In this document: piece after piece, positions 1 through 64,000 of the stretch
How the letters are laid out: each line of letters opens with the position of its first letter
Numbering within the stretch: position 1 is the stretch's first letter
Position numbers and translations under genes: made by a program
Source: an uncultured Alphaproteobacteria bacterium
Lineage (GTDB): Bacteria; Pseudomonadota; Alphaproteobacteria; HIMB59; GCA-002718135
Direction of reading: 5' to 3'
DNA length: 64,000 nt
NCBI GenBank assembly: GCA_902521315.1
Contig: CABYRH010000001.1
Span: 1 to 64,000 of the forward strand
Notes under the pieces: model-generated
Told to the model about the DNA's origin: nothing
What the model saw: the letters and a program-made list of their open reading frames with translations, nothing else
Database searches by the model: none

Positions 1-1
1 T

Positions 2-832
2 AGAATTGACTTTGTTGATGTTGTAACAACTATGGAGACACACTTGAATATTAGTAAAATTTTATCAAAGTATAAAATTCCAACTTCTATACAAAAACCA
101 TTTGCTGAAAATTTATCGAATGCAAAAAAAATTGTTTCTTTATATAAAAAAAACAATACTCCACTTATGGTTCATGAGAATTTTAGATGGCAAAGTCCTC
201 TATTAAAATTAAAAGAAATTATAAATAAAGAGAAGTTAATTAAACCACATTATGCAAAGATATCTTTTAGACATGCAAACCCTGTTGGATATACCAATCA
301 AACATATTTATATGATTTAAAAGAGTATTTAACCTTAGATGTAGGGATCCATTTATTTGATTTAAGCAGATTTTTAATGGGAGAAGCAAAAAGTATTTAT
401 ACAGTAAATCAAAATACAAATAATAAATTTAAAGGTGAAACCGATTTTATATCACTTATAAGAAATAAAAATAAAAGTATTACTATTGTGGATGCATCTA
501 TTTCTTCAATAAAAAAACCAGATAGATTTGCTCAAACACTAGTTAATTTAGAATTCTCTAATGGCACAATAGATTTGGACTATAATTATAAAATTACTCT
601 ACACAAAAATAAAAAGAAGAAAATTTATGATGGAAAACCCAAGAAATATAAGTGGATTTCAAAGCCTTGGGATCAAATTCAAGAAAGTGTAATTAATACA
701 CACAAGCATTTCATTGATTCATTAATTAATAGAGTTAAACATGACACTAGCGGTGAAGATAACATAAAGAGTTTATCATTAGTCTTCAATTCATATAAAT
801 CTGATAAATTAAGAAAAGAAATTAAAATTTAA
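2..832 (+). CDS. Gfo/Idh/MocA family oxidoreductase, 5'-truncated by window edge
   Basis: NAD(P)-dependent sugar/inositol-type dehydrogenase; the substrate cannot be told. The ORF track starts at an internal ATG (32), but the frame is open back to base 2 and reads IDFVDVVTTMETHL, the usual end of the Rossmann half before the EKPF-like motif (here QKPFAEN). The N-terminal NAD-binding glycine motif therefore lies outside the window. The C-terminal half has the family pattern VHENFRW and DVGIHLFDLSRFLMG, where the conserved D..H region sits. It converges on the next gene with a 14-base gap. Family assignment is firm; the substrate is unknown. Confidence 0.85.
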   Translation, partial: RIDFVDVVTTMETHLNISKILSKYKIPTSIQKPFAENLSNAKKIVSLYKKNNTPLMVHENFRWQSPLLKLKEIINKEKLIKPHYAKISFRHANPVGYTNQTYLYDLKEYLTLDVGIHLFDLSRFLMGEAKSIYTVNQNTNNKFKGETDFISLIRNKNKSITIVDASISSIKKPDRFAQTLVNLEFSNGTIDLDYNYKITLHKNKKKKIYDGKPKKYKWISKPWDQIQESVINTHKHFIDSLINRVKHDTSGEDNIKSLSLVFNSYKSDKLRKEIKI

Positions 833-846
833 TTTTTATTAAAAGT

Positions 847-3459
847 TTAAATTATAAATTTTGATATTTCATCTCTTATTAATTTACTTAACAGACTGTA
901 ACCAAGTACATTCATGTGTAAAGGATCTTCTGAATAAAATTTTTCAAATCCAGCATCCAGCATAGGAGAGCAAAGGTCAATATATCGCCATTGACTAAAA
1001 TTCTCAATTTTGTTTTTAATCCGTTCATTTGCATCTAAAATTGTATTTAAATAATTATTTCTGAACACACTTGGTTTAATCGATACAAAAAAACATAATG
1101 TATGAGGTAATTTTTCATTAACCTCAGAAGCAAATAATAAAAATTCATTTTCTAAATCTTCAGCACTCATTCCACTTCCTATATCATTATCCCCAGCATA
1201 AAAAATCATCTTATCAGGGTTATTTGGTACTACTATTCTATTAAAATATGTACGGCATGATACTAATGTGGAACCTCCAAATCCTAAATTTAATAAACTA
1301 TCAAATGACAAATCAGTTTTTGCATTTTCCCAATCTTTAAAAGTTGAACTTCCATATAAGACTATTTTGTTATTTTTATATTGATCTGAATATAATTTAA
1401 TTTCTAATTCTCTCACGTCTGCTTCAAATTCTTCTTCGATAGGGCTGACTAAATTTAAATTATTTATTACATCTTCATTATTAATTTTATTTTTTGATGC
1501 AGATTTTGCTAATTCAACTGCTTCTTCAACATAGGATCTAAATGTTTTTCTATATTTAGATAGAAAACTTTCTAATTCTTTTTTATTTTTCATATCATTT
1601 ACAAAATCTTTTATTTTAATTGGTTCTTTAATAACTGCAGAATAAATCGTATCAGAAATTGAATAATCAAAATTAGCTAATGCAATTGGAACAAGAAGAG
1701 GCTCTGGTTTTAATTGGTCTGCTAATAAAAATGCACCTGGTTTTAATGGACCTGGAGAGTTTGGAGTCAAATTATCTTCAGTTTCAGATGTGCCTTCTGG
1801 TGCAATAACTAAAGGTCTATTTTGGTCAAAAATATTTTGAGTTTCGATAAATAATTTACTTTTTCTTTTCTTTTTTTGTTCTTGAGTTTCATTTAAATAG
1901 TCTGACTCTGGTGTATGAACGAAAATATAATCTAAATTCTCATAATAATTATATCTCCAAAATTCTGTATTTCTAGAGTATCTAGCTATTCTTTGACCAC
2001 CATCACCATATTTTGGAAACAAAATTTTTGCACTAATAAAATGACTATCTATACTAAATTGATGTCCATTAGCTAAACCATTTTCTTCAATACTTGCCAG
2101 ATGATTATAAAAAAATATGTTTGTAGGCTCATCAGGTAAATTTTCCATACCTTTAATAACATAAGGTACTTGATCAAACGCTTTTATAAAATCTGAATTT
2201 GTTAATTTTTGTAAAGCTTGTTTATTTATTGAATCATATGAAGTTGCTACTCTGTTGTAAATTTTATTTAGTTGTTTGAAAAATCTATTTTTTCTTTCTA
2301 TACCACTTAATGTATCAATCATTAAACTAGCTATAGATTTTTCATCATCGTTACCTGTAATTATTAAATTATAAATTGTATCAAATGCTAAAGAATGAGT
2401 TAAATGACTTTCTAATAAATGAGGTATTGTATAAAGCTTTGAATTACTAGGTATTGTTGCTGAATTATCATCTAATAAATATTGAAAAAACTCTCTTTCA
2501 TTTTTAGCTGGATACGTTGTTAAGCCTGTTGAGCTTTGAATATAACGACCTAATTGCCATAATTGTCTTTTAAAAAATTTGATTGCCAATTCTGGATTAG
2601 TTTTTATTAAATTATCAATAAATTCATTTGAAAATTTTAATATCGTTGTATCTCTTGTTGATTTTAATGAATAGGGTGAGTCAATATCTTGCAAGCCTGC
2701 AGATAAGGATAATGCCACTCCCGGTCTAGCTATTGATCTTGAGTTATTTTCTATCTGATCATCTTTTAAATTTGTAAAAGAGGCTTCAACTTTACCTTTT
2801 AACAAAATATTTATTCCATCTGATTTAGTTCCTTCTAGCGTTATATATTCACCCGCAGAAAATAGCCTAACGTTTGCATAGTTTATTAATTCATCTAAAT
2901 CGTTATCATCTAGAAAAGCTAAAAATGCAGAATTTTTAATTCTTTTTGTATTTACAATATCTCCACCAGTTTTAACACCATCTGCTAAATTAATATTTTT
3001 TTGTTCAATGGGTTTTTCCAAATTGCGTGATGACCAAATTAAATTAATAGATTCAAATAATAAATAAGAATAAAAAAAACTTGCATAGTCGGGATCTACC
3101 TCTTCTAATTCTTTTAATTTTTCTATTTTAAAAGAGATATACTCTGAGTTACCTTTAATAAATATATCTGACATATATCTACCTGGTGCATTTAAGCCTG
3201 AAATACCAAGAGGTGATCCAGAATTTTTTAGTGTTGCTAGATTATAAAAAACATTATTATGATATTTTACGAATTCTGCCTCACCTTTCAAAAGAATAAA
3301 AATTTGATCTGCAATACCATGCTGTTCAGCAATTTTGATATCTTCATTATTTTTATGTAATTCGGCACCAGAATTTATTAAATCTTCAGTATTTTTTTTT
3401 GGAGATAAAGAAAAACCTTTATCTACTAGTATTAAAGATATTTTTTCACTTAAATTCAT
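847..3459 (-). CDS. Tripartite protein: two cyclic-nucleotide-binding-like domains, PlsC-like acyltransferase, SGNH hydrolase
   Basis: An 870-residue protein with no obvious signal peptide. Residues about 35-145 and 175-310 look like two cNMP-binding beta-barrel domains (ILLKGEAEF, INILLKGKVEAS). About 440-640 resembles a glycerolipid acyltransferase, with NHLASIEEN in the position of the HX4D box and PEGTSE matching motif III. About 690-870 is an SGNH/GDSL hydrolase: GSSTF (Ser block), GFGGST (Gly), AGDNDIG (Asn) and DPLHMN (Asp/His). The seen order suggests a cyclic-nucleotide-regulated lipid acyl-transfer/hydrolysis enzyme; that role is inference. HX4E replaces the usual HX4D. The zinc peptidase gene lies 48 bases upstream on the same strand. 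Domain calls are by motif only. Confidence 0.75.
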   Translation of the reverse strand: MNLSEKISLILVDKGFSLSPKKNTEDLINSGAELHKNNEDIKIAEQHGIADQIFILLKGEAEFVKYHNNVFYNLATLKNSGSPLGISGLNAPGRYMSDIFIKGNSEYISFKIEKLKELEEVDPDYASFFYSYLLFESINLIWSSRNLEKPIEQKNINLADGVKTGGDIVNTKRIKNSAFLAFLDDNDLDELINYANVRLFSAGEYITLEGTKSDGINILLKGKVEASFTNLKDDQIENNSRSIARPGVALSLSAGLQDIDSPYSLKSTRDTTILKFSNEFIDNLIKTNPELAIKFFKRQLWQLGRYIQSSTGLTTYPAKNEREFFQYLLDDNSATIPSNSKLYTIPHLLESHLTHSLAFDTIYNLIITGNDDEKSIASLMIDTLSGIERKNRFFKQLNKIYNRVATSYDSINKQALQKLTNSDFIKAFDQVPYVIKGMENLPDEPTNIFFYNHLASIEENGLANGHQFSIDSHFISAKILFPKYGDGGQRIARYSRNTEFWRYNYYENLDYIFVHTPESDYLNETQEQKKKRKSKLFIETQNIFDQNRPLVIAPEGTSETEDNLTPNSPGPLKPGAFLLADQLKPEPLLVPIALANFDYSISDTIYSAVIKEPIKIKDFVNDMKNKKELESFLSKYRKTFRSYVEEAVELAKSASKNKINNEDVINNLNLVSPIEEEFEADVRELEIKLYSDQYKNNKIVLYGSSTFKDWENAKTDLSFDSLLNLGFGGSTLVSCRTYFNRIVVPNNPDKMIFYAGDNDIGSGMSAEDLENEFLLFASEVNEKLPHTLCFFVSIKPSVFRNNYLNTILDANERIKNKIENFSQWRYIDLCSPMLDAGFEKFYSEDPLHMNVLGYSLLSKLIRDEISKFII

Positions 3460-3507
3460 TAATTATCTAACTTAATAAATTTCCCATTTTATTTAAAGAG
3501 AAAAATA

Positions 3508-4212
3508 TTATCTTCTTATAATTGACTTAAAAATATTGATAAAAGATAACAGTATTATTTTTAATCTAAATATACTTACAATGGATTGAGCTAAATATGT
3601 TAATGCAGCAGCTCTTAAAACGGATTTGCATTGGTACATATTCTCTCTAGGAACAAATCTTTTGAGTATTGGTAAGGCTCTCTTAAAACTTGCATCAAAT
3701 TCTACAGGAAGAGTAATCAAATGGATTAGTACATTTGTAGATAAGCATCCCATTATTATTATCGCAGCAATAAGGGTGATAAATGGACTTTTAGTAAAAG
3801 CAAATATTGATGGTAGTCCTATAATTAATAAAAATGAACCAATTCTTTGAAAGATCATTGTTTTTTCAATTAATGATTGTCTAAGAATAAGTGGTTTGTA
3901 TTTTTCTTTATCTTGAATTGCATGACCAATTTCGTGTGCAACAACCGCAATGCTAGTAATACTTTTTTTATCAAGTTTATCTGTAGCGATATGTATTTTT
4001 TTTTCTTTAGGATTGTAATGATCTAATTGCTGAATAGGATTAATTGATACATTGGTAATTTTTTCTTCTTCAAGGATTTTTTTTCCAAGTTCTCTACCTG
4101 TGAAAGGCATATCAGGTAAAATTTTATTATATTTTTTTAAAATATAATTTACCCATAAACTTGGTAGAAACATTACAATAAATGGTAAAAAATAGTAAAA
4201 TAATTTAATCAC
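3508..4212 (-). CDS. YugP-type neutral zinc metallopeptidase, membrane-bound
   Basis: A 234-residue predicted membrane protease. The metal motif HEIGH lies in VVAHEIGHAIQDKEKY near residue 95, in the setting typical of the YugP/Zn_peptidase_2 family: an N-terminal membrane segment, and after the motif two hydrophobic segments (about 130-165). EFDASFKRALPIL follows, matching the family's third-ligand region with E/D. The start is GTG (reverse complement of cac at 4210-4212). It lies upstream of the cNMP/acyltransferase fusion on the same strand and may share a transcript. The physiological substrate is unknown. Confidence 0.85.
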   Translation of the reverse strand: MIKLFYYFLPFIVMFLPSLWVNYILKKYNKILPDMPFTGRELGKKILEEEKITNVSINPIQQLDHYNPKEKKIHIATDKLDKKSITSIAVVAHEIGHAIQDKEKYKPLILRQSLIEKTMIFQRIGSFLLIIGLPSIFAFTKSPFITLIAAIIIMGCLSTNVLIHLITLPVEFDASFKRALPILKRFVPRENMYQCKSVLRAAALTYLAQSIVSIFRLKIILLSFINIFKSIIRR

Positions 4213-4295
4213 AATATAAAAATAGGAATAATATTATTAAAAATCAATTTTATTTAAACTAGTATTATTATCAATAATTAATTATTGCTTAAAAA

Positions 4296-5486
4296 GTGAA
4301 ATCTAAATTTGAAAGAATTAATAGACTTCCCCCATATATATTTGGGGAGATAAATTCATTAAAAATGAAACTGAGATCAGAAGGTAGGGATATTATTGAT
4401 TTTGGCATGGGCAATCCTGATATGCCAACACCTCTTCACATAAGACAGAAATTAAAAGAAGTTGTAGATAAACCAGGTGTTGGACGTTATTCAGTTTCAA
4501 AAGGCATTAATGGATTAAGAAAAGCTCAAGCTAAATATTATAAAAAACGATTTAATGTTGATTTAAATCCATCAAGTGAAATTATAGTAACAATTGGTTC
4601 AAAGGAAGGTTTAGCAAATTTAGCACAAGCTATAACTTCAAGAGGAGACAGGATATTATGCCCTGATCCATCATACCCTGTTCATCCATATGGTTTTATG
4701 ATTGCCGGAGCAAAATTAACACCTTTAAGAACATTTTATAATGGACAGTTCGATAGAAACAAATTTTTATCAAATATTGTTAATAATTTAAAAAAATACT
4801 CTTCAATAAAAGTTATTATTGTTTCTTTTCCTTCTAATCCAACAGCTCAGATAGTTGATTTAGATTTTTATAAAGAATTAGTAAAAATTGCAAAAAAATA
4901 TCAAGTTTATATTTTATCTGATTTAGCTTATTCTGAAATATATTTTGGTAAAAATCCACCTCCATCAATATTAGAAGTTAATGGAGCTAAGAACATAGCT
5001 GTTGAATTTACGACTTTATCTAAAACTTATGCAATGGCAGGATGGAGAATAGGTTTTGCTGTTGGAAACAAAACATTAATTGAAGCATTAACAAAAATTA
5101 AATCATATGTAGACTATGGTGCTTTTACTCCTGTGCAAGTAGCAGCCACTGCTGCTTTAAATGGATCCCAAAGATGTGTAGAAGAAATAAGAGAGACTTA
5201 TAAAAAAAGAAGAGATGTTTTAATAGAGTCTTTTGAAAGAGCTGGTTGGGATAAAATTCCAGCCCCTGAGGCATCAATGTTTGTATGGGCTCCCTTACCA
5301 AAAAAATTTAAAAAGATGGGTTCTATGAAATTTGCCAAAAATTTAATGATAAATGCTGATGTTGCAGTAGCACCTGGTTTAGCTTTTGGAAAAGGAGGGG
5401 AAGGATTTGTTCGTATTGGTTTAGTGGAAAACACTCAAAGAATTAGACAGGCAGCTAAAAATATAAAAAAATATTTCAATACTTAA
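4296..5486 (+). CDS. alaC: Class I aminotransferase, AlaC/LL-DAP-aminotransferase-like
   Basis: PLP-dependent fold-type I aminotransferase of 396 residues, normal for the AlaC (YfdZ) group that makes alanine from pyruvate and glutamate. Seen: DFGMGNPDMPTP near residue 35, SFPSNPTAQ (the NPT motif), SDLAYSE and the Schiff-base lysine in TLSKTYAMAGWRIGF, and FVRIGLVEN near the end with the substrate-carboxylate Arg. The start is GTG at 4296. It is divergent from the zinc peptidase with an 83-base AT-rich spacer that must hold both promoters. The family is firm; the choice of alanine as product rests on overall resemblance. Confidence 0.85.
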   Translation: MKSKFERINRLPPYIFGEINSLKMKLRSEGRDIIDFGMGNPDMPTPLHIRQKLKEVVDKPGVGRYSVSKGINGLRKAQAKYYKKRFNVDLNPSSEIIVTIGSKEGLANLAQAITSRGDRILCPDPSYPVHPYGFMIAGAKLTPLRTFYNGQFDRNKFLSNIVNNLKKYSSIKVIIVSFPSNPTAQIVDLDFYKELVKIAKKYQVYILSDLAYSEIYFGKNPPPSILEVNGAKNIAVEFTTLSKTYAMAGWRIGFAVGNKTLIEALTKIKSYVDYGAFTPVQVAATAALNGSQRCVEEIRETYKKRRDVLIESFERAGWDKIPAPEASMFVWAPLPKKFKKMGSMKFAKNLMINADVAVAPGLAFGKGGEGFVRIGLVENTQRIRQAAKNIKKYFNT

Positions 5487-5488
5487 TA

Positions 5489-6466
5489 TTAAACTGATAA
5501 AATCTTAATATAATGTGATAATTTTTCACCTGCATCCCAGGCATCACTTAGACTTTTTCCTAGAATCCAATCTCCACTTAAAAATATTTTATTATCCTTA
5601 GAACTAATCCAATTTTTTTTTGAAATACTATTATAACTGACTTTTGTTTGTGCAAATAGCCATCTGTGTGATTTAATAAAACTTATCTCATTTTTTATAC
5701 CAAATGTTTTTTCAAATATTGATTGAGCGTATTTTTCTAGATCAGATTTATCAATGCTAATATTGTTATTTGTATATTCAGAACTCATATTTAATACCCA
5801 ACATTCATCGGATAATTCATTAAATTTGATATTTTGATTCATAAAAAAACTAATATCTTTATGAAGATTTAATCCCGCTTTAATATTTATGTTGTTAATA
5901 TCTTTATAACTTAACATTACAGTATGTATTGGATCATAAGATGGTTCGCTAACAACCTGAGTAAAATCAATCAAATCTTTTGAAAGTTCTTTTGATTGTA
6001 AATACGGTATACAAATTAACACATAATCAAAATCTTCAAATTCTTTCTTTTCAGAAAATAGTGAGAAGAGATCATTACTATTTTTTGAAATTTTAATTAT
6101 TTTTGAATTTAAATAACTTTTTACTTTTATATTATCAAAAATAGACTTTGGAATAGAATTCATTCCATTTTGACCAATAATAATTTTTTTTCTAGTTTTT
6201 TTATTTTTTAAATAATCTGTTGCAAAATCTATTTCTATTACTTGTCCCAAATTATATCTACTTATTACTTCATTTAATTGATTTACAGAATGATTTGTCG
6301 AAAGATAATGTGCACCATGATCAAAAAGATAATTATCATGCTTTCTAGTAGATACTCTTCCTCCTGGTCTCCATGATTTATCAAAAATTGTAATATTATG
6401 TTCTTGAAGATTATAAGCAAGAGACAAACCAGTCATCCCAGCCCCAATTATTGCAATATTTTTCAC
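5489..6466 (-). CDS. FAD-dependent amine-oxidase/renalase-like oxidoreductase
   Basis: A 325-residue flavoprotein. The N-terminal dinucleotide motif is IIGAGMTGLSLAYNL, followed by the GGRVSTR motif and FDHGAHYLS typical of the COG3380 (renalase-like) NAD(P)/FAD proteins. The C-terminus has FLSGDWILGKSLSDAWDAGE, the second FAD-contact motif. The start is GTG directly after the stop of the upstream 67-residue ORF (TAA|GTG), so the two are probably co-translated. Substrate unknown. It converges on the aminotransferase gene with a 2-base gap. Confidence 0.85.
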   Translation of the reverse strand: MKNIAIIGAGMTGLSLAYNLQEHNITIFDKSWRPGGRVSTRKHDNYLFDHGAHYLSTNHSVNQLNEVISRYNLGQVIEIDFATDYLKNKKTRKKIIIGQNGMNSIPKSIFDNIKVKSYLNSKIIKISKNSNDLFSLFSEKKEFEDFDYVLICIPYLQSKELSKDLIDFTQVVSEPSYDPIHTVMLSYKDINNINIKAGLNLHKDISFFMNQNIKFNELSDECWVLNMSSEYTNNNISIDKSDLEKYAQSIFEKTFGIKNEISFIKSHRWLFAQTKVSYNSISKKNWISSKDNKIFLSGDWILGKSLSDAWDAGEKLSHYIKILSV

Positions 6467-6670
6467 TTAGTTAATGTTAATTATTTGAAAATTTTTTTTG
6501 CCTGAAGATTTAATTTTTTTTAAACCAAATTTACTACATAGATTTTTGTATCTCTGTTTTGCTGGTAAGTTAATTGTTTTAAAATGTATATTATCGTGAC
6601 CAAACATCATTTTCTGACCATTAATTTCATATAATTTTTTATAAATACTAGATTTTCTTCTGATAACCAT
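6467..6670 (-). CDS. Small basic protein, unknown function
   Basis: A 67-residue lysine-rich ORF with no recognised domain. It is probably a real gene: it sits in a tight minus-strand string, 3 bases after the 27-codon membrane ORF and directly before the FAD oxidoreductase GTG with no spacer. It has no membrane segment or cysteine pair. It might assist or regulate the flavoprotein, but that is only positional inference. Confidence 0.5.
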   Translation of the reverse strand: MVIRRKSSIYKKLYEINGQKMMFGHDNIHFKTINLPAKQRYKNLCSKFGLKKIKSSGKKNFQIININ

Positions 6671-6673
6671 AAT

Positions 6674-6757
6674 TTAATAGAAAAAATATATAGTTAAATT
6701 TAAAGCAGCAAAGATAAATACTATGGCAATAGCTGCGTATAAATTTCTCTTGTTCAT
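6674..6757 (-). CDS. 27-residue single-pass membrane microprotein (below ORF-track size)
   Basis: ATG at 6757 to TAA at 6674. The product begins MNKRNLYAAIAIVFIF and is nearly all hydrophobic after a short basic N-terminus, giving one predicted transmembrane helix. It lies first in a three-gene string with the 67-residue ORF and the FAD oxidoreductase. A TTGACT/TATAAA promoter ends only 5 bases before the ATG, which would make the mRNA leaderless. Small size limits confidence. Confidence 0.45.
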   Translation of the reverse strand: MNKRNLYAAIAIVFIFAALNLTIYFFY

Positions 6758-6762
6758 ATCTA

Positions 6763-6792
6763 TTTATAATTAAAATTATACTTAAAAGTCAA
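6763..6792 (-). promoter_or_regulatory. Sigma70-like promoter for the 6757-5489 operon
   Basis: On the minus strand TTGACT (6792-6787) is followed after 18 bases by TATAAA (6768-6763). Transcription would start at or within a base or two of the ATG at 6757, so the first gene would be leaderless. Seen by eye only. Confidence 0.45.
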
Positions 6793-6801
6793 GATACTAA
6801 A

Positions 6802-7659
6802 TTAATTTAACATTAATGATTTTAGGAAATCTAAGTTTTCAATTAATCGTCTTAATTCTTCTGGATCTAGTCCTTTTAAATTTTCTTTAAATAAATTTTG
6901 ATAGTCTAACGTATCAATACGATCGGTATAAATTTCTTTTAAAGAAATTGTATTTGAATTATCATAATCATAATTACCAATTAATATTTTCGATAATGCA
7001 GGAAATATTAGTGATGTAGTTGTATAAGTTGCAAATCCTATTTCTCTGTCTTCGTCTTGTCTTTTGTCAATAAAGGTAAAATAAATAGCTATTCTTGCTG
7101 CACGTGTTAATTCTGCTACAGATAATTCATCATCTTGTGATACATCTAAAAATGAAAAAGTTTCATTAATACAATTTGCGGGATTGCTATCATTATTACA
7201 TGTTTCAATTAATTGAGAATTCATTAAGTTAATAATTTCTCCATAAATAATTTGAAAAACACTAGGGATTGATTCACATTTTTCATAAACAGAATACTCT
7301 GATGAATTTAAAAAAGAATAATCTATACCATCCCAACCATCAGGAGCAGTAACTTCAAGTAAATTATCACCATCTTTTTTTAAAAAATAATAATAACTTC
7401 CATCTAATTCCCCCCATTTATAAGCTGACCAATCTTGTACCTTTGAGGTTTTGGACACATTAAAGCCAACATATGTCTCGTCAATCCACATACTTGTATT
7501 ATTTGATATTATAAATACTTGATATTCTGCGTCACAATCATCACTCCAAATACCTTGCATATCTTTTGGAAAATTATCTTCAAATATTAATTCTGCATTC
7601 AGGTGAAATGGTAATAATAAAAAAATACTAAAAATTAATTTTACTAAATTATTCTTCAT
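6802..7659 (-). CDS. Exported EF-hand calcium-binding protein
   Basis: A 285-residue protein with an N-terminal signal peptide (hydrophobic stretch ending near LNAELIFED). Two EF-hand-like loops are visible in the C-terminal half: DVSQDDELSVAEL and DYDNSNTISLKEI, each with acidic/Ser/Asn residues at loop positions 1, 3, 5, 9 and Glu at 12. Paired Cys residues occur in the N-terminal half, fitting a periplasmic location. The start overlaps the stop of the upstream lipoprotein gene by 11 bases, implying translational coupling. The N-terminal domain is unrecognised and the function is unknown. Confidence 0.65.
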   Translation of the reverse strand: MKNNLVKLIFSIFLLLPFHLNAELIFEDNFPKDMQGIWSDDCDAEYQVFIISNNTSMWIDETYVGFNVSKTSKVQDWSAYKWGELDGSYYYFLKKDGDNLLEVTAPDGWDGIDYSFLNSSEYSVYEKCESIPSVFQIIYGEIINLMNSQLIETCNNDSNPANCINETFSFLDVSQDDELSVAELTRAARIAIYFTFIDKRQDEDREIGFATYTTTSLIFPALSKILIGNYDYDNSNTISLKEIYTDRIDTLDYQNLFKENLKGLDPEELRRLIENLDFLKSLMLN

Positions 7660-8158
7660 AAGGCATAACTCTTATTACATCTCCGTAAATAATTACAACT
7701 CTTTGCCCATTCGGAAGGGCATTATTATCTCCTTGTACAAAAGCCTTTTCTTGATCATTTTGGCAATTAGATGTGTTATTACCACATTCATCAATATTCA
7801 CTATATATTGAAAGCCATCATGATTACCAATTTTAGCTTGAATTACTGAGCCCATAGCAGCTCCTCCAATAGTTCCATATACTATAGCAATATCTTGACA
7901 CTTAGTTCCTAATATTTCTTCTTCTCCACATATTTGAGAAGCTAAAAGACCTCCTATCATTGCTCCAGCAGTTGCTCCAATCCAATCACTTTCACCTTCA
8001 ATTTTTACAGGAAGAGAGGTTTTAATTGTTCCATATTCAATATTAGTTACTTTTTGTGCATCAGACTTTTTGACCTTATTTGGAGATGTTGTATTACAAG
8101 AGATTAGTGCAAAACTAATTATCAGAGGAAATACCAATAACTTTACTAATTTGATCAT
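7649..8158 (-). CDS. Glycine-zipper lipoprotein
   Basis: 169 residues. A type II signal peptide ends in the lipobox FALISC, so the mature protein would be lipid-anchored at Cys21. The middle has a glycine-zipper pair (GATAGAMIGGLLAS and GTIGGAAMGSVI) as in SlyB/Pcp/17-kDa-antigen outer-membrane lipoproteins, interrupted by a Cys-containing insert (QICGEEE..TKCQD) not usual for SlyB. The C-terminus resembles the family's small beta domain (NGQRVVIIYGDVIRVMP). It is co-transcribed with the EF-hand protein, and a joint envelope role is inferred. Confidence 0.7.
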   Translation of the reverse strand: MIKLVKLLVFPLIISFALISCNTTSPNKVKKSDAQKVTNIEYGTIKTSLPVKIEGESDWIGATAGAMIGGLLASQICGEEEILGTKCQDIAIVYGTIGGAAMGSVIQAKIGNHDGFQYIVNIDECGNNTSNCQNDQEKAFVQGDNNALPNGQRVVIIYGDVIRVMPYEE

Positions 8159-8254
8159 AAAATTATAAATTATTATAGTTAAAAATTGTCTAAAATAAGC
8201 AATTAATTTTAATAAATCATATAAATTTTCTAATAACTTACTATTTAAATATTG

Positions 8255-9733
8255 ATGAAAAGTGTATTTTTAATTCTTGGAAATCAATTATTCCCACATA
8301 AACACCTAAGAAAATATAAAGACTCGACTATTTTTATGTGTGAAAGTTTTGATCTTTGTTCTTTTCAAAAACATCATAAATTAAAACTCATTCTTTTTCT
8401 GTCCTCAATGAGATCTTATGCTGATGAACTAAAAAAAAATAAATTTAAAATTAATTATATTGATTTAAAAAAGGATTTTAAAATATCCTACGAAAAAAAA
8501 TTAGAAAATTTTATAAAAAAAAATAAATTCGAAGAATTAATTTCTTTTGAAATTGAAGATAAATTTTTTGAAAAAAAAATAAGCACCTTATGTAAAAAAA
8601 ATAAGATTAAATTAACTTTTATACAATCACCCATGTTTTTAAATTCAAGAGATGAATTTAAAAATTATTTAAGTAAAACAAAAAAACCTTTTATGGCAAA
8701 TTTTTATAAAATTGCCCGTGCAAAAATAGATATTTTGATGGAAAATAATAAGCCTAAAGGTGGAAAATGGAGCTTTGATGAAGATAACAGAAAAAAGCTC
8801 CCTAAAGATATTAAAATACCAGAAATGATTACTGCAAAAGAAACAAAGCATACAAAAGATTTAAAACAACAAATAAAAACAATTTTTAAAAATCACCCAG
8901 GCCAAGTAGATAATTTTTGGCTACCTACAACTTATGATGATGCAGTAAAATGGTTAGATTATTTTATTATTAAAAAATTTAATTTATTTGGTGATTACGA
9001 AGATGCAGTTGATACTAATAATAACTTTTTATTTCATAGTGTTTTAAGCCCCATGATTAATTTAGGTTTATTAACACCAGATCTAATAATTGAGAGGGTA
9101 AGAAAAGTTGAAAATAAAATTAAAATTAATTCTTATGAAGGTTATATTAGGCAAATTATTGGATGGAGAGAATTCATTAGAGGAATTTACCAAAATTTTG
9201 ATCAACAATTAGAAGAAAATAATTTCTTTCAACATAAAAATTCTCTTACTAATAAATGGTATAACGGTACAACCGGATTAGATCCTTTAGATCACTCAAT
9301 TAAAAATGCTCAAAAATATGGGTACACTCATCATATTGAGAGACTAATGGTTTTATGTAACATTATGAACTTATGTGAAATTAAACCTAATGAAGTTTAT
9401 AATTGGTTTATGGAAATGTTTGTAGATAGCTCTGATTGGGTAATGTCACCTAATGTTTATGGTATGGGATTGTTTAGTGATGGAGGTATATTTAGTACCA
9501 AACCTTATATTTGTGGTTCAAGTTATTTTATGAAAATGATGAATTTTAAAAAAGGTAATTGGAATGATATTATGGATGGATTGTATTGGCGTTTTATTAA
9601 TAAAAATAGAAAATTTTTTCAATCTAATCCTCGATTAAATATGATGGTTAATATTTATGATAAAATGAATACTGAGAGGAAAAATCATATAATTAAGAAA
9701 GCAAATCAGTTTATTCGTGATAATACCAATTAA
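8255..9733 (+). CDS. Photolyase-related protein (FeS-BCP/PhrB type) lacking most Fe-S cysteines
   Basis: Prokaryotic (6-4) photolyase/cryptochrome-like protein, about 492 residues. The antenna-type N-terminus is SVFLILGNQLFPHK. The FAD region shows VRKVENKIKINSYEGYIRQIIGWREFIRG and the C-terminal core SDWVMSPNVYGMGLFSDGG, FSTKPYICGSS. In the PhrB family four Cys bind a [4Fe-4S] cluster. Here one (NLCEI) remains, while the CxxC and the CPF cysteine are replaced by a shorter linker (MMNFKKGNWNDIMDGLYW). The ORF track starts at TTG 8252; the ATG at 8255 gives the usual start. The stop overlaps the Nudix ATG by one base. Whether it repairs DNA or senses light is unknown. Confidence 0.85.
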   Translation: MKSVFLILGNQLFPHKHLRKYKDSTIFMCESFDLCSFQKHHKLKLILFLSSMRSYADELKKNKFKINYIDLKKDFKISYEKKLENFIKKNKFEELISFEIEDKFFEKKISTLCKKNKIKLTFIQSPMFLNSRDEFKNYLSKTKKPFMANFYKIARAKIDILMENNKPKGGKWSFDEDNRKKLPKDIKIPEMITAKETKHTKDLKQQIKTIFKNHPGQVDNFWLPTTYDDAVKWLDYFIIKKFNLFGDYEDAVDTNNNFLFHSVLSPMINLGLLTPDLIIERVRKVENKIKINSYEGYIRQIIGWREFIRGIYQNFDQQLEENNFFQHKNSLTNKWYNGTTGLDPLDHSIKNAQKYGYTHHIERLMVLCNIMNLCEIKPNEVYNWFMEMFVDSSDWVMSPNVYGMGLFSDGGIFSTKPYICGSSYFMKMMNFKKGNWNDIMDGLYWRFINKNRKFFQSNPRLNMMVNIYDKMNTERKNHIIKKANQFIRDNTN

Positions 9734-10110
9734 TGGATAAATTCGATGTTGTTGCAGCAATAATAATAAAAGATGGTAAATATTTTATTGCGCAAAGAAA
9801 TAGAAATAAACATATGGGATTAAGCTGGGAGTTTCCAGGTGGAAAAGTAGAAAAAGGGGAAACTTTTGAAATAGCATTACAAAGAGAAATAAAAGAAGAA
9901 CTTAATATAGAAATTAATATTAAAAATAAATTAGGTGAAGAAAATTATCAAGATGACAAAATAAATGTGAAATTACATTATTTTATATGCTCTCATGATA
10001 ATGGCGAAATTATTTTGAGTGAACACGAGAATTCTGCTTGGGTTACAAAAAATGATTTTAAAAATTATAATTTTGCTGAAGGAGATAGTGATATTATAAA
10101 TTTATTATAA
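9733..10110 (+). CDS. mutT: Nudix hydrolase, MutT-like
   Basis: 125 residues, typical of MutT-type 8-oxo-dGTP diphosphatases. The Nudix box is complete: GGKVEKGE followed by REIKEELNI (GX5EX7REUXEEXGU pattern). The N-terminus VVAAIIIKDGKYFIAQRN is characteristic. The ATG overlaps the photolyase stop (TAATG), so it is co-translated with a DNA-repair-type gene, which supports a role in sanitising oxidised nucleotides. Exact substrate not provable from sequence. Confidence 0.85.
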   Translation: MDKFDVVAAIIIKDGKYFIAQRNRNKHMGLSWEFPGGKVEKGETFEIALQREIKEELNIEINIKNKLGEENYQDDKINVKLHYFICSHDNGEIILSEHENSAWVTKNDFKNYNFAEGDSDIINLL

Positions 10111-10123
10111 ATTTATTATAAAT
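10093..10123 (+). repeat. 11-bp tandem repeat across the Nudix stop codon
   Basis: AAATTTATTAT is present in about 2.8 head-to-tail copies spanning the stop codon of the Nudix gene. It is a simple AT slippage repeat and may have shifted or extended the C-terminus. Confidence 0.6.
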
Positions 10124-10217
10124 CTAATTTTAAAATCCTTTAAAACCTTAATTTTTCTACTCTTTTTTTCAAAAATTTTATTTTATCTTATTTTAATGAT
10201 AAAGACCAACATCATTT

Positions 10218-10925
10218 ATGAAAGTTGATAAAGATCAAATATCCGCATGGGGTGTGCATGCCTTTACTGGTTCTGGAGCTATACTGGGGTTTCTTGCCTT
10301 AATATCAATATTAAATAATGATCAAGTTGGAAGTTTTTTATGGCTTGGTATGGCCTTACTTGTAGATGGAGTTGATGGAACTTTAGCCAGGAAGGTTGGT
10401 GTTGAGGAAAAAGCGCCAAATCTAGATGGAATTATTTTAGATTCCATAATTGATTATCTAAATTACGTTATTAACCCAGCTTTAATGATTTACTGGTTTC
10501 AGATGGTGCCATCAGGTTTTGAAATGATTATGCCTGCTCTTATATTTGGAGTTTCTTTGTATACTTTTATCAACGTTAATATGAAAACGGATGATTATTA
10601 TTTCCAAGGTTTTCCTGCAGTCTGGAATGTTGTGGTTTTATATTTCTTTATATTAAACACTAATGAATGGATAAACCTAATTGTGATAATTATTCTATCA
10701 GTATTGACATTCGTCCCATGGAAGTTTGTTCATCCACTAAGAGTAAAATCATTTAGAAATTTAACGATTTTTTTTACTGTTGTTTGGGCAGCAACAACAC
10801 TACGATTAGTCACAAAATCAGAAATAAATTTAATTATAAATGATACAATTGTTCTTTTAATATGGTTAATTTGTACGGGCTATTTTATTTATATTTGTTT
10901 TCTTAGATCGATAAAAGACTACTAA
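10218..10925 (+). CDS. pcs: Phosphatidylcholine synthase (CDP-alcohol phosphatidyltransferase)
   Basis: An integral membrane enzyme that condenses CDP-diacylglycerol with choline to phosphatidylcholine in the inner membrane. 235 residues, matching Pcs. The CDP-alcohol motif DG..AR...G..D...D is clear: DGVDGTLARK, then NLDGIILDSIIDY. Several membrane helices follow. The N-terminus AWGVHAFTGSGAILGFLAL is typical of bacterial Pcs. It stands alone, about 350 bases before the next gene. The enzyme class is firm; choline specificity rests on length and overall pattern. Confidence 0.85.
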   Translation: MKVDKDQISAWGVHAFTGSGAILGFLALISILNNDQVGSFLWLGMALLVDGVDGTLARKVGVEEKAPNLDGIILDSIIDYLNYVINPALMIYWFQMVPSGFEMIMPALIFGVSLYTFINVNMKTDDYYFQGFPAVWNVVVLYFFILNTNEWINLIVIIILSVLTFVPWKFVHPLRVKSFRNLTIFFTVVWAATTLRLVTKSEINLIINDTIVLLIWLICTGYFIYICFLRSIKDY

Positions 10926-10952
10926 AAGCGTAAGTAATGCAATATTTTTTGT

Positions 10953-10971
10953 ATATGCAAAAAATGCATAT
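10953..10971 (+). other. Short perfect hairpin downstream of pcs
   Basis: ATATGCA and TGCATAT flank a five-A loop. It is 28 bases after the pcs stop and lacks a following T tract, so it is a weak terminator or an mRNA end structure. The remaining bases up to 11028 show only AT-rich DNA with a possible TATTAT -10 at 11012-11017. Confidence 0.3.
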
Positions 10972-11028
10972 CAGATAAGTATGAAATTCATTTTTAAAAA
11001 TAAATAAATTTTATTATTAAATTTTCAT

Positions 11029-11079
11029 CGTTCATTTTGAATAATTCAAAACGGAAGTAAACGAAAGTTGAAGGAACGC
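11029..11079 (+). promoter_or_regulatory. Glutamine riboswitch (glnA RNA motif), copy 1
   Basis: This matches the L-glutamine aptamer layout: closing helix CGTTC (11029-11033) with GAACG (11074-11078), arm TTTTGAA/TTCAAAA, the conserved internal strand CGGAAGTA, a small AAC-GAAA-GTT hairpin, then GAAGGAACGC. It lies in the leader of the ATP-grasp operon. Transcription probably starts a few bases upstream. Recognised from the known consensus; no covariance search was run. Confidence 0.88.
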
Positions 11080-11095
11080 ATGCAAGTTATTAAAT

Positions 11096-11145
11096 CGTTC
11101 AATCTGTATTAACAGATCGGAAGTAGGCTAAAGCTGAAGGAACGC
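11096..11145 (+). promoter_or_regulatory. Glutamine riboswitch (glnA RNA motif), copy 2
   Basis: Second aptamer 16 bases after the first: CGTTC (11096-11100) pairs with GAACG (11140-11144). The arm ATCTGT/ACAGAT differs in sequence from copy 1 but keeps the pairing. The internal strand CGGAAGTAGG and GAAGGAACGC are conserved. Compensatory differences between the copies support real structure. The two in tandem could give a steeper response to glutamine. Confidence 0.88.
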
Positions 11146-11163
11146 GGATCTTATTATTAATTT

Positions 11164-11215
11164 CCATAGCTAGGCATGAATTATAACGGATAAGAAAGGT
11201 TTGTTATAACTATGG
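11164..11215 (+). promoter_or_regulatory. Leader hairpin overlapping a possible leader-peptide start
   Basis: CCATAG (11164-11169) and TTATAAC (11181-11187) pair with the contiguous GTTATAACTATGG (11203-11215), leaving an 11-base bulge on the left arm. The ATG of the 20-codon leader ORF lies inside the right arm. This could be the expression platform that follows the tandem glutamine aptamers; that is inference. Confidence 0.5.
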
Positions 11216-11274
11216 TTAAAAAATTAGATAAAAAAAAGATTTTCATCTCAAATCTCAAGAGGTTTACTCCTTAA
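11212..11274 (+). CDS. Possible 20-residue leader peptide
   Basis: ATG at 11212 runs for 20 codons (MVKKLDKKKIFISNLKRFTP) and stops at TAA, whose last base is the A of the ATP-grasp ATG (TAATG). This arrangement allows termination-reinitiation coupling. Its start codon is buried in the hairpin above. Basic and short, with no homology recognised. It could be a chance ORF. Confidence 0.35.
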   Translation: MVKKLDKKKIFISNLKRFTP

Positions 11275-12680
11275 TGTTTAATGAAATGTATCAATCTGAG
11301 TCAGTTATAAGAAATCATTATAACAACATTAATGATTGGTTAGATCAAATGACTTCAAAAGTTATTCTTGAAAAGAATGCTGAAGCAGAAACTCATTTTA
11401 GAAATATTGGAATTACATTTTCTACAAACAACGAAACTGCAAGAGAAAGAATTATTCCGTTTGATTTAATTCCAAGGATATTTACCTATACTGAATGGTT
11501 AAGGTTAGAAAGAGGAGTAATTCAAAGAGCTAAAGCACTTAATGCGTTTCTTGCTGATATTTATAATCAAGGTGAAATAATAAAAGCCAATATAATCCCT
11601 AAAGAAATTATTTACAAAAAAAAATCTTTTGAACCTTCAATGTTTGGGTTTTCTCCTCCTAGAGATATCTATAGTCCTATAATTGGTATTGATTTAGTAA
11701 GAACAGGCCCTAATGATTATTTTGTTTTAGAAGATAATTGTCGAACACCAAGTGGTGTTTCCTACATGCTAGAAAATAGAGAAATAATGATGCGAATGTT
11801 TCCCGATCTATTTCATAACAACAGAGTAACACCAATAGATGACTACCCAACAAGACTTTTGCAAACCTTGATGAGTTTAGCTCCTATTAAATGTGAAAAT
11901 CCTGAACCAGTATGTGTGTTACTTACACCTGGTCCTTTAAATAGCGCTTATTACGAACATAGTTTTTTATCAGATCAAATGGGTATTGAAATGGTTGAAT
12001 CAACAGATTTATTTGTTGAGGGAAAATTTCTTTATATGAAAACAGTTGATGGTCCAAAAAGAGTAGATGTAGTTTACAGAAGAATTGATGATGATTTTTT
12101 AGATCCTCTATGTTTTAATCCTCAATCTGTAATTGGTATTCCAGGAATTATGGATGTTTATAGAACAGGTGGTGTCAATATCTGTTCAGCTCCTGGAGCA
12201 GGCATAGCTGATGACAAAGCAATTTATATTTATGTACCTGAGATGATTAAATTTTATTTAGGCGAACAACCAATCTTAGATAATGTTGAAACATGGAATT
12301 GCGAAAAGGAACAAGAATTAAAATATGTTTTAGATAATATAAATGAACTTGTCGTGAAAGAGGTTGATGGATCTGGAGGTTATGGGATGTTAATAGGCCC
12401 AAAATCTTCTAAATCCTCTATAGATGAATTTAAAACAAAACTTTCAACAAATCCAAAAGGATATATAGCTCAACCTTTACTTGATCTTTCATTTTCACCA
12501 ACACTCATCAAAAATCAAGTTGAGGGAAGAAGGGTAGATTTACGTCCATTTTGTTTAATTGGAGAGCAAGCTCAATTAAGTTCTGGTGGTTTAACTAGAG
12601 TTGCAATGAATGAAGGTTCGTTTGTTGTGAATTCTAGCCAAGGAGGTGGTGTGAAAGACACATGGGTTTTAGCTGAATGA
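11274..12680 (+). CDS. Circularly permuted ATP-grasp ligase-like protein (COG2308)
   Basis: 468 residues, usual for the CP_ATPgrasp_2 family (formerly DUF404/DUF407). Seen: IGIDLVRTGPNDYFVLEDNCRTPSG near residue 140, YRRIDDDFLDP, VKEVDGSGGYGM (nucleotide-binding loop) and RRVDLRPFCLIG near the C-terminus. ATP-grasp enzymes form carboxyl-amine bonds; this group is predicted to make peptide-like or amide links, substrate unknown. It is followed by alpha-E and transglutaminase-like genes, the classic partner set. AAGAGG lies 11 bases before the ATG. Tandem glutamine riboswitches in the leader tie it to nitrogen status. Confidence 0.85.
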   Translation: MFNEMYQSESVIRNHYNNINDWLDQMTSKVILEKNAEAETHFRNIGITFSTNNETARERIIPFDLIPRIFTYTEWLRLERGVIQRAKALNAFLADIYNQGEIIKANIIPKEIIYKKKSFEPSMFGFSPPRDIYSPIIGIDLVRTGPNDYFVLEDNCRTPSGVSYMLENREIMMRMFPDLFHNNRVTPIDDYPTRLLQTLMSLAPIKCENPEPVCVLLTPGPLNSAYYEHSFLSDQMGIEMVESTDLFVEGKFLYMKTVDGPKRVDVVYRRIDDDFLDPLCFNPQSVIGIPGIMDVYRTGGVNICSAPGAGIADDKAIYIYVPEMIKFYLGEQPILDNVETWNCEKEQELKYVLDNINELVVKEVDGSGGYGMLIGPKSSKSSIDEFKTKLSTNPKGYIAQPLLDLSFSPTLIKNQVEGRRVDLRPFCLIGEQAQLSSGGLTRVAMNEGSFVVNSSQGGGVKDTWVLAE

Positions 12681-12689
12681 GAAATAAAA

Positions 12690-13625
12690 ATGTTAAGTAG
12701 AACTGCTGAATATCTATATTGGATAAGCCGCTATATGGAGCGAGCAGAAACGACAGCCAGGCTTTTGGATGTTGGTTATAGAATGTCTCTTTTTCCAAAT
12801 CCAAGTGGTTATAATAATGAATGGGAATCAGTTTTATCCGCTGCTGGCGCAATTGAAGGATATAAAAATAAATATGATACAATTGAACAAAGAAATGTTG
12901 AAGATTATTTATTTTTTGATGAAAGTAATACTTCATCTGTTTACAATTGCATTCTTAATGCAAGAAATAACGCATTAGTGGTCAGAACTTCCTTTACCCC
13001 TGAGTCTTGGTTAGCAATTAATAAAACTTATCAAGAGATATTAAACTTAAAAGAAAAAAAATTTTCTAAATCTGATTTACCTGATCTTACAGAGTGGACC
13101 ATAGAACAAGTAAACTTATTTAGAGGATCGTTAAGTTCATTACTTAGAAATGATGGTTATAATTTTCTTTTTCTTGGTTTATTTATTGAAAGGGCTGATA
13201 ATTCTGCCAGATTATTAGATGTAAAGTATTTTGTTTTATTACCTAAGCCTCAATATGTAGGTGGTAATATCGATAATATGCAATGGAGTATATTGCTTCG
13301 CTCTTTATCTTCTTTTAGAGCTTTTAGATGGGCATACGATGGTAATATTACCGCAACTAAAATTGCTGACTTTTTAGTTTTAAATAATAATTGCCCTAGA
13401 TCTTTAAGTTTTTGTATTCAGAATATTGTTAAACATTTAACTAACCTAACATGCAGTCCAGAAAAAGTTGGAAGAATTTATAATAATTTAAAAGATCTAA
13501 ATACCAAAATTCAAGAAGAAAAAATAGAAACTATTGTTGAATATGGACTTCATCAATTTGTAACACAATTTATTAGAAAAATATCTAGTGTTGATAACGA
13601 AATACATAAGGAGTTTTTTAATTAA
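12690..13625 (+). CDS. Alpha-E domain protein (DUF403, COG2307)
   Basis: 311 residues, all-helical. The N-terminus MLSRTAEYLYWISRYMERAETTARLLDV is the signature of the alpha-E family; FIERADNSARLLDVKY is its internal repeat. Members occur almost always next to the permuted ATP-grasp and transglutaminase-like genes, as here (9 bases after one, 1 base before the other). The biochemical function is unknown; it probably acts with the ATP-grasp enzyme on the same substrate. Confidence 0.88.
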   Translation: MLSRTAEYLYWISRYMERAETTARLLDVGYRMSLFPNPSGYNNEWESVLSAAGAIEGYKNKYDTIEQRNVEDYLFFDESNTSSVYNCILNARNNALVVRTSFTPESWLAINKTYQEILNLKEKKFSKSDLPDLTEWTIEQVNLFRGSLSSLLRNDGYNFLFLGLFIERADNSARLLDVKYFVLLPKPQYVGGNIDNMQWSILLRSLSSFRAFRWAYDGNITATKIADFLVLNNNCPRSLSFCIQNIVKHLTNLTCSPEKVGRIYNNLKDLNTKIQEEKIETIVEYGLHQFVTQFIRKISSVDNEIHKEFFN

Positions 13626-13626
13626 T

Positions 13627-14466
13627 ATGGAACTAATAATCGAACACACAACTAAATATGAATATAAAAATCCAGTTGCGGGATTAATTCAAACCACTAA
13701 ACTGCATCCTTCAGAATATAATGGTCTTAAAATTCTAGAGTGGAATGTCCATAACGACTCAGCCAAAAAATCAAATATTTATCAGGATGGTGAAGCTAAT
13801 AATATTCAAAGTTTTACAAATACAAACAAAGTGAAAAAAATACAATTTACAGTTCTTGGAAAAGTTGAAACATTTGATACAAAAGGAATTTACCAGAGCG
13901 CCTCTGATAAAATAGATCCATTAGTCTACTTAAGAGAATCAAATTTAACAAAAGCAAATGCAGATATAAAAAATTTAGCTATTGAAGCTAAAAATGGTTT
14001 TAATGAAAACGAAAATCTAGAAACATCTCATAATTTGATGAATCTAGTAGCTGAAAAAATTGAATACAAACCTTTAACGACAAATAATCAAACAACAGCT
14101 ATTGAAGCATTTAATCAGAAAAAAGGAGTCTGCCAGGATCAAGCTCATATTATGATTGCCGCAGCAAAAACTTTAGGAATACCTGCTAGATACGTTAATG
14201 GTTATATGCATAACAATTCCCATTCTTCAGAATTTCAATCTACACATGCGTGGGCAGAATTTTATATAAATGATTTAGGTTGGGTCGGATTTGATCCCAC
14301 AAATAAGTGCAGTCCAGATGAAAGATACGTACGTGTTTCTTGTGGACTTGATGCAAGTTACGCATCACCTATTAAAGGTGTTTTTTATGGAAATATTAAT
14401 AATGATGCTCAAATAGAAAATCTAGATATTCATGTTCAAACTTTAGAAAATAATTCTCAACAATAA
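13627..14466 (+). CDS. Transglutaminase-like cysteine protease (COG1305)
   Basis: About 279 residues. The catalytic triad is visible: Cys in KKGVCQDQAH, His in STHAWAEFY, Asp in GFDPTNKC. The N-terminal beta domain starts MELIIEHTTKYEYKNPV, the normal start for this family, so the ORF-track start at 13588 is too long; ATG 13627 has AAGGAG 13 bases upstream. It is the third member of the ATP-grasp/alpha-E/transglutaminase operon. No signal peptide, so cytoplasmic. Probably cleaves or transfers amide bonds made or used by the ATP-grasp partner (inference). Confidence 0.87.
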   Translation: MELIIEHTTKYEYKNPVAGLIQTTKLHPSEYNGLKILEWNVHNDSAKKSNIYQDGEANNIQSFTNTNKVKKIQFTVLGKVETFDTKGIYQSASDKIDPLVYLRESNLTKANADIKNLAIEAKNGFNENENLETSHNLMNLVAEKIEYKPLTTNNQTTAIEAFNQKKGVCQDQAHIMIAAAKTLGIPARYVNGYMHNNSHSSEFQSTHAWAEFYINDLGWVGFDPTNKCSPDERYVRVSCGLDASYASPIKGVFYGNINNDAQIENLDIHVQTLENNSQQ

Positions 14467-14521
14467 TTTGTTTGAAATATTTTCTTAACTTACTAGTATT
14501 ATTTTAAAAAAAGGAGGAAAT

Positions 14522-14884
14522 ATGTTTCAAAATAAAAAACTACTTCAGTATTTATGGATTTTTAAACCTGAATTAAATGATATTGCAAAAAGAATTGCTG
14601 AAGATCATACAAAATGGATGAATGAAACACATACAAAAGAGGGGGATAAAGCGCTTCTAATGTTAAATTGGTCCATGGGTCCCGAATTCAAAGATGGAAA
14701 TAAAACTGGTAATATGTCTTTAATCTTAACAGAAGTTTATGAAAATCAAGCGGGAATAGATGATCATTTTGAACAAGCACAAAACAATGGCGCAACTTTT
14801 AGAGATGATTTTAGTGATTTTGAAAACAAATGTGAAAATTTAGTAAAAATCAATAGTTCTGATATTATCCATTCAATGTGGTAA
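14522..14884 (+). CDS. Small soluble protein, unknown function
   Basis: 120 residues with a very strong ribosome site (AAGGAGG, 6 bases before ATG), suggesting high expression. The alternation of strands and helices (LMLNWSMGPEF, MSLILTEVYENQAGIDDHFEQA) recalls dimeric alpha/beta-barrel proteins such as the ABM family, but no diagnostic motif is present. It follows the transglutaminase gene by 55 bases and may have its own promoter. Confidence 0.6.
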   Translation: MFQNKKLLQYLWIFKPELNDIAKRIAEDHTKWMNETHTKEGDKALLMLNWSMGPEFKDGNKTGNMSLILTEVYENQAGIDDHFEQAQNNGATFRDDFSDFENKCENLVKINSSDIIHSMW

Positions 14885-14988
14885 ATATAATTTTAAAACT
14901 CTAATTTCTTTTAGATAGATTGCATAATTTATTGTAATATTCAAAATAGCTATCTAAATTACGTATCACATTAGAATTTAAAGTTATT

Positions 14989-15384
14989 ATGGAAATTGAA
15001 AAAATTTTTAAAAATTTAATTTTAGTTGACTTTATTGTCATTATTTTAATGGTAATATCATCTATGAACCAACCAACTGAAATATCCAATCTTTATGAAA
15101 ATATAAATGATGGGTTATTATCTAATTTTGAAAATTTTACCCGAATAGTATCGATTAGTTTATTTTTTTTATATCTATTAACTTTAAATCTACTTTATCG
15201 ATTTATCTCTTATGGAAAATCACTATATTTATTTTTAGTAGTAGCTGGCATAGTTCTAAATTATTTTAGTGGTTCTGTTATTTATACTGCTTTTAGTGGT
15301 ATGCTTGATCAAATTGGTGGATTAATAAGTGGTTCAATTTTAATTCTTTTATATTTTTCTCCAATTAAAGATAATTTTAGATAA
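14989..15384 (+). CDS. Small integral membrane protein, unknown
   Basis: 131 residues with four predicted membrane helices (about 10-27, 50-70, 78-95, 105-122). No family recognised. The start ATG is preceded by an AT-rich 104-base spacer with no clear ribosome site. The minus-strand ORF 14901-15089 overlaps it and is taken as a shadow. Confidence 0.6.
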   Translation: MEIEKIFKNLILVDFIVIILMVISSMNQPTEISNLYENINDGLLSNFENFTRIVSISLFFLYLLTLNLLYRFISYGKSLYLFLVVAGIVLNYFSGSVIYTAFSGMLDQIGGLISGSILILLYFSPIKDNFR

Positions 15385-15501
15385 AAAATAACTTAGTTTT
15401 CTGCAATCAAATCAATATTTATGTATTTTTACTAAAATTTAGTTAAAGTATATAAATAGGTTGGTCAAAACCCTTGTAAAAAAAAGACCATAAATTTGAT
15501 T

Positions 15502-15894
15502 ATGGTAAGAACACTAGCTAAATTTATTATTGGTTTATTGAGCTTATGGGCAGTAGCATTTATAATTGCAGAGATTATTGGTGTAACTATATATTTTCCA
15601 TTCACTATAGTTGAAAAGCAAGAAATACCGTACCATAGAATTACTTCAGTCAGATTAGCAGTTTTTCTAACTTTTGCTTACTTTGGATTTAGATATCTTT
15701 TCCTTCAATCAGAAAAACTTTATCCTATTCAATTTTTAGAAATTTATATCAAATCATTTACAATTTGTTGTTTATTTGTTTTTTATACCAGTCAAGTAGA
15801 ATTTAGAGAATACTATTTCGTTTTATTTTTATTTATAGTTTCACTAATATTACATTTTGCATCAAGAAAAAAGATAAGAAGTTATTTTAATTAA
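15502..15894 (+). CDS. Small integral membrane protein, unknown
   Basis: About 130 residues with four hydrophobic segments. The track start is TTG at 15496; the ATG at 15502 (MVRTLAKFIIGLL) is preferred. It ends two bases before a strong bidirectional terminator. No family recognised. Confidence 0.6.
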   Translation: MVRTLAKFIIGLLSLWAVAFIIAEIIGVTIYFPFTIVEKQEIPYHRITSVRLAVFLTFAYFGFRYLFLQSEKLYPIQFLEIYIKSFTICCLFVFYTSQVEFREYYFVLFLFIVSLILHFASRKKIRSYFN

Positions 15895-15895
15895 A

Positions 15896-15919
15896 ACAAG
15901 CGGTTATTAAACCGCTTGT
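15896..15919. terminator. Bidirectional intrinsic terminator
   Basis: ACAAGCGGTT and AACCGCTTGT form a perfect 10-bp stem with loop ATTA, between two converging genes. T-rich stretches lie on the 3' side for the plus strand and A-rich on the 5' side, serving both directions. Confidence 0.85.
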
Positions 15920-15925
15920 AATTTA

Positions 15926-16357
15926 TTAGTAACCCTCAAATACTGTTCTGAGAATTATTAAAACGAGTCCTACTAATGGAAACATAACTCCTCTTATATT
16001 TGGAGTAATTCCATAATTATTTACAAGATTAAAATACCTAACTACTGAACTAATTAAAGCTATGGCCATAAGCATAAATAAAAATGAATACCAGAATTTA
16101 TATTGTACAACATTTTCCTCATAAGTATTTCCAGTTACATCAAAAGTTAACAATATAGACATTAATAGCATTGTTAGAAAAACTGCACCTAATGGACCTC
16201 TAAAAACTAATTTAGGTTCTTCATTTGAAAATCCTAATTCATTAAAAAATTTATCATTGAAATAAAATTGATAAATAATAAATAAATTAAAAAGCATAAA
16301 TAAAACATGGAATGTGAATGCCATTGTTCCACCAGCTTCTAAAATGATCTGTTCCAT
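15926..16357 (-). CDS. Small integral membrane protein, unknown
   Basis: 143 residues with four predicted membrane helices (about 10-32, 52-72, 85-105, 122-140). The ribosome site AAAGGAGATATT directly precedes the ATG and is strong for this genome. No family recognised. It is a single-gene unit ending at the bidirectional terminator. Confidence 0.6.
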   Translation of the reverse strand: MEQIILEAGGTMAFTFHVLFMLFNLFIIYQFYFNDKFFNELGFSNEEPKLVFRGPLGAVFLTMLLMSILLTFDVTGNTYEENVVQYKFWYSFLFMLMAIALISSVVRYFNLVNNYGITPNIRGVMFPLVGLVLIILRTVFEGY

Positions 16358-16457
16358 AATATCTCCTTTAATTAATTTAATATCAAAAATTGTATGATTC
16401 TGTAAAAATTATTGTTTTTAAATATTTTAAAATTAATTATTTAAGTTAAGAAAAAAT

Positions 16458-17612
16458 ATGGAAAAACAATTATATTTAAATAGTTTTTTTTCTGCATCTA
16501 TATCAATTTTTGTTCCAGTTTTTATTTGGGGCAATACAGTTTCACATTTTCCATGGATTATTGAGAAATTAGATTTCTCAAATAGAACAATTGGATTTCT
16601 GCTGATGTATTTTTCTATAGTCCAATTAATTGCATCACAAATGGCTGGGAGAATTATCGTTCCAAAAATAGGAACAAGAAATACACTTGTGATAGGTACA
16701 TTAATTTTTTCATTTTCACCAATTACCTTTGGTTTATCAAATAATGAATTTATTTTTTTGATGAGTTGTTTTCCTACAGGTATAGGTTTTGGATTTATAT
16801 ATACTACAGCAACAATAGCTACAAATAATGCCGAAATTAAAACAAAATATATTTTACAGACATATCTAAGTGCTTTTTTAAGTTTAGGATTTTTATGTGG
16901 GGGATTATGTTCAGGTTTTTATAGAAATTATAATTTTGATTCACATTATCTTTTTTTTACACTTATTTTTGTTTCAATTTTGTCTTCATTATTAATTTAT
17001 AAATTAGGTTTAAATAGAGATGAAGAAAATATAGAAAAAATGGAAAAATTAAAAATTCCTGAAAAAAATATACTAATTTTTAGTTTATATTTATTTATTT
17101 TTTTAGGTACAGTAATGGCGTTAGTTGATTGGGCACCACTCTGGTTTGAAAGAGAGTTATTAACAACAAGTTTAATTGCTAGTTTAACTATAGTTTGTTG
17201 GGGTGCAGGTGAAACAACAGGAAAGTTTTTAGGAGCTACAATGATAAAATTTACATCAGAAAAAATTGTGGGTGGTTATATGCCATTGATTGGCTCAGTT
17301 ATTTACTTAATAATTATAATGTATGGTAACATATATTTTATTTTAATTGGATTAATTATATTAGGATTTGCGTCTGCTAATTTTTTTCCAATAGTAATAA
17401 GAGTAGCTCTAAATAATACTAAAGATAATTTAAATACTGCTGCAGCAAATCTTTCAACTATTGGCTTTCTTGGATTTTTAGTTGGACCAGCTATAGTAGG
17501 ATATACTTCTGAAATTTATAGTATATCTGCAAATACAAAAGTTATATCTTTTATTTGGGTATTTTTGTTTACATTTTTTTTAATAACTCTTCATCTAAGA
17601 AAAATTAAATAA
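16458..17612 (+). CDS. MFS transporter
   Basis: 384 residues with about 12 membrane helices and the major facilitator N-half pattern (GFLLMYFSIVQLIASQMAGR, then the basic PKIGTRN loop between helices 2 and 3). The arrangement resembles the drug/sugar efflux or YbjJ-like groups; the substrate cannot be told. It converges on the aldo/keto reductase with an 8-base gap. Confidence 0.8.
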   Translation: MEKQLYLNSFFSASISIFVPVFIWGNTVSHFPWIIEKLDFSNRTIGFLLMYFSIVQLIASQMAGRIIVPKIGTRNTLVIGTLIFSFSPITFGLSNNEFIFLMSCFPTGIGFGFIYTTATIATNNAEIKTKYILQTYLSAFLSLGFLCGGLCSGFYRNYNFDSHYLFFTLIFVSILSSLLIYKLGLNRDEENIEKMEKLKIPEKNILIFSLYLFIFLGTVMALVDWAPLWFERELLTTSLIASLTIVCWGAGETTGKFLGATMIKFTSEKIVGGYMPLIGSVIYLIIIMYGNIYFILIGLIILGFASANFFPIVIRVALNNTKDNLNTAAANLSTIGFLGFLVGPAIVGYTSEIYSISANTKVISFIWVFLFTFFLITLHLRKIK

Positions 17613-17619
17613 TATTTTT

Positions 17620-18648
17620 TTAATCTTTACTTGATTTTGCCCAAAGATTTATTTTTTCTTCTTTAGCATATTTATCTATTTCTTTTAATTCTTCAGAAGA
17701 AAATATTAAATTATTTTGACTATCCAAGCATTCATCTAATTGTTCAACAGTTCTTGCTCCAATAAGAGCTGATGTCATATTTTTATGTCTAAGTACCCAT
17801 GATAACGCCATTTGAGGTAGTGATTGATTTCTTTTCTTAGCTATTTTTGTTAATTGCTTAATTTTGATTAAATAACTTTCAGTAATCATTTTTTTATCTA
17901 GCGATGAATTATCTGAAATTCTAGAAATTTTAGGAATAGATTTTAAATATTTACCTGATAACATTCCTTGAGCAAGAGGTGAAAAAGCAATACACCCAAT
18001 ACCTAATTTTTTTAATGTAGATAATAAATCTTTTTCTATCCATCTATTGATCATTGAATAAGAAGGTTGATGAATAAGACAACTAACTCCTCTTTCTTTT
18101 AAAAGTTTATTCATTTTAATTGTTTGCTTTGAACTATAAGAAGAAATACCAACATATAAAGCTTTACCACTTCTAATTGATTGAGTTAAAGCATCAGCCG
18201 TTTCTTCTAGTGGAGTTAATGGATCAAAACGATGTGAATAAAATATATCGACATATTCTAAATTCATTCTTTTTAAACTTTGATCAAGACTTGCAGTTAA
18301 GTATTTTTTTGAACTCCATTCACCATACGGACCATCCCACATATGATACCCTGCCTTACTTGATATTATCATTTCATCTCTATATTTTTTAAAATCTGAT
18401 TTCATAACTTGACCAAAATTTTCTTCTGAAGATCCCGCTGGTGGACCATAATTATTTGCTAAATCAAAATGAGTTATACCTCGATCAAATGCTCTAAAAA
18501 GCATCTTCTTTGCTTCTTTTGACATAGATTTTTTACCACCAAAGTTATGCCAAAGACCTAGTGTAATAGGGGGTAAAAGTAATCCACTATTTCCACATCT
18601 TCTATAGATTAATTCTTGATATCTTTTTGTGTTAGCTTTGTAAGGCAT
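17620..18648 (-). CDS. Aldo/keto reductase, YghZ (glyceraldehyde-3-phosphate reductase) type
   Basis: NADPH-dependent reductase of 342 residues. Catalytic tetrad visible: Asp and Tyr in HFDLANNYGPPAGSSEENFG, Lys in IISSKAGYHMW, His in FYSHRFDP. The PPAGSSEENFG and MWDGPYGEW blocks are typical of the YghZ/L-glyceraldehyde-3-phosphate reductase subgroup. The C-terminus LIGARTVEQLDE binds cofactor. Divergent from a small membrane protein and the sugar kinase/ABC operon, so it may belong to the same carbohydrate theme. True substrate unknown. Confidence 0.87.
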   Translation of the reverse strand: MPYKANTKRYQELIYRRCGNSGLLLPPITLGLWHNFGGKKSMSKEAKKMLFRAFDRGITHFDLANNYGPPAGSSEENFGQVMKSDFKKYRDEMIISSKAGYHMWDGPYGEWSSKKYLTASLDQSLKRMNLEYVDIFYSHRFDPLTPLEETADALTQSIRSGKALYVGISSYSSKQTIKMNKLLKERGVSCLIHQPSYSMINRWIEKDLLSTLKKLGIGCIAFSPLAQGMLSGKYLKSIPKISRISDNSSLDKKMITESYLIKIKQLTKIAKKRNQSLPQMALSWVLRHKNMTSALIGARTVEQLDECLDSQNNLIFSSEELKEIDKYAKEEKINLWAKSSKD

Positions 18649-18699
18649 ACTTAAAAAATAATTATAAAATTTTTATATAATAATATATAAATTAAATAA

Positions 18700-18879
18700 A
18701 TGACTGACTTGCAATGGTATGCTTATTTAGGGGGATTTGTAGCTTTTGCAATCGGATGTTACGTATACTATCTTTCGAGAAATAAAGAACTAAATGAACA
18801 GCAGATAAAAAATAAAAAAAGAATTATGAATTTTTTTTTAATTATAGCTTTATTATGTGTTGGTTACTCGTGGTTATAA
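18700..18879 (+). CDS. 59-residue two-helix membrane protein (below ORF-track size)
   Basis: ATG at 18700 to TAA at 18879. The product starts MTDLQWYAYLGGFVAFAIG and has two hydrophobic segments separated by a charged linker (SRNKELNEQQIKNKKR). It lies 16 bases before the FGGY kinase in the same direction. No family recognised, but the membrane pattern and tight spacing make it a likely gene. Confidence 0.55.
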   Translation: MTDLQWYAYLGGFVAFAIGCYVYYLSRNKELNEQQIKNKKRIMNFFLIIALLCVGYSWL

Positions 18880-18895
18880 ATATAAGAGATAATTT

Positions 18896-20383
18896 TTGAA
18901 ATATTATATTGCAATTGATGCTGGGACTTCGGTAATTAAAACTGTAATATTCAATACAAATTTCAAACAAACAAATAGTTATAGTATAAAAAATCCAGTA
19001 TTAACTGATGATTTTGGTAAATCTGAAATTGAAATGGAAAAATTTTGGTTGCTTACCGCAAAATGTATTAAACTTTTAATAAAAAAATCAAATATTCAGA
19101 CGCAATCAATTGTTGGTTTAGGCATAACCGGAAATATGGTTGGGTTTTGGTCTATTAATAATAAATATAAACCTGTAAGAAATGCAATTTTGTGGAATGA
19201 CACAAGAAGTCAAAAAATTTTTACTAATAAAAAAATATTTGATCAAATTTATAAAATTACAGGCTCCATTACACAATACGGCTGTACTATACCAATTCTA
19301 AAGTGGATGACTAAATTTGAAAAAGAAAATCTAAAGAAAATTAAATACATTTTAACTTGTAAAGATTGGTTAAGATTTAAATTAACTGGAAATATAAATA
19401 ATGATGAAACAGAAGTTTCAGTATATCCAGGAGATATAAGAAGTAGAAAATTATCAAAAAAAATTTTCAAAATTTTTAATCTCAACACTAAATATTTTAA
19501 ACTGTTCCCAGAAATAAAAAAATCAAATGAATTAGGTGGATATGTTACTAAAAGTGCATCAAAATTAACAAGTTTAAAAGTTGGTACCCCGGTCATTATA
19601 GGATGCGGTGATGTAATAGCTTCTATTTTAGGAGCTGGTGGAATTAATCATAACAAAAAAATAAGTATTATTGGAACTACATGTCATAATATTATAGTAA
19701 AAAATAATTCGAAAATTTCTCAAGATGGCTCAGGTTTATTTTTTGCTTCTTTAAATAATACATGGTTAGAAACTAAAATAAATGTTGCAGGTACAACTAA
19801 TATTGATTGGGTCATTGATAATTTTTACAAAAATCCAAAAAAATACTCAGATAAAATTAAAATAATTAATAATTTTGAAAAAAAATATTTAACTTTTAAA
19901 TATCCAGAAAATTCATTGATATTTTTACCTTATATAAATTATGGAGGGTCAATATCCCCATTTGTAAATTTAAATTCTAAAGCTGAAATTTTTGGAATTT
20001 TACCACATCATAATAATTTTGATATTATGACTGCTTGTTATGAAGGTTTAGCTTTATCTATTAAGGATTGTTATGCTAATAAAATTAAAACTAAAGACAG
20101 TCTTTATCTTGCAGGAGGTGCATCAAAAAGTAAAGTTTTACCTCAATTAATTTCAAATGTTTTAAAAACTAAAGTTAAAATTTTAAATAATTCTGAACTA
20201 GGTGCCTTAGGTATTTCATTCTTAATTGACAGTTATTTACATAAAAAAGATTTAAAAAATTTAATTAATGATCACCAAAACATTGGTCATATTTACACAC
20301 CTCAAAGAAAACATTCCAAATATCTTCATAAAAAATATCAAAAATATAAAAAATTAAGAGAGTCATTGAATAATATTTGGTGA
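18896..20383 (+). CDS. FGGY-family carbohydrate kinase
   Basis: ATP-dependent sugar/polyol kinase of 495 residues. The phosphate-1 motif is IAIDAGTSVIKTVIF; ITGNMVGFW and ILWNDTRSQ form the substrate region; VGTPVIIGCGDVIASILGAG is the second FGGY signature area; LYLAGGASKSKVLPQ is the adenosine motif. The start is TTG at 18896 with AGAGAT upstream; the next in-frame start would cut the phosphate motif. It is followed by a sugar ABC importer, so it probably phosphorylates the imported sugar or polyol; the identity is unknown. Confidence 0.85.
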   Translation: MKYYIAIDAGTSVIKTVIFNTNFKQTNSYSIKNPVLTDDFGKSEIEMEKFWLLTAKCIKLLIKKSNIQTQSIVGLGITGNMVGFWSINNKYKPVRNAILWNDTRSQKIFTNKKIFDQIYKITGSITQYGCTIPILKWMTKFEKENLKKIKYILTCKDWLRFKLTGNINNDETEVSVYPGDIRSRKLSKKIFKIFNLNTKYFKLFPEIKKSNELGGYVTKSASKLTSLKVGTPVIIGCGDVIASILGAGGINHNKKISIIGTTCHNIIVKNNSKISQDGSGLFFASLNNTWLETKINVAGTTNIDWVIDNFYKNPKKYSDKIKIINNFEKKYLTFKYPENSLIFLPYINYGGSISPFVNLNSKAEIFGILPHHNNFDIMTACYEGLALSIKDCYANKIKTKDSLYLAGGASKSKVLPQLISNVLKTKVKILNNSELGALGISFLIDSYLHKKDLKNLINDHQNIGHIYTPQRKHSKYLHKKYQKYKKLRESLNNIW

Positions 20384-20454
20384 AAATCTCAAATTTAGTT
20401 GATAATATAAGTATATTCATATTAAAATATTAATCATAAATTAAGTGAGGAAAA

Positions 20455-21726
20455 ATGAATAAGATATTACTATTTTTTATTACAATTCTATTTTCTTTTA
20501 ATGCTTATGCAGTAACAAATGTTACTTTTTGGCATATGGAAGGTGTTCCGCATAGAGTAGATAGAATTCAAACATTAATAGATGAATTTAATTCTGCAAA
20601 TCCAGATATTAATGTAACACAAGAAGTTCAAAACTGGGGTGAAATTTATGCTAAAGCTCCTGCATCAGTTGCTGCTGGAACTGCACCAGAAATATTAGTT
20701 GGTATTCCTGATTTTACTCCCATTCTCGCCGATATGGGCGCAGCACAACCTGTTGAGGATTTTGTTGCAGAGTTAGATACAAAATATGGTTTTTATCAAA
20801 AAGCACTCGATCAATATACTTACAATGGTCACACCTGGGCTGTTCCTTTATGGAACATGGGTCTATCACTATGGTATAGAAAAAGTGATTTTGAAGCAGC
20901 AGGAATTGAGCCTCCAAAAACTTGGTCTGATTTAAAGAAAGCTGCTAAAGCTCTAACTAAAGACGGTGTTTATGGAATAGGGCTTCCAGGCAATAAACAA
21001 CTTTACACTGATCAAACAATCTATAGTTTTATGGTTAACTCAGGTGCAGAAGAAATTTATAATTCTGATGGTACTTTAAGATTTGATAATCCTCAGACTG
21101 TAGCAGCATACGATGTTTATAAAGAATTGTATCAATATTCAGCACCTGATGCAGCAAACTGGACTTGGGGTGAAGCTGAAGCTTGTTTTGCAAGTAAAGG
21201 CTGTGCAATGATATTGCAGTTTACTGTAATTTCTACATATGACTCACAAGCTGGTGGCGATGCTAGTGACTTAGGCGTTATTCAAATACCTTATGCAAAT
21301 GGTAAAGCTCACAGAGCTGGAACTGTTTCATATGTAAACTCTGCGATGATTATGACTGCTGATGAAGCAAAAATGGAAGCTTCTAAGAAATTTTTAAGTT
21401 TCTTAATGGAACCTGGAAACTATGGAAGATTTATTAACATGGAGCCTGGATTATTTTTACCAATAACTGAAGCTGGAAGCCAAGATTCAACTTATTGGGA
21501 TGATCCTGTCGTTGTAAAATATAAATCACAAGTAGAAACTATGTTAGACAACTCTACAAGAGGAAGTTTATTCGGTTTCACTAATGGTAATACTTTTACA
21601 AGTATATCATCTATCTCAGCTCAGAATTTATTAGCTCAGACTCTTCAACTAACTTTAATCGATGGCAAAAGTGCAAAAGATGCTGTTAGTGAAGGTATGG
21701 AAATAATGACTGAAGCGATTGAATAA
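20455..21726 (+). CDS. Sugar ABC transporter substrate-binding protein (family 1)
   Basis: Periplasmic binding protein of 423 residues with a signal peptide cleaved near NAYAVTNVTFW. Family 1 features: FWHMEGVPHRVDRIQTLIDEFN at the mature N-terminus, VPLWNMGLSLWYRKSDFEAAGI and GVYGIGLPGNKQLYTDQ. The codons look more GC-tolerant than the neighbours, as expected for a highly expressed gene. GTGAGGAAAA is a good ribosome site. It is followed by a stable hairpin, then the two permeases. Ligand unknown. Confidence 0.87.
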   Translation: MNKILLFFITILFSFNAYAVTNVTFWHMEGVPHRVDRIQTLIDEFNSANPDINVTQEVQNWGEIYAKAPASVAAGTAPEILVGIPDFTPILADMGAAQPVEDFVAELDTKYGFYQKALDQYTYNGHTWAVPLWNMGLSLWYRKSDFEAAGIEPPKTWSDLKKAAKALTKDGVYGIGLPGNKQLYTDQTIYSFMVNSGAEEIYNSDGTLRFDNPQTVAAYDVYKELYQYSAPDAANWTWGEAEACFASKGCAMILQFTVISTYDSQAGGDASDLGVIQIPYANGKAHRAGTVSYVNSAMIMTADEAKMEASKKFLSFLMEPGNYGRFINMEPGLFLPITEAGSQDSTYWDDPVVVKYKSQVETMLDNSTRGSLFGFTNGNTFTSISSISAQNLLAQTLQLTLIDGKSAKDAVSEGMEIMTEAIE

Positions 21727-21740
21727 TTTAATTTTCTTTT

Positions 21741-21765
21741 CAGCACCTCTATTTAAGAGGTGCTG
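21741..21765 (+). promoter_or_regulatory. Intra-operon hairpin covering the permease ribosome site
   Basis: CAGCACCTCT and AGAGGTGCTG form a perfect 10-bp stem with loop ATTTA, placed between the binding-protein gene and the first permease. The only Shine-Dalgarno-like string before the permease GTG (21774) is the AGAGG in the 3' arm. There is no T tract, so it more likely protects the binding-protein mRNA and lowers permease translation than stops transcription. Confidence 0.75.
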
Positions 21766-21773
21766 TCATTTCT

Positions 21774-22646
21774 GTGAAAAAAAATAATATTGAAGGTTGG
21801 TTATTTGTCTCACCATTAGTTATTTGGATTTCTCTTATTATTTTAGTTCCAATTTATATAGCATTTGAATTAAGTTTATTTAACGTAAAGATTATTGGTA
21901 CTTCAGGTAAATTTGTAGGTATTGATAATTATATAAAACTACTTGGGAAATCTAAATTTATAAATGCTTCATTAAATAGTTTGTATTGGATTATAGGTAA
22001 TGCAATCTGCCAGACTTTTTTTGCTTTCACTATTGCTTTAACAATTAATTATAAATTTCCAGGTAAAAAAATTATGGCTAATTGGATTATTTTATCATTT
22101 ATTATTCCAACAGTAGTAGTTGTGGTAATTTGGAAATTAATGCTAAGTAGTAGTAGTGGTGTAATAAATTCAGTTTTAATTGATATTGGATTTTTAGATG
22201 AAGCAACTGGCTTCTTTAGTTCTCCTAATAAAGCTTTTATAAGTTTAGTTCTAATAAACTCTTGGCGTTGGAGTCCTTTTTTAGCGTTAATAATTCTTTC
22301 TGGACTAAATTCTATAAATCGAGAAATGTATGATGCATCAAAAGTTGATGGAGCTAATTTTGTTCAACAATTTCTTTTCATTACATTTCCAAACCTTAAA
22401 AGTGTTCTTTTTGTTTTGGGTCTAGTTGGTACATTATTATCATTTAATATATTTGACATTATATGGTTAATTACAAAAGGTGGTCCATCTAGTGCTACAA
22501 CCACATTACCATTATTAATTTATGAAACTGCGTTTACTAAATTTAGAATTAGCCATGCTGCGACCTTATCAATAGTCACTAGCTTTTTGTTATTACTATT
22601 CTCAATAATATTTATCAAATCCATGGCGCCAAAAGAAGATGATTAA
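21774..22646 (+). CDS. Sugar ABC transporter permease, MalF/UgpA type
   Basis: 290 residues with six predicted membrane helices. The EAA-like loop reads NREMYDASKVDGANFVQQFLFITFPNLKS, the ATPase contact motif. The start is GTG, eight bases after the hairpin that masks its ribosome site. It overlaps the second permease by 8 bases. No ATPase gene follows; a shared MsmX/UgpC-type ATPase elsewhere is expected. Confidence 0.87.
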   Translation: MKKNNIEGWLFVSPLVIWISLIILVPIYIAFELSLFNVKIIGTSGKFVGIDNYIKLLGKSKFINASLNSLYWIIGNAICQTFFAFTIALTINYKFPGKKIMANWIILSFIIPTVVVVVIWKLMLSSSSGVINSVLIDIGFLDEATGFFSSPNKAFISLVLINSWRWSPFLALIILSGLNSINREMYDASKVDGANFVQQFLFITFPNLKSVLFVLGLVGTLLSFNIFDIIWLITKGGPSSATTTLPLLIYETAFTKFRISHAATLSIVTSFLLLLFSIIFIKSMAPKEDD

Positions 22647-23469
22647 AGAAAACAACATCAAATTTATATTTTTAAGCTTATCTTTATTGTTAATTATAAT
22701 AATTTTTTTCTTTCCTTTTTTTTGGATAATTACATCATCTTTTAAAATTCCTGAAGAAATTATTGCTACATCTACAACTATTATTCCAAGATCTTTTACT
22801 TTAGAACATTATAATAAAATATTATTTAACTCAGATTTTTTTATTTATTTAAAAAACAGTTTAATAGTTTCATTTTCCTCTATGGTAATTTCCATTATTT
22901 TATCTGTATCGGCAGCTTATGGTTTACATAAACTTAAATTTTATGGAAATAAATTTGTAGAATATTCTCTTCTAGTGACATATGCATTTCCAGGTGTCAT
23001 TTTATTAGTACCTATTTATTTATTATTTGCAAAAGTAAATTTACTTAATAGTTATTTTGCTTTGATTATTGTAAATGTTTTATTTGCCACTCCATTTGCG
23101 GTTTGGATGTTAAAAGCTTTCTTTAAATTAATTCCTAATGAGATAGAGGAGGCAGCATATATTGATGGCGCATCTAGATATATCGTAATTTCTAGAATTA
23201 TTGTCCCATTAGCTGCTCCTGGTATAGCGAGTGTAGCAATTTTTTGCTTTATTATTTCATGGACAGAATATCTTTTTGCTTCAATATTAATAAGTGGCGA
23301 TGATCTAAAAACCTTACCTGTTGGTTTAGCTGGAATTGTTGGTCAATATCAAATTGATTGGGGTTTTTTATTATCAGGAGCTGTTCTTGCAAGTTTACCA
23401 GTGATATTGTTATTTGTATTTATTGGAAAATATTTTGTATCTGGTTTAACTGAAGGAGCAGTTAAATAA
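22639..23469 (+). CDS. Sugar ABC transporter permease, MalG/UgpE type
   Basis: 276 residues with six membrane helices; EAA motif NEIEEAAYIDGASRYIVISRIIVPLAAPG. The N-terminus has the usual FPFFWIITSSFK of this group. It overlaps the previous permease gene by 8 bases, showing translational coupling. It is the last transport gene of the operon; the ATP-binding subunit is absent from the window. Confidence 0.87.
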   Translation: MIKENNIKFIFLSLSLLLIIIIFFFPFFWIITSSFKIPEEIIATSTTIIPRSFTLEHYNKILFNSDFFIYLKNSLIVSFSSMVISIILSVSAAYGLHKLKFYGNKFVEYSLLVTYAFPGVILLVPIYLLFAKVNLLNSYFALIIVNVLFATPFAVWMLKAFFKLIPNEIEEAAYIDGASRYIVISRIIVPLAAPGIASVAIFCFIISWTEYLFASILISGDDLKTLPVGLAGIVGQYQIDWGFLLSGAVLASLPVILLFVFIGKYFVSGLTEGAVK

Positions 23470-23492
23470 TTGAATAAAATGAAGGAGGAAAA

Positions 23493-23777
23493 ATGTCTGT
23501 AGCAAGAATAACAACAATTAATTTTAAATCTAAAGAAGATGCTGATGAGTCTATTAAAGATTATTCAGCAAAAGCACCATCTGAATTTCCAGAGGCTAAA
23601 CAATTACTACAAATACGCGCAAGTGATACAACTGTTATGGCTATTTCTTTATATACTGATAATGAAGCAATGGAACGTGCTTCAGCAGCTAGAGCTAAAA
23701 GGATGAGTAATAATGAAAAAACATTTGATGTTGTTGACACAAAGACTGGTGAAGTAACATTAAATCATAAAAATTAA
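23493..23777 (+). CDS. Small soluble protein, possible dimeric alpha/beta barrel
   Basis: 94 residues with a strong GGAGG ribosome site 5 bases before ATG. The layout MSVARITTINFKSKEDADESIKDY ... TVMAISLYTDNEAMERASAA resembles ABM-like dimeric alpha/beta-barrel proteins seen next to transporters, without catalytic motifs. It ends 7 bases before the tRNA gene in the same direction. Function unknown. Confidence 0.65.
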   Translation: MSVARITTINFKSKEDADESIKDYSAKAPSEFPEAKQLLQIRASDTTVMAISLYTDNEAMERASAARAKRMSNNEKTFDVVDTKTGEVTLNHKN

Positions 23778-23784
23778 ATTAGGA

Positions 23785-23861
23785 GTGCCCGTAGCTCAGT
23801 AGGATAGAGCACCAGATTCCTAATCTGGGGGTCGCATGTTCGAATCATGCCGGGCACGCCA
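23785..23861 (+). tRNA. tRNA-Arg (anticodon CCT)
   Basis: Acceptor arms GTGCCCG/CGGGCAC pair fully, followed by discriminator G and an encoded CCA. D arm GCTC..GAGC, anticodon stem CCAGA/TCTGG with loop TTCCTAA giving anticodon CCT (reads AGG), T arm GCATG-TTCGAAT-CATGC. 77 bases including CCA. It is squeezed between two genes of the same strand with spacers of 7 and 3 bases. Confidence 0.95.
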
Positions 23862-23864
23862 TAG

Positions 23865-24632
23865 ATGACATATAAATTTACAAATGCAATTATTAGAAAA
23901 CCAAATATGAGTATTCATAATGCATTGAGTTCACAGTATTTACATCCAAGATATGAAAAAATATTAGAGATACATAAAAATTATATAACTGCCATCAAAG
24001 AAGCAGGATTAAATACAATTTTATTAGATAGCTTAGAACAATATCCGGATAGTATTTTTGTTGAAGATCCCGCTCTTATCTTCAAAAATAATATTATTGT
24101 ATTAAATCCAAGTGACGTTACACGTAATGGTGAGGCAAAAATAATAAAAAACGAAATAAGTAAATACTTTGAAAACATATTTGTTGTTGAAAAGGGGACA
24201 ATAGAAGGCGGAGATATATTAAATATTAATAATCATTTTATTATAGGTTTATCAAATAGAACTAATAAATTAGGTGCAGAAAATTTATCTAATATACTAA
24301 TCTCACTTGGTGCTACTGTAGAAGTATGTCAAACACCAAAAGATATTCTTCATTTTAAGTCTGAATGCAGTTTATTAGATGATGATATAATTTTAATAAG
24401 TAATAGAATGTCTAAATTAGATTATTTAAAAAAAAATTATAATTTAATCGAATTACCATCTGGTGAAGAAAATGCAGCAAACTGTATTCGAATTAATAAT
24501 AAATTATTAATTCCAGATGGTTTTAATCAAACGGAGGAAATTTTATCTAAAAGTTTTAATATCATAAAAATTAATATTGATGAAATATCAAAGGTTGATG
24601 CAGGGTTAAGCTGTATGAGTCTTAGATGGTAA
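23865..24632 (+). CDS. ddaH: Dimethylarginine dimethylaminohydrolase (DDAH)
   Basis: Amidinotransferase-superfamily hydrolase that converts methylated arginine to citrulline and methylamines. 255 residues, as usual. Seen: FTNAIIRKP at the N-terminus, SIFVEDPALIF, IEGGDIL, the catalytic His in DILHFKSECSLL and the catalytic Cys in DAGLSCMSLRW at the C-terminus. The ATG is only three bases after the tRNA-Arg CCA end, with no room for its own leader, yet the N-terminus is the family's normal one. It overlaps the next gene by 7 bases. Its products feed nitrogen metabolism; the urease cluster follows. Confidence 0.88.
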   Translation: MTYKFTNAIIRKPNMSIHNALSSQYLHPRYEKILEIHKNYITAIKEAGLNTILLDSLEQYPDSIFVEDPALIFKNNIIVLNPSDVTRNGEAKIIKNEISKYFENIFVVEKGTIEGGDILNINNHFIIGLSNRTNKLGAENLSNILISLGATVEVCQTPKDILHFKSECSLLDDDIILISNRMSKLDYLKKNYNLIELPSGEENAANCIRINNKLLIPDGFNQTEEILSKSFNIIKINIDEISKVDAGLSCMSLRW

Positions 24633-25297
24633 AAATCTTTATTCATATATTAAGACTTAAAGAAATACCCAAATTATCTTGGAGCTCTCAATTCGAATAC
24701 AATTTAAAGCCTAAAAAAATAACAATTTTTTATTTAATTTTAGGACTTGTACTATTTGGCATTGGTGAAGCATTATTAATTAATGCAAATTTAGGAGTTT
24801 CACCTTGGTTTGTGTTACATCAGGGATTAGCATTTAAAACTGGTTACACAATAGGTATTACTACATTTTTTGTAAGTATTGTGGTATTGTTACTTTGGTT
24901 TCCACTAAAACAAAAACCAGGCATTGGAACAATATTAAATGCTATTTTAATTTCTGTGATTTTGGATCTTTCATTGATCTATCTTCCATATCCAAAAGAT
25001 TTCTTATTTCAATTTTTACAAGTATTAATTGGTATTTTCATAATTGGTATTGGAAGTGGTTTTTATTTAGCTACAAATTTAGGGCCTGGTCCAAGAGATG
25101 GATTGATGACTGGCATAAATAAACAAACTAATTTTTCAATTTCATTTATTAGAACATTACTTGAGCTATCTGCAGTGTGTATAGGATTTTTTTTAGGTGG
25201 AAAAGTTGGAATAGGGACATTAATATATGCTATAGGAATAGGTTTTTCTGTATCCTTAGGTTTATTTTTCGTTGGTAAAATTTATAGGAAAAATTAA
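24626..25297 (+). CDS. YczE/YitT-like membrane protein
   Basis: 223 residues with a basic soluble start and about five membrane helices. The motif pair GIGEALLINANLGVSPWFVLHQGLA and GFYLATNLGPGPRDGLMTG is the signature repeat of the YczE (COG2364) family, whose function is unknown (possibly transport). The ATG lies inside the last codons of DDAH. It ends 93 bases before ureD; it could be a permease linked to nitrogen compounds, but this is only context. Confidence 0.75.
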   Translation: MVKIFIHILRLKEIPKLSWSSQFEYNLKPKKITIFYLILGLVLFGIGEALLINANLGVSPWFVLHQGLAFKTGYTIGITTFFVSIVVLLLWFPLKQKPGIGTILNAILISVILDLSLIYLPYPKDFLFQFLQVLIGIFIIGIGSGFYLATNLGPGPRDGLMTGINKQTNFSISFIRTLLELSAVCIGFFLGGKVGIGTLIYAIGIGFSVSLGLFFVGKIYRKN

Positions 25298-25390
25298 ATT
25301 TAACTATTATTTATTAATAATTTTTAATCTTAAACTATAAAGTATTTTATTTTCTTAAATTTTCTTTCGATTATACTTAATTAAACAATA

Positions 25391-26185
25391 ATGGACAAAC
25401 TACTCCAAAGATCAAATGGAAAAATAGATATAGCATTATTAGATAATGATTTTTCAAAATTTTTTCAAAGTGGTTGTTGTAAAATCTTAAATCCAAAAAA
25501 TTATAATGAATTTAAAGAATTAGTTTTAATTAATACTTCTGGAGGCATTACTTGTAATGATAATATTGAAATTAATGCTGTTATTAATAATTCTCAATTG
25601 AGTATTTGTACTCAGGCTGCAGAAAAAATTTATGCAGGAATTGGTGACCCTGCTAGAGTAGAAATAAATATAAATTTAAATAATTCTACTATGTATTGGT
25701 TACCAAAAGAATTAATTTTATTTGATAATTCAAAGTTAAGAAGAAATATCAATATTAATCTATCAGATAATTCAAATTTAATTTTTTGTGAAACAACAAT
25801 TTTTGGAAGAAAAGCAATGTCTGAAAAAATTAAAAATATTTCTTTTTCTGATCAATGGAAAATAAATTCAAATTCTTCCATAAAGCATTTTGAAGCAATT
25901 AATATTAAAGGATCAACGATTGATAATTTCAATAACAATTATACTTTTTCTAATCAATCATCTTTATCAACAATTTTAATTTTTGGTGACATTGTTCATC
26001 AACTAGAGTCTGTATTAAAAAAAGTTAAAAAAAACTTAGGAAATCACTATTGTGAAATGACAAAATTTGATAATAAAATTATCATTAGATGCTTAGCAGA
26101 TGATAATTATGATTTAAAAAAAACACTAAATATTATTATGAAAAATGTAATAAATGATAAACTACCAAAAAGTTGGTATCTATAA
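25391..26185 (+). CDS. ureD: Urease accessory protein UreD
   Basis: 264 residues, the normal size. Scaffold of the UreDFG complex that loads nickel into apo-urease. Family strings: LINTSGGITCNDNIEINAVI, STQAAEKIY-like CTQAAEKIYAG, YWLPKELILFDNSKLRR, CETTIFGRKAMSE. It ends exactly where ureA begins, leading a complete ureDABCEFG operon. The 93-base spacer before it is AT-rich with a possible TATACT -10 near 25373. Confidence 0.92.
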   Translation: MDKLLQRSNGKIDIALLDNDFSKFFQSGCCKILNPKNYNEFKELVLINTSGGITCNDNIEINAVINNSQLSICTQAAEKIYAGIGDPARVEININLNNSTMYWLPKELILFDNSKLRRNININLSDNSNLIFCETTIFGRKAMSEKIKNISFSDQWKINSNSSIKHFEAINIKGSTIDNFNNNYTFSNQSSLSTILIFGDIVHQLESVLKKVKKNLGNHYCEMTKFDNKIIIRCLADDNYDLKKTLNIIMKNVINDKLPKSWYL

Positions 26186-26488
26186 ATGAAATTAACACCA
26201 AGAGAAAAAGATAAGTTGATGGTCAGTATGGCAGCTAATGTTGCTAGAAAACGTCTAGAAAGAGGTGTTAAACTTAACTACCCAGAAGCTATAGCCTTGA
26301 TAACAGATTTTGTCATAGAGGGCGCAAGAGATGGAAAAATGGTATCAGAATTAATGGAAACAGGAGCTTACGTAGTAAAAAAAGAAGATTGTATGGATGG
26401 TATTCCAGATATGATTCCAGAAGTACAGGTTGAAGCGACATTTCCAGATGGAACAAAATTAGTAACAGTACATAAACCAATTAGATAA
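26186..26488 (+). CDS. ureA: Urease gamma subunit
   Basis: 100 residues, exactly the gamma-subunit length, starting [23 protein letters not shown]. The C-terminus [20 protein letters not shown] is typical. Structural subunit of the cytoplasmic nickel urease that hydrolyses urea to ammonia and carbamate. The stop overlaps the ureB ATG by one base. Confidence 0.97.
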
Positions 26489-26796
26489 TGAAACCTGGAG
26501 AAATAATAACAAAGCAAAATAGTGATATTAATTTGAACGATCAACGACAATCAATCATTTTAAAAGTTTCAAATAGTGGAGACCGGCCGATACAAGTTGG
26601 TAGTCATTATCATTTTGCTGAAACCAATGAATATTTAAAATTTGATAGAAAAAAATCAAATGGTATGCGTTTAGATATACCATCTGGCACAGCTGTTCGG
26701 TTTGAACCTGGTCAATCAAAAGATGTAGAATTAATTCCAATAACGGGAAATAGAAAGATATTTGGTTTTAATAAAAAAGTTATGGGTCAATTGTAA
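26488..26796 (+). CDS. ureB: Urease beta subunit
   Basis: 102 residues. [51 protein letters not shown] and [13 protein letters not shown] are diagnostic. It forms the urease core with UreA and UreC and overlaps ureC by one base (TAATG), giving coupled, equimolar translation. Confidence 0.97.
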
Positions 26797-28502
26797 TGAA
26801 AAAAATAAAGAGAGAAGCTTATGCTGATATGTATGGGCCAACAACTGGTGATAAAGTTAGACTTGCTGATACTGAATTATTTATTGAAGTGGAAAAAGAT
26901 TTAACAACTTATGGAGAAGAAGTAAAATTTGGTGGTGGAAAAGTTATTCGAGATGGAATGGGACAATCTCAAGTATCTCGTAAAGAAGGTGCTGTTGATA
27001 CAGTTATAACAAACGCTTTAATAGTAGATGTAAATGGAATTTATAAAGCTGATATTGGTCTTAAGGATGGATTAATTTATGAAATTGGTAAGGCTGGTAA
27101 TCCAGATACACAACCTAATGTAAATATTATTATTGGACCTGGAACAGAAATAATTGCTGGTGAAGGCAAAATTATAACAGCTGGTGGATTTGACAGTCAT
27201 ATACATTTTATTTGTCCTCAGCAAATAGATGATGCACTTCATTCAGGTATTACAACTATGTTGGGAGGTGGAACTGGTCCTGCACACGGCACTTTAGCGA
27301 CTACAGTTACACCTGGACCATGGCATATAGAAAAAATGATACAATCAGCTGAAGCATTTTCTATGAACTTAGCTTTTGCAGGAAAAGGAAATAGTTCTTT
27401 ACCTAAAGCTCTTGAAGAACAAGTAATAGCCGGTGCATCTTCACTAAAATTACATGAAGATTGGGGTACAACTCCCGCAGCGATAGATAATTGTTTAAAT
27501 GTAGCAGATGATCATGACATTCAAGTAATGATTCATACGGATACATTAAATGAAAGTGGATTTGTAGAAAATACAATTAAAGCAATTAATGGCAGAACTA
27601 TTCATGCTTTTCATACGGAAGGAGCTGGTGGAGGTCATGCGCCGGATATAATTAAAGTATGCGGAGAACAGTATGTTATTCCGTCATCTACAAATCCAAC
27701 AAGACCATACACAATTAATACAGTTGAAGAACATTTAGATATGTTAATGGTTTGTCATCACTTGGATAAATCAATACCTGAAGATGTTGCTTTTGCAGAA
27801 AGTCGAATTCGAAAAGAAACAATTGCTGCGGAAGATATACTCCATGACATGGGTGCTTTTTCAATTATTGCTTCTGATAGTCAAGCCATGGGTCGTGTTG
27901 GAGAGGTTATTATTAGAACATGGCAAACAGCACATAAAATGAAAGTTCAACGGGGACAATTAAAAGAAGAGCAGGGTAATAACGACAATGTAAGAGTTAA
28001 AAGATACATAGCTAAATATACAATTAATCCTGCAATAGCACATGGTATTTCTGATCATATTGGAAGTATCAAAAAAAATAAACGTGCTGATATTGTTATT
28101 TGGGACACTGCTTTCTTTGGCGTTAAACCTGAAATGGTATTACAAGGTGGAAGTATTGCTTGTGCACAAATGGGTGATCCAAATGCTTCTATTCCAACAC
28201 CTCAACCAGTATATTCTAGACCAATGTTTTCTTCTTTTGGAAAATCATTAGAAAAATCTACTGTTACTTTTGTAAGTAAAGTTTCTTTAGATAAAGATTC
28301 ATTTAAAAACTCTGGAGTAAGTAAATCTCTGTTACCTGTTAAAAATATAAGAAAAATTTCTAAAAAAAATATGATGTTAAATGATTATTGTCCGAAAATA
28401 GAAGTGAATCCAGAAACTTATGAAGTTTTAGCAGATGGTGAATTAATTACCTGTGAGCCAGCAGAAACACTACCTTTAGCTCAACGTTATTTTATGTATT
28501 AA
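26796..28502 (+). CDS. ureC: Urease alpha (catalytic) subunit
   Basis: 568 residues, full length. The amidohydrolase fold has all expected nickel-site residues: HIH in [11 protein letters not shown], the carbamylated Lys in [15 protein letters not shown], His in [12 protein letters not shown] and [13 protein letters not shown], and Asp in [14 protein letters not shown]. The mobile-flap Cys/His lies in MVCHHLD. It should be an active enzyme, given the complete accessory set. No urea transporter is seen in the window. Confidence 0.98.
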
Positions 28503-28503
28503 A

Positions 28504-28947
28504 ATGGATACTTCATTCAAAATTACTCATCATAATAATGATAAAGAAGTATTTGATGAAATTTCACTATCTTATGAAGAAAGATTTATTCGTAGAAAAA
28601 AACTTATAGCAAATAATGGTACTGAATTTTTAGTTAATCTTGAAGAAACTGTCAGTGTTAATGAAAATCATTATTTTGAATTAGACAATGGAAAATTAAT
28701 TAAAGTTATATCTAAAGAAGAAAATTTAATTGAAATAACAGGTGATAATTTAAAACAAATCATATGGCACATAGGAAATAGACATCTGCCATGTCAAATT
28801 GAAGAAAACAGAATTCTTATTCAAGATGATGCTGTAATTCTTGATATGGTTTTAAAATTACATGGAAATGTAAAAAAAGTTTTTGAAAAATTTAAACCAG
28901 AGGGCGGTGCATATGGTATGGGTAGAACGCATAGTCACAAACACTAA
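28504..28947 (+). CDS. ureE: Urease accessory protein UreE (nickel chaperone)
   Basis: 147 residues. The N-terminal peptide-binding part is poorly conserved; the metal-binding C-terminal domain shows the conserved IWHIGNRHLPCQIEENRILI with the metal His, and LKLHGNVKKVFEKFKPEGGAYG. A short His-containing tail (THSHKH) fits nickel binding. It starts 2 bases after ureC. Confidence 0.93.
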   Translation: MDTSFKITHHNNDKEVFDEISLSYEERFIRRKKLIANNGTEFLVNLEETVSVNENHYFELDNGKLIKVISKEENLIEITGDNLKQIIWHIGNRHLPCQIEENRILIQDDAVILDMVLKLHGNVKKVFEKFKPEGGAYGMGRTHSHKH

Positions 28948-28948
28948 C

Positions 28949-29584
28949 ATGAAAAAATTTAGAGATCCTCATCAAATATTACAAGTATGGTTTTCATCTT
29001 CTTTTCCTATCGGCTCTTACGCGTACTCTCATGGTTTAGAAGCGCTGATAGATGATAAAAAAATTAAAAATAAAGACGATGTGAAAGAATTTTTAGATGC
29101 TCTTTTATTTTATGGCACATTAAGAAATGATTATATTTTTATAAAGTCTGTTTACAAAGGTGAGGAAATTAATGAATTAATCTTAGCAAATGCCTCTTCG
29201 AAAGAAAGGCAAATAGAAATGAAAGATATGGGAAATTCTTTTCGTAAAATCATGAAAGATAGTTGGGAATTATCTCTACCTGAAAATACATCATTTATAT
29301 ATTGTTTAGCGAAAGCTGGATTACATTTTGATATTAAGTTTGATGATTTAATTAAGTTTTATCTACAATCATTTATTTCTAATTTAATAAATGTATGTGT
29401 AAAACATATACCAATGTCACAAAAAGATGGACAAAGTCTTAATGTTAATTTTATTAACAATATTCAAGATTTTTTAACTCATGCAGAGAAACTGACTCTT
29501 AAAGATGTAGGTACAACTTTTTTTATTGGTGATATTTATGCCATTAAGCATGAAAACTTAGACTCAAGGATTTATTTAACGTGA
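28949..29584 (+). CDS. ureF: Urease accessory protein UreF
   Basis: About 211 residues. The family start is [31 protein letters not shown]; the FPIG.Y.YSHGLE motif is diagnostic. The ORF-track start at 28883 would overlap ureE by 65 bases and adds 22 non-family residues, so ATG 28949, one base after the ureE stop, is chosen. UreF binds UreD and gates UreG GTPase activity. The stop overlaps the ureG GTG. Confidence 0.92.
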
Positions 29585-30192
29585 ATAATATAAATGGACC
29601 TTTAAAAGTTGGAATTGGTGGTGGAATAGGGACGGGCAAAACGAGTTTGACTGAAGCTTTATGTCGTTATTTATCAAAAAAAGTATCTATGGCAGTTATT
29701 TCAAATGATATTTATACAACTGAAGATGCAGAATACTTAATGAAAGCACAAGTTCTACCTATAGAGAGAATTAAAGGTGTTGAAACTGGCGGATGTCCGC
29801 ATACAGCTATTAGGGAAGATTGCAGTATTAATTTACTTGCAGTAGATGAGATGAAAAAGAAATTTCCAGATTTAGAGTTAATCCTTATTGAATCAGGTGG
29901 TGATAATTTAGCAGCAACTTTTAGTCCTGAATTAGTTGATTTAACAATATACATGATTGATGTGGCACAAGGTGCAGATATACCAAGAAAAAAAGCACCA
30001 GCAATTAAAAAATCTGACTTACTCGTAATTAATAAAATTGATCTTGCCCCATATGTTAATGTTGATCTAGAGCAGATGAAAGAAGATGTGAATGAAGCCA
30101 GAAATGGTTTACCATATATTTTTGGTGAAATGAAAAATAATAACGGTATTGAAAAAATTTCTGACTTCCTAATATCTCAAGGTGGGCTATAA
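29581..30192 (+). CDS. ureG: Urease accessory GTPase UreG
   Basis: 203 residues. SIMIBI-class GTPase: P-loop [23 protein letters not shown], the nickel CPH motif in [29 protein letters not shown], and the NKID guanine motif. It drives nickel insertion with UreE, UreF and UreD. The start is GTG, sharing bases with the ureF stop. Last gene of the urease operon; it meets the next minus-strand gene end to end. Confidence 0.95.
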
Positions 30193-30450
30193 CTATTCTA
30201 CTTTTTGCAAAGAATACACTGTATCTGTACTATTAAATTTTGAATCAAATTCTTTTGATTTTGGGTCATCAAATAAAGCATAAAATTTTTCTTCATCAGT
30301 AACATTACACATAATCATTACATGGCCATCTTTCACAAAAGCCATATCAAATGCATCAGTATATTTTGCAATATCATCTTTAAAAAAATTATATAATTCC
30401 ATGTAATCTTCCTTGGTAAAAGATCCTTTGGATACAACACATAAATTCAT
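30193..30450 (-). CDS. Small soluble protein, unknown, with attenuator-like leader
   Basis: 85 residues, acidic, of the size and pattern of dimeric alpha/beta-barrel proteins (MNLCVVSKGSF ... GHVMIMCNVTDEEKFYALFD). The ribosome site AGGAGATAATT precedes ATG. An intrinsic terminator ends two bases before this ribosome site and a larger structured element lies upstream, suggesting regulated read-through. No family recognised. Confidence 0.6.
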   Translation of the reverse strand: MNLCVVSKGSFTKEDYMELYNFFKDDIAKYTDAFDMAFVKDGHVMIMCNVTDEEKFYALFDDPKSKEFDSKFNSTDTVYSLQKVE

Positions 30451-30461
30451 AATTATCTCCT

Positions 30462-30499
30462 AAAAAAAATATCCTCACCATTTTTCTTAATGGGAGGAT
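30462..30499 (-). terminator. Intrinsic terminator directly upstream of the 85-residue gene
   Basis: On the minus strand ATCCTC-CCATT, loop AAGAAA, AATGG-T-GAGGAT, then A and eight T. The T run ends two bases before the ribosome site of the gene ending at 30193. It works on the minus strand only. Confidence 0.85.
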
Positions 30500-30510
30500 A
30501 AATTTATACG

Positions 30511-30619
30511 TATCTCATTTTAGCTGCTTTTGAACCGCAATAGAGTCAAATCGTTCTAATGAATAGATAATACACAATTATTACAATTCAATGAATTCAA
30601 AGGCAGCTAATTAGAGATA
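30511..30619 (-). ncRNA. Candidate structured RNA (possible riboswitch or sRNA), unassigned
   Basis: The ends pair over a long distance: TATCTC (30511-30516) with GAGATA (30614-30619), a 3x3 internal loop, then 15 continuous pairs between 30520-30534 and 30596-30610 (one G-U). The 61-base interior can form small hairpins such as TAATA/TATTA and TAGA/TCTA, giving a multibranch shape. It starts 11 bases after the stop of one minus-strand gene and leads into a terminator before the next, the layout of a transcriptional riboswitch or of a terminated small RNA. It matches no RNA family I recognise. Confidence 0.55.
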
Positions 30620-30630
30620 ATTTAAAACAA

Positions 30631-31035
30631 TTATTCATATTTATCAGAATACAAATAAGGTATTCCAATAACTAAAATTATATAAATAACCATAAAGCCT
30701 GCAATTAGAGGTATTACTTCACCTGCTGGTACTGAGCTAAATGGACCTAAAACAAATCCATAAATTACAAAGAGAATGTTCAAACCTACTAAATAATAAC
30801 CACCACTTCTTTTCATATTGTACAACATGTAAATTGTGAAAGCGATTGCTAATTGAAAAACTATACTCACGATAAAATCTAAAGTGGAAAGTTGAACATT
30901 AAAATTTCCTACAGGTGGTTGCACACCTTGTCCGGAAAAATATCCATACGTAATTCGATAAGACGTATCAATAAAATCAAGAGAGATAAGGATTAACATA
31001 ATCCAATGCAGGGGTTTGAATAATCTTTCTTTCAT
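30631..31035 (-). CDS. Small integral membrane protein, unknown
   Basis: 134 residues with four predicted membrane helices and a periplasmic-type loop after helix 1 (TYGYFSGQGVQPPVGNFNVQ). No family recognised. It lies 18 bases after the bactofilin gene in the same direction and upstream of the structured RNA element. Confidence 0.6.
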   Translation of the reverse strand: MKERLFKPLHWIMLILISLDFIDTSYRITYGYFSGQGVQPPVGNFNVQLSTLDFIVSIVFQLAIAFTIYMLYNMKRSGGYYLVGLNILFVIYGFVLGPFSSVPAGEVIPLIAGFMVIYIILVIGIPYLYSDKYE

Positions 31036-31053
31036 AATAATTATGTTACATTA

Positions 31054-31506
31054 CTAATCTTTTTTGACTGATTCTTGTAAAGAAATATTATTGTTTTCTG
31101 ATGGTTTAGTATCTTTTTTAATAGATTGTATTTTATCAGAAAGTTTAATATCACCGCTAATTTGACCGCCAAGTTTAATTTGTAAATTTTGATATTCAAT
31201 TTTACCTGAGACTTTACCTTGTTCTTGAATTGTAAGAGTACCAGAGGCTTTAATATCACCATCAAATGCTCCCCAAATATCGGCATTATGAGTTTCAATA
31301 GTCCCTTTACAGTCACCAGTAGCTCCTACTACTAGATTATCTGTTTTCATTGTTACATCGGCATCACCATCTATTTGTACTTCATCAGCTTGTTTTATTT
31401 CACCATTAATAACTACACCATGACCAATAACAACCTTAGCAGATCCCTTTGCAGGTCTAAACACGTCAGGCGATGAACTTGTATTATCTTCTTTTTTTTC
31501 AAACAT
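31054..31506 (-). CDS. Bactofilin (polymer-forming cytoskeletal protein)
   Basis: 150 residues. A right-handed beta-helix of repeating strand units: VVIGHGVVINGEIKQADEVQIDG, ADIWGAFDGDIKASGTLTI, GKVSGKIEYQNLQIKLGGQISGDI, flanked by disordered ends rich in Ser/Lys. It polymerises without nucleotide and usually positions envelope or cell-shape enzymes. GGGGAGGTAAA is a strong ribosome site. ORF 31041-31316 in another frame is a shadow. A TATAAT box lies 35 bases upstream of the ATG. Confidence 0.88.
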   Translation of the reverse strand: MFEKKEDNTSSSPDVFRPAKGSAKVVIGHGVVINGEIKQADEVQIDGDADVTMKTDNLVVGATGDCKGTIETHNADIWGAFDGDIKASGTLTIQEQGKVSGKIEYQNLQIKLGGQISGDIKLSDKIQSIKKDTKPSENNNISLQESVKKD

Positions 31507-31540
31507 TTTACCTCCCCATACTTTTTGATAATGCAGTTGT

Positions 31541-31546
31541 ATTATA
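31541..31546 (-). promoter_or_regulatory. Likely -10 box for bactofilin
   Basis: TATAAT on the minus strand, about 35 bases before the bactofilin ATG, with no good -35. It is flanked by TGCAGT/ACTGCA (12-base loop) and a second imperfect GCAG..CTGC repeat at 31570-31587, which could be an operator. The rest of the 143-base spacer shows nothing more. Confidence 0.4.
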
Positions 31547-31649
31547 ACTACTGCAGGAGTTTTGATTGAGCAGGTTGCTTCAACTGCTTTAATATCTAAT
31601 AAATAACATAAAAAAACTCATATTTGAATATTTATGTAATTTTTAAAGG

Positions 31650-32333
31650 TTATTTTTGATGATTTACAACATCAACAAGGATGGCAATTACCAAATTCAA
31701 TATTGTAATTGAGCAAATTGAAATAAAACTAAAGAAGTAAATCCACGCCCACCAATAGATAGCCTGCATAGGGAGCATAACATTTTCCCAACTTGATAAT
31801 GTTAATACTTGGAATAAGGTAATAAGCGATATTCCAAGATCAGCCCATCTATTAGGATCATCTTCGCCAAATAAAATTGAACCCATTGTTGCGTAAATAT
31901 AGAGAATAATAAAAAGAAGCAGACTAACAAAAAATACCCTTTTAATAGAAGCAAGAATTGCTTCTATAATTTTTTTTAATTCAGGAATAACAGATATTAA
32001 TCGTAAAACTCTAAATATACGAAGAAGACGTAAAACTAAAAAACTAGAATTATTTGGAATGGGAATTAATGAGATAGCTACAATTATTGTATCAAATACA
32101 TTCCAACCATCTTTGAAAAAATTTTTCTTATTTTTTTCTCCAATAAAACGAATTAAAATTTCAATAACAAAGAAAATGGTGATTGCATAATCAAGTAAAT
32201 GAATAGTATTTAAAAATATGGGATCTAATTGATATGTTGTAGCACCAATAAGTATTGCATTAAGAATAATTATGATGACAACTGAAAATTGAAAAATCCG
32301 ATTATCTTTTAATTTTGAAAAAAAATTAATCAT
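31650..32333 (-). CDS. Voltage-gated cation channel, NaChBac-like with variant filter
   Basis: 227 residues with six membrane helices. S4 is clear: VLRLLRIFRVLRLI with Arg every third position. S1-S3 acidic residues are present (NVFDTIIV). The pore helix and filter read FQVLTLSSWENVM; bacterial Nav channels have TLESW, so the filter Glu is replaced by Ser and a Glu follows the Trp instead. S6 ends in NLVIAILVDVV. Forms a tetramer in the inner membrane. It overlaps the upstream dehydrogenase gene by 4 bases (ATGA). Ion selectivity cannot be told from sequence. Confidence 0.8.
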   Translation of the reverse strand: MINFFSKLKDNRIFQFSVVIIIILNAILIGATTYQLDPIFLNTIHLLDYAITIFFVIEILIRFIGEKNKKNFFKDGWNVFDTIIVAISLIPIPNNSSFLVLRLLRIFRVLRLISVIPELKKIIEAILASIKRVFFVSLLLFIILYIYATMGSILFGEDDPNRWADLGISLITLFQVLTLSSWENVMLPMQAIYWWAWIYFFSFISICSITILNLVIAILVDVVNHQK

Positions 32334-33835
32334 TTTAAATTAACAAATGCCAAAGATGCTGTATCTTCTAAAAATAAAACTAATCCATTTTCTATTTTAA
32401 TCATATCTCTAATTCTTTCACCCATATTTATTCTTTCTAAATTATCAATTTTATTATTATTTATTAAATCAAAAAAATAAATTGAATTATCTTTTAAAGA
32501 TGCAACAACATATTTATTTTTTTCATCTAAGCCTATAATTTGAGATATACCTATTGATGGATTAAAATATTTTATAGGTTCAATGAAACCATATTCTGAA
32601 TGTGATTTATATAAAGGATATTTTATATATTTTTTTTTATTATGTTCTGCTTTTTTTCCACCATAATGTTCACCATAAGAAGAAATAGCCCATCCATAAT
32701 TTGGAGTGGTATTCTCGTTTAGTTGAATTAAGTTAATTTCATCTCCACCTTCTGGACCATGTTCAGCTTCTAGTAAAAAATTATTTGCCTTATCATAAAA
32801 TAAACCTTGAGGATTTCGATGTCCCATACTGATTATTGAATAATCTTTATTGTTTTTACTAATTTTAATTATTTTACCAAATATACTTTTCTTATTTTGA
32901 ACTCTATGTCGACTTCTAAAATCTCCAGTAGATAACAAAACAGTATCTTTATTAAGGTTAGTAATTCGACCTCCAGATTGATGAGCATTAAATTCTTTAT
33001 CTATATTTTTATCTACATGCACACATTCATCAGAGGTAAATAAAATTTCAAATTTAATGAAATTGTAATTCATTTTTCCTTCGAGAAGACTTGTGTTCCA
33101 GCAATTTGAAGTAACTTCTCTTGTGTAGGAGACATAAATGTCATCTTCATATATTTGTATATCTTTTGTAGAATACCAACCACCTTCAAGCCAATCAAAA
33201 TTATGTTGTCTCGATTTCTTGAATTGATCCTCATTTATAAATTCATGAATATTTGTGTTTATTTGTTTTAATATTAAATCTTTATTTAGCTTATTAATGG
33301 GACTTGAAGAGTAGGCTAATATACCACTTGCTGAAAGTAAAATGAGTTTATTCTTATGTTCATCAATATATCCGCTAGCAGGAAATTGATTTGCTATTCC
33401 ATACATTAAAATATTTTTTTCAGGATTATAAATATCAACATCTAAAATATTTGATGTAAAACTGTGAGATGAATTATAGATGTATTCTAAGTTACTATTC
33501 TTTGATTTAATATGCATATCAAATTCATAAGGATCAACTTGTGATAATAATTTTTCAAAAATTTCTTCTATTGGCTGCAAATACTCAATATCTTCAAGCA
33601 TATCTTGAAAAGCTCTTTCTAATAACCTTTTTTGCCCTTTAAATAGATTGCTTTCTTTTTGAATGGTTTCAATTTCTTTTTCAAGTTCGTCTATATTTTT
33701 TTGAGAAAAAACATATTTATTAATTAATTGTTGTTGATTTTTATTTAAAAGATTTCTGAAAATTTGAAAATCATAAAAAAAATTAAGTAAAAGAAAAGTA
33801 AAGATTAATAAAAATAAAGAGTAAAGTATTTTCAT
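32330..33835 (-). CDS. Membrane-anchored PQQ-type sugar dehydrogenase-like beta-propeller
   Basis: 501 residues. N-terminal membrane anchor, then a helical coiled-coil region (about 35-95), then a glucose/sorbosone dehydrogenase-like propeller: GGRITNLNKDTVLLSTGDF, MGHRNPQGLFYD, EAEHGPEGGDEINLI and NYGWAISSYGEHYGG are the family's hallmark blocks. Whether PQQ is bound is not provable; many relatives lack known activity. Part of a minus-strand run after the AlkB and MDR dehydrogenase genes and coupled to the channel gene. Confidence 0.75.
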   Translation of the reverse strand: MKILYSLFLLIFTFLLLNFFYDFQIFRNLLNKNQQQLINKYVFSQKNIDELEKEIETIQKESNLFKGQKRLLERAFQDMLEDIEYLQPIEEIFEKLLSQVDPYEFDMHIKSKNSNLEYIYNSSHSFTSNILDVDIYNPEKNILMYGIANQFPASGYIDEHKNKLILLSASGILAYSSSPINKLNKDLILKQINTNIHEFINEDQFKKSRQHNFDWLEGGWYSTKDIQIYEDDIYVSYTREVTSNCWNTSLLEGKMNYNFIKFEILFTSDECVHVDKNIDKEFNAHQSGGRITNLNKDTVLLSTGDFRSRHRVQNKKSIFGKIIKISKNNKDYSIISMGHRNPQGLFYDKANNFLLEAEHGPEGGDEINLIQLNENTTPNYGWAISSYGEHYGGKKAEHNKKKYIKYPLYKSHSEYGFIEPIKYFNPSIGISQIIGLDEKNKYVVASLKDNSIYFFDLINNNKIDNLERINMGERIRDMIKIENGLVLFLEDTASLAFVNLK

Positions 33836-33857
33836 TATAAAATATTATAGAACTTGT

Positions 33858-34856
33858 TCAAAGACCTGTTTCTATTACAACTTTACCATGTTTATCTCGT
33901 GGCTCCTTTAAATATTCCCATGCATTACGATACTCTTCCATTGGATATGTACGATCAATATTAGGTTTCAACTTTCCTTCTTTTAATGATTTATAAACAA
34001 AATCAGTTCCTCTATTTTTCATTTCAGCATTTTCAACATAATTAAATAGTGAATAAGGATGAAATTTAGCGTTTGCTTGAAACATATCTACTATTGGTAA
34101 TTGAGGGAATACTCCATCTAATGTTCCATAAAAATAAATAGTAGCATCACGTGCAAGGGCAGGGCTATACTTTGAAATCATACCCTGACCAACAGGATCA
34201 AATGCAGCATCAATGCCTCTACCATTTGTTACTTCTTTTATAGTGGATGCTAAATCATTTTTTTCAGGAATAATTACATGTGAAGCGCCTGATTCAATTA
34301 AATAATCAGTATTTTTTTCAAACCTTGTAGTTGTAATCATATTGGCGTTGTATAACTTTCCAATATTTAATGCTGCGTTTCCAGCTGTACTTGTACCAGC
34401 TGTTACGAGAATATTTTTTTCTGGTGATGCTTTGCATAGTTCAACTATGGGATAATAAGCTGTCATAAATTGCATCCATACTGAAGAACTTTCCGCAGCA
34501 CTTAATCCTTCTGGGGCAGGAGTAATATATCTTGCATCTATCGTAACATAATCAGCACTCGCACCTTTATTATAATAAAAATAGGGTAGAGTGCAGTATC
34601 GTTTACCAAGTTCAATATTATTAACACCCTCACCAATTTGATCAACTATTCCAGCAGCTTCCATTCCTATTCGTGCAGGAAATTTTTCAAAACTAAAAGA
34701 ATATCGATCTAGCATTAAATCCATATCACCCCAATTAAGAGCAAAAGCTTCTATACGAAGACGTACTTCACCTGGACCTGCATTTTGTATTTCGCAATCT
34801 TGTAATGTTAAACCTTGATAACCCGAATAATCTTTAATCACCCATTCACGTGCCAT
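33858..34856 (-). CDS. MDR-family alcohol dehydrogenase/quinone oxidoreductase-like
   Basis: 332 residues. Medium-chain dehydrogenase fold: N-terminal GroES-like domain (FALNWGDMDLMLDRYSF, RIGMEAAGIVDQIGEGVN) and Rossmann domain (NILVTAGTSTAGNAALNIGK, ATIYFYGTLDGV). It lacks the catalytic-zinc Cys/His pattern, so it belongs to the zinc-independent quinone-oxidoreductase-like branch using NADPH. It sits 43 bases downstream of the AlkB gene; it could act on the hydroxylated product, which is inference. Confidence 0.82.
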   Translation of the reverse strand: MAREWVIKDYSGYQGLTLQDCEIQNAGPGEVRLRIEAFALNWGDMDLMLDRYSFSFEKFPARIGMEAAGIVDQIGEGVNNIELGKRYCTLPYFYYNKGASADYVTIDARYITPAPEGLSAAESSSVWMQFMTAYYPIVELCKASPEKNILVTAGTSTAGNAALNIGKLYNANMITTTRFEKNTDYLIESGASHVIIPEKNDLASTIKEVTNGRGIDAAFDPVGQGMISKYSPALARDATIYFYGTLDGVFPQLPIVDMFQANAKFHPYSLFNYVENAEMKNRGTDFVYKSLKEGKLKPNIDRTYPMEEYRNAWEYLKEPRDKHGKVVIETGL

Positions 34857-34899
34857 AATTTTTACTCACTTCTATTAATAAAATTGTAATACTAAAATA

Positions 34900-35919
34900 C
34901 TAAATTGTCTTTAAATTATCAATTTTTCTATCCATGATAAAGAACCATAATGGAGGAATTAACGCCATAATTAACATGACAGAATAATTAGCAGGCATTT
35001 CAATAGCTTTTTCTTCCTGAGATAGAAGAGGGTAAGGCTTGGATGCACTCTGATGATGCTCTGCGTGAAGACCTAAATTAAACGTCGACCAATTAGCAGA
35101 GATGTGACGACTGTTCCAAGAATGGAGATCTGTAAATCTTTCGTATCTTCCATTTTCTTTTTTTCTCTCTAGCCCATAATGCTGAATATAATTTACTAAC
35201 TCCAATAAGATTATAGAAACAAAAGAATGAAAGATAATAAAAACTAAACCATTCATACCAGCAACTAAGTATGCAAATACTAAAAATAAAAATTCTAATA
35301 CAAAATAATGAATCATTCTGTTTTGAAAACTAAAAATATTTAGTCTTTTTCTATCGAGAATATTTTTTTCAATATTCCAAGATGAAATCACACTATTAAT
35401 TACACAGCGAATAAAATAAAAATAAAAATTTTCACCTCTTCTAGCTGTGGCAGGATCTTCTTTAGTGGCTACATTTAAATGATGCCCATATATATGTTCG
35501 ATACGAAAATGGCCGTAACAACATAAAATTAATAAAAATACTCCTATACCTCGCATAAATTTATTTTTTCGATGAATGAGCTCATGTGCCGTTGTAATGC
35601 CAATAGACCCGCCAGACATACCTACTGCAGCACCCAAAGCAGCAGCAGTTAATAAAGTGATACTAGGGTTAGAGACAACAATTAAACCAAATATAATTAA
35701 AAATAAAATACAGGGTAGTACTATTAAAATAGAAAAATTGTGAAACACATTTTCTTTTAATTCAAGATCATCCTTATTTAAGTAAGGTAATAGGAGATCA
35801 ATAATTGGCACTAATACAAAAACCCAAATAAATGGAGATATCGACCAGGAAGGATTTATTATTAATCCTAGAGAACTAGAAAATATTAATATTAGCGGCG
35901 TTACTAAATAAAAAATCAT
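34900..35919 (-). CDS. alkB: AlkB-type alkane 1-monooxygenase (membrane di-iron hydroxylase)
   Basis: 339 residues with six or so membrane helices. The His boxes of AlkB are complete: HELIHRKN, EHIYGHHLN, NYIQHYGLERK and LHAEHHQSASK, plus HSWNSRH. It should bind two irons and insert oxygen into a terminal C-H bond. In the third box Gln replaces the usual Glu of NYxEHYG. No rubredoxin gene is nearby, so the electron donor is elsewhere. Divergent from the EamA transporter gene. Substrate (alkane, fatty acid or other) unknown. Confidence 0.85.
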   Translation of the reverse strand: MIFYLVTPLILIFSSSLGLIINPSWSISPFIWVFVLVPIIDLLLPYLNKDDLELKENVFHNFSILIVLPCILFLIIFGLIVVSNPSITLLTAAALGAAVGMSGGSIGITTAHELIHRKNKFMRGIGVFLLILCCYGHFRIEHIYGHHLNVATKEDPATARRGENFYFYFIRCVINSVISSWNIEKNILDRKRLNIFSFQNRMIHYFVLEFLFLVFAYLVAGMNGLVFIIFHSFVSIILLELVNYIQHYGLERKKENGRYERFTDLHSWNSRHISANWSTFNLGLHAEHHQSASKPYPLLSQEEKAIEMPANYSVMLIMALIPPLWFFIMDRKIDNLKTI

Positions 35920-35982
35920 TGAAATAATTATATATTATTTTTTTTTCTAAACTAATACCTAAATTACAATAAGGATAATTTA

Positions 35983-36918
35983 ATGAATAATAATATAAAA
36001 GGTCTCATTTTAATTATTGTCGGTATGTTATTTATAATTACCCAAGACGTTTTAATTAAATATACTATTTACGATGCTTCTCTAATGCAAATCCTTGTAT
36101 TTAGAGGTGGAATGGGTTTTTTATTATTATGCCTATATTTAATTTATTCGAAACAGCCAATTTATTTTGGTACAGCACACCCTTATATAGCTATTTTTAG
36201 AGGCTCCACCTTCTTCTTTGGCTTTACCTTATTTTTTATTTCGTTAAGCCAAATCACCTTAGCTGAAGCAACAAGTTTATTTTTTGTCAGTCCATTTTTT
36301 ATAACTATTTATTCTTACTTTATTCTGAATATTAAAATTGGATTAAATAGAATTTTTTCAATTTTTGTCGGTTTTTCTGGAACACTTTTAATTATTAAAC
36401 CAGAATTTAATGAAATAAATATTTATATGCTATTTCCAATTATTGCCGCTGCCACATATGCATTATCAATGACCTTGGCAAAAAAAACTTCAGAAAAAGA
36501 TAATTTATTTCAGCAAACATTTCACATTTACATTGGTGCATTTGTTGGAGGAAGTGCAATTAGTATTTTACTACATAATTCAGATTTAAACTTATCAATT
36601 TTTTCTATTCTCAGTAATCCATGGGTACTGAATGATTTACAAACAATTGGATTAATTCTATTTATTTCTACAACAGGTTGTATTGGAATATTTTGTTTGA
36701 TTGCAGCGTACAGAGTTGGCTCTCCGCTAGTAAATAGTATTGCAGAGTATGTACATCTTATCTTTGCTATAATTATAGGCATTATAATTTTTACAGAAAT
36801 ACCAGATATTAATTCATTTATTGGAATTTTTCTTATTATTGCAAGCGGTATCTTTGTTGTATTTAGAGAAAATAAACGTGAAGAATTAGTTGTTGCTGAA
36901 ACTACGCTTAGAACTTAA
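35983..36918 (+). CDS. EamA/DMT-family transporter
   Basis: 311 residues with ten predicted membrane helices in two EamA repeats (first half LAEATSLFFVSPFFITIYSYFIL, second half GSPLVNSIAEYVHLIFAIIIG). AAGGATAA precedes the ATG. Exporter or importer of small metabolites; substrate unknown. It ends in a region with two terminators facing the restriction genes. Confidence 0.83.
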   Translation: MNNNIKGLILIIVGMLFIITQDVLIKYTIYDASLMQILVFRGGMGFLLLCLYLIYSKQPIYFGTAHPYIAIFRGSTFFFGFTLFFISLSQITLAEATSLFFVSPFFITIYSYFILNIKIGLNRIFSIFVGFSGTLLIIKPEFNEINIYMLFPIIAAATYALSMTLAKKTSEKDNLFQQTFHIYIGAFVGGSAISILLHNSDLNLSIFSILSNPWVLNDLQTIGLILFISTTGCIGIFCLIAAYRVGSPLVNSIAEYVHLIFAIIIGIIIFTEIPDINSFIGIFLIIASGIFVVFRENKREELVVAETTLRT

Positions 36919-36921
36919 ATT

Positions 36922-36970
36922 AAAAAAATTGGGGCAAAACTCCCTCAGTGGAGAGGGCTTTATACCCCAA
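36922..36970 (-). terminator. Minus-strand intrinsic terminator (rod-shaped hairpin)
   Basis: TTGGGG (36929-36934) pairs with CCCCAA (36965-36970); inside, CCCTC pairs with GAGGG across a symmetrical 7x7 internal loop. On the minus strand seven T follow. It would end transcripts from the restriction genes, or a small RNA from the 37.0 kb gap. Confidence 0.75.
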
Positions 36971-37011
36971 AATAATATAGTGTATTATTTGTTTTTAATC
37001 TACTGAACAAT

Positions 37012-37031
37012 GAGAGGTCTTTTTACCTCTC
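37012..37031 (+). terminator. Plus-strand intrinsic terminator
   Basis: GAGAGGT and ACCTCTC form a 7-bp stem with loop CTTTTT, followed by TTTATT on the plus strand. It would end the EamA transcript, lying beyond the minus-strand terminator so that the two transcripts' 3' ends overlap. Confidence 0.75.
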
Positions 37032-37064
37032 TTTATTAATTTGGTAAGTTAATAAATGAAAAAA

Positions 37065-39629
37065 TTATTTACTCATCAGTAAGGTTTTTTCTAAAGCTAT
37101 TTTAAATTCATTTTCAGTGTTGTGGTTATAAAAGGGTACAGCGGTAATTAAATAAGAGTCTGCATTAATGGATATAACTTCTTTATGATCACTAATTTTC
37201 TTCAGAAAATCTTCTTTCCACTTATCATTTGCAATTAAGTGCTGTCCTTTTGGTTCGATAAAAACTTGAAATATTAAATCTTCCTCATTGCGTTGTTTAC
37301 AAAATAAAAGAAAATCAGGTTCAAAAGCACGACCAAAATCATCAAAGATTTTTATTTCTCTTTCATTTCTCACTAAATAAATATCTTTGAATTTAGTTTT
37401 AATACCTTCTAAACGCCTTGCAAAAAGTTCAACAAATTGTTTTTCTTCACTCGTACCATAATTTGCATTAAAGACATACCAGTCTTTATCTGCAACTAAG
37501 TTTTCTTGTCCGTTTGATCTTTCATCATTTTTATTAATTCGAATTTCTTTATCTTTAAATGTACTTTGAACTGGAACTTTAAAGAAATTAGAACCCTCAT
37601 AATCAGGTGTATTATTTTTAATTTGATTTTCAATATTTTGTAAAATTCCGTTTAGGGCTTCTAAATAATCATCATTTGAAATTTTTTTAATTCTATGACT
37701 TGTTCCAACAAAAGATATTTCTAGGTCTGCCAGAAATTCTGAGTTATCTATGAGATTTGATATAGAATTTATACTTGGAAAATAATGAGACAAACTATCA
37801 AAATAAAAAAATGGGTTTTGACTCAAGGCATATCGAATAATATGTTTTGGTATCTCATATAATTTAATATCTTTAGTTTGAATTGACTCATCAGATGATT
37901 CAGTAGAATCCTTTTCATTAAAAGGGCTGGATATTTTTCCAATACCCGAAGATAAAATATGTTTATAATTTATTAGCTTTATATTTAAATCATTAAAAGA
38001 TTTTACGTTATTCAAATTCTTTGCTATCTTTTTATTAATAAATACAAATCCTTTTTTATAAAAATTTGTTTTTTTAAATTCAGACTTTAATTTTAAATCA
38101 AGTTTAATAAAATTAGCATCATCTTCAAATATACCTGAGTCAACAAGTGCTCTCTTTAATTCTGAGATATAACGACTATCTTCTTTAGTATGATAATATA
38201 ATTCTTCTAATATTTTTAAGTCGTTAAAAATATCATCATCAAATTTTCGAGTATACTCATCTTGACCTTCCTCAAGAGAGAAGGGGTAGTATCTAGCACC
38301 ACGACCAATTAATTGAGCTTCTGAAAGTGTTGTTTTACCAGGTTTTCCTTTATTATTATCACGACCATCATAAAGTCGAACAATATCAAACAAGTTCAAA
38401 ACATCCCAACCTTCATTTAATTTTTGAACTGCAAAAACTGCTCTAATTGGATTATTGAGATCCTCTAATGTATTTAATAATATTTGATTTTGTTCAGCTT
38501 CTGAGTCATTATTTGCACTTAAGCAATTTTCCAATTTAAAATTTATTTTAATACGTTTTACAATTTCGCTAGTTGATATATTTTTGGACTCAAAAAATTT
38601 AAATGCCTTTTTAACAATTGATATTTCAGAGGTATTGTAAATTTCTTCTACCATTTCAGAAGAAAGATTATCAATTAAATTATGAAAATTTACTTTGTTT
38701 TGTTCGGACTCTCTGATTGTTTTTTTTGACTTGAAGAGTATAACGGGTTTTAAGTTTATATTGTTTGAAGATGCTAATTCTTGACGATACAAATTTAAAA
38801 TTAGAGCCTGAATTATTCTATCTTCGTCCTTATACAAACTTCTTATTAAGTTAATCTCTTTGGAGTATTTATCATTACGAAATTCTGCAAGGTCATACTT
38901 AAAAATTACCTTATCTTGATAATGCTTAAGCAATGCAACTGCGTCAGTATCAATAGTTGCTGTAAATTCCAGAAGAATGTTGTCAAAGTTAGAATCATGA
39001 ATTTTTTTTACAGTATTTTCCCAACTTCCAAATAAATTTCCAGATTTTGTACCTGCTACTAAATGGTGAGCCTCATCTGCAATTAAAACTAATTTCTTTT
39101 CCTTAAAGTCTTCATAGGTAACACTGTTTTCTTTCGTTTTATTCAAGTCAAGATGAAGCTGTTGGATGGTGGTGAATTTTAAGTTGATATTTTGTTTATC
39201 TGTTTCTTCAAAATTGTCGATTTCTTTTATAAACACCTCATTACCATCTATGATAATTTTTTTATTGAATAAATATTTTAAAGCCTCTGGATTGAGGAAA
39301 TTATCTTTGGTTTTTTGAATGATATTGTTGCTATTTACAAAGAACAAAAAGTCTCGGTACCCTTTTTGATATAGGAATAGAATTAACCCTGCCATAATCA
39401 ATGTTTTTCCACTTCCCGTAGCCATATTATAAAGTAAATGAAGTGGTTTTTTTGGCTTACCCTCAAAATCTTCTTGGTCTACATAAATATACCTTTTGAA
39501 TGCTTCAATCTGATAAGATCGTTGGCCAAATCCAGGTTTCAAATTATTTTTAATGCTATTAGGTAAATCAATTTCAGTTAATAATTTTTTAACAATTGGG
39601 TTGTTAAATATATCATTAAGAGAAGCCAT
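37065..39629 (-). CDS. res: Type III restriction enzyme, Res subunit
   Basis: 854 residues. ATP-dependent translocase and nuclease of a type III system. Seen: Walker A YNMATGSGKTLIMAG near residue 70, DEAH box VLIADEAHHL near 185, motif VI region EAQLIGRGARYYPF near 460, and a C-terminal PD-(D/E)xK nuclease FEPDFLLF ... IEPKG near 800. Length is near normal for the family. It lies 4 bases downstream of mod, in the order mod-res. It appears intact. Part of the accessory island. Confidence 0.92.
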   Translation of the reverse strand: MASLNDIFNNPIVKKLLTEIDLPNSIKNNLKPGFGQRSYQIEAFKRYIYVDQEDFEGKPKKPLHLLYNMATGSGKTLIMAGLILFLYQKGYRDFLFFVNSNNIIQKTKDNFLNPEALKYLFNKKIIIDGNEVFIKEIDNFEETDKQNINLKFTTIQQLHLDLNKTKENSVTYEDFKEKKLVLIADEAHHLVAGTKSGNLFGSWENTVKKIHDSNFDNILLEFTATIDTDAVALLKHYQDKVIFKYDLAEFRNDKYSKEINLIRSLYKDEDRIIQALILNLYRQELASSNNINLKPVILFKSKKTIRESEQNKVNFHNLIDNLSSEMVEEIYNTSEISIVKKAFKFFESKNISTSEIVKRIKINFKLENCLSANNDSEAEQNQILLNTLEDLNNPIRAVFAVQKLNEGWDVLNLFDIVRLYDGRDNNKGKPGKTTLSEAQLIGRGARYYPFSLEEGQDEYTRKFDDDIFNDLKILEELYYHTKEDSRYISELKRALVDSGIFEDDANFIKLDLKLKSEFKKTNFYKKGFVFINKKIAKNLNNVKSFNDLNIKLINYKHILSSGIGKISSPFNEKDSTESSDESIQTKDIKLYEIPKHIIRYALSQNPFFYFDSLSHYFPSINSISNLIDNSEFLADLEISFVGTSHRIKKISNDDYLEALNGILQNIENQIKNNTPDYEGSNFFKVPVQSTFKDKEIRINKNDERSNGQENLVADKDWYVFNANYGTSEEKQFVELFARRLEGIKTKFKDIYLVRNEREIKIFDDFGRAFEPDFLLFCKQRNEEDLIFQVFIEPKGQHLIANDKWKEDFLKKISDHKEVISINADSYLITAVPFYNHNTENEFKIALEKTLLMSK

Positions 39630-39633
39630 TTAA

Positions 39634-41685
39634 TTATTTCTTGTTTTGATAAAATTCCTTGTTAATTTTTTTTTCTTCTTCTGAGCAATTAAAATCTTTA
39701 TCATTAAGAGAGGACAGGTTTACATAAAGTTGATTTTTATCTAAAAGTTCACAAAGATATTTTTTTTGGGAAATTAAATCTAAATTTTTAAATTCCTCTA
39801 TATTCTCATCTTGTTTCTTTGTGTCTATATTATAATTTAAAAAACTTTTTGATTTCATTTCCCCCCAAATTTTTATTACCGTTTTTTGATCTGCTGCTTC
39901 TTCAATTTGTTCAATAAATGTTTGATTATATTTCTTTAATTCTAAGTAGATAAAATCTTTACTATTATTTTGTGTCATAATTTTTTGAACTCTTTTTGTA
40001 GTTACTGTTTCTATATAATCTAACTGTTCCGCAATTATATATTGACGATTGCCATCATCTTCTTTGTTTAATTCTAAAACAGCATGTGCTGTAGTTCCGC
40101 TTCCAGCAAAAAAATCAAGAACTATATCGTTAGCATATGGATCAGTGAATATTTCAACAGCATCTTTTACAGTATGAATTGATTTTGGATAGTTAAACAA
40201 CTTTTCTCCATCAAAAATTTTTTTTAATAGTATAGTGCCATGTGCTGAAGCATCGTATTCTGATTCATCCCAAATAGTTTTTGGTTTTCTTCCTTTTTTC
40301 ATTCTATATTTAAGTTTTACTGTGTATTTATTTTTATTTATAAAAACTTTAATATCTCCATTTTTGACACTCTTTAAAATTGCTTTTCTGTCAGCCCACC
40401 TCCAAACTCTTCTTTTTTCTAATGAATCAATTGGAAGTATTTCTACAATGTCAGATTTATTTTTTTGTAAAAAATCATTTGAATTTATTTCAATTATTTC
40501 TTCATCTTTGTTTAATTTCAAAATTTTTTGAGGCTTGTATTTACTTGAGATACTACCTAATCTTTTACCACCAACAGCAATAATTTTCTCTTCACTTTTT
40601 GAGAAATATAAAGCAAATTCTGAATTTGGACGTTCTTCAGGTGTTGAGGTTCCACCACTTCTTTGGAAAGGCAGAAATTTAAATTTTCCCTCTTTGTCTT
40701 CTTCATCAAATTCTTTTTCCTGTTTCTCCGTAAGTGTTTGATTATTAACTTCTACTTCATCAATTTTTTTAGCATAAAATAATGCATATTCATGACAAGT
40801 AGCAAAATGAGAATTTGTTGTTCGACCTCTTGGATTACTTTGAACAACTATTGTTCCTATATAATTTTCTCTTCCTAAAATTTCATCACATAAAATTTTT
40901 AAATGAGCATACTCTTCATCATCTATTGCAATACAAATAGCGCCATTATCGGTTAATAATTTTCTGGCTATGGAGATGCGATTTTGCATGAATGTTAACC
41001 AAGTTGAGTGATTGAAGGTATTGTTATATTTGAACGTGTTTGCTGCACCTCCTGTATTGTATGGTGGGTCAACATATATAAATTTAATTTTACCGACAAA
41101 CTCCTGTTCTAGTGAATGTAAGCAAAGTAGATTATTTCCTTTTATAATAATATTATCTCTAATAATTCCATTTTCATCACGATTAATATTCAAAAGTTTT
41201 TTTTCCTCATTTGAATTAAAACGTTTAGCATTAGTGATGACTTTTGGTTCTAAAAGTTGTGTAATTTCATCTTGAGCTAATATTTCATTGAAAAAAATTT
41301 CTTCTCTATTGTCCTCCTCACGACTTTGTCCTCCTTCTAAAATACAATCTTTAAAAGGCCATACCAAAGCTATACTATTTTGTTGTTTAAGATATTTACC
41401 ATCAATTGTTAATCCTACTTTATTTTTGAATTGAGTATAACTGTCGTTTAAGAAATTTTTCTGCTCTAAAAATTGTACAAACAAACTTTGATTAAAAACT
41501 AAAGATTCTTTTACCTTTATAAAAAATTTATTTTTAAGATCAGAATTTTCTAGTAATAATTCAATTAATTCTTCGTCAAAATTATTAGCTTTATTTAAGA
41601 CAACCCATTTTTTTAGTTCACCAGCATCTGTGACGAAATTAGGTTCTTTTTTAAGTTGGTTTTCTAAAGTTAGGAAAAGATTCAT
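39634..41685 (-). CDS. mod: Type III DNA methyltransferase, Mod subunit
   Basis: 683 residues. N6-adenine methyltransferase of the beta class: catalytic DPPYNTG near residue 207 precedes the AdoMet motif DFFAGSGTTAHA near 520, with the target-recognition region between. It methylates host DNA and gives sequence recognition to Res. Appears intact with a start at ATG 41685. No simple-repeat tract for phase variation was seen at its 5' end beyond short T/A runs. The plus-strand ORFs inside it are shadows. Confidence 0.93.
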   Translation of the reverse strand: MNLFLTLENQLKKEPNFVTDAGELKKWVVLNKANNFDEELIELLLENSDLKNKFFIKVKESLVFNQSLFVQFLEQKNFLNDSYTQFKNKVGLTIDGKYLKQQNSIALVWPFKDCILEGGQSREEDNREEIFFNEILAQDEITQLLEPKVITNAKRFNSNEEKKLLNINRDENGIIRDNIIIKGNNLLCLHSLEQEFVGKIKFIYVDPPYNTGGAANTFKYNNTFNHSTWLTFMQNRISIARKLLTDNGAICIAIDDEEYAHLKILCDEILGRENYIGTIVVQSNPRGRTTNSHFATCHEYALFYAKKIDEVEVNNQTLTEKQEKEFDEEDKEGKFKFLPFQRSGGTSTPEERPNSEFALYFSKSEEKIIAVGGKRLGSISSKYKPQKILKLNKDEEIIEINSNDFLQKNKSDIVEILPIDSLEKRRVWRWADRKAILKSVKNGDIKVFINKNKYTVKLKYRMKKGRKPKTIWDESEYDASAHGTILLKKIFDGEKLFNYPKSIHTVKDAVEIFTDPYANDIVLDFFAGSGTTAHAVLELNKEDDGNRQYIIAEQLDYIETVTTKRVQKIMTQNNSKDFIYLELKKYNQTFIEQIEEAADQKTVIKIWGEMKSKSFLNYNIDTKKQDENIEEFKNLDLISQKKYLCELLDKNQLYVNLSSLNDKDFNCSEEEKKINKEFYQNKK

Positions 41686-41848
41686 AATTTTTTTTTAAAA
41701 TTCAATTTCTAATATAACCGACTTTAGCTGTATTAAAATGCCTAAATTTTAGATAATAATTCAATTTCTTAAATAAATTCTCGCAGGAAAGAAATTACAT
41801 ATGTAAGCAGAGGAAGTGCATTCAATAATTTATAAAAAAGACAAATCA

Positions 41849-42286
41849 TCAATAGGGGGATATGTGTCCATTTTCAATCTCATCAAGTGTTTGCTGTCCT
41901 CTTTCCACAAGTTTCATAGCATTATTTAAGGCCCAAATTTGCTTTGTAGCTATGTGTGCATCAAAAATTTTATTTCCTAATTCAATTTGCTTTTGATCTT
42001 CTTGAATTTTATTGATTATATATTCTGCAGCACTGATTGCATTGAAGGAAATATTAGTGAGCTTAGATGCTTTTCCCATAAATTCCTTTCTCATCTTTAT
42101 TGTTTCTTTTAAATCAATTCTTTCTTTTCTTTTTGTAAGCCATCCTTCATTTGCTGCATGTTATCTAAGTGTTGATAAAGAATAATTAAATTCTGTAGCT
42201 ATATCTTGAAGAGTAGGGTACTCATTTTTCTCTCCTTTGATATAATAATCACGCGCTTCAGTGTAATCAGGACGTTTTGTTGTCAT
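41849..42286 (-). pseudogene. Interrupted helix-turn-helix gene (terminase-small-subunit/gpP-like)
   Basis: The 81-codon ORF in the track is the 3' part of a 146-codon frame that opens with ATG at 42286. Codon 42 is TAA (42161-42163). Before it, YPTLQDIATEFNYSLSTLR, and after it HAANEGWLTKRKER, form one continuous HTH pattern like phage DNA-packaging or transposition-related DNA-binding proteins. A single in-frame stop thus splits it. It may be a dead gene, a translational restart at one of the Met codons near 42090, or a sequencing error. It lies between the restriction genes and the sirtuin. Confidence 0.65.
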
Positions 42287-42369
42287 AAAAACATTAATGC
42301 GAATGATACTTTATAAAGAAAGTTCTAGAAAAATTTTTTTGTTAAAAAAAATTTAATAACGTGAATAAA

Positions 42370-43095
42370 TTAGTTTTTTAAATTCTTTAAAAGTAAGTTT
42401 TTAAATTCTTCAACAGCAACTGTAGCAGGTTTATGAATAGCAAAATCAAATTGATCTTGATTACTTGATGGTTCCAGATTTAATTCGATTGTTGGTTTAC
42501 GCATATCTTTAAACATCGACACGAAACCAGCGGCAGGGTAGACTTGTCCTGAAGTGCCTATAGAAACAAATAGACTAGATTGTTCAGCCAAATCATGAAT
42601 TTCATCCATTTGCATAGGCATTTCACCAAACCACACTATGTGAGGTCTCATTTGAGAGCCGCATTTAGGGCATTTATGGGTCTCATTTAGGTCCTCTGTC
42701 CACTCAAACACATGATTATCATTCATTATACATCTCGCCTTATTTAGCTCACCGTGCATATGAATTATTGATGATGATCCTCCAATCTCATGCAAATTAT
42801 CGATATTCTGTGTAACTATATGAATTTTATATATTTTTTCTAATTCATGAAGTAAAATATGAGCCCTATTTGGCTTAATTCCTGAATTTAGTTCTTTTCG
42901 ACGTTTATTATAAAAATCATAGACAAGAGTAGGGTTTCTATAGAATCCTTCGGGACTGGCAACATCCTCAATCCTATGGTTATTCCATAGTCCATCAGAG
43001 TCTCTAAAAGTTTCAATCCCAGACTCTTTACTTATTCCAGCACCCGTTAATACAAAGATATGGGAATCAGCTGAAATCTGCGGTAATTGTTCCAT
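42370..43095 (-). CDS. cobB: NAD-dependent protein deacylase, CobB-type sirtuin
   Basis: About 241 residues. Removes acyl groups from lysines using NAD. Seen: FVLTGAGISKESGIETFRD, TQNIDNLHE, the catalytic His in IIHMHGELNK, Zn-type cysteines RCIM and CPKCGS, and FVSIGTSGQVYPAAGF. The YxxR pair in DFYNKRRKEL marks the SIRT5/CobB class that also removes succinyl groups. The track starts at GTG 43104; ATG 43095 is equally possible and preferred here. It lies inside the island, divergent from the recombinase. A perfect ATATAC-A-GTATAT palindrome lies at 43106-43118. Confidence 0.88.
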   Translation of the reverse strand: MEQLPQISADSHIFVLTGAGISKESGIETFRDSDGLWNNHRIEDVASPEGFYRNPTLVYDFYNKRRKELNSGIKPNRAHILLHELEKIYKIHIVTQNIDNLHEIGGSSSIIHMHGELNKARCIMNDNHVFEWTEDLNETHKCPKCGSQMRPHIVWFGEMPMQMDEIHDLAEQSSLFVSIGTSGQVYPAAGFVSMFKDMRKPTIELNLEPSSNQDQFDFAIHKPATVAVEEFKNLLLKNLKN

Positions 43096-43213
43096 TTGAT
43101 ACACTATATACAGTATATTATTACACGTGAAAATCTATATCTAGTTTGCAATATTAGAAATTGATTTATATAATATATATAAATTATTGAAATATATATT
43201 TAATATTTTTCAC

Positions 43214-43248
43214 TTGACTATTATTTACGATAACTGTAATTATCGTAA
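43214..43248 (+). promoter_or_regulatory. Promoter with palindromic operator for the recombinase
   Basis: TTGACT (43214-43219) is a good -35; a -10 near 43237-43242 (TAATTA) gives 17-base spacing. The perfect inverted repeat TTACGATAA-N6-TTATCGTAA (43225-43248) covers the spacer and -10, the typical position of a repressor operator. No regulator gene is adjacent. Confidence 0.55.
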
Positions 43249-43256
43249 TATATAAT

Positions 43257-44315
43257 ATGGTTAAAATATCTCTAAATGATAATGTAAGTAAACTAAAGGA
43301 AAAATCTAAGGCAAAAAATACTCAAGATAAATACAATGGAGATTGGCTTAAATTTATAGACTATTGCAAAAATAAGTACAATTGCAGTCCATTAGATGTT
43401 GATGATTTAGAAAGTGCATATGCGTTAACTGCTAATTATATGGATTGGCTTCATGAAGATCCAGAAGCAAAAATATTAAAGGGCACAAGCAATATTCCTG
43501 GAAGGGAAAAATTAAATAATAACCCCTACTCTTCATCTGCCTATAAAGCGTCAACAATACAAAGAATTTTAGCCTCTATAACTTATAAATATAGAGTTAA
43601 TGGTTTTCAGTTTGATAGAAAAAATCCAAACATCTCAGAAACGATAAGCGCAATTGTAAGAGATGAAAAAAATAACAAATCTGGCCAAGCAAAAGAGCTT
43701 TTGAAAGCAGATATTGAAAAAATAATTAATAAAATTCCAGATGATAATGATGATTTTAGAAACATAAGAGATAAAGCTCTAATATTAATTGGTTTTTATA
43801 GTTTTTGTAGAAGATCAGAGTTGTTAGGCATGAAATATGAACATTTAAATTTTGAAGATGATGGAGTTCAGGTTTTAATTCCTTTTTCTAAAACTGATCA
43901 AAAAGGTGAAGGTAGAATGATCTATTTACCTAAAAATAACTCACCTTATTGTCCAGTATCCGCGTTAAAGAATTGGTTAGAGGCGGCATTAATTGATTCA
44001 GGCCCCCTCTTCTATAAAATTAATAAAGCTAACAATATAGAAAAATATATTCTTAATAATAAAAATCAAAAAGTAAGTTTAACTGATACAAGTTTTGTTT
44101 TAATTTTAAAGAAAAGAGCTGAAAACGCAGGTATAGAAAATTGTGATAAAATTTCTGGTCATAGCCTAAGAATAGGTTCAATTACCCAGGCTAGAATGAA
44201 TGGTGTACCTACTCATGAAATTATGGCCCAAAGCGGTCACAAGACAACTCAAATGATAGATAGATATACAAAGCTAACAAATATCAAAGAAACAAGTGCA
44301 GCAAAAAAATTATAA
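43257..44315 (+). CDS. Tyrosine recombinase/integrase
   Basis: 352 residues. N-terminal SAM-like core-binding domain (KNTQDKYNGDWLKFIDYCKNKY), C-terminal catalytic domain with the R-H-R-H-Y set: Arg in FYSFCRRSELLG, His and Arg in SGHSLRIGSITQ, His in QSGHKTTQ, Tyr in IDRYTKL. Complete. It likely moves or once inserted the 37-44 kb island; no tRNA or clear direct-repeat attachment site was found at either side. It ends 1 base from the next converging gene. Confidence 0.9.
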   Translation: MVKISLNDNVSKLKEKSKAKNTQDKYNGDWLKFIDYCKNKYNCSPLDVDDLESAYALTANYMDWLHEDPEAKILKGTSNIPGREKLNNNPYSSSAYKASTIQRILASITYKYRVNGFQFDRKNPNISETISAIVRDEKNNKSGQAKELLKADIEKIINKIPDDNDDFRNIRDKALILIGFYSFCRRSELLGMKYEHLNFEDDGVQVLIPFSKTDQKGEGRMIYLPKNNSPYCPVSALKNWLEAALIDSGPLFYKINKANNIEKYILNNKNQKVSLTDTSFVLILKKRAENAGIENCDKISGHSLRIGSITQARMNGVPTHEIMAQSGHKTTQMIDRYTKLTNIKETSAAKKL

Positions 44316-44316
44316 A

Positions 44317-44742
44317 TTAATAAAATGCAATTGCTGCAGCAATTAAAACTATTACTAACAGCCCTCTTCCACTCATTGTTGCTATTTTCATAATAGTTTT
44401 ATTTGGTGGTAAATTATTTTTAGAAGAATTAAACACATGAAAATTTATAAAAGCAGATAGGCCTAAAAGAAAACCTGCTGCAATTATTTTGATAGTAAAT
44501 GCACTATTTATAATAAAGCCATCATAGAGATTAATTGATAGTATTATTCCAGATATCCACAAAACAATTAGGGATATAAGACCAATATAGCCTAGTAACT
44601 TCAAAATCTTAGCTGTGGTTAAATCAGGAATTTGATTTGCTTTTGCATAAACAGATTGAATCACTCCACCACCAACTAAAACACCACCTGAAAAAACGAT
44701 TGCAAGGTAGTGTATAAACTTAAGTATTATTATTAATGTCAT
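44317..44742 (-). CDS. Small integral membrane protein, unknown
   Basis: 141 residues with four membrane helices; KFIHYLAIVFSGGVLVGGG and a His in helix 4 (FINFHVFNSS) recall heme- or copper-related four-helix proteins such as the CopD/DUF2269-like sets, but no motif decides. Marks the right edge of the island. Confidence 0.6.
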   Translation of the reverse strand: MTLIIILKFIHYLAIVFSGGVLVGGGVIQSVYAKANQIPDLTTAKILKLLGYIGLISLIVLWISGIILSINLYDGFIINSAFTIKIIAAGFLLGLSAFINFHVFNSSKNNLPPNKTIMKIATMSGRGLLVIVLIAAAIAFY

Positions 44743-44790
44743 TAAAATTAAATATTACTTTCCCTATTATTATAGTATTTAAGTTTAGAT

Positions 44791-45327
44791 ATGAAAATAA
44801 AAAAAGGAGATACTCCAGAACTAAAATTAAAGAAAATGGATGGATCAGATTTTGATCTAAATAATTTTAAAGGAAAAAAAGTATATTTAAAATATATGAG
44901 ATTTGCCTCTTGTATGTTTTGTAATCTAGAAGTGAATCATTTGAAATATAAACATAATGAATTTGGTAAAGACTTTGAAATAGTTTTAGTATTTCATTCA
45001 TCTGTTGAAAATTTAAAAAAACAAATGAAAAAGCATGGCCCTCTTCCATTTACGATTTTAGCAGATCCAGATTTTTCTTATTATAAAAAATATGAAATAG
45101 AGAGATCAATGGGAAAATTAATGAATGCTTTTATATTCAAGTTCCCTAAAGCTATAGCTGCAATGCTAAAAGGATATATTCCGATTAAACTTGGAGGATA
45201 TCTCGATATAGCTACTGCTGATTTCTTCCTTGATAAAGATGGTGTCGTTTTAGAAGCAAAATATTCTTTAAAAGATGCATTTGATGGTTTTGAATTTTCT
45301 GAAATTAAAAAATTTTCTTTAAAGTAA
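44791..45327 (+). CDS. Peroxiredoxin-like (AhpC/TSA) thioredoxin-fold protein
   Basis: 178 residues. Thioredoxin fold with a CxxC-type site in RFASCMFCNLEV near residue 50, FHSSVENLKKQMKKHGPLPFTILADP (peroxiredoxin core strand and the cis-Pro region), and a C-terminal DIATADFFLDKDGVV. The pattern matches the AhpC/TSA-2 (PRXL2-like) group; it reduces peroxides or disulfides in the cytoplasm. It ends at a strong bidirectional terminator. Confidence 0.78.
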   Translation: MKIKKGDTPELKLKKMDGSDFDLNNFKGKKVYLKYMRFASCMFCNLEVNHLKYKHNEFGKDFEIVLVFHSSVENLKKQMKKHGPLPFTILADPDFSYYKKYEIERSMGKLMNAFIFKFPKAIAAMLKGYIPIKLGGYLDIATADFFLDKDGVVLEAKYSLKDAFDGFEFSEIKKFSLK

Positions 45328-45328
45328 A

Positions 45329-45352
45329 AAGCTGGGATTTAAATCCCAGCTT
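45329..45352. terminator. Bidirectional intrinsic terminator
   Basis: AAGCTGGGATTTAAATCCCAGCTT is a perfect 24-base palindrome between two converging genes (10 or more stem pairs with an AT centre). Serves both strands. Confidence 0.85.
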
Positions 45353-45360
45353 AAATACAA

Positions 45361-45765
45361 CTAAGTGTATATTGTGTATGAAAGTCGATAGATTAAAACA
45401 ATCGCTATAATAACAAATACGTGCCCCACTATCTCATCCCCAACATCTTGTTTTGAATCAGGATCAATAATCTTGAACCTTGTTGCCCAACCTAAAATTA
45501 CCTGATGTGTTGAAACAAGAAAATTCAATACAAAAAATAACCATGCACCTTCAGGTCCTCGAAATAGTAAATAAATTCCCAAAATTAAAATTGGCAACAC
45601 AAAAGTTCCAACAATTCTTATAATAGGAACTGACTTTTCACCTAAATCATATCGAGTAACTAATGTATTAGGACTTAATACTGTCAGAAAAGCATAATAA
45701 CCTAAGCCCAACATACTTATAATGTATAAAACTAGATTTAAAGTTCCACCCCAAGCTATAATCAT
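45361..45765 (-). CDS. Small integral membrane protein, unknown
   Basis: 134 residues with four predicted membrane helices (about 8-28, 48-68, 75-92, 110-130). AAAGGAAAG precedes the ATG. No family recognised. Single-gene unit ending at the bidirectional terminator. Confidence 0.6.
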   Translation of the reverse strand: MIIAWGGTLNLVLYIISMLGLGYYAFLTVLSPNTLVTRYDLGEKSVPIIRIVGTFVLPILILGIYLLFRGPEGAWLFFVLNFLVSTHQVILGWATRFKIIDPDSKQDVGDEIVGHVFVIIAIVLIYRLSYTIYT

Positions 45766-45824
45766 AACATCTTCTTTCCTTTAAAATTAAACAATTTAAT
45801 TAAAATACTTATCATGTTTGAATT

Positions 45825-45852
45825 TTGTCAATATTTACATTTGCAATATAAT
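45825..45852 (+). promoter_or_regulatory. Sigma70-like promoter for the cyclase gene
   Basis: TTGTCA (45825-45830), 16-base spacer, TATAAT (45847-45852): the best promoter match in the window. Transcript would start near 45859, giving a leader of about 55 bases before ATG 45915. Confidence 0.65.
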
Positions 45853-45914
45853 AATATTATAATTTAATTATTAATTTTTGATGATTATACTATAGATTTT
45901 TGATAAAAAAAATT

Positions 45915-47729
45915 ATGAATACAGAAAGAAAACTAGCAACTATTTTAGCTACTGATTGTGTAAATTTCAGCAAACATATGGAAGAAAATGAAGAATTAAC
46001 ATTATCTAATCTTAATGAATGCAGAAAAATTATTGATGAAATTATAGCTAAATTTGATGGTAAAATTTTTTCAACTGCTGGTGATTCTGTAGTAGCTGAA
46101 TTTGCGAGTCCTGTACAATGTGTAAAAGCTGCTGTTGAATTTCAAGATAAATTATATGAAAGAAATGAACACTCTTTAACTAAGTTACAATTAAGCTGGA
46201 GAGTTGGTATTCATGTAGATGATGTAATTGTAGAAAATAATAACATTATGGGCTCAGGTGTAAATGTTGCTGCAAGATTAGAAAGTCAAAGTGAGCCTGG
46301 TAAAATACTTGTTTCAAAAATAGTCAAAGATCAAGTTGATAAAAGAATTGATTATTCAATAGAAGCTGATGGTACAAGAAAACTAAAAAATATAAGCGAT
46401 GAATTCGAGGTTTTCAAAGTAAAAGGTTTAAAAATAGATGATGATGATTTTTTCTCTGAAGAAGTTAATAAGGAAAACAATGAAGATGAAAATAATAAAA
46501 AAGATGATAATGTAATTATTACACGAAATTCTTCACAACCAAAAATAGCAATACTTACATTTAAGAATGTAAGCAAAAATGATGACAGTGAATTTTTGGT
46601 TGAAGCTATAACAGGTGATTTAATTATAGAATTTTCTAGATTGAAAGAATTTGATGTTGTTTCAAAAAAAACATGTGACGATCATGATAAAAGTAATGAG
46701 GACGCACTTACATTTGCAAAAAAACATAAAATTGATTTTTTAGTTGGTGGAAACATTAGATCAGCTGGTAATAGATTAAGAGTAGCAGTAGATTTAACTA
46801 ATGCAAAAGATGGTTCCATTATATGGGGGGATCGATATGATAGAGTTCTTGAGGATATTTTTGATATTCAAGATGAAATTGTTCAAAAAATATCAAAAGA
46901 ATTATTAGGTAATATAGAAATTACAAATTTACAAAATATTAAAAGAAAACCCACGGAAAATTTAAATTCTTATGAAAATTTAGTTATTGGAAGATATCAC
47001 TGGCTTAGACAATCATCAGCAAAAGAACATAATGATAAGGCTTTATATCACTTTGATAAAGCTCTCGAACAAGATGAAACAAATGCAAGAGCGCACTCAC
47101 TTAAAGCTTGTACAATTGGTGGTGGCCTAGGTAAACAATATTATGAAGATAATGATAAAATGATGAAAATGATTTTTCATCATATTGAGAAAAGTTTAGA
47201 GCATGATGAGAACGATTATGAAGTAAGAAGAATTAGCTCTGCTATTTCCTTAATGCAAAAAAAATATGAAGAATCAGAAGAACATGGAAAGATTGCCTAC
47301 TCTATGAATCCAAATGATCCAAGAGTACTTGCAGTTTACGGTGAAATATTAGTAAGAAATAAAAAAATTGATCAAGGTTTAGAATTACTTCACAAAGCGC
47401 TTGAATTAGATCCTATACCTGCTGGTCAAAAAACATCAGATAACAGATATAGAGATCTTGTATTAGGTTATTTTTGTAAAAAGGATTATGATGTTTGCAT
47501 AACCCAAGCTCAAAAAATTAAAGAGTTGGAACCACGATCTTGGATATTCCTCTTATTTTCATTAAAAGAAAAGAATAATGAAATTAATTTAAAAGAAAAT
47601 GAATATTTTGTTAACAAATATGATGATTATTCAAAACTAGATTGGAAAGAGACAATTAAAGGTTTTCATCTACCAGATGAAGAAATGAATAAAAATTTAG
47701 AAAATTTTACAAATCAAGTTATTAATTAA
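45915..47729 (+). CDS. Class III nucleotide cyclase with TolB-like and TPR region
   Basis: About 604 residues. N-terminal class III cyclase domain (about 1-175): metal Asp in LATDCVNFSK, second Asp in STAGDSVVAEF, GVNVAARLES carrying the transition-state Asn/Arg. Next a TolB-like N-terminal region (IAILTFKNVS ... DFLVGGNIRSAGNRLRVAVDLTNAKDGSIIWGDRYD), then TPR-like repeats (YHFDKALEQDETNARAH, AYSMNPNDPRVLAVYGE, LLHKALELDPIP). This architecture is common in alphaproteobacteria. The track start is TTG 45900; ATG 45915 (MNTERKLATI) is preferred. Makes cAMP or cGMP. Converges on the K+ channel gene with a 4-base overlap. Confidence 0.87.
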   Translation: MNTERKLATILATDCVNFSKHMEENEELTLSNLNECRKIIDEIIAKFDGKIFSTAGDSVVAEFASPVQCVKAAVEFQDKLYERNEHSLTKLQLSWRVGIHVDDVIVENNNIMGSGVNVAARLESQSEPGKILVSKIVKDQVDKRIDYSIEADGTRKLKNISDEFEVFKVKGLKIDDDDFFSEEVNKENNEDENNKKDDNVIITRNSSQPKIAILTFKNVSKNDDSEFLVEAITGDLIIEFSRLKEFDVVSKKTCDDHDKSNEDALTFAKKHKIDFLVGGNIRSAGNRLRVAVDLTNAKDGSIIWGDRYDRVLEDIFDIQDEIVQKISKELLGNIEITNLQNIKRKPTENLNSYENLVIGRYHWLRQSSAKEHNDKALYHFDKALEQDETNARAHSLKACTIGGGLGKQYYEDNDKMMKMIFHHIEKSLEHDENDYEVRRISSAISLMQKKYEESEEHGKIAYSMNPNDPRVLAVYGEILVRNKKIDQGLELLHKALELDPIPAGQKTSDNRYRDLVLGYFCKKDYDVCITQAQKIKELEPRSWIFLLFSLKEKNNEINLKENEYFVNKYDDYSKLDWKETIKGFHLPDEEMNKNLENFTNQVIN

Positions 47730-48466
47730 TCTTTATTTTTTCTATCTGAAAAAGCACTTGCTAATATACCGGCTGGTAAAGCAACAGCTCCAATTCCAAA
47801 CAATGCAGTGCATACTGCAGCAAATCTACCTAAAAATGTAATAGGTGTATAATCACCATAACCTGTTGATAGTAAAGCTGCAGAACTTACCCATAAAGCT
47901 CTCGGGATTGATCCAAAAGCTTCTGGTTGCAAATCTCCCTCGACAACATAAAGTAAAGTAGCAGATAATAACATAAGGCTTAGAGTAATTAGTAATGAAA
48001 ATATTAATTCATGCCTTCTGTCGTATATTGCATGTAAAATAAAATTTACTGACTCACTAAAACGTCCAAATCTTAAAATACTAAATATTCTTATAGCTCT
48101 TAATAATCTTACTAAAAAACCTTCATTTATTCCTATTAAAAATAATGGGATAAGTGCAATTGCATCAATTAAAGCAGGGAGAGTAAAAATATATTTTATT
48201 TTTCCATTAAGTCCTTTGAATTTATCTATTTGATCAACAGCTACTAATCTACAAATATACTCAATTAAAAATACTATACCAAAAAAAAGTTTTGCTGAGT
48301 CAAAGAGCTGCGAGTATTGATTATAAATCAGTTTTTCTGACTCAATAACAACAAAAACGCAGTTCAATATAATGAGAAAGAATATAATTTTTTCAATTAA
48401 TGTAAAATCCTTCTCTTCAAGACCAAAATGTAAGTGTTCAAATAAATACTTTGAAAATGAATTCAT
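47726..48466 (-). CDS. Voltage-gated potassium channel (Kv-like)
   Basis: 246 residues with six membrane helices. The K+ selectivity filter LLSTGYGDYTP is canonical, and S4 is VRLLRAIRIFSILRF with three or four Arg. S6 GIGAVALPAGILASAF has the gating glycine. The C-terminal tail is short, with no cyclic-nucleotide domain. It lies between the two cyclases, divergent from the MscS-CNB channel with 34 bases between the genes. Confidence 0.9.
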   Translation of the reverse strand: MNSFSKYLFEHLHFGLEEKDFTLIEKIIFFLIILNCVFVVIESEKLIYNQYSQLFDSAKLFFGIVFLIEYICRLVAVDQIDKFKGLNGKIKYIFTLPALIDAIALIPLFLIGINEGFLVRLLRAIRIFSILRFGRFSESVNFILHAIYDRRHELIFSLLITLSLMLLSATLLYVVEGDLQPEAFGSIPRALWVSSAALLSTGYGDYTPITFLGRFAAVCTALFGIGAVALPAGILASAFSDRKNKD

Positions 48467-48500
48467 TTTTATATAAATTCTTTATAGTAAAAATTATAAA

Positions 48501-50171
48501 ATGAAAATTAACATTTTTTATCTATTTTCTAAGATTAGTATAATTTTAATATGCTTGTTATGTATCTTATCCATTCTATTATTTTATAACAATGCAGTTA
48601 CTTTAAATTCTTTATATATACTCATTTCTCTACTCATTATTGGCTCTGTTATACGACTTAATAAATTAAAGAAATTTACTCGAGTATTATTTACTATCAT
48701 TATACTTCCCATTTTATCATACCTAATGGTAAATTTTTCTTATGATATAATTATTCAAGATGAATTTATATTAATTAATCAATCTATAAGCAACTTTATA
48801 GATAAAATCTTACTGATAACTTTATATTTTATTCCATCAATATTCATAATGATGTTTTATAAATATGAAGTATTGTCATTAAACGACAAATCAGGAACAA
48901 CAATACCTGAAATTATAACATTTATTTTTCAGTTTTTATTATTTGCAATACCATCATTTTTAGTTTTATCGTTTGTTTTTAATTTAGAACTTACAAGTAT
49001 ACTTGCTGCTGGTGGAATAGTTTTTGCTGCCATTGCTCTTTCCCTGCAGTCGAGTTTATCAGATTTAATTAAAGGAATTTTTGTAAATATTGAGAGACCA
49101 TTTGCTATTAATGATTGGATAACTGTTGATGATAAAACAGGTTATGTAGAAAATATTACATGGAGAAGTACAAGAATAAGAACATTTCAGAATACTGAAG
49201 TAATCATTCCAAATGAAATCGTTGCAGATTCAATTTTAACTAATTGGAGCAAACAAGATAAAGAAAAAATGAGTGAAGGTTTCCATATTTTTAATAAATT
49301 ATATTTTCACCCATCTCATGACCCAGAAAATATATCAAAATTACTTTATAATGCTCTTAAAAAAGCAAAACCTGTTGATGGTAGAGAGCAATTAAATTTA
49401 CAGTGGGTTCGTTTTATTGGAGCTAATGAATTTGGATTAGAATTTGTTGTTGCTTTTGATTGTACAAAGAGAATTTTAAAAAATTCGATGCAAGATAGTG
49501 TTATGATGGAAATACATAAAACTTTAAGACATGCAGGAGTTCAAATGTCTGCTGGGAAACTATATGGAAAACTTGAAGAAGATACAGGGCTGCATGCTCT
49601 TGATACAAATAGAAATAGAGAAGATTTTGAAAAAAGGCAGGTTAGCGAATTTAATCCTTATAATGAGTCAGTAAAAAATAGAGTTCTACTCCAAAAAATT
49701 CCTATTTTTATGTCTTTAAATTCTGAAGATTTAGATGAAATTGCTGAAAATGCAGAAAGACTTCATTTTGAAAAAGACGATTACATTATTAAACAAAATG
49801 ATTCTGGAGATTCTCTTTACGTTATAAATGACGGAGTAGTATCAGTTTATTTAGATAATGAAAGTAAAGATAAAGTATTTTTAGCCAAACTTGGTGTTGG
49901 AGATTTTGTTGGTGAAGGTAGTCTTCTAACTGGTGAACCAAGATCTGCTAATGTGATAGCCGAAACTCCTTGTATAGTAATAAAAGTTAGCAAAGATATT
50001 ATAAAAGATATTTTTTCTAAAAATCCTAATGTGTATGATTATGTTGCGAATATTCTAGCTCAAAGAAAGTTAAAACTTGATAAGAAAAAAAATGAAAGTC
50101 AATTAACTAAAGATGAAAATAAAAATCTTGTTAATGATATTAAGAATGCAATAATAAATTTTTTGAAATAA
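48501..50171 (+). CDS. MscS-family channel fused to a cyclic-nucleotide-binding domain
   Basis: 556 residues. About five N-terminal membrane helices, then the MscS pore helix and beta domain (AAGGIVFAAIALSLQSSLSDLIKG, NIERPFAINDWITVDD, IIPNEIVADSILTNWS), the cytoplasmic part to about 385, then a CNB domain (about 395-515) with GDSLYVINDGVVSVYL and the phosphate-binding cassette FVGEGSLLTGEPRSANV. The cassette keeps GE..L and R.A, so it should bind cAMP or cGMP. Likely a cyclic-nucleotide-modulated osmotic or ion-efflux channel. It converges on a cyclase gene with 11 bases between stops. Confidence 0.9.
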   Translation: MKINIFYLFSKISIILICLLCILSILLFYNNAVTLNSLYILISLLIIGSVIRLNKLKKFTRVLFTIIILPILSYLMVNFSYDIIIQDEFILINQSISNFIDKILLITLYFIPSIFIMMFYKYEVLSLNDKSGTTIPEIITFIFQFLLFAIPSFLVLSFVFNLELTSILAAGGIVFAAIALSLQSSLSDLIKGIFVNIERPFAINDWITVDDKTGYVENITWRSTRIRTFQNTEVIIPNEIVADSILTNWSKQDKEKMSEGFHIFNKLYFHPSHDPENISKLLYNALKKAKPVDGREQLNLQWVRFIGANEFGLEFVVAFDCTKRILKNSMQDSVMMEIHKTLRHAGVQMSAGKLYGKLEEDTGLHALDTNRNREDFEKRQVSEFNPYNESVKNRVLLQKIPIFMSLNSEDLDEIAENAERLHFEKDDYIIKQNDSGDSLYVINDGVVSVYLDNESKDKVFLAKLGVGDFVGEGSLLTGEPRSANVIAETPCIVIKVSKDIIKDIFSKNPNVYDYVANILAQRKLKLDKKKNESQLTKDENKNLVNDIKNAIINFLK

Positions 50172-50182
50172 AATAAACTCCC

Positions 50183-51469
50183 CTATTCATCTTCAATTTC
50201 TTTTTTAAAATCTTCTTGTAGTTTTTTTAATTCTTTCATCGCAGCTTTCATATCGGAACTATCAAATATTTGAATATCCACGTGTTTACCTTTTTTCGAA
50301 TATGATTTTTTTGTTTTACTATTACTTTTATTTTTGAAACTTATTACCTTGTGAGTTTTAATAGGTCTTACAAAACCTTTAGGAGTTATTTCTTTGTACT
50401 CTTCACAATTAATTTGATTTTTAACTAAATTATAAGTTGTATCAGAAATAATAATTTCATTTTCAGGAGCAATGGATTGTAATCTAGACGCTAGATTTAC
50501 AGAGGAACCTATAGCTGTATAATCACTCATTACACTAGATCCAAAATCACCAACATTCGCAAAACCTGAAGAGATGCCATACCTTACCTTCAATCCATCT
50601 TTAACACCCTGTCTAATCCAGAAAGATTGCAGTTCATTAACTCGTTCTTTCATTTCCAACGCCATGTTTATACAATTTATTGCATCATTTTCATCTCCTA
50701 ATGTTTCAGGAGCACCGTGAAAGGAAAGTATTGCATCGCCAATAAATTTATCAATCGTAGCATTTGAATTTATTGCAATTAAACTCATTTCACTAAGATA
50801 ATTATTCAAGATTAAAGCAAGTTTTTCTGCTTCTAATGAATCAGATAGATCAGTAAAATTAACAATATCAGAAAAAAATATGGTTAAATTTTTCCTGACA
50901 TAACTCTCTTTTGTTTTTTTTCCTGACTCTTCCTCATCAAAAATAGACTGGTATACTTGTGGTGAAAGATATTTTGATAACCTATTTGCAATATTTTCTA
51001 ATCTTTTAGTTTTTTCTTCAATTAATTCTCTATCTTTTAATTTTTGATCAAGTAATTCCTCTTTTTCCCTTCTTAGATTATACTCATCTGTTCTATCAAC
51101 AAATTGCCCTTGAATACCGTTTAAAAAAGGAAAATCTTTGTTTTCAGTATATGCAGATAGTAAGGAATAAACCTTAATTTCATCATCAATTTTTATTTCT
51201 ATTTTAGGGATAATAACAAAACCATTTTTTTCTAATTTTTGTTTAAAATTTTTAATATATTCATCTGCAACTCCAAGCTGTTCTAATATACTAGTAAAAG
51301 GAATATTATTGACAGTTTTTAAAATAGGAAAAAATTTTTTAAAATTTTTATTTACTCGCAGAACTTCTAAATTTCTATTGGCAAAATAAGCAGCTGTGAC
51401 AGCATTAGAGAAATTAAAAAAACTTAAATCTATGATAGTTTTTTCATCAAAAAACTTATCCAGTTTCAT
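50183..51469 (-). CDS. PAS-domain class III nucleotide cyclase
   Basis: 428 residues. N-terminal PAS-like sensor (about 10-130, AAYFANRNLEVLRVNKNFKKFF), a coiled-coil signalling helix (EEKTKRLENIANRLSKYLSPQVYQSIF), then the cyclase domain (about 190-375): metal Asp in TIFFSDIVNFTDLSD, second Asp in KFIGDAILSFHG, YTAIGSSVNLASRLQS with Asn/Arg. The C-terminal tail is Lys-rich and coiled. No membrane segment. The product is likely cAMP or cGMP; the neighbouring CNB-MscS channel is the natural receiver (inference). Confidence 0.88.
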   Translation of the reverse strand: MKLDKFFDEKTIIDLSFFNFSNAVTAAYFANRNLEVLRVNKNFKKFFPILKTVNNIPFTSILEQLGVADEYIKNFKQKLEKNGFVIIPKIEIKIDDEIKVYSLLSAYTENKDFPFLNGIQGQFVDRTDEYNLRREKEELLDQKLKDRELIEEKTKRLENIANRLSKYLSPQVYQSIFDEEESGKKTKESYVRKNLTIFFSDIVNFTDLSDSLEAEKLALILNNYLSEMSLIAINSNATIDKFIGDAILSFHGAPETLGDENDAINCINMALEMKERVNELQSFWIRQGVKDGLKVRYGISSGFANVGDFGSSVMSDYTAIGSSVNLASRLQSIAPENEIIISDTTYNLVKNQINCEEYKEITPKGFVRPIKTHKVISFKNKSNSKTKKSYSKKGKHVDIQIFDSSDMKAAMKELKKLQEDFKKEIEDE

Positions 51470-51480
51470 TTATAATTTTA

Positions 51481-51999
51481 TTATGGGTGATGTTTAGTAA
51501 TTCCGCTAATATAATCCATGATTGCTATAACTAAGCCTGATAAAATAAATACAGCATGAATGAATATCATTAAGTATATTTCTTCTGATGTTTTCGAACC
51601 TACATCAATAAAAGCTTCTAGCAAGCCAATACTTGAAATAGCTACTATTGAGGCAATAAGCTTTAATTTTAAACCTGAAAAATCAAGCTTACCCATCCAC
51701 TCTGGTTTATCTTCAGATTGATTTGCGATATCTATTTTAGACACGAAATTCTCGTATCCAGCAAAAATTACCATTAAAACTAAATTTCCAACAAGAGCTA
51801 AGTCAACAATATGCAACACAAATACAAGAAGTTCATTTAAGGTTAATTCACTTAAGTGTGTAATTTCATAAATGAATAACGCAATAACTTTGTATGTAAT
51901 AACTAGTAGAGTAAGACATAACGCAACGTAAACAGGAGCTAAAGCCCATCTGCTTGAAAACATTGCTCTTTCAAGAAGTCCTTCAAACAATCTACGCAT
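51481..51999 (-). CDS. UPF0114 family membrane protein (YqhA-like)
   Basis: 172 residues with three or four membrane helices. LLERAMFSSRWALAPVYVALCLTLL, VDLALVGNLVLMVIFAGYENFVSK and WMGKLDFSGLKLKLIASIVAISSIGLLEAF are the characteristic blocks of the YqhA family. Function unknown. It precedes the PAS cyclase on the same strand with an 11-base gap and could share its transcript. Confidence 0.88.
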   Translation of the reverse strand: MRRLFEGLLERAMFSSRWALAPVYVALCLTLLVITYKVIALFIYEITHLSELTLNELLVFVLHIVDLALVGNLVLMVIFAGYENFVSKIDIANQSEDKPEWMGKLDFSGLKLKLIASIVAISSIGLLEAFIDVGSKTSEEIYLMIFIHAVFILSGLVIAIMDYISGITKHHP

Positions 52000-52043
52000 T
52001 CAATATAAGTAATTTTTAAATAATATTTGTCAATTAAATTTTA

Positions 52044-52964
52044 CTACTTGCCCCATTTATAAGTAAGTAAATCGTATCTTTTAGCAAAATTTAATAATAA
52101 ATTTTTTGTATCTTGATCTAAAGGTTGAATTGGATCTCTGCAGAAATCTGATTTAATTACCCCGCCTTCTTTCATTACTGTTTTTGTAGCTCTGAAACCA
52201 CATTGTCTATTTTCAAAATTTATTAAAGGCAGAATATTATTATAAATTTCTTCAGATTTATCTTTTTCATTATTCCAAAAAAGATCAATTACTGGAGCTA
52301 TTTTTTCTGGAAGCAATGCTGAGCTCATACTTCCAGAAATTCCAGCTTCTAAGTCCGCGTATAAAGTAATACTTTCTTCACCATCAAAAGGTGCATCTAA
52401 TCTAGAACTACAATTTTTAATCAGAGCTCTTATTTTTGATGCTGCGTTAGCACTTTCAATTTTAAAACATGTTAGTTGTTCAATTTCATTGATCATTTTT
52501 GTAAGAAGAGGTACTGAAAGTTCAATTCCAGATAATGGTGCGTCTTGTATCATTATGGGTATCCCGACCTTAGAAATTTCATCAAATTGTTCAAAAATTT
52601 GATCTGCATTGCCTTTAAGTAATGCACCGTGATAAGGCGGCATCATCATAATAATATCAGCTCCAAGTGATTTTGCTAACTCTGCTCTTGGACGCACAAT
52701 ATCAGTTGCAAAATGACTAACTGTAACAATAGTCTTAACTCTTCCATCAATTTTTTTCATAGAAAGTTTTGTTAATTTTTCCCTTTCATCATCTGAAAGT
52801 AAAAATTGTTCAGAATAATTAGCAAGAATACATATGCCTTGAACTTTTTGATCAACCATACAATCCAAAACTCTTTCCATACCTTCATAATCTACTTCGC
52901 CATTATCGTGAAAAGGTGTTGGGGCTACAGGCCACATTCCATAATATTTATATTTAGTACTCAT
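52044..52964 (-). CDS. DHDPS/NAL-family aldolase or dehydratase
   Basis: 306 residues. TIM-barrel lyase that uses a Schiff-base lysine: PVAPTPFHDNGEVDYEGMERVLD at the start, MMPPYHG, and the Lys in LTCFKIESA. The dapA-specific YNVPGRT motif is absent, replaced by MIQDAPLSGIEL, so lysine biosynthesis is unlikely; keto-acid sugar or hydroxyproline-type catabolism is more probable. It follows the two EamA transporters and dmdA in one minus-strand run. Confidence 0.82.
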   Translation of the reverse strand: MSTKYKYYGMWPVAPTPFHDNGEVDYEGMERVLDCMVDQKVQGICILANYSEQFLLSDDEREKLTKLSMKKIDGRVKTIVTVSHFATDIVRPRAELAKSLGADIIMMMPPYHGALLKGNADQIFEQFDEISKVGIPIMIQDAPLSGIELSVPLLTKMINEIEQLTCFKIESANAASKIRALIKNCSSRLDAPFDGEESITLYADLEAGISGSMSSALLPEKIAPVIDLFWNNEKDKSEEIYNNILPLINFENRQCGFRATKTVMKEGGVIKSDFCRDPIQPLDQDTKNLLLNFAKRYDLLTYKWGK

Positions 52965-52982
52965 ATAATTTTCAATTAAATA

Positions 52983-53870
52983 TTAATTTCCATTAATAAC
53001 AATATTTTTAGTTTTTTTAAAATCTTTGCTTCTTTCATTATAAGTTATAAGCAATACTGATGAAAATACAACTATCCCCCCAATCCATGTCCATACATCT
53101 GGGGTTTCATTAAAGACAAAAAAACCAAAAGCAGAACCAAAAATTAATCCACTAAACCACACTGGTTGTGTTACTGATAATTCAGCATATTTATATGACA
53201 AAGCTAAAGATAGATGGAGAATTGTACCTGATATCGCACCTATAAAAACAAAAATTAAAGATTGTAATGAAGGCATTTGCCAAAAATATATAGCAAGAGG
53301 TAAAGCAAAAATTGTCATAAGAGTATATTGATATGTAACCATTGTTATAGGAGAATCATCTTTAGAGACAAATTTAGATACGATAATAATTAAAGACCAG
53401 AAAGTTAATGAAATTAGAATCATAATTGTTCCAATATTAAAATCTACAATACCAGGTCTAACAATAATAAGCATTCCTATAAAACCAATTACTAATGCCA
53501 AAATACGATACATATAAACTTTCTCTCTAAAAATTATAAAACTAAGTAAAACAACAATTATAGGACTCAAGAAATGTAAAGCTTTAAATTGTTCAAAGGG
53601 AACATATACTAGAGCGCCAAATCCAAGTATCATCATGGGAAGATTGAACAATCCACGAATAAAATAAAATTTAAAATTTTTAGTTTTATATGGAATAAAT
53701 TTTTTTTTAATTAAATATGGTAAAATTATTATAAGACCAAAAAAAAATCTTAGAAAACCAATTGTATATACATTAGAATCATATTGTGCACTTCTAATTA
53801 ATGACTCCATTAAAACTGCAAAAAAAGATCCTGAGACAGTTAATAAAATTGCTTTTATATTATTATTCAT
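52983..53870 (-). CDS. EamA/DMT-family transporter, paralog 2
   Basis: 295 residues with ten membrane helices. Very similar to the adjacent upstream gene (shared GFLRFFFGL.ILP, RG..N.PMM and IIVVLLSFI blocks), so the two arose by tandem duplication. It overlaps the paralog's stop by one base. Substrate unknown; the neighbouring dmdA hints at an organosulfur or related compound, which is speculation. Confidence 0.85.
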   Translation of the reverse strand: MNNNIKAILLTVSGSFFAVLMESLIRSAQYDSNVYTIGFLRFFFGLIIILPYLIKKKFIPYKTKNFKFYFIRGLFNLPMMILGFGALVYVPFEQFKALHFLSPIIVVLLSFIIFREKVYMYRILALVIGFIGMLIIVRPGIVDFNIGTIMILISLTFWSLIIIVSKFVSKDDSPITMVTYQYTLMTIFALPLAIYFWQMPSLQSLIFVFIGAISGTILHLSLALSYKYAELSVTQPVWFSGLIFGSAFGFFVFNETPDVWTWIGGIVVFSSVLLITYNERSKDFKKTKNIVINGN

Positions 53871-54763
53871 TAGCTATTTAGGTTTAATTGAATTGATTTC
53901 TTTGCAATATCTTTTTTAAGATAGTTTTCTCTGTAGGTAATAATCAATATGGATGAAAAAATAATTAAACCGCCAATTATTGTCCAAATATCAGGAATTT
54001 CATCAAAAATTAAGAAACCAAAAAAAGATGCTATTAAAAGACGTGAAAAGTTAACAGGTTGTAAAACAGATAGATCAGTAAGCTTATAAGCCGTATTTAT
54101 ACATAGATGTACTATAGTGCCAGCAATTCCAGCAAAGATTAGATAAATTATTGTTTGCGAAGATGGGGTATCCCAAAAATACAATGCGATAGGAAATGAT
54201 AATATTGTAACAAAAGTGTATTGATATGATAAAATTGTAAAAGCACTATCTTCCTTTGCAGCAAATTTAGTTATTATTACTACAACTGACCAAATTAGAC
54301 AGGCACATAAAACCATGTATGCACCTACATTAATGCTAACAAATCCAGGTCTTAAAATTACAAACACTCCAATCAAGCCAATAAATAACGCGCTAATACG
54401 TATTAAATAAATTTTCTCTTTTAAAAAAATTACACTCAATATTACTACAATTATTGGAGTAACAAACGAAATAGCTTTGATTTGTTCTAAAGGTATAAAT
54501 TGCAACGCAGAAAAACTGAGAAGCATCATTGGAATATTTAAAATACCTCTTGTTAAATGAATTTTAAAATTTGGTGTTTTATAATTTTGAAATTTACTAT
54601 AAAAAATAAAAGGTAGTATTAAAATCAACCCAAAAAAAAATCTTAAAAAACCAGAAGTAAATACATTAATATCTTCCAAAGAAATTTTTAAAAAAACATT
54701 CATTACTACTCCAGAAAAAGAAGCAATTAGTGCTAAGACGATAGCCTTAACATTATCTGTCAT
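53870..54763 (-). CDS. EamA/DMT-family transporter, paralog 1
   Basis: 297 residues with ten membrane helices in two EamA repeats. It starts 3 bases after the dmdA stop on the minus strand, so it is very likely co-transcribed with it. Tandem paralog of the following gene; the pair might function as a heterodimer or carry different substrates. Confidence 0.85.
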   Translation of the reverse strand: MTDNVKAIVLALIASFSGVVMNVFLKISLEDINVFTSGFLRFFFGLILILPFIFYSKFQNYKTPNFKIHLTRGILNIPMMLLSFSALQFIPLEQIKAISFVTPIIVVILSVIFLKEKIYLIRISALFIGLIGVFVILRPGFVSINVGAYMVLCACLIWSVVVIITKFAAKEDSAFTILSYQYTFVTILSFPIALYFWDTPSSQTIIYLIFAGIAGTIVHLCINTAYKLTDLSVLQPVNFSRLLIASFFGFLIFDEIPDIWTIIGGLIIFSSILIITYRENYLKKDIAKKSIQLNLNS

Positions 54764-54766
54764 AAC

Positions 54767-55876
54767 TTAAACAAATGGAATATCGCAAATTTCTCCAACA
54801 TATTTCTTAGAATCAATCAATATGTCGAAATTACCTTTATTAGTAAAGTATGGTTTTTTTATCATTGCTATGCCAATTACTTTATTGAACGTTGGTGAAA
54901 AAACTGCTGATCTAATTTCACCAATGATTTTATCATCTATAGTTAAATTAATAGCTGATCTTAAGTTTATTTTATCTAGATTAATTTTTACACCCATTAA
55001 TTTTTTTTCTATCCCACTGTTTTTGATTTTAATTAAATTATCTTTTCCAAGAAATTCTATATTTGTATCTAAATTTACAAATTTCTCTAAACCACACTCT
55101 AAAGGATTATCATTTATATCCATATCATTGCCGTAAGAGAGTAAAGCACCTTCAATTCTTTCAATTAGATGAGGGCATCCTGGCTTAATATTAAACTCTT
55201 TACCTTGTTCAAATAATAAATCGTATAATTCTAATCCAGATTTAGAATTTTCTACATATATTTCTACACCGCCCTGCTTTGACCATCCAGATCTAGCAAT
55301 TAAATGTTGAGTAGATTGAAAATTAAAATATTTAAAATTATAAAATTTTAAATCTAAAATCTCTTTACCAAATATTTTTTCGAGTAAATTAAAAGCCTTA
55401 GGTCCTTGAACTGCCATAATATTTACATCAGGTTCAAAAATTGAAACTTCTAATTTTTTTCCTATAGCTAGACCTTTGGCAAATAACATAACATCAGAGT
55501 CAGCAATTGAAATCCACCATTTTTCATCGCTAAATTTTAGTACAACCGGATCATTTATCATACCTCCATTTTCATCGATAATTGGGCAATAATAACATTT
55601 ACCATCTTTGGCATTACTTAAATCTCTACATGTCATTAACTGAACTAATTGATAGGCGTCCTTACCTTTAATTTCTATTTGCCTTTCAGCAGCAACATCC
55701 CAGACCTGAACATGATTTTTTAAATGCTCATAGGTTTCTTCAAGGCCACCTTCAAAACCAGCTGGGAGAAGCATATGATTGTATATAGTATAAGAAGTAA
55801 CTCCCTGATTTTCAATTCGTGAAGAATATATAGTACTTCTTAATCTTCTTGATTTGGCAATATATTGATTAGACAT
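54767..55876 (-). CDS. dmdA: Dimethylsulfoniopropionate demethylase, DmdA-like
   Basis: 369 residues, the length of Pelagibacter DmdA. GcvT-fold enzyme that moves a methyl group from DMSP to tetrahydrofolate, giving methylmercaptopropionate. Characteristic blocks: [65 protein letters not shown], and [21 protein letters not shown]. The resemblance to DmdA rather than GcvT is strong at the N-terminus. Heads a run with two EamA transporters and an aldolase. Function assigned by resemblance. Confidence 0.88.
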
Positions 55877-55943
55877 GAAATTCTCGTATAGATATTTGTT
55901 AGAGTTTAGTCTACATTTAATTCAGTTAAATCTCTTTAATGAT

Positions 55944-56114
55944 TCAAATAAAATAATTATAGGCAAAGTAAAAAGTTAAAACTACTAATATAATTGCTAT
56001 CCAAATAGACAAGTTTGTAAAAAAAGTTTTTAAACTACTATTAGAACTTAAAAAAGAAGGAAGCACTAACAAAAGAACTCCAATCATGTATATAATTGGA
56101 ACTAATTTATCCAT
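55944..56114 (-). CDS. 56-residue two-helix membrane protein (below ORF-track size)
   Basis: ATG at 56114 directly follows the stop of the beta-hydroxyacid dehydrogenase (TAA|ATG). Product begins MDKLVPIIYMIGVLLLVLPSF and has two hydrophobic helices joined by a Ser/Thr/Asn loop. No family recognised. Its zero-gap position supports it being translated. Confidence 0.55.
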   Translation of the reverse strand: MDKLVPIIYMIGVLLLVLPSFLSSNSSLKTFFTNLSIWIAIILVVLTFYFAYNYFI

Positions 56115-56975
56115 TTAGTATTTTTCTTTATCAATTAATTCACTAACAAGAAAGTTGCCAAATCCTTTTTTTGAAGCTTCTTTATAAAATGACTTTGCCA
56201 ATTTAGATAATTTATTTGCATTTGGTAAATCAGAAACAAGATCATTTATATAATTTAAATCTTTATAAGTGTTATCTACTGAAAACACATATCCTTTATA
56301 ATTACCCTTAATAGCTTTATTAGCAATTCTATCCAAAGCTCCAGAATTTCCAGAACCCAATCTGGCTACATCACAAAGAAGTTTTATGTTGATACCTAGT
56401 TTTTTAGCAGATTTAAAAAATTCGATAACTGAAGTGGTAGTCATTAATGATAAAAAATTAGACAATAATTTTGCCGAAGATGCTTTTGACACATCACCAA
56501 AATTAAAAACTGACTTACAAAAAGAATTAAGATATTTTTTACATTTTGGAAAATCATTTTTCTTACCACCATAAATTCCACCTAATATACCCTGCTCACT
56601 TTGAACGGGACCGCCCATTACTCCACAAAAATTATAACTGATTTTTTTTGATTGAAAAATTTTATTCATTTTTAAGGCACCATTCTTATCATGTGTTGTT
56701 AAATCAATTACAAGTGTATTACTATTGAGGTAATTTTTAATTTTATTTGCTACATTTATTGCAATAGGCGTATTAGTTACACACATCATCAAACAATCAA
56801 TTTTAATATTTTTTATTTCACTATAAGTTTTTAATTCTTTTGCTCCAATTTTTATTAATTTATTAACAGGTTTTCTATTCTTATGAGCAAAAATATATAC
56901 ATTATGTTTTTTTAATAAATTTTTAGCCATACCATAACCCATATAGCCAACACCTATAAATCCTACATTACTCAT
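56115..56975 (-). CDS. 3-hydroxyisobutyrate dehydrogenase-like beta-hydroxyacid dehydrogenase
   Basis: 286 residues. NAD-binding GFIGVGYMGYGMAKNLLKK at the N-terminus, DLTTHDKNGA and GVMGGPVQSEQGILGGIYGG substrate loop, catalytic Lys in SSAKLLSNFL, all in the family order. Oxidises a beta-hydroxyacid (hydroxyisobutyrate, tartronate semialdehyde or similar); specificity unknown. Upstream of the small membrane gene and dmdA on the same strand. Confidence 0.87.
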   Translation of the reverse strand: MSNVGFIGVGYMGYGMAKNLLKKHNVYIFAHKNRKPVNKLIKIGAKELKTYSEIKNIKIDCLMMCVTNTPIAINVANKIKNYLNSNTLVIDLTTHDKNGALKMNKIFQSKKISYNFCGVMGGPVQSEQGILGGIYGGKKNDFPKCKKYLNSFCKSVFNFGDVSKASSAKLLSNFLSLMTTTSVIEFFKSAKKLGINIKLLCDVARLGSGNSGALDRIANKAIKGNYKGYVFSVDNTYKDLNYINDLVSDLPNANKLSKLAKSFYKEASKKGFGNFLVSELIDKEKY

Positions 56976-57024
56976 AATAATAACTATAGTGAAAAAATTA
57001 TTATTTGAAAGTTAATTATCAAAT

Positions 57025-58185
57025 TTAATTATTTCTAGATGAAATAAAAGAAACTACTAAAACAATAATCAAAAGAGGAACACATAAAAGATTTATTACC
57101 GTCCAATTTGAAAAATATAATAGAAAACCAGCAGATAATGATCCTATACCTTGAGTAGAAAAAACAATAAAATCATTTAAACCTTGTGCAGTAAATTTAT
57201 CCTTTTCCTTATAAGAAACAACTAACAAACTTGAACCTGAAACAAATAAAAAATTCCAGCCAATACCAAGTAGTATTAGACCTAGCATATAAGAATAATA
57301 AAATTCAAAAAATGTATTAGTTAAAATACTTAAAAATAAAATAACTACTCCTGCATATATAATATTCGTATTTCCAAACCTTTTAATTAAATCTCCAGAA
57401 AACAAAGATGGTAAAAACATTCCTATAACATGAAGTTGAATTACAATACTGGTTTCAAATAAAGTAAATTTGTTAACAAGATGCATATGTAAAGGAGTAG
57501 CTGTCATAATTATAGCCATTGTAAAATAACCAAGACCAGCACTTACAATTGATTGTATGATTTTAATATTTTTTAAAAGCTTGAAAATAGTTTCGATTTG
57601 AAATTTACTTTGATTATTAGAAGTTTTTGTTTCCTCATAAAAAAGAAGAACGAAGAAAGGAATTATTGCTGTAAACGATAAGAAAATATAACTACCAAGA
57701 AATAAATTATTTGGAAAAAAATCTTTAAAATATTCAGCAAAATTTGATGAAAGTAATGCAGAGACTATACCTAATAATAAAATAATTGAGATAGATCTTG
57801 GAATAAATTCTTTTGTAACTGACTCAGATGCAGCAAATCGATACTGATGAATGAAAGCTTGGGAGCTGCCAATTAAAAAATTACCTAATGCAAAAACATA
57901 AAAATTTTCTAAGAAAATTGCAATTGAACAAAGAGTCAGTGCTAAACAACTGAGTAAAGATGAAAATAAAAATCCCTTCTGTCTTCCCCAAATACTCATA
58001 AATCTTGATGCAATAGGTGCACCTATTGCTATGCCTATAATCATTAATGTCATTGGCACTGTTGCTAATGAATCTTTCATCATTATCTGGGATGTAATAA
58101 TTCCACCTAATAAAACTACAGCCATAGGTGGAAAAGCAGCAATTGTGGAAGAAATACAAATTACAATAAAATTTTTATTATACAT
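57025..58185 (-). CDS. MFS transporter
   Basis: 386 residues with 12 membrane helices. IGAPIASRFMSIWGRQKGFLFSS is the helix 2-3 MFS signature; FGNTNIIYAGVVIL is the equivalent loop in the second half. Substrate unknown. Divergent from the aminotransferase gene with a 118-base AT-rich spacer. Confidence 0.82.
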   Translation of the reverse strand: MYNKNFIVICISSTIAAFPPMAVVLLGGIITSQIMMKDSLATVPMTLMIIGIAIGAPIASRFMSIWGRQKGFLFSSLLSCLALTLCSIAIFLENFYVFALGNFLIGSSQAFIHQYRFAASESVTKEFIPRSISIILLLGIVSALLSSNFAEYFKDFFPNNLFLGSYIFLSFTAIIPFFVLLFYEETKTSNNQSKFQIETIFKLLKNIKIIQSIVSAGLGYFTMAIIMTATPLHMHLVNKFTLFETSIVIQLHVIGMFLPSLFSGDLIKRFGNTNIIYAGVVILFLSILTNTFFEFYYSYMLGLILLGIGWNFLFVSGSSLLVVSYKEKDKFTAQGLNDFIVFSTQGIGSLSAGFLLYFSNWTVINLLCVPLLIIVLVVSFISSRNN

Positions 58186-58303
58186 TAAACAAATTAATTT
58201 CTAATTGGTTATATTAATTTGATCACATGTCACTCTTTGATTTGCAATAAAAGTTAATAAGATTATTAAGTAGACAATATTTGCTATTAAGATAAAAATA
58301 ATT

Positions 58304-59194
58304 ATGGTTTCAAGTCACGATTTTATAGATGATGAAAGAAATAAAAATATTAAAATTTATATCAACGGAAAATTTTATAAAAGAGAAGATGCCAAAATAT
58401 CAGTTTTTGATTCATCTACATTGCTTGGGGATGGTATCTGGGATTCGTTAAGATATCATAATAATAATTTTATATTTCTTAAAGAACATCTAGATAGGTT
58501 ATATAAAGATGCAAAGCTTATTGACTTAAAAATACATTTAACTCGTAAAAAAATTTCAGAAGCACTTATTAAGACTATCAAAATAAATAAAATGAAAACA
58601 AATGTTCACTTAAGAATAATTATTTCAAGGGGTATTAAATCAACACCCTATCAATCACCAAAAGTTACAGTATCCAAACCAACCATAATCATAATCCCTG
58701 AATATAAAAAACCAGATATTAAAACTTACAAAAAAGGATTAAAATTGGTTACAGTAAAAACTATTAGAGGGCCAATCAATGTTCAAAATCCACAAATAAA
58801 TTCACTTAGTAAATTAAATTGTATACTAGCATGTATTGAAGCTAATAAAAAGAATGCTGATGAAGCACTTATGTTTGATATTAATGGAAATATTGCTACA
58901 AATAATAGTACGCATTTTTTCTTTGTAAAAAATAAGACAGTTTTTACCTCAACAGGAAAATATTGTGTTACAGGAATTACGAGACAAAAAATTATTGATC
59001 TATGTAAAAAAAATAAAATAAAAGTAAAAGAAAAAAATTTTAAATTAAACGAAGTATTAAATGCAGATGAAGCATTTTGTACAGGATCTTTCGCAGGAAT
59101 TGTACCTGTAAATCAAATAAATAAAAAAAAATACTCATTAAAGAAAAATCCTATTACTAAAGAATTAACTAATTTTTATAATAATTTATTTTAA
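58304..59194 (+). CDS. Class IV (branched-chain/D-amino-acid type) aminotransferase
   Basis: 296 residues. PLP fold-type IV: YINGKFYKREDAKISVFDSSTLLGDGIWDSLRYHN, Arg in HLDRLYKDAK, the PLP Lys in NSLSKLNCILA, DEALMFDINGNIA and TGITRQKIIDL. Typical of IlvE/Dat/PabC-like enzymes; which amino acid is unknown. First gene of a long plus-strand run; the next gene begins at the very next base. Confidence 0.87.
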   Translation: MVSSHDFIDDERNKNIKIYINGKFYKREDAKISVFDSSTLLGDGIWDSLRYHNNNFIFLKEHLDRLYKDAKLIDLKIHLTRKKISEALIKTIKINKMKTNVHLRIIISRGIKSTPYQSPKVTVSKPTIIIIPEYKKPDIKTYKKGLKLVTVKTIRGPINVQNPQINSLSKLNCILACIEANKKNADEALMFDINGNIATNNSTHFFFVKNKTVFTSTGKYCVTGITRQKIIDLCKKNKIKVKEKNFKLNEVLNADEAFCTGSFAGIVPVNQINKKKYSLKKNPITKELTNFYNNLF

Positions 59195-59908
59195 ATGATT
59201 AATTTATTTGTTTGGTCTGGACCAAGAAATATTAGTACTGCATTGATGCGATCTTTTGAAAATAGAAAAGACACAAAAGTTTATGATGAACCTTTTTATG
59301 CATATTATTTAAAAAAAACTAACTTAAATCATCCAATGAAAGATGAAATTATAGATAACTATCATACAAATGAAGATGAGGTTATTAATTTAATCACTAA
59401 AGAAGATAATAAGTATAAAATATTTTATCAAAAACATATGACTCATCATATTTTAGATGAAACACGCTTAGATTGGATTAACAAAGGTATAAATTGCTTT
59501 TTAATCCGTGATCCTGCTAAAGTAATTGTCTCTTATTTAAAAAAAAATACTTTAAAATCAATTCAAGATGTAGGTTTTAAAAAACTTTATGAAATTTTTA
59601 AATTATTAAATTCAAAAGAGCCTATAGTAATAAACTCTGATTATTTATTAGCAAGTCCTGAAAAATATTTAAAAATTTTGTGTCAAAAATTAAATTTAGA
59701 TTTTGATCAAAATATGCTCAATTGGCCAAAAGGCTATAGAGATACAGATGGTATTTGGTCTAAAGTTTGGTATCAAGATGTAATCTCCTCTACTACTTTT
59801 AACACGAAAAATTCTAGAGAATATATTGTGCCAAAAACTTATGAAAATATTTATAAAGAATGTTTAAACATATATGAGGAAATTAATAAGTACTCAATTA
59901 AAGTATGA
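59195..59908 (+). CDS. Sulfotransferase-like P-loop protein
   Basis: 237 residues. The N-terminal FVWSGPRNISTALMRSFENR is a PAPS/phosphate-binding loop of the sulfotransferase family; FLIRDPAKVIVSYLKK is the second 3'-phosphate motif with the RDP signature. Members are often found beside class IV aminotransferases, as here with no gap. Real substrate unknown, and activity is not proven. It overlaps the next gene by 4 bases. Confidence 0.8.
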   Translation: MINLFVWSGPRNISTALMRSFENRKDTKVYDEPFYAYYLKKTNLNHPMKDEIIDNYHTNEDEVINLITKEDNKYKIFYQKHMTHHILDETRLDWINKGINCFLIRDPAKVIVSYLKKNTLKSIQDVGFKKLYEIFKLLNSKEPIVINSDYLLASPEKYLKILCQKLNLDFDQNMLNWPKGYRDTDGIWSKVWYQDVISSTTFNTKNSREYIVPKTYENIYKECLNIYEEINKYSIKV

Positions 59909-60699
59909 ATAAAGAAAATATTCAAGAAGCATCAAAAATTTTATTTGAACATAGATTGAATAAAACTGGATTAAGTTCTTTAAAAAATCTAGAACCTCAG
60001 ACAATTGATGAGGCTTATGCAATTCAAGATAATTTAAAACTGAGATACTTAGAACTGAAAGATAATTTCTGTATTGGAAAAAAAGTTGGATGCACATCTG
60101 TAGCTGCGCAGAAACAAATGAATATAAAAGAACCCTTCCATGGAAATCTATTTTATCGATACAGTTCAAAAAATATTAATTTATTAAATTCTAAAAATTT
60201 CTTTGAACCCTATGTTGAGCCAGAAATTAGTTTCAGAATAAAAGATGATATAAATATTTCTCAAGCACCTTTTAAATTTAAAGACTTAGATTATTTATTA
60301 GATGGTTTATTTTGTTCAGTTGAAATAGTTGATTTTAGATTTAGAAAACCATTATCAGAAATTGGCGCCTTAAATGTAATATCAACTAATGGAGCCTCAG
60401 AATTTTGGATACGTGATGAAAATTTAATTAAAATTAAAGATGTAAATCTTAATAATTTTGAAGTAAGTTTATTAATAAATGACACAATTGTAGATACTGG
60501 AAATACAAAAAATGTATTGGATAATCCATTAAATGCAGTTCTTTGGCTGATAAACAATCTTGCAGAAAAAGGCGAGCCAATGCTTAAAGGTCAGTTTATT
60601 AGTTCTGGATCTTGCACTAAAGCATTTAGAATTTATCCTAAAAGTAAAATTAAAGCTGATTTTAATCAATTAGGTTCAATTGAATTTGAATATATTTAA
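59905..60699 (+). CDS. 2-keto-4-pentenoate hydratase-like protein (MhpD/FAH superfamily)
   Basis: 264 residues. IDEAYAIQDNLKLRYLELKD, GKKVGCTSVAAQKQMNIKEPFHGNLF, and the metal-binding EPEISFRIKD (Glu-x-Glu) followed by VEIVDFRF are the family's blocks. Hydratase or decarboxylase of a keto-enoic acid in aromatic-type catabolism, though no meta-cleavage genes are nearby. ATG overlaps the sulfotransferase stop (ATGA). Confidence 0.85.
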   Translation: MNKENIQEASKILFEHRLNKTGLSSLKNLEPQTIDEAYAIQDNLKLRYLELKDNFCIGKKVGCTSVAAQKQMNIKEPFHGNLFYRYSSKNINLLNSKNFFEPYVEPEISFRIKDDINISQAPFKFKDLDYLLDGLFCSVEIVDFRFRKPLSEIGALNVISTNGASEFWIRDENLIKIKDVNLNNFEVSLLINDTIVDTGNTKNVLDNPLNAVLWLINNLAEKGEPMLKGQFISSGSCTKAFRIYPKSKIKADFNQLGSIEFEYI

Positions 60700-60713
60700 G
60701 TTATTTAATTACT

Positions 60714-61076
60714 ATGGAGACAAAAGTTTTTTATAACAAATCATGCAGTATTTGTAGTTTTGAAATCAATCACTATAAAAAAACTAAGAATAATATTGAG
60801 TGGGTAGACATAAATAATGTAGATGTATCAAAATTAGAAACAAATAAAAATGCAAAAGAACTTTTAAGACGTCTACATACAAAAAAAAATAATAAAGTTT
60901 TTTCAGGAGTTGATGCTTTTATTGAAATGTGGTTAGAGATACCAAAATACAGGTTTTTGGCAAAAATTATTAGAAAACCAATAATATATCAGATTTCTTG
61001 GGTTATTTATGAAGCTTTTGCATTAATTCTATTTTACAAAAACAAGAATCAACTAAATACATTAGAAAGAATTTAA
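60714..61076 (+). CDS. DCC-family thiol-disulfide oxidoreductase-like protein (DUF393)
   Basis: 120 residues. FYNKSCSICSFEINHYK holds the CxxC site of the DCC family; the usual DG before the first Cys is NK here. The C-terminus has one hydrophobic segment. Genes of this family often lie by photolyases, and one follows two genes downstream. Function unknown. Confidence 0.8.
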   Translation: METKVFYNKSCSICSFEINHYKKTKNNIEWVDINNVDVSKLETNKNAKELLRRLHTKKNNKVFSGVDAFIEMWLEIPKYRFLAKIIRKPIIYQISWVIYEAFALILFYKNKNQLNTLERI

Positions 61077-61463
61077 ATGAATAGTTATTTTGAGTTATTA
61101 GAAAAAATTGTACTTTCAGTACTTATCGTTTGTACAATCATAGCTATTGGTATGGAAATACAAGGTATGATTGCAGTTTACAAAGTTACACTTGCGGACA
61201 TTCTTTTGCTATTTATTTATATTGAAATTATTGGAATGATTAAAGAGTACTGGGTTTCGAAAATGATAAGAATGAGCTACCCTCTTTTCATTGCAATGAC
61301 AGCTCTTGCCAGAATGATAATTATGCAAAGAAAAGATGTTGATCCATCTGCCTATGTGTATGAATCTGTAGCAATATTGATATTAGCTATCGCAATTGTA
61401 GTATTAAGAGTACGTCACATGGAAATACTTAATAGGCGCTCTAAAAAATTACCTGACGATTAA
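61077..61463 (+). CDS. PsiE-like membrane protein
   Basis: 128 residues with four membrane helices. VTLADILLLFIYIEIIGMIKEYW and RMSYPLFIAMTALARMIIMQRKDVDP match the phosphate-starvation-inducible E family (PsiE). Function unknown. It starts on the base after the DCC gene stop. Confidence 0.83.
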   Translation: MNSYFELLEKIVLSVLIVCTIIAIGMEIQGMIAVYKVTLADILLLFIYIEIIGMIKEYWVSKMIRMSYPLFIAMTALARMIIMQRKDVDPSAYVYESVAILILAIAIVVLRVRHMEILNRRSKKLPDD

Positions 61464-61474
61464 TCAATACTAAA

Positions 61475-62653
61475 ATGTTTAAATCAAATATCAGCTTTGC
61501 TGAAGAGCAACTCCTATCTTATTTGCCTAAAACTGGAAAATATTATGAAGCAAATAGAAATTACAGTGAAGACATATCTAATAATAATACTACATCTCTA
61601 TTATCTCCCTTCATAAGATATAGGCTAATTTCTGAAGAACAAGTTTTGGGGGAAGTCTTAAAAAAATATGATCTTAGAGAATGCGAGAAATTTATCCAAG
61701 AAATTTATTGGAGAACTTATTGGAAAGGCTGGCTTGAACATAGACCTTCGGTTTATTCTGATTATTTAGAAGATAGAAATAAATTAATTGAAGAATTTGG
61801 TAATAAAAAATTTTATTTAAATGCAATTTCTGGAAGTACAAATCTATCATTTTTTAATAATTGGGTAAATAATCTTAAAGAAAATGGATACTTACATAAC
61901 CATGTAAGAATGTGGTTTGCCTCAATTTGGATTTTTACTCTTAATTTACCTTGGCAACTTGGAGCAGATTTTTTTATGCAACATTTATTGGATGGCGATC
62001 CAGCATCTAATACTCTATCATGGAGATGGGTTGCTGGTATACAGACTAAGGGTAAAAATTATTTGGCAAGAAAAAGTAATATAGAAAAATATAGTAATAT
62101 TGAAATATCAGATAATGAAATTTTAAATGAAAATGCAAATCCTTTAATTGAAGAAAAAATTTATAATGTAAATGAACTAAATTTAAATTCTGATTATAAT
62201 CTTGAAGAGATAAAATATATTTTAATACCAACTGATGAATTAAATATTCTAAAAGATTTAAATCATAAAAAAGTAAATGTTTTTACAGGTTTGCCACTAG
62301 AAGATTATAATGATCACAATTTCTCTGCAAAAATAATTAAACATATAAAAAGTATTTGTATTTCATGTTTTAGTGATGATGATTTTTATAAAAATATTAA
62401 AATTGATATTCAATTTGAAAGTTATTTTGAAAATTTAGATAAATGGATAGAAAAATTTCAAATTCATGAAATTTATTTACCCTATGTAACTAAGGGAAAT
62501 TGGAAAAAAATTTATAATAAAATAATTACAAAATACCCATCAATTAATTTTATAATTTTTAATAGAAAATATGATGTTAATAGTTGGATTTTTTCAAAAA
62601 AAGGTTATTTCAAATTTAAACAAAATATTCCAAACCTAATTACAAAAATTTAA
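61475..62653 (+). CDS. Photolyase FAD-domain protein with displaced C-terminal alpha/beta region
   Basis: 392 residues. The N-terminal half (about 25-210) is a photolyase FAD-binding domain: TSLLSPFIRYRLISEEQVL, QEIYWRTYWKGW, NHVRMWFASIW and DGDPASNTLSWRWVAGIQ. The usual antenna domain that comes first in photolyases is missing. Instead about 170 residues follow it, with alternating strands and helices ending WIFSKKGYFKFKQNIP. This may be a moved antenna-like domain or an unrelated partner. FAD binding is likely; repair activity is uncertain. Lies 11 bases after the PsiE-like gene. Confidence 0.78.
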   Translation: MFKSNISFAEEQLLSYLPKTGKYYEANRNYSEDISNNNTTSLLSPFIRYRLISEEQVLGEVLKKYDLRECEKFIQEIYWRTYWKGWLEHRPSVYSDYLEDRNKLIEEFGNKKFYLNAISGSTNLSFFNNWVNNLKENGYLHNHVRMWFASIWIFTLNLPWQLGADFFMQHLLDGDPASNTLSWRWVAGIQTKGKNYLARKSNIEKYSNIEISDNEILNENANPLIEEKIYNVNELNLNSDYNLEEIKYILIPTDELNILKDLNHKKVNVFTGLPLEDYNDHNFSAKIIKHIKSICISCFSDDDFYKNIKIDIQFESYFENLDKWIEKFQIHEIYLPYVTKGNWKKIYNKIITKYPSINFIIFNRKYDVNSWIFSKKGYFKFKQNIPNLITKI

Positions 62654-62656
62654 ATT

Positions 62657-63601
62657 ATGAAGAATATACTTGAGATAAATAATGTAACTAAATTTTATAA
62701 AAATTCAGTTAAAGCATTGGAAAATGTAAATCTTAATATTAAAGAAGGAGAAATATTTGCTCTACTTGGACCAAATGGTGCAGGAAAATCAACACTGATA
62801 AACTCAATTTGTGGAATTGTAAATTTTAATACAGGAACAATAAAAATAAATAATATGGATATTGTTAAAAATTATCGAATTACTAGAAAAATGACAGGTA
62901 TTGTTCCTCAAGAATTAAATCTTGAATCTTTTGAAACTGTCTGGAACAATGTTAATTATTCTAGAGGTCTTTTTGGTAAAAGGCCTGATCATAATTATAT
63001 AGAAAAGCTTTTAAAACAACTATCCTTATGGGACAAAAAAGATAGTAAAATTAAAGAACTATCGGGTGGAATGAAAAGAAGAGTTCTGATAGCTAAAGCT
63101 TTATCTCACCAACCTAAATTATTATTTTTAGATGAACCAACAGCTAGTGTGGATGTTGAATTGCGCAAAGACATGTGGGATGTTGTTAAAAAATTAAATG
63201 AAGATGGAGTAACAATTATTTTAACAACACATTATATTGAAGAAGCTGAAGAGTTAAGTGACAGAGTGGCAGTTATAAACGATGGTAAAATAATTTTAGT
63301 TGATGAAAAAGATAAATTAATCAAAAAACTTGGAGAAAAAACAATTAAAATTGAATTATTTGAACCTATAGAAAAAATAAATGGTAATTTATCAAAATAT
63401 AATTTTACTTTAGATCAAACAAATAAAATTATCTCACATACCTATAATTTAAACTCAAACACAACTGATATTACTGAACTATTAAATGATGTAAAAAAAG
63501 ATGGTTATGAAATAAAAGATATTAATACTGAGCAAAGTTCACTGGAAGAGATTTTCATTAAACTAATAAAGGAAAATAATAATGAATTGGTACGGAATTA
63601 A
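62657..63601 (+). CDS. ABC-2 type exporter ATP-binding protein
   Basis: 314 residues. Walker A GPNGAGKSTL, Q-loop VPQELNLE, signature LSGGMKRRVLIAKAL, Walker B LLFLDEPTASVD and switch His TTHYIEEAEE. A C-terminal extension (about 225-314) is typical of the YadG/NodI/DrrA branch. Pairs with the permease that overlaps its end by 20 bases. Substrate unknown. Confidence 0.9.
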   Translation: MKNILEINNVTKFYKNSVKALENVNLNIKEGEIFALLGPNGAGKSTLINSICGIVNFNTGTIKINNMDIVKNYRITRKMTGIVPQELNLESFETVWNNVNYSRGLFGKRPDHNYIEKLLKQLSLWDKKDSKIKELSGGMKRRVLIAKALSHQPKLLFLDEPTASVDVELRKDMWDVVKKLNEDGVTIILTTHYIEEAEELSDRVAVINDGKIILVDEKDKLIKKLGEKTIKIELFEPIEKINGNLSKYNFTLDQTNKIISHTYNLNSNTTDITELLNDVKKDGYEIKDINTEQSSLEEIFIKLIKENNNELVRN

Positions 63602-64000
63602 AGCGATATATATTCATGAAATGGAAAGGTTTAGAAGAACCTTATTTCAAAGTCTTGCCTCGCCAATAATTACAACTTCTCTTTACTTTGTAGTTTTTGG
63701 ATCTGCAATTGGTTCAAGAATTACAGAGATAGATGGAATAAATTATGGCTCTTATATCGTACCAGGAATGATTATGTTAACTATCTTAACCCAATCAATT
63801 TCAAATGCTTCTTTTGCTTTTTATTTTCCAAGATTTACAAATACTATCTATGAAATACTTGCTGCACCATTATCATCATTTGAGATAGTACTTGGTTTTG
63901 TAGGAGCCGCAGCATCCAAATCATTAATAATTGGATGTGTAATCATTCTAACAGCTAATTTTTTTGTAGATGTAAGAATAGATCACCCTCTTCTCATGAT
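63582..64000 (+). CDS. ABC-2 type exporter permease, cut by window end
   Basis: Not in the ORF track because the stop lies beyond base 64000. ATG 63582 (AAGGAAAATAATA upstream) opens MNWYGIKAIYIHEMERFRRTLF, then ASPIITTSLYFVVFGSAIGSR and SYIVPGMIMLTILTQSISNASF, the YadH-like ABC-2 permease pattern. About 139 codons are visible. Start overlaps the ATPase gene by 20 bases. Confidence 0.87.
   Translation, partial: MNWYGIKAIYIHEMERFRRTLFQSLASPIITTSLYFVVFGSAIGSRITEIDGINYGSYIVPGMIMLTILTQSISNASFAFYFPRFTNTIYEILAAPLSSFEIVLGFVGAAASKSLIIGCVIILTANFFVDVRIDHPLLM

Follow-up and report, generated by a model that had tools for sequence, protein, structure and literature searches.

The 870-aa protein encoded at positions 847–3459, on the minus strand of the window (the whole 64,000-nt stretch of alphaproteobacterial DNA analyzed here), joins two cyclic-nucleotide-binding (CNB) barrels, a linker, a PlsC-like acyltransferase (LPLAT), and an SGNH hydrolase in a single chain. 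All of its domains belong to known families or are related to them, but the arrangement is undescribed in the searchable literature. The core of two CNB barrels, linker, and PlsC-type acyltransferase is common to carriers from Pseudomonadota to Bacteroidota, where it is paired with an ester hydrolase at every locus that could be judged; in the query protein this partner is the fused C-terminal SGNH domain. Chances seem about even that the protein is soluble and remodels the acyl groups of a lipid, its core working with the hydrolase, most likely by deacylating and reacylating a lysophospholipid or other O-acylated lipid (a Lands-type cycle). Removal of an acyl ester would fall to the SGNH domain, and installation of one, from acyl-ACP or acyl-CoA, to the LPLAT domain, while the CNB pair would be a regulatory or assembly module; its ligand, if it has a small one at all, is probably neither cAMP nor cGMP. 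The substrate, the direction of the reaction, and the mode of action and ligand of the CNB pair are what we infer from sequence.

The gene is complete, with an ATG at 3459 and no internal stops on translation, and has full-length, single-frame orthologues. An assembly artefact or chance ORF can be ruled out, since dozens of genomes assembled independently carry the fusion in a single frame. Domain borders were taken from sequence profiles; positions are given below for each part, all on the minus strand. A profile made from eleven family members and compared with the PDB matched CNB structures at each barrel and SGNH structures at the C-terminus, and Pfam scans found no match to a patatin domain. 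No membrane helix was found in the protein, with a 19-residue hydrophobicity maximum (1.08) that is too low for one, so it is probably soluble, and cytosolic or peripheral. The earlier note, made from the letters alone, had read this frame as a single 870-residue protein with two CNB-like barrels, an acyltransferase with a PEGTS motif, and a complete SGNH hydrolase, in an order it did not know from any described enzyme, and had proposed profile searches for the domains and a search for the same architecture. That reading held: the frame is intact, CNB, acyltransferase, and SGNH profiles were all found in the query or its homologues, and the same domain order was found in its own genus, in the Pelagibacteraceae, and in families f118 and f215. 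No published description of the CNB-CNB-LPLAT-SGNH order was found in the searchable literature, which leaves out most subscription journals.

A search of a public genome collection gave 80 loci that were retained. Orthologues in the query's own genus are full-length, at 70–98% identity, and many full-length copies at 55–57% identity are found in the Pelagibacteraceae. Single-frame orthologues are present in 34 of 101 close relatives (mostly incomplete genomes, with a few matches partial at contig ends), and, at the level of the order, in 56 of 162 genomes, all from a single genus. With sampling at the class and phylum level, rare full-length copies at about 30% identity were found in two more families of proteobacteria, f118 (G277, G381) and f215 (G677, G662). 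Six relatives (G343, G549, G552, G1139, G1242, G1236) have no SGNH part, and in the bacteroidete Persicobacter the CNB-CNB-LPLAT and SGNH parts are separate genes. Prevalence is about 1% of the sampled genomes; the taxonomic spread is wide. Two of the relatives without an SGNH part are divided further. The CNB1 and LPLAT parts are in separate frames in G1242 (L184:6729–8765), with one TAG between the halves, and CNB1 is also a separate gene in G343, which places the break in the module between the two CNB barrels.

The SGNH/GDSL hydrolase domain (positions 862–1446, about residues 672–866) was recognized from PF13472 and from PDB structures 3p94, 4ppy, 2hsj, and 6njc. The match of the query to PF13472 (Lipase_GDSL_2; residues 718–855) scores 32.1 bits against a cutoff of 32.9, but blocks I, II, III, and V are all intact (G-S-S705, GFG728GS, GDN758D, and D845-PL-H848), and the Ser, Gly, Asn, and His of these four blocks are all present and invariant, so that the domain is complete, as had been claimed. 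The nucleophile Ser705 (1345–1347), and D845 and H848 of the D845-P-L-H848 block (916–927), are invariant in all SGNH-bearing rows of alignments A1 and A3; S705, G728, N758-D759, D845, and H848 are invariant in 11 orthologues, and the catalytic residues in all seven SGNH-bearing rows of A3.

The linker (2170–2562, about residues 300–430) matched no Pfam domain. It is conserved in all relatives and looks helical by inspection, with invariant columns at W301, S340-x-L342, T354, E373, and L397 in alignment A3. The LPLAT domain that follows (1540–2157, about residues 435–640) is assigned from PF01553 and TIGR00530. The PF01553 match in the query is weak (residues 507–593, 18.2 bits vs. a cutoff of 23); relatives overall score about 31–47 bits, including four named examples above the cutoff (L143, L120, L140, and L081, at 38.8, 39.1, 30.9, and 31.0 bits), and TIGR00530 (AGP_acyltrn) was matched in seven of eleven members. 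The query has the motifs NH453LASIE, S-I-D471-S-H, FISAK, APE555GTS, and LVPIALANF. Motif III (P-E-G-T-S, residues 554–558, positions 1786–1800) reads PEGTSET in the query; PEG is invariant in all rows of A3, and PEGTS, E555-G556-T557 included, in the eleven orthologues.

The motif I histidine, H453 (2101–2103), is likewise invariant in 11 orthologues. Motif I is HX4E in the query (NHLASIEEN), HX4D/E in close relatives, and NHLAAIDDN in the Pelagibacteraceae; in the wider family the Asp of HX4D, at H+5, is not kept, so catalysis may not be canonical, and D471 (in S-I-D-S-H-F) is kept instead. All nine A3 rows with H453 also have D471, and the two f118 rows, with Ser at 453, have Cys at the D471 position. 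From this joint retention and joint loss we infer that D471 belongs to the LPLAT active site.

The f118 copies, from one alphaproteobacterial genus (L136:1095–3710 and L137:6179–8788), have lost part of motif II as well as H453 (to Ser) and D471 (to Cys), with the architecture kept and the SGNH domain intact. Acyl transfer is apparently not needed everywhere, and with a complete SGNH domain retained and LPLAT residues lost, these copies are probably at most hydrolases. Such copies would fit a mainly hydrolytic enzyme throughout the family, in which SGNH does the chemistry, LPLAT binds or presents the lipid, and the CNB barrels act as a scaffold. This is quite unlikely, however, given that H453 and D471 are kept in every sampled lineage but f118 (alignment A3), along with the PEG motif, and that relatives lacking the SGNH part retain LPLAT.

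Both barrels are recognizable as CNB domains by profile, the second directly and the first through homologues. CNB2 (2596–2868, residues 198–288) matches PF00027 at 30.8 bits (E 3e-7), above the curated cutoff, and its best bacterial relative in the PDB is 3mdp. CNB1 (3100–3372, about residues 30–120) was unmatched in the Pfam scan of the query, and is placed from PF00027 on the aligned region of L141, alignment A3, and a motif scan. Two cNMP_binding stretches are present in L141, with the best match at residues 31–120, which correspond to CNB1; L143, L140, and L136 also have two each. The conserved cassette of CNB1 is G-[WIV]-S-[AG]-x3-P-x-R-[YFH], with the query version G85-ISGLNAPG-R94-Y, lacking the cassette Glu. 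It is strongly kept from Bacteroidota to ocean Alphaproteobacteria (alignment A3, motif scan), suggesting that CNB1 has a job.

That job is probably not cyclic nucleotide binding. In the PKA cassette, the Glu contacts the ribose 2'-OH. Its position is occupied by I, V, or W in CNB1 and by L, I, W, or F in CNB2 (Leu252 in the query) in every aligned relative. The role of the phosphate-binding cassette Arg has also been described (PMC10959531); an Arg is retained in CNB1 only, one position off the cassette Arg in the ungapped PDB alignment, and CNB2 has not kept it. In the ungapped alignment of CNB1 to PKA RII-beta, Trp falls on the Glu and Tyr on the cassette Arg/Lys. The CNB module thus looks like a diverged one that probably does not bind a cyclic nucleotide.

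The earlier note had also pointed to two cyclases in the window and supposed that a cyclic nucleotide would steer both acyl transfer and acyl removal. The cyclases are there, both of class III (45900–47729 and 50183–51469), but the steering did not stand up, and it is very unlikely that cAMP or cGMP from them binds the CNB barrels and controls both enzyme activities. The two CNB folds, the cyclases themselves, and Arg94, which lies beside the cassette Arg position and is kept in CNB1 of all relatives, would be expected of such a system; the substitutions at the cassette Glu, the PKA alignment, the lack of detected cyclases in Pelagibacteraceae carriers and G381, and the gene that the window's cyclases flank all argue against it. 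Genomes of carriers were searched with PF00211, PF01295, and PF01928, covering classes III and I and CYTH. A cyclase is present in the query's own genus. No class I, class III, or CYTH cyclase was found in any of eight Pelagibacteraceae carriers (incomplete single-cell genomes, although the eight absences agree), or detected in G381, and in G662 and G677 classes I and III were not found and there is one CYTH protein each. No other CNB genes were found in the Pelagibacteraceae carriers, where this protein holds the only CNB domains detected in the genome.

The two class III cyclase genes in the window flank (45900–51469) a gene for an MscS-type channel with a CNB of its own, whose cassette looks canonical (GEGSLLTGEPRSA; GEGSLL..EPRSA). 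These genes, about 45 kb from the query gene, form a candidate cyclic-nucleotide-gated mechanosensitive channel unit, and the channel is the predicted natural target of the window's cyclases. In G549 an FHA-GGDEF gene (L172:7987–9012) lies just upstream of the CNB-CNB-LPLAT gene and co-oriented with it, an arrangement unseen in other lineages. A diguanylate cyclase as the general source of a CNB ligand was rejected, since such a gene is found beside the G549 copy only.

The loci without a fused SGNH domain give the clearest view of the pairing with an esterase. In Persicobacter (L140), a stand-alone SGNH gene, identified by Pfam, starts at 6865, 1 bp downstream of the CNB-CNB-LPLAT gene, whose end is at 6863. 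In five of the six SGNH-less relatives the CNB-LPLAT gene is instead adjoined by one for an AXE1-family alpha/beta-hydrolase, at distances of about 0 (G549), 2570 (G552), 25 (G343), 0 (G1139), and 112 bp (G1242); whole-genome searches found exactly one AXE1 gene in each of these genomes. The probability of five such co-locations by chance is about 7e-15 if they are independent, although two of the five share a family. The count should be free of selection bias, because the loci were picked by the CNB-LPLAT profile and not by AXE1; the sixth SGNH-less locus (G1236) was left out, since it lies where a contig ends, in a genome that is 85% complete. Among genomes with the fused SGNH, no AXE1 was found in the own genus, f215, G381, or the Pelagibacteraceae, and G277 has one marginal match of 24 bits. 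Since AXE1 genes lie beside the SGNH-less copies and there is no convincing one in the SGNH-fused genomes, the esterase partner is apparently not lost but kept, swapped for a non-homologous one.

In a maximum-likelihood tree of the shared core, the SGNH-type and AXE1-type copies are split by one branch (support 80/80), and none of 500 shuffles gave as low a value; Persicobacter is a long, uncertain branch. A single exchange of esterase type would be the simplest account of this tree. The pairing of acyltransferase and esterase, seen at every locus that could be judged, is strongly supported, and together with the exchange it supports the idea behind the earlier note, in which adding and removing acyl groups are linked activities. 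A more elaborate proposal is a good deal more tentative, and we are inclined to doubt it: that the CNB pair senses a non-cyclic-nucleotide ligand (e.g., an acyl carrier, CoA, a nucleotide, or a lipid headgroup) and so controls a membrane acyl switch, made up of the acyltransferase and an obligatory esterase that has been exchanged between two unrelated hydrolase folds.

The identity of the partners also bears on the kind of acyl group involved. De-acetylation is the main activity known for the AXE1 family and for many SGNH enzymes, so the group may be short and the target something other than a membrane lipid. LPLAT would then add, and SGNH or AXE1 remove, an acetyl-type group, with a lipid headgroup, a PAF-like lipid, or a non-lipid molecule as the acceptor. 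What the two unrelated partner families share, as a matter of general knowledge, is mainly de-O-acetylation of small or sugar-like esters; AXE1 is what was matched at the SGNH-less loci, and the SGNH matches include a sialate O-acetylesterase (6njc) and a PAF-acetylhydrolase-like protein (2hsj). They also include lysophospholipase L1, however, and the closest named family of the acyltransferase, 1-acylglycerol-3-phosphate acyltransferase (TIGR00530), uses long acyl chains. Overall a short-chain cycle seems unlikely, and a cycle on a lysophospholipid or similar O-acylated lipid is preferred here.

Other neighbors of the gene are lineage-specific. Immediately upstream in the window, and co-oriented with the query gene, is one for a putative neutral zinc metallopeptidase (3508–4212, minus strand; PF04298, 189.6 bits). 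It also adjoins the orthologues in L002, L014, L039, L040, and L046, but not the Pelagibacteraceae, f118, or f215 copies; with adjacency confined to the own genus, it is not part of a conserved unit. A conserved operon partner other than the esterase was ruled out, a DUF4174 gene being found only in the Pelagibacteraceae and a flavin reductase only in f215. The DUF4174 gene is about 10 bp downstream in six of six Pelagibacteraceae loci (e.g., L050:8599–9147, L056:8607–10202, and L061:8599–10697), and is followed by a variable number, from zero to three, of genes for pilin-like proteins (FTLIELLVVVAIIGILAA).

Several other features were noted near the gene or elsewhere in the window. In G1139 (L183:6670–11232) the CNB-LPLAT gene is directly followed by genes that appear, by eye, to encode a circularly permuted ATP-grasp and an alpha-E protein; genes of a similar ATP-grasp/alpha-E kind, with a transglutaminase-like gene, are found about 8 kb from the query gene (11274–14466), again by eye, which may be coincidence. 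Photolyase-type and FAD oxidoreductase genes are found near the gene in the query's genus (5489–9733 in the window) and also in the Pelagibacteraceae (L050:4288–5745 and 12066–13043), with photolyases of different types in the two groups. By eye, two adjacent minus-strand genes at 37065–41685 resemble the pair of a type III restriction-modification system, a helicase-like Res with a Mod methyltransferase.

It is unusual for a single chain to combine an acyltransferase with an esterase, since they would undo each other unless they acted at different positions or were controlled. The exchange of partners (AXE1 gene, SGNH gene, or fused SGNH) suggests that selection keeps the pairing itself. Carriers include very streamlined ocean bacteria, which rarely keep dispensable genes, and its presence there could reflect a system for adjusting membrane lipids in abundant marine lineages. 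The family also offers a CNB group with a directly testable ligand question.

Compared with known systems, the acyltransferase resembles the PlsC/LPLAT family (PF01553; TIGR00530) in its NH-x4-[DE], FxxAK, PEGT, and VPxxxxNF motifs, but the query falls below the Pfam cutoff, the HX4D Asp is not kept family-wide, there is an additional conserved D471, and the domain is fused to CNB barrels and an esterase. The hydrolase has blocks I, II, III, and V intact as in SGNH/GDSL hydrolases (PF13472; PDB 3p94, 4ppy, 6njc, 7pzg), and stand-alone SGNH proteins from plasmids have about 27–34% identity to it; whereas those stand alone, the query domain is one part of a large protein in which neither a membrane segment nor an export segment was seen. 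In logic, the arrangement of NTE/PNPLA6 comes nearest, with several CNB domains ahead of an enzyme acting on phospholipid acyl esters. NTE/PNPLA6 and PNPLA7 have three CNB domains and a patatin lysophospholipase (PMC9025805), and the effects of NTE mutations on cyclic nucleotide binding are unsettled (PMC6852622). The patatin domain is unrelated to the LPLAT and SGNH domains of the query, so that no homology is expected beyond the CNB domains, and NTE, unlike the query, has a transmembrane segment. For the CNB pair, a precedent for a changed cassette meaning a changed ligand is the trypanosomatid PKA regulatory subunit, in which altered cassette residues abolish the response to cyclic nucleotides and select nucleosides (PMC10959531). 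That protein is a eukaryotic kinase regulator, however, with changes in the phosphate Arg and a nearby Ala, while in the query it is the ribose-binding Glu that has been replaced.

Follow-up and report, generated by a model that had tools for sequence, protein, structure and literature searches.

A putative short-P1 SAM-II-class riboswitch ahead of a gene for an 85-residue protein in the HIMB59 order of Alphaproteobacteria

SAM-II aptamers that lead into a terminator have been described as OFF switches (PMC1273637), the Pelagibacter genes metX and bhmT are cited as being under transcriptional SAM-II control (PMC5069961), and the SAM-contacting residues of SAM-II and SAM-V are given (PMC6061858 and PMC11508383). 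The metA gene of Sinorhizobium meliloti has a SAM-II aptamer and a terminator that is not predicted to be SAM-responsive (PMC9373788), and SAM is reported to act there through the stability of the RNA or at a distance. Here we describe a leader RNA in a 64,000-nucleotide stretch of DNA from an uncultured HIMB59-order alphaproteobacterium (the window), which is likely to contain a short-P1 SAM-II-class riboswitch acting as a SAM-responsive transcriptional OFF switch for a gene of 85 amino acids. No prior description of this RNA was found among the matches listed from the literature on SAM-II riboswitches, Pelagibacter, HIMB59 and marine metagenomes, and it is unreported in the available portions of PMC5069961, PMC6061858, PMC2864571, PMC2704228, PMC11508383, PMC1273637 and PMC9373788.

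The conserved leader RNA (30556-30462, minus strand) is approximately 95 nucleotides long and comprises an H-type pseudoknot followed by an intrinsic terminator. The computed terminator hairpin, UAUCCUCCCAUU-AAGAAA-AAUGGUGAGGAUA (30500-30470, minus strand; -14.7 kcal/mol), is followed by a U8 tract (30469-30462) and by the Shine-Dalgarno sequence GGAG (30460-30457) of the presumed target gene (30450-30193, ATG at 30450), all on the same strand, the tract and the GGAG being read from the sequence. A preliminary description of the locus had placed an intrinsic terminator two bases ahead of the ribosome site, which is confirmed in the sequence: the terminator ends 2 nt ahead of GGAG. The transcriptional riboswitch layout suggested there is likewise supported by the succession of conserved aptamer, intrinsic terminator and ribosome site. 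A conserved block, ATTGAATTGTAATAATTGTGTATTAT (30567-30592, minus strand), lies 10 nt before P1, and a similar block is present in a 13-locus alignment of relatives; its promoter role is putative because no consensus sigma-70 promoter is called there. The leader is flanked on the minus strand by a 134-aa gene (end 30631) on one side and the 85-aa gene on the other, and urease genes (ureC/E/F, assigned by eye) converge on the region from the opposite side. Elsewhere in the window, a tandem pair of glutamine riboswitch aptamers (RF01739; scores of 66 and 64 bits) was found at 11027-11148 (plus strand), and a 97.5-bit match to the 5' ureB sRNA (RF02514) at 26949-27228 (minus strand), antisense to the urease alpha-subunit gene, may merely reflect conserved coding sequence.

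The leader very probably carries a SAM-II-class aptamer (30556-30510, minus strand), numbered here with G1 at 30556 and position i at 30557-i. P1 comprises four base pairs, GAAC (30556-30553, positions 1-4) with GUUC (30535-30532, positions 22-25), and L1 lies between its strands. The P2 pseudoknot and ligand pocket (30518-30550, minus strand) are formed by A16 U17 U18 G19 C20 (30541-30537) against the 3' strand G33 C34 U35 A36 A37 A38 A39 (30524-30518), with the pairs C20-G33, G19-C34, U18-A36, U17-A37 and U15-A39, and by a third strand, U7-U9 (30550-30548). P2a joins C12 U13 C14 (30545-30543) to G41 A42 G43 (30516-30514) through C12-G43, U13-A42 and C14-G41, and L3 is 7 nt long. The core GAUUUGACUCUAUUGC ... 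GCAGCUAAAA is the ligand pocket of SAM-II and SAM-V. All pocket positions are invariant in an alignment of 21 window-type sequences (A2) except G33, which is A in one. The SAM-contact positions named in the available parts of the structural papers and mapped by core alignment (U7-U9, A16, U17, U18, U35, A36 and A38) are all invariant, and SAM is the probable ligand.

The preliminary description had recognised no known family, which does not stand: the aptamer belongs to the SAM-II/SAM-V pseudoknot class, as a variant with a short P1 that Rfam release 15 leaves uncalled. An Rfam search, a match in which it had named as a refutation, returned nothing at the leader at the release 15 cut-offs; no RF00521 match was listed at the window, and RF01826 had none there. 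In a lax search, however, RF01726 (SAM-II long loops) gave an alignment along its whole length, scoring 14.8 bits where the cut-off is 44. This full-length alignment preceded the framing of the SAM-II idea. Because it falls below the gathering cut-off, the RNA is filed as a variant and not as a member of RF01726 or RF00521. Among 41 relatives, the Rfam cut-off was exceeded in 0 for RF01726, 1 for RF00521 and 0 for RF01826, and a lax search of 11 loci gave no SAM family among its matches. Lax matches to ncr1575, rli38, ncr1175, MIR396 and snoR28 were all far below cut-off and were rejected. These searches point to SAM-II riboswitches of marine alphaproteobacteria that go unrecognised by public RNA models.

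A pattern fitted to both the window core and SAM-II was run over one genome per species (84,980 species). It returned 103 stretches: 45 of the window type, with a 35-nt core; 50 of a metX type, whose core is 41 nt long and which precedes metX in Pelagibacteraceae; and 8 others, which resemble coding sequence. The metX gene was named by NCBIfam for L076 and by the same N-terminus for the rest, one of which is cut by a contig end. Both types were known when the pattern was designed, so these counts indicate conservation and are not independent proof. In the 45 pattern-matched loci the aptamer (30510-30556) is nearly invariant.

An independent test used R1, a covariance model built from 23 distinct Pelagibacteraceae metX SAM-II sequences with the window type excluded. 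Run unfiltered over 50 kb of the window, R1 ranked 30560-30512 (minus strand) first, at 19.4 bits (E 3.4e-4), with the runner-up at 10.7 bits. Over the 45 window-type loci it found 44 aptamers, at 11.1 to 20.3 bits, and was weak on some, scoring L043 at chance level (11.1 bits) and not finding L080. Two off-target matches in the 352 kb searched, of 16.1 (in L106) and 13.7 bits, mean that R1 discriminates, if not overwhelmingly. The window RNA was absent from the matches listed when R1 was run, with filtering, over the whole genome. R2, a mixed-type covariance model with the window RNA in its training set, gave a single match with an E-value of at most 0.01 in the source genome, the window RNA.

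In an early comparison 17 of 41 genomes matched, and 13 loci matching over most of the leader were aligned; their order is promoter-like block, 10-nt gap, GAACGAUUUGACUCUAUUGCGGUUCAAAAGCAGCUAAAAUGAGAUACGUAUAAAUU, terminator and gene. Across 150 genomes of the order, the 85-aa protein had a match in 44 genomes of the same genus. The RNA lies directly upstream of the gene in 43 of these, judged by positions, and in the other (G136) the gene is cut by the contig end. At the 45 window-type loci the gene is intact in 42 and broken in two (L026 and L027); in L035 the sequence examined stops inside it. In one locus (L253, genome G088) the leader RNA is kept beside ureG, the 85-aa gene is lost and the outer P1 pair is broken. 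Outside the genus, inspection by eye of the 300 nt upstream of 17 homologs (16 from sister-family genomes and one from another genus, G083) revealed no such RNA; an eighteenth homolog (G089) starts at a contig end and was left out of this reading. Viral contigs and phage records contained no relative.

Paired cells made up 98.8% of the total in the 21 window-type sequences, in keeping with the single stem P1 and pseudoknot P2 of the SAM-II class. The outer P1 pair is GC in 14, AU in 4, GU in 2 and other in 1, and in P2a the pairs C12-G43 and U13-A42 are invariant, C14-G41 being present in 20 of 21. A cross-type alignment of 22 sequences (window, metX and HIMB59-family types) had 97.7% of cells paired. 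Each of the inner three P1 pairs occurs as three standard pair types, paired in 22/22 with both sides changing between types, and U13-A42 of P2a is UA in 11, CG in 9 (C-G in the metX type) and other in 2. The covariation score of the three P1 pairs and one P2a pair was 0.44 versus 0.16 when shuffled (0 of 500 shuffles as high), and 0.15 at best when the structure was slid; since the variation is mostly between types, the covarying pairs reflect a small number of independent events. Some leaders (L036, L028 and L043) have a broken pair in P1 or P2.

In the proposed mechanism, SAM would bind the pocket between the third strand in L1 and the P2 helix, locking the pseudoknot. The locked pseudoknot would withdraw the 3' strand of the aptamer, AAUGAGAUA (about 30519-30511, minus strand), from the 5' arm of the terminator, allowing the terminator to form; the 85-aa gene would be OFF when SAM is plentiful and ON under sulfur or methionine shortage. 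The AAUGAGAUA strand resembles the terminator 3' arm AAUGGUGAGGAUA, with gaps. Its pairing with the terminator 5' arm has a computed energy of -1.2 kcal/mol (37 C) or -5.2 kcal/mol (18 C), compared with -14.7 for the terminator itself. Of the shuffled aptamers, 86% paired with this arm at least as well as the window aptamer. A search of any aptamer segment against either terminator arm gave no convincing antiterminator, the 5' arm performing no better than with shuffles. Because this pairing is weak, the switching step is the weak link of the model, and a SAM-independent terminator is its main rival; on balance we lean slightly towards SAM-dependent termination. Two other candidates were rejected. 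A micro-ORF, AUGAGAUACGUAUAA, seen by eye in the conserved linker, loses its ATG, gains a stop or changes residues in L052, L027, L056 and L115, and a pairing of CUAAAA with the UUUUAG of the U tract and Shine-Dalgarno sequence is not kept in a second clade (UUUGAAU).

The main rival, which we judge unlikely though a serious contender, holds that a SAM-II aptamer is followed by a terminator that is not ligand-switched: the terminator would cap expression and yield the ~95-nt leader as an sRNA, and SAM would influence how stable the RNA is or act at a distance. The lack in the window of any antiterminator better than chance is consistent with this, as is the S. meliloti metA precedent. Against it, a terminator lies between aptamer and Shine-Dalgarno sequence in all leaders (28 of 28 distinct leaders, -8.3 to -14.9 kcal/mol), and in sister SAM-II leaders antiterminators are clearly predicted, at -7.6 to -15.1 kcal/mol. 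Four metX leaders have a strand AGCUAAA that is complementary to UUUAGCU in the terminator (predicted pairing of -7.6 to -12.0 kcal/mol), and the antiterminators predicted for two same-genus leaders, L266 and L270, reach -15.1 and -8.2 kcal/mol.

That the SAM-II scaffold has been re-specialised for another ligand linked to the 85-aa protein would fit the shortened P1 and L3, the unrelated target gene and the absence of any other R2 match at E 0.01 in the genome; the invariance of the named SAM-contact residues makes this improbable. Still less probable is a conserved discrete sRNA or plain terminator whose likeness to SAM-II arose by chance. The sub-threshold Rfam score and the 16-bit off-target match of R1 in 352 kb would agree with chance, but the core matches position by position and P1 and P2a covary across types.

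The preliminary description had instead built the RNA around a 15-bp helix (30520-30534 / 30596-30610), an outer 6-bp helix (30511-30516 / 30614-30619) and a 61-base interior (30535-30595). All three are present in the letters; the two helices are not kept in relatives, and neither is the structure that encloses the interior. The covariation check that it proposed gave covarying pairs in P1 and P2a of the pseudoknot. The 15-bp helix is unbroken only when the plus strand is read, where it includes one G-U; on the minus strand, that of the gene, an A.C mismatch interrupts it. In the 13-locus alignment the sequence between 30556 and the gene shows almost no variation, whereas the region of the left arm (30596-30610, minus strand), a non-conserved complement, varies. 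For the right arm, the closest complementary 15-mer has 14 of 15 pairs in the window and at most 12 in the other 44 loci, and 14 pairs were reached in 2 of 2000 base shuffles of the upstream sequence of the window. The two helices pair the 3' half of the aptamer with sequence upstream of the conserved leader, and the left arm is probably outside the transcript because it lies upstream of the conserved promoter-like block. The long hairpin is a one-genome coincidence. A new RNA family with this 15 + 6 bp helix around a 61-base interior is hardly credible: both strands of the region do fold better than 200 of 200 shuffles (z -6.86 and -5.04, terminator included), but the left arm occurs in 1 of 45 loci, upstream of the promoter-like block, its helix is mismatched on the transcribed strand, and the SAM-II core explains the conserved part.

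For the 85-residue protein, to which the preliminary description had assigned no function, neither Pfam nor NCBIfam gave a match, and sequence comparison with the PDB turned up nothing convincing. AlphaFold2, from 17 close sequences, predicted a ferredoxin-like fold (pLDDT 96.6), two of the five models being poor (53.5 and 45.0). Foldseek and VIA related the model to dimeric alpha-beta barrels of the antibiotic biosynthesis monooxygenase-like (ABM-like) proteins, which resemble the prediction in fold across residues 1-85 (VIA Z up to 8.9) at an identity of at most 17% in the rows shown, without a family profile match. Designed ferredoxin folds tie with the ABM chains (Z 8-8.9), and the protein is described here as having a predicted ferredoxin-like / ABM-like dimeric alpha-beta barrel fold. 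The usual SAM-II target is a methionine or SAM gene, whereas the 85-aa gene has no family match and is not among the known methionine genes. Should the leader bind SAM, an unannotated ABM-like protein would be tied to sulfur or methyl metabolism. More tentatively, and more likely wrong than right, a minimal SAM-II aptamer of the HIMB59 order (~43 nt, 4-bp P1) may attenuate transcription in response to SAM with no classical antiterminator, controlling an ABM-like protein that has gone unrecognised in the methionine/SAM starvation response, with SAM-II-like aptamers controlling several further small proteins in the order.

Other SAM-II-like leaders were observed in the same order. A second short-P1 form occurs at L266:182-234 and L270:240-295, before 59-aa and 79-aa genes; the 79-aa protein shares IYKV..EDYI.QREKD.GLKNIFL with the 61-aa gene of the sister family. 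In that family, strong SAM-II-like aptamers precede genes of 51-61 aa (MPMKKLTLKEIRELG..., MAKQDIKIYKVKSKEDYIKQ...) in L255-L259, L262 and L268. SAM-V-like leaders (GCUAAAGGAG), with the aptamer strand running into the Shine-Dalgarno sequence, precede varied genes in L134, L135, L138-L140 and L265. The gene in L265 encodes an 81-aa CxxC protein, and the ORF after it resembles, by eye, a type III DNA methyltransferase. SAM-II-like aptamers also lie before a 3-mercaptopyruvate sulfurtransferase-like gene accompanied by an ORF that by eye is YedE-like (L263 and L269), before an OsmC-like gene (L133), and, across the order, before metY, homocysteine methyltransferase, rhodanese and OsmC genes.

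The window RNA shares with SAM-II (RF00521 SAM_alpha, RF01726 and the Pelagibacteraceae metX leader) an H-type pseudoknot, P2a, a terminator before the gene, the GAUUURAC..UAUUGC strand and the GCUAAAA strand. It differs in its P1 (4 bp versus 5 or more), its L3 (7 nt versus 12), a weak or absent antiterminator and an ABM-like protein as presumed target. With SAM-V (RF01826) it has the same pocket and pseudoknot core, as given in the available text of PMC6061858; unlike SAM-V it has no P3, and its Shine-Dalgarno sequence (GGAG, 30460-30457) lies outside P2a, approximately 54 nt downstream of the 3' strand at 30516-30514 and behind the terminator. The L266 and L270 leaders resemble it in their 4-bp P1 (CUCC/GGAG), the same 7-nt L3 (ACAAGCA) and a terminator, and differ in a stronger predicted antiterminator and other small genes downstream. 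SAM is a testable ligand for the leader of the 85-aa gene, and this leader would give biochemical work a SAM-II aptamer of very small size. The RNA is known in kind, as a variant of the SAM-II class, and new in detail, in its short-P1 form and its target gene.
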